Below, one piece after another: positions 1 through 20,338 of a DNA stretch of 20,338 bases. The position numbers and the translations under genes are program-made. The DNA is from Hylemonella sp. UBA2468. GTDB taxonomy: Bacteria > Pseudomonadota > Gammaproteobacteria > Burkholderiales > Burkholderiaceae_C. The notes below the pieces were generated by a model, which was not told the origin of the DNA, searched no databases, and saw only the letters and a program-made list of their open reading frames with translations. The DNA lies in contig DDPM01000020.1 in the NCBI GenBank assembly GCA_002342165.1, forward strand, positions 362 to 20,699, in the 5' to 3' direction. Position 1 is the stretch's first letter. The number at the start of each line of letters is the position of its first letter.

Positions 1-340
1 ACCCGCCAAACTGGTTCAGGGTGGATGACCCATCAAGACCATTTGCCTGAGCTTTTACGATGCCTTCAGGCAAGTGCATTGGCCCTACCACAGGCACTTC
101 GGCGTCGATCAAATGTTGTGCAAAGATGTGTTCTTCCAGAATTTGAGCGGGGCTCCAGCGCTCGGGGCGGTAAAACTTGGCCACCACCGCAGGCCCGCTG
201 TCCAAGTGCACTTGATAGACACGGTTTTCATAAGAACTCAGCGCCTGCAGGCGACCGTCTCCCCATAAGCCGACGCTGGCTAGGGCATCCATCACCACAT
301 CTGGGGTAAGACTCTCAAAAGGATGGGTTGCATCTGACAT
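1..340 (-). CDS. srkA: Stress-response serine/threonine kinase SrkA (YihE/RdoA), partial
   Basis: This is the N-terminal 113 codons of a kinase of the YihE/SrkA family, and the rest lies beyond the left edge. The start is the ATG at 340. The reading shows MDALASVGLWGDGRLQ, then SYENRVYQV, VAKFYRPERW, QILEEH and EVPVVGP. As I remember E. coli SrkA, these match its N-lobe almost motif for motif, and the lysine in VAKFYRPERW would be the ATP-binding lysine. SrkA-type proteins are cytoplasmic kinases of the aminoglycoside-phosphotransferase fold, linked to envelope and oxidative stress survival and to counteracting MazF toxicity in E. coli. The catalytic loop is not in view, so activity cannot be judged. 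The gene is divergent from the small plus-strand gene at 483. Confidence 0.9.
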   Translation of the reverse strand, partial: MSDATHPFESLTPDVVMDALASVGLWGDGRLQALSSYENRVYQVHLDSGPAVVAKFYRPERWSPAQILEEHIFAQHLIDAEVPVVGPMHLPEGIVKAQANGLDGSSTLNQFGG

Positions 341-482
341 GCCCCAAGCTTAGTGCTTCTTGAAAAGTGACGGCTTGTCAGACAACTTCCTACAAGAAGA
401 AGCGCCACCTGCCGACTTCACTTATTCAGAGCGAGGCCTAAAGTAGATCACGTCCACTTTGGATGCATACCGAGGATAAACC

Positions 483-719
483 ATGCAAAACGATCTTATT
501 TCGCTCAACCCCTTCAGTCTCATGATGGAGCCTGAAAACGTACTTCAAGCGATGGAACAGTCCACCACCTTACGCAGCCTCAAGCGCCGCGTCTTGCGAC
601 CCTTGGACAAACCCCTGATTCCCTATGCCCAGGGCAAGAACCCCTACGAAGACATCGATCAGGAAATTGAGATGGAGCTTGACCAAGATTTTGGCGGAGC
701 AGAAGAGCACATTCAGTAG
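483..719 (+). CDS. Small acidic protein of unknown function (78 aa)
   Basis: I do not recognise a named family. The frame starts at an ATG preceded by GAGGA, seven bases upstream, which is a good ribosome binding site, and ends with TAG. The 78-residue product has an N-terminal segment with NPFSLMMEPENVLQAME, a basic middle with LKRRVLRPLDKPLIPY, and a very acidic C-terminus (DIDQEIEMELDQDF). There is no signal peptide or membrane segment, so it is probably cytoplasmic. The split between a basic centre and an acidic tail, and the proline-bounded RPLDKPLIP block, look like a real folded or partner-binding protein rather than a chance frame. It is divergent from srkA and converges on the TRAP operon with only a 14-base gap. 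Confidence 0.7.
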   Translation: MQNDLISLNPFSLMMEPENVLQAMEQSTTLRSLKRRVLRPLDKPLIPYAQGKNPYEDIDQEIEMELDQDFGGAEEHIQ

Positions 720-733
720 AACCCCGGTGTTGA

Positions 734-1000
734 TTACTGCGCCTTGGTTTGGGCTTGCAGTATCAGTGCCCCGTGATCGATGAAGTTGTCCCCCTTGGGG
801 GCTTGAGCCAAAAACTCCCGCTCCTGCGCAGTCAACTTGGCTTCACGTTGTTGCGCCAAATCCAAGCAGGCCTGTGCCGCACGGGCTTTTTCAGGCTTAC
901 CCTCTTGTAGCATCACCGCAGCCGCGCGCAATTGTTGAATTTCACGCGCCAAACTGGCGGCCACTTGGGCCCGCTCTGCGCCCTCAAATGACTCAACCAC
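734..1000 (-). CDS. Putative 88-aa helical protein overlapping the end of dctM
   Basis: This is a minus-strand frame in a different register from dctM, whose last eight bases it overlaps if it starts at the GTG at 1000. An in-frame ATG at 1045 also exists but would place 15 more codons inside dctM. The product is hydrophilic and predicted to be mostly alpha-helical, rich in Ala, Gln, Glu and Arg (for example ASLAREIQQLRAAAVMLQ, then KARAAQACLDLAQQREAKL), with no membrane segment. No family was recognised. Its placement as last gene of the TRAP operon suggests translational coupling to dctM. No clear Shine-Dalgarno sequence precedes the GTG, so the start is uncertain. The ordered, charge-patterned sequence argues that it is coding, and it fills an otherwise empty gap. 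Confidence 0.5.
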   Translation of the reverse strand: MVESFEGAERAQVAASLAREIQQLRAAAVMLQEGKPEKARAAQACLDLAQQREAKLTAQEREFLAQAPKGDNFIDHGALILQAQTKAQ

Positions 1001-2897
1001 CGTACAAATAATTGGGCAGCCACAAAGTGAGCTGGGGCCACACATACATGAGCACCATACACAGAATCACGATCAACATGTAAGGCATCATGCCGGCAAA
1101 GATCTGGTTGATGGTGACATGCGGCGGTGAGACCCCTTTGAGATAAAAGGCCGACATGGCGACCGGCGGCGACAAAAAGGCCGCTTGCAAATTCACAAAC
1201 ACCAGGACCCCCCACAAAAGGGGATCAATTTGAAAGTGCTGCAGCAATGGAAGAAAGATGGGCACAAAAATCACGATGATTTCCGTCCACTCCAGCGGCC
1301 AACCCAGCACAAAAATAATGGCCTGAGACAACAACAAAAACTGAATCGGGGTGAGGTTCATGGACATCACCCACTCCTCCACCAAACGCTGCCCTCCCAA
1401 AATCGCAAAAACGGCTGAGAACAAAGCAGAGCCCACAAACAACCAACACACCATTGAAGTGGTTTTGGCGGTCAAAAACACCGCCTCTTTGATGCGTTCC
1501 AAGTTCAGGGTGCCGGCGCTCCAAGCCATTAAAAATGCGCCTGCTGCACCCACTGCCGCAGACTCTGTTGCGGTGGTGATTCCAAACAAAATCACCCCCA
1601 GCACCACAAACGTCAGGATGGCCAAAGGCATGACCGAGGTGATGAGCATGGACAAAATTTCGTATTGCTCGGCATCAAAGCGCCAGTAATACCAAACCAA
1701 TAAGCCCAAGGCAACCAAGCAAGCCGCCGCAAAACCCGAATAGAAGCCCTCAGGCACAGGCTCAGCCTTGGGGGCGTTCACGCCTTCACCGGCGCCCATT
1801 TCTTGCAAGGGCTCTTCTGCTACCGCTGCAGACTCTTGCAGGGTAGGTGTTGCCCCCATTTCCTGCAATGGCGCATCTTCAGCCGGCGGCTCCTGCACAC
1901 TGCCGTTAGCCGCAGATTCAGCGGCAACAGGCTCTGTCGATGCGCTCGCGGCAGGCTCGGCTACCGTTTGCATAGCCACCACGCCCGTATCTTCCACTTG
2001 TTGAGAATGGATGGTCACATACCACCACACGGCGCCTAGGCTGGCTAACGCCAAAATCACGGGGGCCAAAGCCCGAACCAGTGCGTTGACCAGGCTCAAC
2101 CAACCCAGGTTGACACCTTCTATGCCACGCTGCAAAGCCTTGGTTGGGCTGAGCACCGCCCAAACCAATGCGGGTAACATAAAGCGCGAGTAGCTGCTTG
2201 ACACATGCGCCACCCAAGGCGAAATGGGCGCGCGCATTTGCTCAATGGGCAGCTTGGGTGCCACTTTAGGGTCCAGAAGCGCCCAGCCAATCACGTACAC
2301 AAGATACAAAAAGGCCAAAAAGAAACCTGGAAACATGGCCGCAGCATATAGCTTGACCACAGACTGCCCCGCAACAGCCGCATACACAATGATCATCACA
2401 GAAGGGGGAATCAAAATCCCCAAAGTGCCACCGGCCGTGATCACACCCGCAGCCAAGCGGGTGTCGTAACCGGCGTTGAGCATAGGGCGCATGGCAATCA
2501 CGCCCATCAGCACCACCACGGCGCCAACCAATCCGCTTGCAATACCCCAAAAGGTGCAAATCACCAAAGTGGTGACGGCCAAAGAACCGGGCAACCTGCG
2601 AAAAGCCAGCTGAACGCTTTGGAACATTTTGTCCACCAGCGCACCGCGTTCCATGATGTAGCCCATCAACACAAACAACGGAATAGATAACAAGGTGTCG
2701 TTGTTCATCGCGCCAAAAGCGCGCTGCACCATCAGATCAAAAATTTTGTTAGAAAAAAACGGAACGGCAGGGTCGTAAAAGGCGTAAAACCCAAACATCA
2801 TGCCCAAGCCCATCAGGGTAAAGGCGCTAGGGAACCCCATCATGATCACGACCACAATCATGCCGAGCATGGTCAGGCCCAGTGCTGCATTGCTCAT
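993..2897 (-). CDS. dctM: TRAP transporter large permease (DctM family) with a long central insert
   Basis: This is the large membrane subunit of a tripartite ATP-independent periplasmic transporter, which uses an ion gradient to import the ligand delivered by the binding protein. I chose the ATG at 2897 because AAAGG stands six bases upstream; an in-frame TTG at 2903 has no room for a ribosome binding site. The protein is 634 residues, whereas typical DctM is about 425-450. Family signatures are present: LMGYIMERGALVDKMF near 77-92, GTLGILIPPSVMIIVY near 157-172, and TTATESAAVGAAGA near 441-454. The extra length is an insert at about 220-418. It contains two added hydrophobic stretches (about 270-294 and 385-404) flanking an Ala/Pro/Glu-rich linker (298-383) in which PLQEMGA appears twice, 20 residues apart. 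It lies two bases after dctQ, so the two are coupled. Confidence 0.93.
   Translation of the reverse strand: MSNAALGLTMLGMIVVVIMMGFPSAFTLMGLGMMFGFYAFYDPAVPFFSNKIFDLMVQRAFGAMNNDTLLSIPLFVLMGYIMERGALVDKMFQSVQLAFRRLPGSLAVTTLVICTFWGIASGLVGAVVVLMGVIAMRPMLNAGYDTRLAAGVITAGGTLGILIPPSVMIIVYAAVAGQSVVKLYAAAMFPGFFLAFLYLVYVIGWALLDPKVAPKLPIEQMRAPISPWVAHVSSSYSRFMLPALVWAVLSPTKALQRGIEGVNLGWLSLVNALVRALAPVILALASLGAVWWYVTIHSQQVEDTGVVAMQTVAEPAASASTEPVAAESAANGSVQEPPAEDAPLQEMGATPTLQESAAVAEEPLQEMGAGEGVNAPKAEPVPEGFYSGFAAACLVALGLLVWYYWRFDAEQYEILSMLITSVMPLAILTFVVLGVILFGITTATESAAVGAAGAFLMAWSAGTLNLERIKEAVFLTAKTTSMVCWLFVGSALFSAVFAILGGQRLVEEWVMSMNLTPIQFLLLSQAIIFVLGWPLEWTEIIVIFVPIFLPLLQHFQIDPLLWGVLVFVNLQAAFLSPPVAMSAFYLKGVSPPHVTINQIFAGMMPYMLIVILCMVLMYVWPQLTLWLPNYLYGG
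1795..1880 (-). repeat. Imperfect 60-bp repeat inside the dctM linker
   Basis: On the plus strand, a stretch beginning at 1795 (cccatttcttgcaaggg) recurs 60 bases later at 1855 (cccatttcctgcaatgg). At protein level this gives PLQEMGA at about residues 343-349 and again at 363-369, with a related LQESAA between them. The period of 20 codons and the matching silent positions suggest a local duplication within a low-complexity Ala/Pro/Glu linker. Confidence 0.6.
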
Positions 2898-2899
2898 GA

Positions 2900-3526
2900 T
2901 CAACCTTTCAAGCCTTTGGATTGTTCAATAGCGATGCGACGGGCTTCTTCATCCACCGATTCGCTGCCAGCCAACTGTTGGCTCACCACGTCGGCTTCCT
3001 GAGCGTCCTTGAGGCGCGGGGTCCATTCGCCAGTTTGCAAGCACACCACACAGCGCAACATTTCAGACAAACCTTGCATCAGCACCAAAGCGCCCGCCAA
3101 GGGAATGATGAACTTAAAGGGATACAAGGGCAGGGGATCTGCGTTGAAAGTTTGCTCGTTGATGGCCAATGAATCTTGAAAATACGTCCAGCCCGACCAC
3201 GTCAGGGCCATCACTCCGGGCAAAAAGAACAGGCCAAACAACACCAAATCGATGGCAGCTTGTTTGCGGGGCTTCATGCTGCCGTAAAAAAAGTCGCCGC
3301 GTACATGCCCGTCCTGTGACAAGGTATAGGCCCCTCCCATCATGAACAAGGTGCCGTAAAGCATATTGCTGGCATCAAACACCCAAGCGGTGGGCGCATT
3401 CAAGATGTAGCGCTTGAACACTTCAATCACCACCAACAACATCAACACCACAATCAACCAAGAGAAAGTTTTACCGACCCAGGTACTGATGCGGTCTGCC
3501 ATGTGCAGAACTTTTTGAATCTTCAT
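2900..3526 (-). CDS. dctQ: TRAP transporter small permease (DctQ family)
   Basis: This is the four-helix small membrane subunit that partners DctM. I chose the ATG at 3526 (MKIQKVLHMADRIS) because the open frame upstream of it translates a terminator-like hairpin region and AGGGG stands about ten bases before this ATG. The 208-residue product has hydrophobic segments near 20-38, 55-70, 90-112 and 133-155. It carries the DctQ-like stretch VIEVFKRYILNAPTAWVFD and then GAYTLSQDGHVRGDFFY, typical of small permeases where GHVRVD-like sequence follows the second helix. The tail beyond about residue 165 is hydrophilic and acidic. It lies between dctP, from which it is separated by 134 bases holding an attenuator-like hairpin, and dctM, which starts two bases after its stop. 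Confidence 0.9.
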   Translation of the reverse strand: MKIQKVLHMADRISTWVGKTFSWLIVVLMLLVVIEVFKRYILNAPTAWVFDASNMLYGTLFMMGGAYTLSQDGHVRGDFFYGSMKPRKQAAIDLVLFGLFFLPGVMALTWSGWTYFQDSLAINEQTFNADPLPLYPFKFIIPLAGALVLMQGLSEMLRCVVCLQTGEWTPRLKDAQEADVVSQQLAGSESVDEEARRIAIEQSKGLKG

Positions 3527-3540
3527 GTGGGCAACACCCC

Positions 3541-3581
3541 TAAAAAAAACAAACCAGCCAATCGGTTGCCCGAGTGGCTGG
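3541..3581 (-). terminator. Rho-independent terminator/attenuator between dctP and dctQ
   Basis: Read on the minus strand, CCAGCCA (3581-3575) pairs with TGGCTGG (3560-3554), giving seven perfect pairs. Inside, after a 2x2 internal loop, CGG pairs with CCG around a GCAA tetraloop of the stable GNRA class. The stem is followed at once by TTT, a G and eight T residues. This is a textbook intrinsic terminator. It lies after the dctP stop and only 15 bases before the dctQ start, so it most likely reduces but does not abolish read-through, making binding protein in excess of permease. Confidence 0.8.
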
Positions 3582-3600
3582 AAGTGGGTAACTCCTGGGC

Positions 3601-3660
3601 CAACCTGAGTCAGGTTGACTGCCAAGTCAAGGATTTTAGTCCAAGGCCTTGGTGCTTGGC
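3601..3660 (-). other. Tandem hairpins downstream of the dctP stop codon
   Basis: Immediately after dctP are two further self-complementary elements. The first is CCAAGGCCTTGG, a 12-bp perfect palindrome at 3641-3652, lying within an outer pair GCCAAG/CTTGGC (3621-3626 with 3655-3660). The second is CAACCTG-AGT-CAGGTTG at 3601-3617, a seven-pair stem with a three-base loop. In the dctP transcript they would form 3'-end structures ahead of the terminator, and such stems can protect the upstream message from 3' exonucleases. Confidence 0.5.
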
Positions 3661-4779
3661 TTAAGCTTTAGGAGCGGCCTTCTTGGCAAAGAAATGGTCG
3701 TAGGCCATTTTGAAATCGACCATGTAGTCGCGCTGCCATTGGCCGGCGTTGATGGCGTAGGCACGCTGAGAATCCAACACCTTTTTGAACAAAGCGTTCT
3801 CAGAACCTTTCTTCTCAATGATCTTGTCCCAAGAGGCCAACTGAGCCTTCAAGATGGCATCTGGTGTTTTGTAAAACTTGATGCCCGATTTTTTCAACTC
3901 AATATAGTCTTTGGTATTGCGGTCAATGGCTTTCCAGCTCATGTCGGCACTGGCGGCCTGAACAGAGTAGTCAATGATGGAGCGCAATTCAGCAGGCAGC
4001 GTGTTGAGTTTGGTCTTGTTGAACAAAATTTCAAACTGCTCGCCGGACTGATGAAAGCTCTGCAGCATGCAGTTTTTCACCACATCAGGGAAACCCAAGA
4101 TGCGGTCAGAAGTGGCGTTGTTGAATTCGGCACCGTCAATCAAACCACGGTCCAGGGCCGGCACAATTTCGCCACCGGGCAGAGGGTTCACCGCAGCGCC
4201 CATGTCGGTGTACATGTCAACCGCCAAACCGACGGTACGGAACTTCACGCCCTTCATTTGGCTCACGTTGGAGATGGGCTTTTTGAACCAGCCAAAAGGC
4301 TGGGTAGGCATGGGGCCATACAAGTAAGACACCACATCCATGCTCAGCGAAGCGTAAATTTCTTCCAGCAACGCTTTGCCGCCGCCGTAGTTGTGCCAAG
4401 CCAGCACCATGTTGGGGTCCATACCAAACGCAGGGCCAGAACCCCACAAGGCCAGAGCGGAGTTTTTACCGTAGTGGTAAGCCACCACACCGTGGCCTCC
4501 ATCCAAGGTGCCCTTGTTCACGGCTTCCAGCAATTGGAAAGCAGGCACCACGGAGCCAGATGGCAGCACTTCAATTTTGAGTTTGCCACTGGCCATGTCA
4601 TTGACTTTTTTGGCAAAGTCGTTGGCGTATTCGTGAAAGATGTCTTTTGCAGGCCATGTACTTTGGAAACGCAAGGACACGGTTTGGGCCGTGGCAATCA
4701 TGGGTGCGGTCATCGCGCCAGCAGCTATGGCAGCGCCTTTAAGCAGACTGCGACGACGAGGTGTGGTGGTGGTATTCAC
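3661..4779 (-). CDS. dctP: TRAP transporter substrate-binding protein, TakP-like, with a Tat signal
   Basis: This is the periplasmic binding protein of the TRAP system. I prefer the GTG at 4779 because GGAGA lies six bases upstream; the in-frame ATG at 4815 has a poorer site and would put 12 residues before the signal. The 372-residue product starts with a twin-arginine signal (PRRRSLLKG, residues 7-15), a hydrophobic run, and a likely cleavage at ATA-Q near residue 31. The mature part has WGSGPAFGMDPN (112-123), FGWFKKPI, FRTVGLAVDMYTDMG (170-184) and PGGEIVPALDRGLIDGAEF (191-209). These resemble the TakP/2-oxoacid and lactate branch, where the Arg of FRT and the acidic residue of the GAE motif contact the ligand or its cation. 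Substrates such as pyruvate, other 2-oxoacids or lactate are inferred, not proven. Confidence 0.9.
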   Translation of the reverse strand: MNTTTTPRRRSLLKGAAIAAGAMTAPMIATAQTVSLRFQSTWPAKDIFHEYANDFAKKVNDMASGKLKIEVLPSGSVVPAFQLLEAVNKGTLDGGHGVVAYHYGKNSALALWGSGPAFGMDPNMVLAWHNYGGGKALLEEIYASLSMDVVSYLYGPMPTQPFGWFKKPISNVSQMKGVKFRTVGLAVDMYTDMGAAVNPLPGGEIVPALDRGLIDGAEFNNATSDRILGFPDVVKNCMLQSFHQSGEQFEILFNKTKLNTLPAELRSIIDYSVQAASADMSWKAIDRNTKDYIELKKSGIKFYKTPDAILKAQLASWDKIIEKKGSENALFKKVLDSQRAYAINAGQWQRDYMVDFKMAYDHFFAKKAAPKA

Positions 4780-4826
4780 AGGTATCTCCAAAGTTTGAGT
4801 TGCGGAATGCCTCATTCTGAACGTGT

Positions 4827-4865
4827 AACCCTACTAAACTGTTTAGGGTTTTCACCAGTAAACAG
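4827..4865. promoter_or_regulatory. Nested inverted repeats upstream of dctP
   Basis: Three overlapping symmetric elements are visible: AACCCTA (4827-4833) with TAGGGTT (4844-4850); CTAAAC-T-GTTTAG (4834-4846), a 13-base palindrome; and CTGTTTA (4839-4845) with TAAACAG (4859-4865), spaced by 13. They lie 48-86 bases upstream of the dctP GTG and far from any stop codon, so they fit operator sites or a leader hairpin better than a terminator. No convincing -35/-10 pair could be fixed here. Confidence 0.4.
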
Positions 4866-4872
4866 CTCACGG

Positions 4873-4894
4873 CTTTGTAAGTGCTTCGTAAGTG
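4873..4894. promoter_or_regulatory. 11-bp tandem direct repeat in the divergent dctP/FAH promoter region
   Basis: CTTTGTAAGTG (4873-4883) is followed directly by CTTCGTAAGTG (4884-4894), ten of eleven bases identical. An 11-bp period is about one helical turn, which puts both copies on the same DNA face. That is the usual arrangement for response-regulator or activator half-sites. The pair sits midway between dctP (starts 4779, minus) and the FAH-family gene (starts 4983, plus), so one regulator could control both. The regulator itself is not in the window. Confidence 0.45.
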
Positions 4895-4982
4895 ACACGG
4901 TCGAGCTGGTATATCTTTGATCCATAACTGGCCTAGTGCCTTTAAGATGCTTCTTATAAATCACTCAAACAAGGAGACTTAC

Positions 4983-5768
4983 ATGGATCGTCGTAATTTC
5001 TTTCAAGGTTCCGCCTTAATGGCGACAGGTGCAGTGGTGGGATGTGCCACCCCCGGCATCGCGCAACAGCAAGTCAAAACACCCTTCAACGTGCCTGCCA
5101 CCCATATACCCATTGTGGGTAGCGAAGACATGTTTCCTGTGCGTCGCATCTACTGTATTGGCCGCAACTATGCCGCGCACGCCCGCGAAATGGGTTCCGA
5201 CCCTACACGTGAACCCCCTTTCTTTTTTCAAAAACCCACCGATGCCATTCAATATGTGGCCGCGGGTACAGTGGCAGACCACCCCTACCCCACTCTGACC
5301 AAAAACTACCACTACGAGGCTGAACTCGTAGCCTGCTTGGGCAAGGGTGGGCGAGATATTCCTCCGGATCGCGCTCTGGATTTGGTCTATGGCTATTCGC
5401 TGGGTTTAGACATGACCCGCAGGGACTTGCAACGCGCTTTGGGCGATGAGAAAAAACCTTGGGAAATCGGCAAAAGCTTTGACCGCTCCGCCCCAATTGG
5501 TGCGGTGCATAAGGTTGGGCTAACAGGGCACTTCATTAAAGGCTCCATATGGTTGAAGGTCAACGGCCAGACTAAACAAAACGCCAACCTGAACCAAATG
5601 ATCTGGTCGGTGGCAGAACAAATCAGCCGACTGTCTCAGGCCTTTGAGCTGTTTCCGGGCGACATTATTTATTCAGGCACGCCTGAAAACGTAGGCCCAG
5701 TGGTGCGTGGCGATGTGATTGAAATGCACATAGACGGCCTGCCTAACTTGAGCGTGAAGATCGTTTAA
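4983..5768 (+). CDS. Exported FAH-family hydrolase (acylpyruvase/fumarylpyruvate hydrolase-like)
   Basis: This 261-residue enzyme of the fumarylacetoacetate hydrolase superfamily would hydrolyse an acylpyruvate-type C-C bond to release pyruvate. The ATG at 4983 has AAGGAG six bases upstream; longer in-frame starts lack such a site. The N-terminus is a signal: MDRRNFFQGS with twin arginines, a hydrophobic stretch, VVGC fitting a lipobox at Cys21, and an alternative signal peptidase site at GIA-Q (residue 27). The core begins with RIYCIGRNYAAHAREM (55-70), whose His67 and Glu70 match the catalytic HxxE dyad of FAHD1. Metal ligands would be Glu112, Glu114 and Asp143, with Lys164 in IGKSFDRS and a C-terminal SGTPENVGPV. 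Members of this family are normally cytoplasmic, so export is unusual. It is divergent from dctP and followed after six bases by the rhodanese gene. Confidence 0.88.
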   Translation: MDRRNFFQGSALMATGAVVGCATPGIAQQQVKTPFNVPATHIPIVGSEDMFPVRRIYCIGRNYAAHAREMGSDPTREPPFFFQKPTDAIQYVAAGTVADHPYPTLTKNYHYEAELVACLGKGGRDIPPDRALDLVYGYSLGLDMTRRDLQRALGDEKKPWEIGKSFDRSAPIGAVHKVGLTGHFIKGSIWLKVNGQTKQNANLNQMIWSVAEQISRLSQAFELFPGDIIYSGTPENVGPVVRGDVIEMHIDGLPNLSVKIV

Positions 5769-5774
5769 CAGGGC

Positions 5775-6197
5775 ATGTCTTCATTGAATTTGGGCGTCAC
5801 CCCTGCTATAGACTACGCCGGCGACATCACCCCCCAGTTGGCTTACCAATGGTGTCAATCCGGTGAGGCCGTGCTGGTGGATGTTCGCAGTGATGCCGAG
5901 CGCGAGTGGGTGGGCTTTGTACCGGGTGCCTTGGCCATTGCCTGGAAGCAGTGGCCCGGTATGGCGATCAACCCAGAGTTTGATGAGCGCATTCAAAATG
6001 CAAGCCCTGACTCCAAAAAATTACTACTGCTGTGCCGAAGCGGCGTGCGCTCGATAGCTGCGGCACAACGCGCCACAGCTCTGGGCCTAGAGGCCTACAA
6101 CATTCTGGAAGGCTTTGAGGGTAACCCCGATACCCTTGGTCATCGGGGCACATTAGGGGGCTGGCGTTTTCATGGGCTACCTTGGAAGCAAAACTAA
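5775..6197 (+). CDS. Rhodanese-like domain protein
   Basis: This is a single-domain, 140-residue rhodanese (sulfurtransferase) protein without a signal peptide. The start ATG lies six bases after the FAH-family stop. [20 protein letters not shown] (33-52) is the usual N-terminal rhodanese block with the Asp-Val-Arg core. [10 protein letters not shown] (84-93) is the active-site loop with the persulfide-carrying Cys87 and the six-residue loop length of sulfur rather than phosphate chemistry. LEGFEGN follows as in many bacterial homologues, and the C-terminus ends [13 protein letters not shown]. It probably moves sulfane sulfur in the cytoplasm; the acceptor is unknown. Its tight linkage to the FAH-family gene and coaX is probably operon structure rather than a shared pathway. 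Confidence 0.87.
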
Positions 6198-6232
6198 GCC
6201 CCACCATCCAGCTTCACCCAACACCACTACCC

Positions 6233-7000
6233 ATGACGTTTCTTGCCATTGATGTGGGCAACACCCGCTTGAAATGGGCTTTGTTTGATGCCCCCTGCCC
6301 TGGCGCGAATTTGTTGCAGCAAGGCGCTGAGTTTTTAGATCACATCGACCGACTGAGTGAAGGCGCCTGGTCCAAGCTGCCCCAACCCAGCAGCATGTTG
6401 GGCTGTATTGTGGCCAGCGATTCGGTGCGGCACCGGGTAGAAGAGCAAATGGAGATATGGCCTTGTTCGCCGCAATGGGTGGTGTCCAGCGCCTCAGAAG
6501 CTGGCTTGACCAACAACTATGACCACCCCACAAGACTTGGACCGGACCGATGGGTGGCCATGATTGGCGCTTGGCACCGCATGCTGTCTTTTGGCCCAGC
6601 GCGTCCCATCGTAGTGGCGATGGTAGGCACCGCGGTCACGGTGGAAGCCATAGACGCACAGGGTCATTTTCTAGGTGGCTACATCTTGCCCGGTCACGGC
6701 ATCATGTTGCGCGCGCTGGAGTCCGGCACCGCCGGTCTGCATGTGCCCACAGGCGATGTCTGCCCCTTTCCTACCAACACAAGTGACGCCCTCACCACTG
6801 GCGGTACGTTCGCCATATCGGGGGCAATGGACCGCATGGTGCAGCATGTGCGCCAACACTGCAAAGCCGAGCCCTGGTGCGTGATGACGGGTGGCGCCGG
6901 TTGGAAAATGTCACCCAACTTGTCCATACCCTTTGAATTGGTGGACAACCTGATTTTTGATGGGCTGCTTCAAGTGGCCAGCCAGCGCCACTTCAGCTGA
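6233..7000 (+). CDS. coaX: Type III pantothenate kinase
   Basis: This enzyme phosphorylates pantothenate with ATP, the first step of coenzyme A synthesis. It is a cytoplasmic ASKHA-fold protein that typically needs a monovalent cation and is not feedback-inhibited by CoA. The ATG at 6233 puts the first motif at the usual distance: [14 protein letters not shown] with Asp7, Gly9, Asn10 and Thr11 for phosphate binding. An upstream in-frame TTG at 6182 would add 17 unrelated residues. LGPDRW (102-107) contains the catalytic Asp105, [11 protein letters not shown] (131-141) is the second phosphate motif, and [15 protein letters not shown] carries the family PG-M-AL pattern. The length of 255 residues is normal. 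No Shine-Dalgarno site is visible before the ATG. It ends tail to tail with the M20 gene, sharing eight bases. Confidence 0.92.
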
Positions 7001-8177
7001 GCCAGCGTTCCACCAAGCGCACCCAGTAGCTGGCCCCCAAGGGAAGCAAGGCATCATTGAAATCAAAGCTGGGGTTGTGCAAGGTGCAGGGTCCCGCCCC
7101 ATGGCCCACAGAGCGGTGGTCACCATCTCCATTGCCAATAAAGCAGTAAGCGCCGGGCTTAGCCTGCAACATGTAGGCAAAGTCTTCAGCGCCCATGGTG
7201 GGCTCTTGCACCAAGACTTGATCTGGCCCGACCAAATCTTTCATGACCTGTTTGGCAATTTCAGCCTCTGCTAAAGCGTTGATGGTGGGCGGATAGTTGC
7301 GCAAAAACTCAAAAGTGCAGGTCAGGCCCTGTGCCGCACAGGTGTACTCGGCAATTTGGCGCATTCTGGTTTCGATCATGTCCAGCACCTCCAGGGTGAA
7401 GGTTCGCACGGTGCCTTGCAATTCGCAGCGGTCGGGCACCACATTGGTGGCCTCTCCCGCATGAATCATGGTGACCGAAATAACGCCTGCGTCGATGGGT
7501 TTTTTATTGCGGGTGATGATGGTTTGAAACGCTTGTACCATTTGGCATGCCACCGGCACCGGATCCAGGGTGGTGTGTGGCAAAGCGGCGTGCCCCCCTT
7601 TGCCTTGGATGGTGACCTTGAATTCATTGCTTGACGCCATCACAGGTCCGGGGCTGACCGCAAAAGTACCCGCTGCCATACCTGGCCAGTTGTGCATGCC
7701 AAACACGGCCTGCATGGGAAATTTCTCAAACAAGCCATCTCGAATCATTTCGCGGGCACCACCGCCGCCTTCTTCAGCTGGCTGAAAAATCAGGTACACC
7801 GTACCGTCAAAGTGCCGATGCTGCGCCAAGTGTTGGGCTGCACCCAACAACATAGCGGTATGGCCATCATGTCCGCAGGCGTGCATCTTGCCGTGGTGTC
7901 GGCTGGCATGTTCAAAGGTGTTTTTTTCCAAGATGGGCAGAGCGTCCATATCGGCACGCAGGCCCAAAGCACGATCTGACGTGCTGTTCTTGATAATCCC
8001 CACCACACCTGTGCCACCCAAACCCCGATGAATCGGAATGCCCCAAGCGGTGAGTTGCTGCGCTACCAGGTCAGCGGTTCTGTGCTCTTCAAAACGCAGC
8101 TCGGGGTGGGCATGAATGTCCTTTCGAATCCGGGCAATGACGTCTGATTGTGCCGAAATACTGTCAATGATGTTCAT
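6993..8177 (-). CDS. M20D-family amidohydrolase (hippurate/N-acyl-amino acid hydrolase-like)
   Basis: This 394-residue metal-dependent hydrolase would cleave an amide bond between an acyl or aroyl group and an amino acid, in the HipO/ILL2/YxeP group. The sequence shows [15 protein letters not shown] (24-38), [11 protein letters not shown] (72-82), then [12 protein letters not shown] with Cys101 and His103, [14 protein letters not shown] with Glu135-Glu136, GMHNWPG with His162, and [10 protein letters not shown] with His367. Cys101, His103, Glu136, His162 and His367 correspond to the two-metal site known for plant ILL2. [10 protein letters not shown] marks the dimerisation domain. There is no signal peptide. 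The gene is monocistronic by position, convergent with coaX and divergent from the SnoaL-like gene. The exact acyl substrate cannot be told; an aromatic conjugate would fit the neighbouring catabolic genes. Confidence 0.9.
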
Positions 8178-8291
8178 ATTGAGTTTTACTCAGGTAACGT
8201 CCCAAGAGTCTAGCTTGACTTAGGAAAAGTCTGTATGGTGCCCAATGATGTCCACGCTTATGCTTTGAGTTTCTGCAGCACTTTAACCCCC

Positions 8292-8891
8292 ATGCATTCC
8301 TACCCTCACAACCCCACCTTTGAATTGACACAACTGGTGCATAACTGGGGTTTGTGGCGCGATACGCGCAACTGGTCACAGCTCAGAACCTGCTATGCGC
8401 CCCACGCTCAAGTCAAAACCACTTGGATGGTCGGCAGCGCAGACGCCTTTATAGACGCCTCCATACAAAGCAGCCTCAACCCCCATGCCGCGACTTCTTG
8501 GCACAGCATGGGTGCGTGCGCGGTTCAGTTTTCTGGCGACAAGGCCTTGGCCGAAACCCGGGTGACCCTGATGCTCAGGGCACGAATTCATGACGTGGAC
8601 GTGGACGTCACAGCGTGGTGCCGTTTTTTGGATTGGTGTGTCCACCTGGAACAACGCTGGCAAATTGCCCAACGGCACCCCATACATGAGCGTGACCGTA
8701 TGGACCCGGTCATGCCCGGTACACCTTTGCCCTTGGACACGCAGCTGCTTGATAGTTTGCCTACAGCCTACCGACATTTGACTTATGTGCAAAGTCTCAA
8801 GGGCGCGCACATCACGCTGGACCTGGTGCAACACAACTCTCCTGAGCAAAGCGCACTGTACGAACAAGCTCAGCAGTGGTTAGGCTCGTGA
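8292..8891 (+). CDS. SnoaL-like/NTF2-family protein
   Basis: This is a protein of about 199 residues whose first half looks like the SnoaL/NTF2 cone fold. LTQLVHNWGLWRDTRNWSQL, then YAPHAQVKTTWMVGS and FIDAS match the opening helices and strand of bacterial polyketide-cyclase-like proteins and ring-hydroxylating dioxygenase beta subunits. AHDVDVDVT-like strands and WCRFLDWCVHLEQRWQIAQR form the later sheet. I chose the ATG at 8292 because homology begins there. An in-frame ATG at 8235, with AGGA nine bases ahead, would add 19 residues and is a real alternative. Many such proteins are small-molecule isomerases, hydrolases or binding proteins, so no reaction is assigned. The gene is divergent from the M20 gene and 42 bases before the VOC gene. 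Confidence 0.75.
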   Translation: MHSYPHNPTFELTQLVHNWGLWRDTRNWSQLRTCYAPHAQVKTTWMVGSADAFIDASIQSSLNPHAATSWHSMGACAVQFSGDKALAETRVTLMLRARIHDVDVDVTAWCRFLDWCVHLEQRWQIAQRHPIHERDRMDPVMPGTPLPLDTQLLDSLPTAYRHLTYVQSLKGAHITLDLVQHNSPEQSALYEQAQQWLGS

Positions 8892-8933
8892 ATCCAGCAC
8901 TTATGCCTCGTTTAAACCACCAAGGAATTCCAA

Positions 8934-9503
8934 ATGCTGCCGGAACTTAAATTGCGCCACATGGGCATGTTTGTATGGGACATTCAAGCCATGTCGAGCT
9001 TCTACCAAGAGGTGCTCGGCTTTGTGGTGACCGATGCGGGTCATGTTCGGGATCACGATGTGGTGTTTTTGAGCCGCGACCCCCATTCACATCACCAGCT
9101 GGTGATGGAAACCGGTCGGCCGCCCGGCTCAGGGCCCGGATTTGGCTTGCAACAAATTTCGTTTCAAGTGAGTAGCCTGCAGGACTTGCGGGTCATGAAC
9201 AAGCTATTGATCTCGCGAAAAGATGTCACCTTGATTCAAACCGTAGACCATGGAAATTCCTGGTCTTTGTACTTTAGGGATCCTGAGGTCAACCGGGTAG
9301 AGGTCTACCTTGACACCCCGTGGCACGTGGAACAACCCTTTCTGGAGCCCCTAGATTTAAGCCTGAACGATGAGAATATTTTTCAAAGTACCCATGCGCG
9401 CCTGGTCGGCAAACCCGGCGTGATGCCCATGGCGCAGTGGCAGCAGGAAATGGCCGCCAAATTAAAGGCGCGGCTGGGTTATCAATCGGCGGTGACTTTG
9501 TAA
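8934..9503 (+). CDS. Single-domain VOC (glyoxalase/extradiol-type) protein
   Basis: This is a 189-residue vicinal-oxygen-chelate protein, starting at an ATG with AAGGA seven bases upstream. LRHMGMFVWDIQAMSSFYQEVLGF (7-30) is the first VOC module with ligand candidate His9. VVFLSRDPHSHHQLVME follows, then LQQISFQVSSLQDLR, and FRDPEVNRVEVYLDTPW (114-130) with ligand candidate Glu123. Position 74, where most metal-binding members have histidine in the second module, is glutamine here, while His53/His54 are extra. A long C-terminal tail of about 55 residues follows the domain. It could be a dioxygenase- or isomerase-type enzyme acting on an aromatic intermediate. Its last 22 bases overlap the end of the convergent Bug gene. 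Confidence 0.85.
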   Translation: MLPELKLRHMGMFVWDIQAMSSFYQEVLGFVVTDAGHVRDHDVVFLSRDPHSHHQLVMETGRPPGSGPGFGLQQISFQVSSLQDLRVMNKLLISRKDVTLIQTVDHGNSWSLYFRDPEVNRVEVYLDTPWHVEQPFLEPLDLSLNDENIFQSTHARLVGKPGVMPMAQWQQEMAAKLKARLGYQSAVTL

Positions 9504-10477
9504 CGTGCCACCGAACCGACCCACCGCTCTACCTCTTCTTTCAAAAAGGCTTGTTGTTGGTTGGGGCTGATGTTCAAAATACGTCCGCCATCGCGGTCGA
9601 CACGTGCCACAAATTCAGGTTCTTTGTTGATGGTGGCCAACACTTCACGCAACTTGGCCACGATGGCGGGCGGTGTGCCCGCTGGGGCAAAAATACCAAA
9701 CCAGCTCTCGCCATCAAATTTCACCACACCTGTTTCATTAATGGTGGGCAGATTAGGCATTTGAGGGTTACGAGCAAGCGAAGAAACCGCCAAGCCCTTG
9801 AGTCTGTTGACTTGAACATGGCCCTTGGAGGCAGAAATATTGTCAAACATCACATCCACGCGTCCAGCAAACATTTCTTGGTGGGCCGGACCCGCGCCTT
9901 TAAATGGCACATGCACCATTTCCAGGCCCAATGACCCTGCCAATATGGCGCCCCACACATGCTGCAAGGTGCCAATACCAGCAGAGCCATAAGTGAGCTT
10001 GCCCGGACGCTCTTTGGCATAGGCCACAAACTCTGCCAAATTGTTGACAGGCAAGTCTGCGCGTGTGACCAACATAAAGGGATAGGCCGATACAAAACCC
10101 AAAGGAATAAAGTCGCGCTCGGGCTCGTAGGACAAGTTTTTAATGAGGGCCTTGTTCATCACCATATTGAAGATGCCGCCCACCATCAGCGTGTAACCGT
10201 CGGGTGTTGAACGCGCCACAAACTCAGTGCCTACCAAAGAGCCCGCACCCGTTTTGTTTTCCACAACCACCGATTGCTTCAACAATTCGGTCATGCGCCC
10301 AGCCACATGACGCCCCAAAATGTCCGTGCCCCCACCCGCACCTTGGGGCACGACCATTTTGATGGGCCGGTTGGGATAGTCTTGAGCCCAAGCGGATCCC
10401 ATGTTTAGGGCTTGAAAAGCCCATAGGAAGATCACCGCAATCGCACCATTAGCCTTTAAAGATGTCATGTCACGCAT
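9482..10477 (-). CDS. Bug-family (TctC) periplasmic substrate-binding protein
   Basis: This is a 331-residue extracytoplasmic solute receptor of the tripartite tricarboxylate transporter/Bug family, which is greatly expanded in Burkholderiales. The ATG at 10477 has AGGAGG eight bases upstream. The signal peptide ends at AWA-Q (about residue 31) and is followed by the hallmark DYPNRPIKMVVPQGAGGGTDILGR. VENKTGAGSLVGTEFVARSTPDGYTLM, YGSAGIGTLQH and HVPFKGAGPAHQEMFAGRVDVMFDN are all family-typical. Bug proteins bind carboxylates, including aromatic ones. No tctA or tctB membrane gene is in the window, so it is an orphan receptor that must share a permease elsewhere or act in sensing. It is the last gene of the minus-strand catabolic operon, 49 bases after the FAH-family gene. 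Confidence 0.93.
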   Translation of the reverse strand: MRDMTSLKANGAIAVIFLWAFQALNMGSAWAQDYPNRPIKMVVPQGAGGGTDILGRHVAGRMTELLKQSVVVENKTGAGSLVGTEFVARSTPDGYTLMVGGIFNMVMNKALIKNLSYEPERDFIPLGFVSAYPFMLVTRADLPVNNLAEFVAYAKERPGKLTYGSAGIGTLQHVWGAILAGSLGLEMVHVPFKGAGPAHQEMFAGRVDVMFDNISASKGHVQVNRLKGLAVSSLARNPQMPNLPTINETGVVKFDGESWFGIFAPAGTPPAIVAKLREVLATINKEPEFVARVDRDGGRILNISPNQQQAFLKEEVERWVGSVARYKVTAD

Positions 10478-10526
10478 GGGTCACCCCTCCTATTTATTCA
10501 GTCCGTTAAAAGTGGCAAAGTGAGGC

Positions 10527-11381
10527 TTAAATCTCATCCACCACTGGGTTGGACAAAATACCAAGACCTTCAATTTCGACTTCGCAGACATCGCCTTTTT
10601 TCATAAACAGAGGTGGCTTGCGAACAAAGCCCACACCAGCGGGTGTACCTGAAATAATGAGGTCTCCCGGCTCCAAAGCAAAGGGCTCGGAACATACTGA
10701 AACCAGAGTGGCGACATCAAAAATCATGTCGCTGGTGCTGGTGGTCTGCACCACTTGACCGTTGAGGCGGGTTTGCAGCTTCAAGCCGGTGGCCCCTGGC
10801 GACAGCTCGTCAGCAGACACAAACTCTGGGCCAAAAGATCCGGAAGCGTCGAAGTTTTTGCCCATCATCCACTGAGTGGACTTGAACTGGTAATCGCGCA
10901 AAGAGCCGTCATTGAAAATGGAGTAGCCCGCCACATGGTCCAGAGCATGGGCTTTATCAATGTATCGGCCCGCTTTGCCAATCACCACGACCATTTCGCC
11001 TTCATAGTCAAACTGCTCAGACACCTTGGGGCGAAGCAAGGCCTGACCGTGACCCACCCAAGAACTGGGGTAGCGGTGGAATAAAACCGGATAGGTTGGT
11101 GGCTGAAAATTGCCCTCTGCCGCATGGTCTTTGTAATTCAAGCCCACCGCAATGGCTTTGGCGGGATGGGCTACAGGGGGCAAATACTGCACCGTAGCCA
11201 AAGGAATGCGGTGACGCGCCTTTTGTCCTGCAGTGTGTGCCGCCGCCATGGCCTCAGGGCCAGCGCGCAGCAGCGCGTCTAGATCAGTCGGGAAACCCAA
11301 GGCGGTGAGGTTCACCACTTCAGAACCCAAACGCAAACCTAAAGCCGCTTGCCCTTGGTATTGAAAAGCCATCAGTCTCAT
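10527..11381 (-). CDS. FAH-family hydrolase/hydratase (second copy, cytoplasmic)
   Basis: This 284-residue protein belongs to the fumarylacetoacetate hydrolase superfamily, in the group annotated as 2-hydroxyhepta-2,4-diene-1,7-dioate isomerase or 2-keto-4-pentenoate hydratase. It has the N-terminal domain that the exported paralogue at 4983 lacks, and no signal. AIAVGLNYKDHAAEGN has the HxxE pair His86/Glu89. FDYEGEMVVVIGK supplies metal ligands Glu127 and Glu129, and FNDGSLRDYQ supplies Asp158. GKNFDASGSFGP has Lys175, and SGTPAGVG lies near the end. All expected active-site residues are present. The start ATG at 11381 has GAGGA nine bases upstream. Standing in the same operon as an extradiol dioxygenase, it most likely hydrolyses or isomerises the ring-opened product to central metabolites. 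Confidence 0.9.
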   Translation of the reverse strand: MRLMAFQYQGQAALGLRLGSEVVNLTALGFPTDLDALLRAGPEAMAAAHTAGQKARHRIPLATVQYLPPVAHPAKAIAVGLNYKDHAAEGNFQPPTYPVLFHRYPSSWVGHGQALLRPKVSEQFDYEGEMVVVIGKAGRYIDKAHALDHVAGYSIFNDGSLRDYQFKSTQWMMGKNFDASGSFGPEFVSADELSPGATGLKLQTRLNGQVVQTTSTSDMIFDVATLVSVCSEPFALEPGDLIISGTPAGVGFVRKPPLFMKKGDVCEVEIEGLGILSNPVVDEI

Positions 11382-11419
11382 ATCAAATATTCCTCAAATC
11401 AAAACTTGCCCTTAATGAA

Positions 11420-12445
11420 TCAATTCTTGGCGTGTTGAACGGCGCGGTTGTAGTAGCTCAGGTCCAAAAACTTGTCGACCGCTGGCGCCTGGCCTCCCCA
11501 TTGGCCTTCTATTTCGGCACGCAATGACAACACATTGCGGAATCCTTGCAAATCAAAGGCACAGTCTTGGCTCAAGCCGCTACCCTTGGTTGTCAGGGCT
11601 TGGTAGGTGAGGTCAGCAATTCGGTCGTCGAGCTTCAACTCGCGCTTGAGAACCTGCAAGGCAAGGGTTTTCTGCGTGGGGTCTTGAGCAGCACGACAGC
11701 CTTCAATGTAGGCTGCAATATAGCGCTCCATTGCTGAAGCATTTTTTTGTGCCCAGGGACGCATGACAAAAATACCGCTGGCTTGGTACGGGCCATACAA
11801 ATCAATGGTCAACCCCAGGCTTTTGGCACCACGGTCTTTGGCAATGAAGTTCCATGGCGGATTGAGCAAGGTCGCTGCACCATCAGGAGTATCTAGGCCT
11901 TTGGTACGAGCCTCAGATCCACCCAATGGGTGGAGTTTGTAATCTCGGCCTTCGGCAAGCCCAGCGTTTTTAAGCATCTTGCGACCGATCAGGGCATAGG
12001 CTGTGTTGGGGGCATCCACCACATAGGTGCGCCCCCTCATGTCGGCCAGTGTGCGAATGTCTTGGCGCACCAGCACTTCGTTCATGCCGCCATCACCTCC
12101 GGCCACAATCACCACATCGTTTTTGGCCACTTCAATCATGGCTACGGCGTTGTCTACCGCGGCATGGGCAATTTCAAAACGACCAGCAGCCAAACCAGTT
12201 CGTTGCTGGTCGGAATTAGGGGTGAACTGAAGCTCGGTCGTGATGCCGCGGCGAGCAAAGTAACCTTTCTCAATCGCCATATAAATAGGCAAGTTGCTGC
12301 CACCTCTAAACACATTGACGCGCAAGGTCACAGGGTCGTTGGCAGGTGCTTGAGCAGTGGGCGTTGCACAGCCGGACAAGACTATGGCCGACAGTACAGC
12401 CGAAGTGGCTAATGCGAATTTGAATAGGGGGCGGAACTTGTTCAT
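11420..12445 (-). CDS. NMT1/SsuA-like ABC substrate-binding lipoprotein (orphan)
   Basis: This 341-residue periplasmic binding protein is of the type that serves nitrate, sulfonate, taurine and thiamine-precursor (NMT1/SsuA/ThiY) importers. The N-terminus is a lipoprotein signal with lipobox LSGC, giving lipid-modified Cys26. FRGGSNLPIYMAIEKGYFARRGITTEL is the family's opening block, followed by GLAAGRFEIAHAAVDNAVAM, ADMRGRTYVVDAPNTAYALIG, DGAATLLNPPW and YQASGIFVMRPW. The matching permease and ATPase are absent from the window. It starts 15 bases after the extradiol dioxygenase stop and is followed by the FAH-family gene, so it belongs to the catabolic operon. The ligand is unknown, possibly an aromatic or heterocyclic acid. 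Confidence 0.85.
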   Translation of the reverse strand: MNKFRPLFKFALATSAVLSAIVLSGCATPTAQAPANDPVTLRVNVFRGGSNLPIYMAIEKGYFARRGITTELQFTPNSDQQRTGLAAGRFEIAHAAVDNAVAMIEVAKNDVVIVAGGDGGMNEVLVRQDIRTLADMRGRTYVVDAPNTAYALIGRKMLKNAGLAEGRDYKLHPLGGSEARTKGLDTPDGAATLLNPPWNFIAKDRGAKSLGLTIDLYGPYQASGIFVMRPWAQKNASAMERYIAAYIEGCRAAQDPTQKTLALQVLKRELKLDDRIADLTYQALTTKGSGLSQDCAFDLQGFRNVLSLRAEIEGQWGGQAPAVDKFLDLSYYNRAVQHAKN

Positions 12446-12460
12446 GTGTAACTTTCTAAA

Positions 12461-13408
12461 TTAAGGAATGGCATGTGCGATAAATGGTGCTGGCGCAGGC
12501 TCTCCCCACTGAGAGTTCAAACCCTCTTCAGGCGTCATGTAGTTGGTGGGCGCATGGATGTTGAGGACATCACTGTCGCTCCAGTGTTCGTGCACGCGTC
12601 CCCAAGGGTCTTTCCAGTAATCGAACACTTGGCTGCCTAGCACGTGCCGGCCAATGCCCCACACGTGTTCGTATTTTTGGGCGTCTTGCAAGTGCTTGTG
12701 TCCCAGCATGATGTCGTCAATGTCTTGCGCCTCAAAAGACAAATGGTTCAAGCCGGTCAAGGGGCCCTTGATGCACAAAAAGGTATGGTGATCTACATAG
12801 TCTTCACCACGGTCCACACGGTTAAAAGAGGCAATCACGTTGTCACGGCTCCCTGCATAGACTTCATCGGAACACACTAGGCCAAACATTTCCCGGTACC
12901 ACTTGACCTTTTCACCCGCATCAGGCGTCAGGATGACGGCATGCGCAGCCCGCTTGACTTGGGAGGGGCCTTGAGTCAATCGCATCAAGGAGCCGGCGCG
13001 GTTGTATTTTTGGTCGCCGGTATTGACCACGGTTTTGCGAACGGGCAATGGCGTCAATTGCTCCATGCCGCACATCACCTCCATTTGATAGCCAAATGGG
13101 TCAGAGATCCGAACGCGCTTGCCTCCCCCGGGCTCGTCCACATGCTCTATACCCGTTGCACCAGGAGCTTTGGTAAAGGCTTTAAGGTCGTCTTCATCGC
13201 GAACAAAAAAGCACAGCCCCATAAACTTAGAGGGACCTAAATGCGTGACGTGAATGTGGTGGTTGGGGTCTGTACCCCGCATGTACAAGGCATTTTGGGT
13301 GCGCTCCGCGCGCTGCATGCCAAATTGGGTTAAAAACTCTTCCGCCTCATCCAAGTCGGGGGATTGCAGCCGGCCAAACGCCAAGTCGGTCACTTTTACA
13401 TAGGACAT
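12461..13408 (-). CDS. Two-domain extradiol ring-cleavage dioxygenase (VOC, type I)
   Basis: This 315-residue protein is a type I extradiol dioxygenase that would open a catechol-like ring next to the hydroxyls using Fe(II) and O2. The N-terminal VOC domain (1-115) lacks metal ligands, as usual, and the C-terminal domain (150-280) holds the active site: His156 in KRAAHAVI, His222 in GLNHLSFEAQD and Glu274 in RVHEHWSD. The second-shell residues His207, His255 and Tyr264 (FDYWKDPWG) also stand at spacings like those I recall for BphC (146, 195, 210, 241, 250, 260). The catalytic set therefore looks complete. AAGGAG precedes the ATG. It sits 38 bases after livF and 15 bases before the NMT1-like gene. 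The substrate is not determined by sequence. Confidence 0.9.
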   Translation of the reverse strand: MSYVKVTDLAFGRLQSPDLDEAEEFLTQFGMQRAERTQNALYMRGTDPNHHIHVTHLGPSKFMGLCFFVRDEDDLKAFTKAPGATGIEHVDEPGGGKRVRISDPFGYQMEVMCGMEQLTPLPVRKTVVNTGDQKYNRAGSLMRLTQGPSQVKRAAHAVILTPDAGEKVKWYREMFGLVCSDEVYAGSRDNVIASFNRVDRGEDYVDHHTFLCIKGPLTGLNHLSFEAQDIDDIMLGHKHLQDAQKYEHVWGIGRHVLGSQVFDYWKDPWGRVHEHWSDSDVLNIHAPTNYMTPEEGLNSQWGEPAPAPFIAHAIP

Positions 13409-13446
13409 CGTGGTCTCCTTACTTCATTACATTCCGTACATGCAGC

Positions 13447-14190
13447 TCACGCATGGGCTGCCTCGCCCAAGTAGGCCTGCCGAATATGGGGTTGGCGCAT
13501 CAACTCTTCAGGGTCTCCCATCGACACAATGCGCCCACCCTCCATGATATAAGCGCGCTGGGCTACAGCTAAAGCGCGCGCCGCGTTTTGTTCGATCAAC
13601 AAAATCGACACACCGCTTTTGTGGATTTCAGCAATCGCCTCAAACACTTGCTCTACCACTGAGGGTGCCAAGCCCAAAGAGGGCTCATCAATCAACAGGA
13701 GTTTGGGCTGCGCCATGAGCGCGCGTCCAAAAGCCACCATTTGCTGCTGGCCACCCGACAAGGTGCCAGCCTGCTGCCAGAACCGCTCTTTCAAAATAGG
13801 AAACAGTGCAAACACCCGCTCCAAGGTTTGCTCTTTAAAGGGGCGGGCCATGGACCGGTAGCAGCCCATGTCCAAATTTTCTTCCACTGTCATACCGCCA
13901 AACAGCAAGCGCCCCTCAGGCACGATGGACACATCTCGGTTGCACATGTGCGTGGCGTTCAGTGACGTGACGTCCTCTCCACGCCATATCAAGCGACCCG
14001 AACGTACGGGCAGCAGCCGCATGACGGTATTGATCAGGGTGGTTTTGCCAGCACCATTAGGGCCCACCATGGAGACCAGCTCGCCTTCTTCAATATGAAA
14101 GCTCACATCCCATAAGGCGGGTGCGTCGCCGTAAGACACGTTGACTTGTTCTGCACGGAACAAGGCGTCTGAATGCGAAGTGGCGGTCAT
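13447..14190 (-). CDS. livF: Branched-chain-type ABC transporter ATP-binding protein LivF
   Basis: This is a 247-residue cytoplasmic ATPase of the LivF group, one of two ATPases that power the LivHM permease pair. GPNGAGKTT (43-51) is Walker A, LSGGQQQ (144-150) is the ABC signature, and LLLIDEPSLGLAP (164-176) is Walker B with the catalytic Glu169. SIVPEGRLLFGGMTVEENLDMG is the LivF-type Q-loop region. A complete set of motifs implies an active enzyme. The start overlaps the LivM-LivG stop by ATGA, so translation is coupled. The gene is followed after 38 bases by the extradiol dioxygenase, which links this importer to aromatic catabolism. Confidence 0.95.
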   Translation of the reverse strand: MTATSHSDALFRAEQVNVSYGDAPALWDVSFHIEEGELVSMVGPNGAGKTTLINTVMRLLPVRSGRLIWRGEDVTSLNATHMCNRDVSIVPEGRLLFGGMTVEENLDMGCYRSMARPFKEQTLERVFALFPILKERFWQQAGTLSGGQQQMVAFGRALMAQPKLLLIDEPSLGLAPSVVEQVFEAIAEIHKSGVSILLIEQNAARALAVAQRAYIMEGGRIVSMGDPEELMRQPHIRQAYLGEAAHA

Positions 14191-15917
14191 GACTGAGACG
14201 TTCCCAAATAAGCACTGATCACAGCAGGGTCTTGCATAACCTCTTTAGGCAAACCACTGGCGATGATTTGCCCATAATTCAGCACAATCAAGCGGTCACA
14301 CAATTCTTGCACGGCCCGCATGTTGTGTTCAATAAACAAAATAGTGGAGCCACGCTGTCGGATTTCTCGCACCATGGCAATGGCGTGGTTAATTTCAGAT
14401 GGCGTTAACCCTGCCAAGACCTCATCAAGCATGACCAACTGAGGGGCAGAAGCAAGAGCACGTGACAGCTCTAGAAATTTGCGCTGATGCAAATTGAGTT
14501 CAGAGGGCAAAGCCCGCGCGCGTTCTGCCAAGCCCACAAATTCCAACCAATACATGGCCTGATGGGCAGCCAACTTGCGGCTCAACTGTTGCCCTCCAAA
14601 CATACCCGCCAAGGTGGCGTTTTCGAGCACGGTCAAGTTGGTAAAAGGCTTGGGGATTTGGTAGGTACGTGCAATGCCTGAGCGGGCAGCTCGGTGCGCG
14701 GGCATGGGCACCAAGTCTGTTCCATTAAGAAGCAAGCGACCGCCCGTGGGCTTGTAAAAGCCGCTGATGACATTGACCATGGTGGACTTGCCTGAGCCGT
14801 TAGGACCAACCAAGCCCAAAATTTCACCGCGGCGAACCTCCAAACTCACGTTAGAAAGCGCCTTGACCCCACGAAACGCCATGGACACATCGTCCGCTTG
14901 CAGCAACACCTCTCCAGCCGCGCCCTTTCTCACTATAACCGCCGGAGCTATAGGCTCAGGTAAGGCAGAGGGTTTTTGATAGCGGCGCCACCTTTTTAAG
15001 ATCTGACCCAAAATACCTTCGGGCATGAATAAGATGACCAAAATTAGGGTCAAGCCCACCGTAGCGCGACCCACCACCGCAAAATCACCGGCGGTGAAGG
15101 CATAAAGCAAAGCCGTAATGGCGGTTGCACCCACCGCGGGACCCAACCAATGCCGCGAGCCGCCCAACACACTCATCAGCACCACGTTCAGCGGCACCAC
15201 AATGTTGAACACCTCGCTGACCGTGACGTAGGACACAAACAGCGCATGCACACCACCGGCCACTCCCGCAAAAGCACAAGAAATGGCCAGCGCCTGCAAC
15301 TTGTAACGAAATGTGGGCACCCCCTGGACTTCGGCCACGTCTTCGTCGTCATGGATAGCAAAGAGGCCAGAGCCCAAACGGTTGCAGTAGATGTAATAGG
15401 CCCCCCATACGCACAGCACCGCCAATGCCAGCGCCAGCAGGTAAAAGGTTGCAGAGGGTGATGGCCCTAAATTGGGAATGGGCACCGCTGACAGGTACAC
15501 CCCGGGGCCCCCATCGATCGGGGTGTTCAAAATAATGGTGGCTATCACAAATGTCACCGCCAAGGTAAGTAAGCCAAAAAGTTCGCCCCGCAGGTTGCGC
15601 AGGCGAAACACAATGGCACCCAAACCCACGCCAAACAGAGCCGGCACCAAGGCCGCAAAAGGCAAGGTGTACAAAAACGGCCAATTGAACTTGCCACTGA
15701 GCACCGCGGTGGTGTAAATGCCCAGGCCAAAAAAGGCACCATGCCCGAATGAAAAATAGCCCGAATAGCCTGACAAAATATTCCAGGAAGTGGCCAGCAC
15801 CACCCAATGGAAAATCAAATACAAAAAGGATTCGTAAAATGCGGGAAGCTGCAGCATCGGCAAGCAGGCCAAAGCGGCGGCCACCATCGCAAACACCGTC
15901 AATACTTGCCGGTTCAT
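14187..15917 (-). CDS. livMG: Fused permease-ATPase LivM-LivG
   Basis: This 576-residue protein joins LivM (about residues 1-305) to LivG (about 338-576) through a basic, proline-rich linker. I chose the ATG at 15917, one base after the livH stop. The permease part shows SGYSGYFSFGHGAFFGLGIYT (49-69), the classic LivM block, with many membrane segments and VLMSVLGGSRHWLGP near 246-260. The ATPase part has Walker A GPNGSGKST (371-379), Walker B LVMLDEVLAG with Asp498 and Glu499, and the switch His531. Its signature is LNLHQRK (475-481) in place of LSGGQ; a non-canonical signature of this kind is, as I recall, usual in this LivG branch. Such fusions are common in Burkholderiales. The product would import aromatic or amino acid-like solutes. 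Confidence 0.93.
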   Translation of the reverse strand: MNRQVLTVFAMVAAALACLPMLQLPAFYESFLYLIFHWVVLATSWNILSGYSGYFSFGHGAFFGLGIYTTAVLSGKFNWPFLYTLPFAALVPALFGVGLGAIVFRLRNLRGELFGLLTLAVTFVIATIILNTPIDGGPGVYLSAVPIPNLGPSPSATFYLLALALAVLCVWGAYYIYCNRLGSGLFAIHDDEDVAEVQGVPTFRYKLQALAISCAFAGVAGGVHALFVSYVTVSEVFNIVVPLNVVLMSVLGGSRHWLGPAVGATAITALLYAFTAGDFAVVGRATVGLTLILVILFMPEGILGQILKRWRRYQKPSALPEPIAPAVIVRKGAAGEVLLQADDVSMAFRGVKALSNVSLEVRRGEILGLVGPNGSGKSTMVNVISGFYKPTGGRLLLNGTDLVPMPAHRAARSGIARTYQIPKPFTNLTVLENATLAGMFGGQQLSRKLAAHQAMYWLEFVGLAERARALPSELNLHQRKFLELSRALASAPQLVMLDEVLAGLTPSEINHAIAMVREIRQRGSTILFIEHNMRAVQELCDRLIVLNYGQIIASGLPKEVMQDPAVISAYLGTSQS

Positions 15918-15918
15918 A

Positions 15919-16776
15919 TTAAATTTTTCCCGGCCGCAGCAACAACACGGCAATCAACAAGGAAAAAGACACCAAAGGCGCCCAAGCCGGTGCCGTGATG
16001 GCCATGGTGGTGGCCTCAGACAAGCCAATCACAATACCTGCGATCAGCGGACCTAAAGGGTTACCCAAGCCGCCGATCATGACGGCTGAAAACACCACGC
16101 CAATCCAGCCGTAAATTTGCGAAGGGGCCAAGGTGAAACTCAAAGCCAAACACACGCCCGCCACTCCCGCAAATGCAGAAGCCGCGCCGGACAACCACAG
16201 GGCCAGCATGCGCTCGTTAACCCCAAATGCTGCCGCCATGCGTGGGTTTTCAGACATGGCGCGCATGGCTTTTCCTGTTGAGGTGTAGCGCAATACGACC
16301 CATGTGCCCACACACAAGGCTAGAGCCAACAGCAACGTCAACAGTTCCGGCAACGGAATGTAAAAGAGACCGACCTTGAATTTGACTTCAGCGTAATGGG
16401 ACTCCAGCTTGCGATAGTCTGCAGTCCATACATACTGAATCAAAGATTCGATGATGGCCAAAAGGCCAAAGGTGACCAGCAATGAATTGAATGGCGTGAC
16501 CTTGAATTTGGCAAACACCCAATGCATAGCCATGCCGATCAAGAAAAATCCCGGCACAATGATGACCAAAGTGACCATCGGGTCCACCCCAAACGAGTTG
16601 GACATTTGGTAAGTGAGATACGCCCCTAAAAAAGCAAGCCCAAAGTGGGCCAAGTTGATTTGCTTGAGCATGCCCCATGACAAGCTCAAACCTAAACCCA
16701 GCAAACCGTAAAGCCCACCTATAAACAGCCCGGACAGCAGGGACTGCCCGAGCAACTCTAAGCCTGGAAGCTGCAT
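15919..16776 (-). CDS. livH: Branched-chain-type ABC transporter permease LivH
   Basis: This is a 285-residue integral membrane protein of the LivH family with about eight hydrophobic segments. SGLFIGGLYGLLGLGLSLSWG (15-35), then QINLAHFGLAFLGAYLTY, RYTSTGKAMRAMSENPRMAAAFGV and SAVMIGGLGNPLGPLIAGIVIG near 231-252, are the standard LivH landmarks. The EAA-like contact loop is the segment around GKAMRAMSENP. It begins four bases after the binding protein stop and ends one base before livM-livG, so the transport genes are tightly coupled. No clear ribosome binding site of its own is visible, consistent with coupling. Confidence 0.94.
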   Translation of the reverse strand: MQLPGLELLGQSLLSGLFIGGLYGLLGLGLSLSWGMLKQINLAHFGLAFLGAYLTYQMSNSFGVDPMVTLVIIVPGFFLIGMAMHWVFAKFKVTPFNSLLVTFGLLAIIESLIQYVWTADYRKLESHYAEVKFKVGLFYIPLPELLTLLLALALCVGTWVVLRYTSTGKAMRAMSENPRMAAAFGVNERMLALWLSGAASAFAGVAGVCLALSFTLAPSQIYGWIGVVFSAVMIGGLGNPLGPLIAGIVIGLSEATTMAITAPAWAPLVSFSLLIAVLLLRPGKI

Positions 16777-16780
16777 TCAA

Positions 16781-17986
16781 TTAAGGGGCTTGTAGCCTAG
16801 CTCCAGGTTTTGCTGAGGCGCGAGGCCATACCACCACCCATTCGCCGTTTTGCACCTGCTTGACCTTGGTCATGTCGTCGCCGTAATTGTTGACACCATC
16901 AAAACGCATGGGGCCCTGAATGGTGTTGACCGTATTCTTTTTGAGCCAGAGTGATATAGCACGGTCATCCAAACTTTTGGTAGCAGTGACCGCAGCCTCT
17001 AAGACTTGCCAAGCGGCAAGAGATGCTGCTGCTTGAGTATCCACAAATATGTCAGGCAATCCAGCCTTGGCAGCCCGCTCGTTGTAGATTTTGGCAAATT
17101 CTGTGGCACCGGTATTGCTCATCATGGGAGCATGCTGCTCAAAGATGGTCATGGCCAGAGCGTTTTTGGCATCGGGTGACTTGAGCATGGGCCCTGGGGA
17201 TGGCAAGAAGTGGAACATTTGGGGCGGGGTGTAGTCGATTTTTTTCATCGCATCCAAAAGCATCATGCCTTCTAGGGCAATCACACCACCCCAAATAAAG
17301 TCGGGCTTGGCTTCTTTAAGACGGCTTGCAATGGCGCCAAAATCCCGGTTACCAAACTCCCACTCCAAGTACAGAACTTCGTTCAAGCCGCGTTTTTTGG
17401 CTATTTCGCGGGCTCCCAAGGACATGAAGTGCACCGAAGGAAACTTGGACGTGACGATGGCAATGGTTTTAGGCGGCTTGGGGCCTGAAGACAATGCATC
17501 TAGCACCAAGTTAGGGCCAGACACCTCAGGCGTGGCGCCAGTGGCCCAAGTAGGAAACTGCATGTCGTAGCGGGCCAAATTGGGAATACCGAAAGTGTGG
17601 TGAATCAGCACTTTGTTGTAGCGTTGTGCCACGCCCATGGCAGAAAGAATATTGGCCGTGGCGTAGGGGCCAATCAGCAGATCGGCTTTGTCTACTGTGA
17701 CGATTTGTTCGTACAAAGTACGTGCCATGTCGGGCTTGGACTGGTCGTCTTTCAAAATCCATTCCACAGGACGGCCCAACAATCCGTTCTTTTTGTTGAG
17801 CTCTTCCACATAAATTTCACCCACTAGCTTATGGATCATGGCAGTGGCAGAGAGTGGCCCCGTTAAGGCCAAAGTACCGCCTACTTTGACAGGGGTACCC
17901 GATGGCGCAGCCATGGCAGCCGCGCTCAACACAAGCGCAGCAAAGCCCAGCACCCTGGTAACCAATTTTTGAATGAAACTTTGCAT
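16781..17986 (-). CDS. LivK-type periplasmic binding protein for the ABC importer
   Basis: This is a 401-residue periplasmic type I binding protein of the branched-chain amino acid/aromatic group. AGGAGG stands six bases before the ATG at 17986. The signal peptide is residues 1 to about 26 (LSAAAMA-A). VKVGGTLALTGPLSATAMIHKLVGEIYVEELNKKNGLLGRPVEW (33-76) is the hallmark opening block, and LIGPYATANILSAMGVAQRY, WGGVIALEGMMLLDAMKKI and VDTQAAASLAAWQVLEAAV follow. Relatives bind amino acids, amides or aromatic acids. Placement at the head of livH, livMG and livF makes it the cognate receptor of this importer. A 97-base gap separates it from the upstream amidohydrolase gene, so an internal promoter is possible. 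Confidence 0.92.
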   Translation of the reverse strand: MQSFIQKLVTRVLGFAALVLSAAAMAAPSGTPVKVGGTLALTGPLSATAMIHKLVGEIYVEELNKKNGLLGRPVEWILKDDQSKPDMARTLYEQIVTVDKADLLIGPYATANILSAMGVAQRYNKVLIHHTFGIPNLARYDMQFPTWATGATPEVSGPNLVLDALSSGPKPPKTIAIVTSKFPSVHFMSLGAREIAKKRGLNEVLYLEWEFGNRDFGAIASRLKEAKPDFIWGGVIALEGMMLLDAMKKIDYTPPQMFHFLPSPGPMLKSPDAKNALAMTIFEQHAPMMSNTGATEFAKIYNERAAKAGLPDIFVDTQAAASLAAWQVLEAAVTATKSLDDRAISLWLKKNTVNTIQGPMRFDGVNNYGDDMTKVKQVQNGEWVVVWPRASAKPGARLQAP

Positions 17987-18083
17987 GATCAGCCTCCTGG
18001 TTAGCCTTTAAAAGATGGGCTGAATCATCCAGTTTAAGGACTCACCCAACAATTAGCGTAAACCTTAATAAGGAAGTTACGTA
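17987..18083 (-). other. 97-base gap between the amidohydrolase gene and the liv binding protein gene
   Basis: This is the largest gap inside the long minus-strand gene row. It contains a small palindrome, CCTTA-A-TAAGG (18063-18073), just after the amidohydrolase stop, and the strong AGGAGG site for the binding protein. The palindrome lacks a following T-tract, so it is not a convincing terminator. A weak TTGTTG/GATGAT pair with a 17-base spacer can be drawn on the minus strand but is not persuasive. An internal promoter is possible but not shown. Confidence 0.3.
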
Positions 18084-19448
18084 CTAGTGCTGCAAAGCCA
18101 CAAGCTTTTGAAGGTCATGAACGATGCGGCCACCCGACTGCTGCAGACTGTTTTGGCGTTCGGCCAAGGCACCAAACAACAATTTGCCGTGGCGCTTTTG
18201 AATGGCCCCCTCCACCAACACCGTGTCGATATTGGACAAGCTGGTTTGAGTAACCACAGCAGCCACAGGGTCATGCACGGGCAACATATTCAAATCGTCC
18301 ATACGGACCATCACCACGTCGGCTTGCTTGCCGGGCGTGAGCGATCCAATGCGGTCTGACATTTTGAGCATCTTGGCGCCTTCTATGGTGATCCAAGACA
18401 AGGCTTCTCGGGCAGTGATGGTGGATGTATCTGGCAGCTTTTGGTGCAGTTGCTTGGATTCGGCATTGTCAAAAGCGCGCTGTGTGGCCATGGCCATGCG
18501 CGCCACCGTGAACATATCACCGCTGATGCAAGATTCCAAATCCACGCCCAAAGAGGGCTGATGCCCCATTTTGCGCAGCCTGCCCGTGATGGCAAAGCCA
18601 TGGCCTTGAAACATTTCCGTCTCGGGGGTAAGTGAAAAGCTCACACCTTGATCCAGCATGAAGCGCAACTGCGCGTCTGTGAGGTCATTGCCGTGGACAA
18701 TGTTGTTGTTGTCGCCCAGCAAGCCTTCTTGGGCCAAGCGGTCCCAGCCGTCGGGCACACGGGCTGCTCCACCGGCACAGTGCATGCTGGCAATCAAACC
18801 GAATTCGCGCGCCAATTTGAAGTCGTCCACCGCCACGTCGTAGGTGGAGTAATGCGGCCCCAAAATCGCCAAGCCAAGACTTACCAAGCTTTCGGATGAA
18901 GTGAATCTTGTTTTAAGCAAACGCTCGACTTCGCTGCGGGGGTGTGGCACTTCCCAGAAAGGTTTTTGACCTGGCTTGGGGTCGGGCTTGGGTGAGCCAT
19001 GAAAAAAAACCGCACGAATGCCCGACTCCACCAAACCGTCAATACCCGCATCGGTATGAGCAGGTGTAGGGTTGTTGTGACACCAGTCTGCCAAAGTGGT
19101 GGTGCCGCAATTGATTTGATTGAGCGCACCAACGAGGTTGGCAATGTAAATGTCTGAGGGCTGAAACAAAGTGGCCAGACCCGCATGCATTTTTTTAAAG
19201 TACTCCAGAACCGTCCAGTTGGAGGCCAGGCCGCGTAAGCCGGTTTGCCATGTATGCATATGGGCATTGACCAAGCCGGGAATGACCACGGTACCGCGCG
19301 CGTCGATCACTTGTACGTCATCTGCTTGGATGCGAGGGGCAACTGCCTCGATGCGGTTGCCGTCTATCAAGACATCGCCCGTGGGCAGATCGCCAATTTT
19401 GGGGTCCATGGTAACCACGGTGCCGCCGCTTATCAGAATTTTGGTCAT
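18084..19448 (-). CDS. AtzA/TrzA-like metal-dependent amidohydrolase
   Basis: This 454-residue member of the amidohydrolase superfamily (chlorohydrolase/deaminase branch, COG0402-like) would remove an amino, halide or other leaving group from a ring, or open an amide. The ATG at 19448 has AGGAG six bases upstream and overlaps the oxidase stop as ATGA. VIPGLVNAHMHTWQTGLRG gives His63 and His65, ASMHCAGG gives His223, VHGNDLTD gives His252, and GVDLESCISGDMF gives Asp303, which together suit a single-metal site. The HxxE glutamate used by AtzA, TrzN and many deaminases is Gly226 here, and the loop after strand 7 reads TPETEMFQGHG rather than the usual SN motif. This suggests a sub-branch with different chemistry. 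The substrate is unknown; its operon points to an aromatic or N-heterocyclic compound. Confidence 0.88.
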   Translation of the reverse strand: MTKILISGGTVVTMDPKIGDLPTGDVLIDGNRIEAVAPRIQADDVQVIDARGTVVIPGLVNAHMHTWQTGLRGLASNWTVLEYFKKMHAGLATLFQPSDIYIANLVGALNQINCGTTTLADWCHNNPTPAHTDAGIDGLVESGIRAVFFHGSPKPDPKPGQKPFWEVPHPRSEVERLLKTRFTSSESLVSLGLAILGPHYSTYDVAVDDFKLAREFGLIASMHCAGGAARVPDGWDRLAQEGLLGDNNNIVHGNDLTDAQLRFMLDQGVSFSLTPETEMFQGHGFAITGRLRKMGHQPSLGVDLESCISGDMFTVARMAMATQRAFDNAESKQLHQKLPDTSTITAREALSWITIEGAKMLKMSDRIGSLTPGKQADVVMVRMDDLNMLPVHDPVAAVVTQTSLSNIDTVLVEGAIQKRHGKLLFGALAERQNSLQQSGGRIVHDLQKLVALQH

Positions 19449-20338
19449 ATCGAACTCCTAATGGTGTTGAGGGGATAATTTCGCAGAATATCGGGTGACA
19501 GTTGGCGCACATCCGACAAGCCACACAACTGCAGCGTGCGATGCAACTCGTCTCGCAAAATATCCAAAGCACGGTCAACGCCTTCAAAACCACCGCCCAT
19601 AGCGCCGAACAATGTGGCTCGACCGAGCAAAACGCCTTGAGCGCCCAAGGCTATGGCTTTGGCCACATCTGCACCGCGACGGATACCGCCATCTAAAAGC
19701 ACCGGCGCCTTACCAGCAGCCCCCGCCAAAACTTCAGGCAAGGCGTGCAAAGAGGCCCGTACACCATCGAGTTGGCGACCGCCATGGTTGGACACCACCA
19801 AGGCGTCGCACCCCATGGCCACCAAACGCTCGGCATCGTCTTGCCGATGAATGCCTTTGACAATGAGTTTGCGCGGCCAGCGGTCGCGCACTTCGGCCAT
19901 GCGGCTCCAGTCAAAGCCCGCGTCGTAAGCTTTACCCACAGAAGATGCCAAAGCTTTTGCGGAGGTAGGACGCTGGTTCAGGCCTTTCAAGTTGACCAGT
20001 TGGGGCAAGCCGTTGATCAACATATCCCATGCCCAGCGGGGTCGACTTGCAAAGTCCAGCACATTGCGTGGCGTGTAGCGAAAAGGAACCGAAAAATGGT
20101 TGCGCATGTCCCGCTCACGCTTGCCGCCCACAGGCAGGTCCAATGTGATGACCAAGGCCTCAAAGTCAGCAGCCAAAGCGCGGTCTAAAAGACTCCAGAA
20201 AAAATCTTGGTTTTTAAAAATATAGGCCTGAAACCAAAGACGTCCTGGCGCTTTTTGGGCCATGGTTTCAATAGTGGTGGTGGCACTGCTGGACAAGGTG
20301 TACGGAATGCCGTACTTAGAGGCTGCTTGTGCTAAGGC
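19445..20338 (-). CDS. FMN-dependent alpha-hydroxyacid oxidase/dehydrogenase, partial
   Basis: The window edge cuts the N-terminus, so 297 residues are visible of a family about 380 long. The frame stays open to the edge: ALAQAASKYGIPYTLSSSAT is continuous with the rest, so an internal TTG at 20296 is not the true start. WFQAYIFKNQ, then VITLDLPVGGKRERDMRN, LIVKGIHRQDDAERL, VVSNHGGRQLDG and LLDGGIRRGADVAKAIALGA are the FMN-binding and catalytic blocks of lactate, glycolate and mandelate oxidising enzymes. The His and Arg of SNHGGRQLDG are the base and substrate-carboxylate ligand. It would oxidise a 2-hydroxyacid to a 2-oxoacid. It is coupled to the amidohydrolase by a four-base ATGA overlap. 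Whether it is lactate- or mandelate-like cannot be settled from the visible part. Confidence 0.92.
   Translation of the reverse strand, partial: ALAQAASKYGIPYTLSSSATTTIETMAQKAPGRLWFQAYIFKNQDFFWSLLDRALAADFEALVITLDLPVGGKRERDMRNHFSVPFRYTPRNVLDFASRPRWAWDMLINGLPQLVNLKGLNQRPTSAKALASSVGKAYDAGFDWSRMAEVRDRWPRKLIVKGIHRQDDAERLVAMGCDALVVSNHGGRQLDGVRASLHALPEVLAGAAGKAPVLLDGGIRRGADVAKAIALGAQGVLLGRATLFGAMGGGFEGVDRALDILRDELHRTLQLCGLSDVRQLSPDILRNYPLNTIRSSI

What the first reader, a model, noticed from the sequence alone, without database searches (positions are those of the whole stretch)
9482..20338. Ten-gene operon that may encode an undescribed aromatic or N-heterocycle degradation pathway
Seen: ten same-strand genes, mostly with gaps below 50 bases or overlaps. 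They encode a 2-hydroxyacid oxidase, an AtzA-like amidohydrolase, a complete Liv importer, an extradiol dioxygenase, an FAH-family hydrolase and two extra binding proteins. Known: extradiol cleavage followed by FAH-type hydrolysis is the core of several meta pathways (homoprotocatechuate, gentisate-like). Inferred: the oxidase works on a hydroxyacid side chain and the amidohydrolase removes a nitrogen or halide substituent before or after cleavage. I know of no named pathway with exactly this set. No ring hydroxylase is visible, so it may lie beyond the right edge, or the substrate may enter already hydroxylated.
Basis: partly seen in the sequence, partly recalled or inferred. Interest (0 to 1): 0.7.

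Follow-up and report, generated by a model that had tools for sequence, protein, structure and literature searches.

The report
Aromatic-compound operon tied to hydroxyquinol pathway
This bacterial operon couples an importer to ring-opening enzymes for an unknown aromatic molecule, and comparison with related genomes suggests that it is one half of a pathway whose other half, a known route through hydroxyquinol, lies elsewhere in the same genome.

Summary
The ten same-strand genes are real; a sister MAG (L007) has all ten in order at 93-97% identity. The set is a mosaic, not a stand-alone meta pathway. In 399 sampled family genomes the amidohydrolase (AHY) co-occurs with this LivK (10 seen, 1.0 expected) and with maleylacetate reductase (16 seen, 3.95 expected), but with the dioxygenase only in the window's own genome. 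In relatives AHY sits between a GLYR-type dehydrogenase and TctC in 16 of 18 neighbourhoods, 10 of them with maleylacetate reductase in view. The sister keeps that cluster on another contig with AHY's place empty; its only AHY is in the dioxygenase operon. Another genome carries both sets within 17 kb. I read the window as half of a split pathway with two ring cleavages. AHY has H223-x-x-G226 where solved relatives have H-x-x-E, which argues against simple nitrogen or halide removal. Substrate unknown. Eight paper searches found no description. New variant of a known kind.

The parts
19445..20338 (-). FMN-dependent 2-hydroxyacid dehydrogenase, 5' end cut by the window edge and contig gap; full homologue in L007 (396 aa)
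   Evidence: Pfam FMN_dh 326.9 bits; L007 homologue best PDB match (S)-mandelate dehydrogenase 322.9 bits; gap and contig end
18084..19448 (-). AHY: TRZ/ATZ-type amidohydrolase, NCBIfam subfamily PRK08204, with H223-x-x-G226 in place of H-x-x-E; H63, H65, H223, H252, D303 kept
   Evidence: 599.7 bits against cut-off 391; alignments; AtzA/TrzN/Vcz fold
16781..17986 (-). LivK-type periplasmic binding protein of the Liv importer found in hydroxyquinol clusters
   Evidence: Peripla_BP_6; 21 of 399 family genomes; co-occurs with AHY and MAR
15919..16776 (-). LivH-type permease
   Evidence: BPD_transp_2 133.1 bits
14187..15953 (-). Fused LivM permease-LivG ATPase (588 aa from TTG; an ATG 12 codons downstream is a likelier start)
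   Evidence: the fusion is also in L009, L110, L146-L149 and Rhizobium L157
13447..14190 (-). LivF-type ATPase
   Evidence: best NCBIfam model LivF 246 bits, below cut-off 441
12461..13408 (-). EDO: two-domain type I extradiol dioxygenase
   Evidence: invariant H156, H222, E274 with H207, H255, Y264; model pLDDT 93.8, nearest PDB 3b59 and homoprotocatechuate 2,3-dioxygenases
11420..12445 (-). NMT1/THI5-like binding protein with a lipobox-like N-terminus (by eye)
   Evidence: 53-56% homologues near AHY in 3 of 18 neighbourhoods, L112, L117, L121
10527..11381 (-). FAH-family hydrolase/decarboxylase, substrate open
   Evidence: PDB HpcE 180.4 bits; best NCBIfam model a 3-deoxy-L-rhamnonate-type hydrolase, 191.5 bits against cut-off 500
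9482..10477 (-). TctC-type binding protein
   Evidence: TctC 223.6 bits
8235..8891 (+). SnoaL_4 protein; convergent here, but its 62% homologues in L009 and L010 follow the TctC at the end of the operon, so possibly part of the module

Best explanation
This is one half of a split pathway for import and catabolism of a hydroxylated aromatic compound. Shown: in relatives AHY and the fused-LivMG Liv importer (and, in 3 of 18 neighbourhoods, the NMT1 protein) belong to gene clusters with hydroxyquinol 1,2-dioxygenase, maleylacetate reductase and 3-oxoadipate enzymes; the sister genome and one further genome keep such a cluster elsewhere with AHY's place empty. Shown: the window operon adds an extradiol dioxygenase (EDO) with an intact iron site, a FAH-family enzyme and a mandelate-dehydrogenase-like flavoprotein. 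Inferred mechanism: Liv with one or both extra binding proteins imports the substrate; an FAD hydroxylase and a molybdenum hydroxylase encoded elsewhere hydroxylate it; EDO opens one catechol-type ring and FAH splits or decarboxylates the product; the FMN enzyme oxidises a 2-hydroxyacid side chain or fragment; AHY, probably not by ordinary hydrolysis, helps to make or process the 1,2,4-trihydroxybenzene-type part, which is cleaved by the intradiol enzyme and passes through maleylacetate and 3-oxoadipate to acetyl-CoA and succinyl-CoA. The substrate, the order of steps and AHY's reaction are unknown.
For: Family sample of 399 genomes (cut-offs EDO 1e-60, AHY 1e-110, LivK and MAR 1e-120): AHY in 19, LivK in 21, MAR in 83. 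AHY-LivK 10 (1.0 expected, p 1e-9; 9 without G000, p 1e-8); AHY-MAR 16 (3.95 expected, p 2e-9); LivK-MAR 15 (4.4 expected, p 4e-7). By genus (n 141): 7 against 0.94, 10 against 3.8, 9 against 3.5 (p 1e-6, 2e-4, 6e-4). AHY and MAR within 7 kb in 10 of 16; AHY and LivK within 15 kb in 5 of 10. GLYR-AHY-TctC order in 16 of 18 AHY neighbourhoods. Sister G399: PcaI-PcaJ-PcaF-GLYR-[no AHY]-TctC-GLYR2-MAR on contig C27, its single AHY in the EDO operon; G400 likewise. G403: hydroxyquinol genes, AHY, Liv, PcaF and EDO within about 17 kb of contig C10, same strand except a nitroreductase-like gene. L148, L149: HQDO-CitLy-CaiB-TctC-LivKHMGF-MetE-YciI-MAR. HQDO and MAR identities: PDB hydroxyquinol 1,2-dioxygenase 283 bits, maleylacetate reductase 389 bits. 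In 3 of 4 plasmid regions that I fetched (of 5 records at 60% or more) AHY lies beside annotated maleylacetate reductase and intradiol dioxygenase: Paraburkholderia, Bosea, Skermanella.
Against: EDO itself is not tied to the hydroxyquinol set at family level: EDO-AHY 1 seen, 0.29 expected; EDO-LivK 2, 0.32 expected; EDO-MAR 3, 1.25 expected. So EDO's place in the same pathway rests on the operon in a few related genomes and on G403. The empty AHY place is seen in G399 and G400, not in G000, whose contig C10 ends just after GLYR. G400, G401 and G402 have no MAR at E 1e-40. In G000, 70.8% complete, the best intradiol hit is weak (4.8e-22). In five of the 16 AHY-MAR genomes, G000 among them, the two lie on different contigs, and in G132 they are 2.5 Mb apart. 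The fourth plasmid region, Variovorax, shows neither MAR nor an intradiol gene within 9 kb. FAH and FMN_dh are absent from the EDO loci of L009, L010, L011 and L013. The p-values ignore kinship between genomes. No expression or enzyme data.
Confidence: 0.6

Rival explanations
1. A self-contained meta pathway: side-chain oxidation, amidohydrolase removal of a substituent, extradiol cleavage, FAH hydrolysis, all inside the operon.
For: Gene content and tight spacing; FAH lies within 6 kb of EDO in 44 of 66 related loci examined, an FAD monooxygenase in 36, both in 33.
Against: Of the 22 loci without FAH, 14 fall in the window's own half of the EDO tree (several are short contigs), and L009, L010, L011 and L013 lack it; AHY lacks the hydrolase glutamate; AHY and Liv are tied to another pathway; no hydroxylase recognised in or beside the operon.
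Confidence: 0.15
2. An N-heterocycle pathway like the kpi 4-hydroxypyridine route, in which ring cleavage, hydrolysis and a FAH step act on a dihydroxypyridine.
For: kpi combines a Pfam01979 protein and a FAH-family protein (PMC7356986); the molybdenum hydroxylase on G000:C62 belongs to a class that often acts on N-heterocycles (the class habit is recalled).
Against: The paper puts KpiC nearest to enamidase and found no homologue of known ring-opening dioxygenases in kpi, whereas here AHY is PRK08204/TRZ-ATZ and a separate extradiol protein is present; the linked cluster leads to 3-oxoadipate, a carbocyclic endpoint.
Confidence: 0.1
3. A flavonoid-like two-ring pathway: EDO cleaves one ring as FdeC/IfcB are thought to do, and the remainder goes through hydroxyquinol.
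For: IfcB/FdeC are glyoxalase-type proteins acting after an FAD hydroxylase, in a Comamonadaceae strain (PMC11069340); a hydroxyquinol-type intradiol enzyme coexists with EDO in 5 of 6 genomes at E 1e-65 or better.
Against: ifc uses cupin proteins, none of which is among the window's genes; no FdeC or IfcB sequence was available to compare.
Confidence: 0.12
4. Unrelated genes gathered by chance, with the Liv system serving amino acids.
For: Lineages differ in FAH, FMN_dh and the Amidohydro_2 type.
Against: A Liv gene lies within 3 kb of EDO in 8 of 11 rows of a clade with 100/99 support; AHY-LivK co-occurrence.
Confidence: 0.08

Closest known systems
Hydroxyquinol / maleylacetate / 3-oxoadipate pathway
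   Same: AHY, Liv and NMT1 relatives sit in clusters with hydroxyquinol 1,2-dioxygenase, maleylacetate reductase and Pca-type enzymes
   Different: Those core enzymes are not in the window operon; the textbook pathway (recalled) has no AHY-type protein or extradiol enzyme
Homoprotocatechuate meta pathway (HpaD, HpaG/HpcE)
   Same: EDO fold and FAH family
   Different: EDO 73 bits against HpaD cut-off 321.4, FAH 170.4 bits against HpaG-C cut-off 276.4
fde/ifc flavonoid and isoflavone degradation
   Same: FAD hydroxylase plus glyoxalase-type dioxygenase, found in Comamonadaceae (PMC11069340, sections read)
   Different: No cupin partner in the window; Liv and AHY instead, and hydroxyquinol genes elsewhere
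kpi 4-hydroxypyridine pathway
   Same: A Pfam01979 protein and a FAH-family protein together (PMC7356986, passages and one section read)
   Different: KpiC is itself reported as the ring-cleaving enzyme and is enamidase-like; here a separate extradiol protein is present
TRZ/ATZ amidohydrolases (AtzA, TrzN, isocytosine/8-oxoguanine deaminases)
   Same: Fold and metal-ligand positions
   Different: H-x-x-G replaces H-x-x-E in 23 of 24 rows

Membership tests
Type I (VOC) extradiol dioxygenases | 2-His-1-Glu iron ligands plus second-sphere His/His/Tyr | tested here: met
   H156, H222, E274, H207, H255, Y264 invariant in 33 of 33 rows; fold match to homoprotocatechuate 2,3-dioxygenase, E about 1e-20; roles of the residues recalled
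HpaD homoprotocatechuate 2,3-dioxygenase | NCBIfam equivalog score above cut-off | tested here: not met
   73 bits against 321.4
HpaG/HpcE decarboxylase-isomerase | NCBIfam domain score above cut-off | tested here: not met
   170.4 bits against 276.4
TRZ/ATZ hydrolytic amidohydrolases | HxH, His, His, Asp metal-site residues | tested here: met
   H63, H65, H223, H252, D303; roles recalled
TRZ/ATZ hydrolytic amidohydrolases | catalytic Glu in H-x-x-E | tested here: not met
   H-x-x-G in 23 of 24 aligned rows; the exception L065 is a different protein, 26% identical; G aligns with E of 3hpa, 7ww2 and 3lnp (the AtzA and 4dzh alignments printed there do not cover the site)
Hydroxyquinol pathway locus | hydroxyquinol 1,2-dioxygenase and maleylacetate reductase in the same operon | tested here: not met
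   absent from the window; MAR on G000:C62; in G403 both lie on the EDO contig
Hydroxyquinol-linked AHY/Liv module | AHY and LivK co-occur with MAR across genera | tested here: met
   kinship not corrected beyond counting genera
fde/ifc flavonoid pathway | FdeC/IfcB-type dioxygenase with FdeE/IfcA hydroxylase and cupin IfcD | tested here: inconclusive
   no cupin or FAD hydroxylase among the window's genes; FdeC/IfcB sequences not available to compare
kpi 4-hydroxypyridine pathway | enamidase-like KpiC ring-cleaving enzyme | not tested
   KpiC sequence not available; subfamily assignment of AHY differs (against PMC7356986)
Any named pathway | activity on a defined substrate | not testable with these tools
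   needs assays

The most novel reading that the evidence does not exclude
AHY is the founding member of a non-hydrolytic branch of the AtzA-like amidohydrolases, for example a dehydratase or oxygenase that forms or processes a trihydroxybenzene, conserved from Alpha- to Betaproteobacteria beside hydroxyquinol genes. The window operon would be a mosaic in which this enzyme and its importer were joined to an extradiol dioxygenase to degrade a two-ring or side-chain-bearing aromatic compound by two different ring cleavages. An oxygenase in this fold has a precedent in KpiC, a Pfam01979 protein reported to cleave 3,4-dihydroxypyridine (PMC7356986).
Probability: 0.2. Interest if true: 0.75.

Novelty: new variant of a known kind. 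Interest (0 to 1): 0.48.

Why it matters
An amidohydrolase subfamily that the libraries name only 'hypothetical protein' (PRK08204) or 'amidohydrolase family protein' (plasmid records) gains a testable pathway context and a specific active-site oddity. The empty AHY place in the partner cluster shows how split catabolic pathways can be recovered in fragmented environmental genomes, where reading one contig alone suggested a self-contained route.

Tried and rejected
Nitrogen or halide removal by AHY: set aside because of the H-x-x-G motif. Missing hydroxylase beyond the right edge: set aside from the sister locus. Orthology of AHY with KpiC: not supported by the paper's own placement of KpiC; sequences not compared. 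Search for named homologues of EDO: 3870 proteins at E 1e-3, of which the 120 listed carry generic names or none. PDB and NCBIfam gave no exact name for EDO. Paper searches on the gene set found nothing describing it (open-licence library only). Promoter and terminator scans were uninformative. FMN_dh relatives at 57-60% lie in other contexts, beside an FAD-monooxygenase-like gene (by eye) in L142-L144 and beside FAH and TctC in L145, which did not fix its role. Plasmid contexts of EDO were viewed for 4 of 166 records, of AHY for 4 of 73 and of LivK for 2 of 8. My simple ORF caller picks starts and overlaps by codon score; names such as PcaJ, CaiB, Dabb, GLYR and nitroreductase in neighbourhoods rest on similarity to a few checked or annotated proteins, or on eye, and are approximate.

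The AHY motif alignment left out 21 duplicate loci (L001, L005, L091-L109). A1 holds 13 rows chosen from the 24. A2 holds the window and 35 of the 67 usable EDO references; A3 is A2 without L082, L083 and L128.
Full report
OBSERVATION. LivM and LivG are fused in one 588-aa ORF. Spacing is tight, with one gap of 97 bases between the amidohydrolase (AHY) and LivK. The FMN_dh gene is cut: a run of N begins just past the window and the contig ends 241 bases beyond it. The genome (G000) is 70.8% complete in 204 contigs.

RELATED LOCI. A scan with the dioxygenase (EDO) gave 75 loci in named genomes. L007, a MAG labelled Hylemonella gracilis, has all ten genes in order at 93-97%, and upstream a second TctC and an Amidohydro_2 protein nearest to ACMSD, then divergent genes. 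L009, L010 and L011 keep Liv, EDO and NMT1 at 77-88%, and L009 and L011 also AHY; no FAH or FMN_dh match was found in those loci, and they carry a different Amidohydro_2 protein. In a tree of 70 EDOs the eight rows with a Liv gene within 3 kb fall in a clade of 11 rows with 100/99 support; the other three are L012, whose contig starts at EDO, and L014 and L015, short contigs that show no Liv. L016 shows only a LivK-type gene, and in L013 other genes stand between LivF and EDO.

AHY AND LIV BELONG TO A HYDROXYQUINOL MODULE. In 399 sampled family genomes AHY is in 19, LivK in 21, maleylacetate reductase (MAR) in 83 and EDO in 6, at cut-offs I chose (1e-110, 1e-120, 1e-120, 1e-60). AHY-LivK co-occur in 10 (1.0 expected, p 1e-9), AHY-MAR in 16 (3.95, p 2e-9), LivK-MAR in 15 (4.4, p 4e-7). 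EDO-AHY is 1, the window's own genome (0.29 expected, p 0.26); EDO-LivK 2 (0.32, p 0.035); EDO-MAR 3 (1.25, p 0.11). By genus the first three stay significant (p 1e-6, 2e-4, 6e-4). These p-values ignore kinship. AHY and MAR are within 7 kb in 10 of 16; in five, G000 among them, they are on different contigs, and in G132 2.5 Mb apart. Of 18 AHY neighbourhoods, 16 have the order GLYR-AHY-TctC, 10 show MAR, 3 show Liv genes and 3 an NMT1 protein of 53% or more (some contigs are short). The intradiol enzyme and MAR were checked against the PDB: hydroxyquinol 1,2-dioxygenase 283 bits and maleylacetate reductase 389 bits; PcaF and PcaI passed NCBIfam cut-offs. In L148 and L149 the fused-LivMG Liv cassette stands inside a cluster HQDO-CitLy-CaiB-TctC-LivKHMGF-MetE-YciI-MAR. 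Of four plasmid regions fetched around AHY relatives of 60% or more (five such records), three show annotated maleylacetate reductase and intradiol dioxygenase beside AHY: Paraburkholderia, Bosea, Skermanella; the Variovorax one does not within 9 kb. In two Rhizobium plasmids the same Liv type (49-53%) goes with a different VOC protein (22-24% to EDO) and a FAH gene.

THE SPLIT. The sister genome G399 has, on contig C27, PcaI-PcaJ-PcaF-GLYR-TctC-GLYR2-MAR, the order of L111 but without AHY, plus an intradiol enzyme, a two-subunit molybdenum hydroxylase and a PRK06126-type FAD monooxygenase. Its single AHY is in the EDO operon. The single AHYs of G000, G400 and G401 are likewise in the EDO operon; G402 has none at E 1e-60. 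The G400 cluster (L136) has the same empty place. In G000 the place cannot be seen, because contig C10 ends just after GLYR. G403 (L013) carries PcaI-PcaJ-MAR-HQDO-GLYR-AHY, then Liv, PcaF and EDO within about 17 kb of one contig, same strand apart from a nitroreductase-like gene. The window's own genome has the molybdenum and FAD hydroxylases with MAR on C62 and PcaIJF-GLYR on C10. An intradiol enzyme at E 1e-65 or better is present in 5 of 6 of these genomes, the exception being G000, so EDO does not replace it. Against this, G400, G401 and G402 lack MAR at E 1e-40.

AHY ACTIVE SITE. AHY scores 599.7 bits to PRK08204 (cut-off 391), a subfamily described as hypothetical protein. Its model (pLDDT 86.8) matches AtzA, Vcz and TrzN folds. 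Of 24 aligned rows, 23 have H-x-x-G where solved relatives 3hpa, 7ww2 and 3lnp have H-x-x-E; the exception is a different protein. Three plasmid AHYs keep HCAG or HQGG. That this glutamate is the proton carrier in AtzA-like hydrolases is recalled knowledge. Ordinary deamination or dehalogenation is therefore unlikely but not excluded.

EDO, FAH, FMN_DH. EDO has an intact type I extradiol site (model pLDDT 93.8) and is not assignable to HpaD. In 66 related loci, FAH is within 6 kb of EDO in 44, an FAD monooxygenase in 36 and both in 33; of the 22 without FAH, 14 are in the window's own half of the tree, so FAH here may have been acquired separately. Its best scores in my set outside L007 are to FAH genes in two AHY loci, L118 (47%, 280 bits) and L120 (43%, 252 bits), only just ahead of L033 (248 bits) and L061 (245 bits). 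FMN_dh is nearest (S)-mandelate dehydrogenase.

MECHANISM. I propose import by Liv, hydroxylation by enzymes encoded elsewhere, one extradiol cleavage by EDO with FAH, one intradiol cleavage of a hydroxyquinol-type part, and 3-oxoadipate as an end product. Gene linkage is shown; substrate, order and AHY's step are inferred.

LITERATURE. PMC7356986: outline, passages and one section read. PMC11069340: outline and four sections read. Other papers were seen only as search listings. Nine answered searches of an open-licence library listed no paper that describes this gene set; most listed papers were not opened.

VERDICT. Real, more than chance, partly misread. New variant of a known kind; interest 0.48.

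Noticed in passing
4917-5768: A second FAH-family protein whose N-terminus looks like a twin-arginine signal (RRNFFQG...), which would make it exported, unusual for this family.
   Followed up: no
993-4815: A TRAP transporter set (DctP, DctQ, DctM) on the minus strand; the DctM ORF is 636 aa with a long low-complexity stretch before its best-matching part.
   Followed up: no
L009:10979-12082 and L016:2728-3822: Amidohydro_2 (ACMSD-like) proteins with twin-arginine-like signals near EDO, suggesting an exported decarboxylase-type enzyme.
   Followed up: partly
8934-9503: Single-domain glyoxalase gene whose end overlaps the end of the operon's TctC gene on the other strand; in my loci an 87% homologue in L007 and one 42% hit in L048.
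   Followed up: partly
L139:667-2793: A polysaccharide-deacetylase/PuuE-like protein and an LVIVD-like protein (both by eye, untested) divergent from the sister operon; possible extra pathway members.
   Followed up: no
L155:2473-10116 and L157:2488-10122: Rhizobium plasmids carry the same Liv importer type (fused LivMG in L157) with a VOC protein, a cupin and an annotated enolase in one run, with CMD and FAH genes upstream: a second uncharacterised ring-cleavage-type operon.
   Followed up: partly
L013: The MAG record labelled Bordetella parapertussis may be misnamed; not tested.
   Followed up: no
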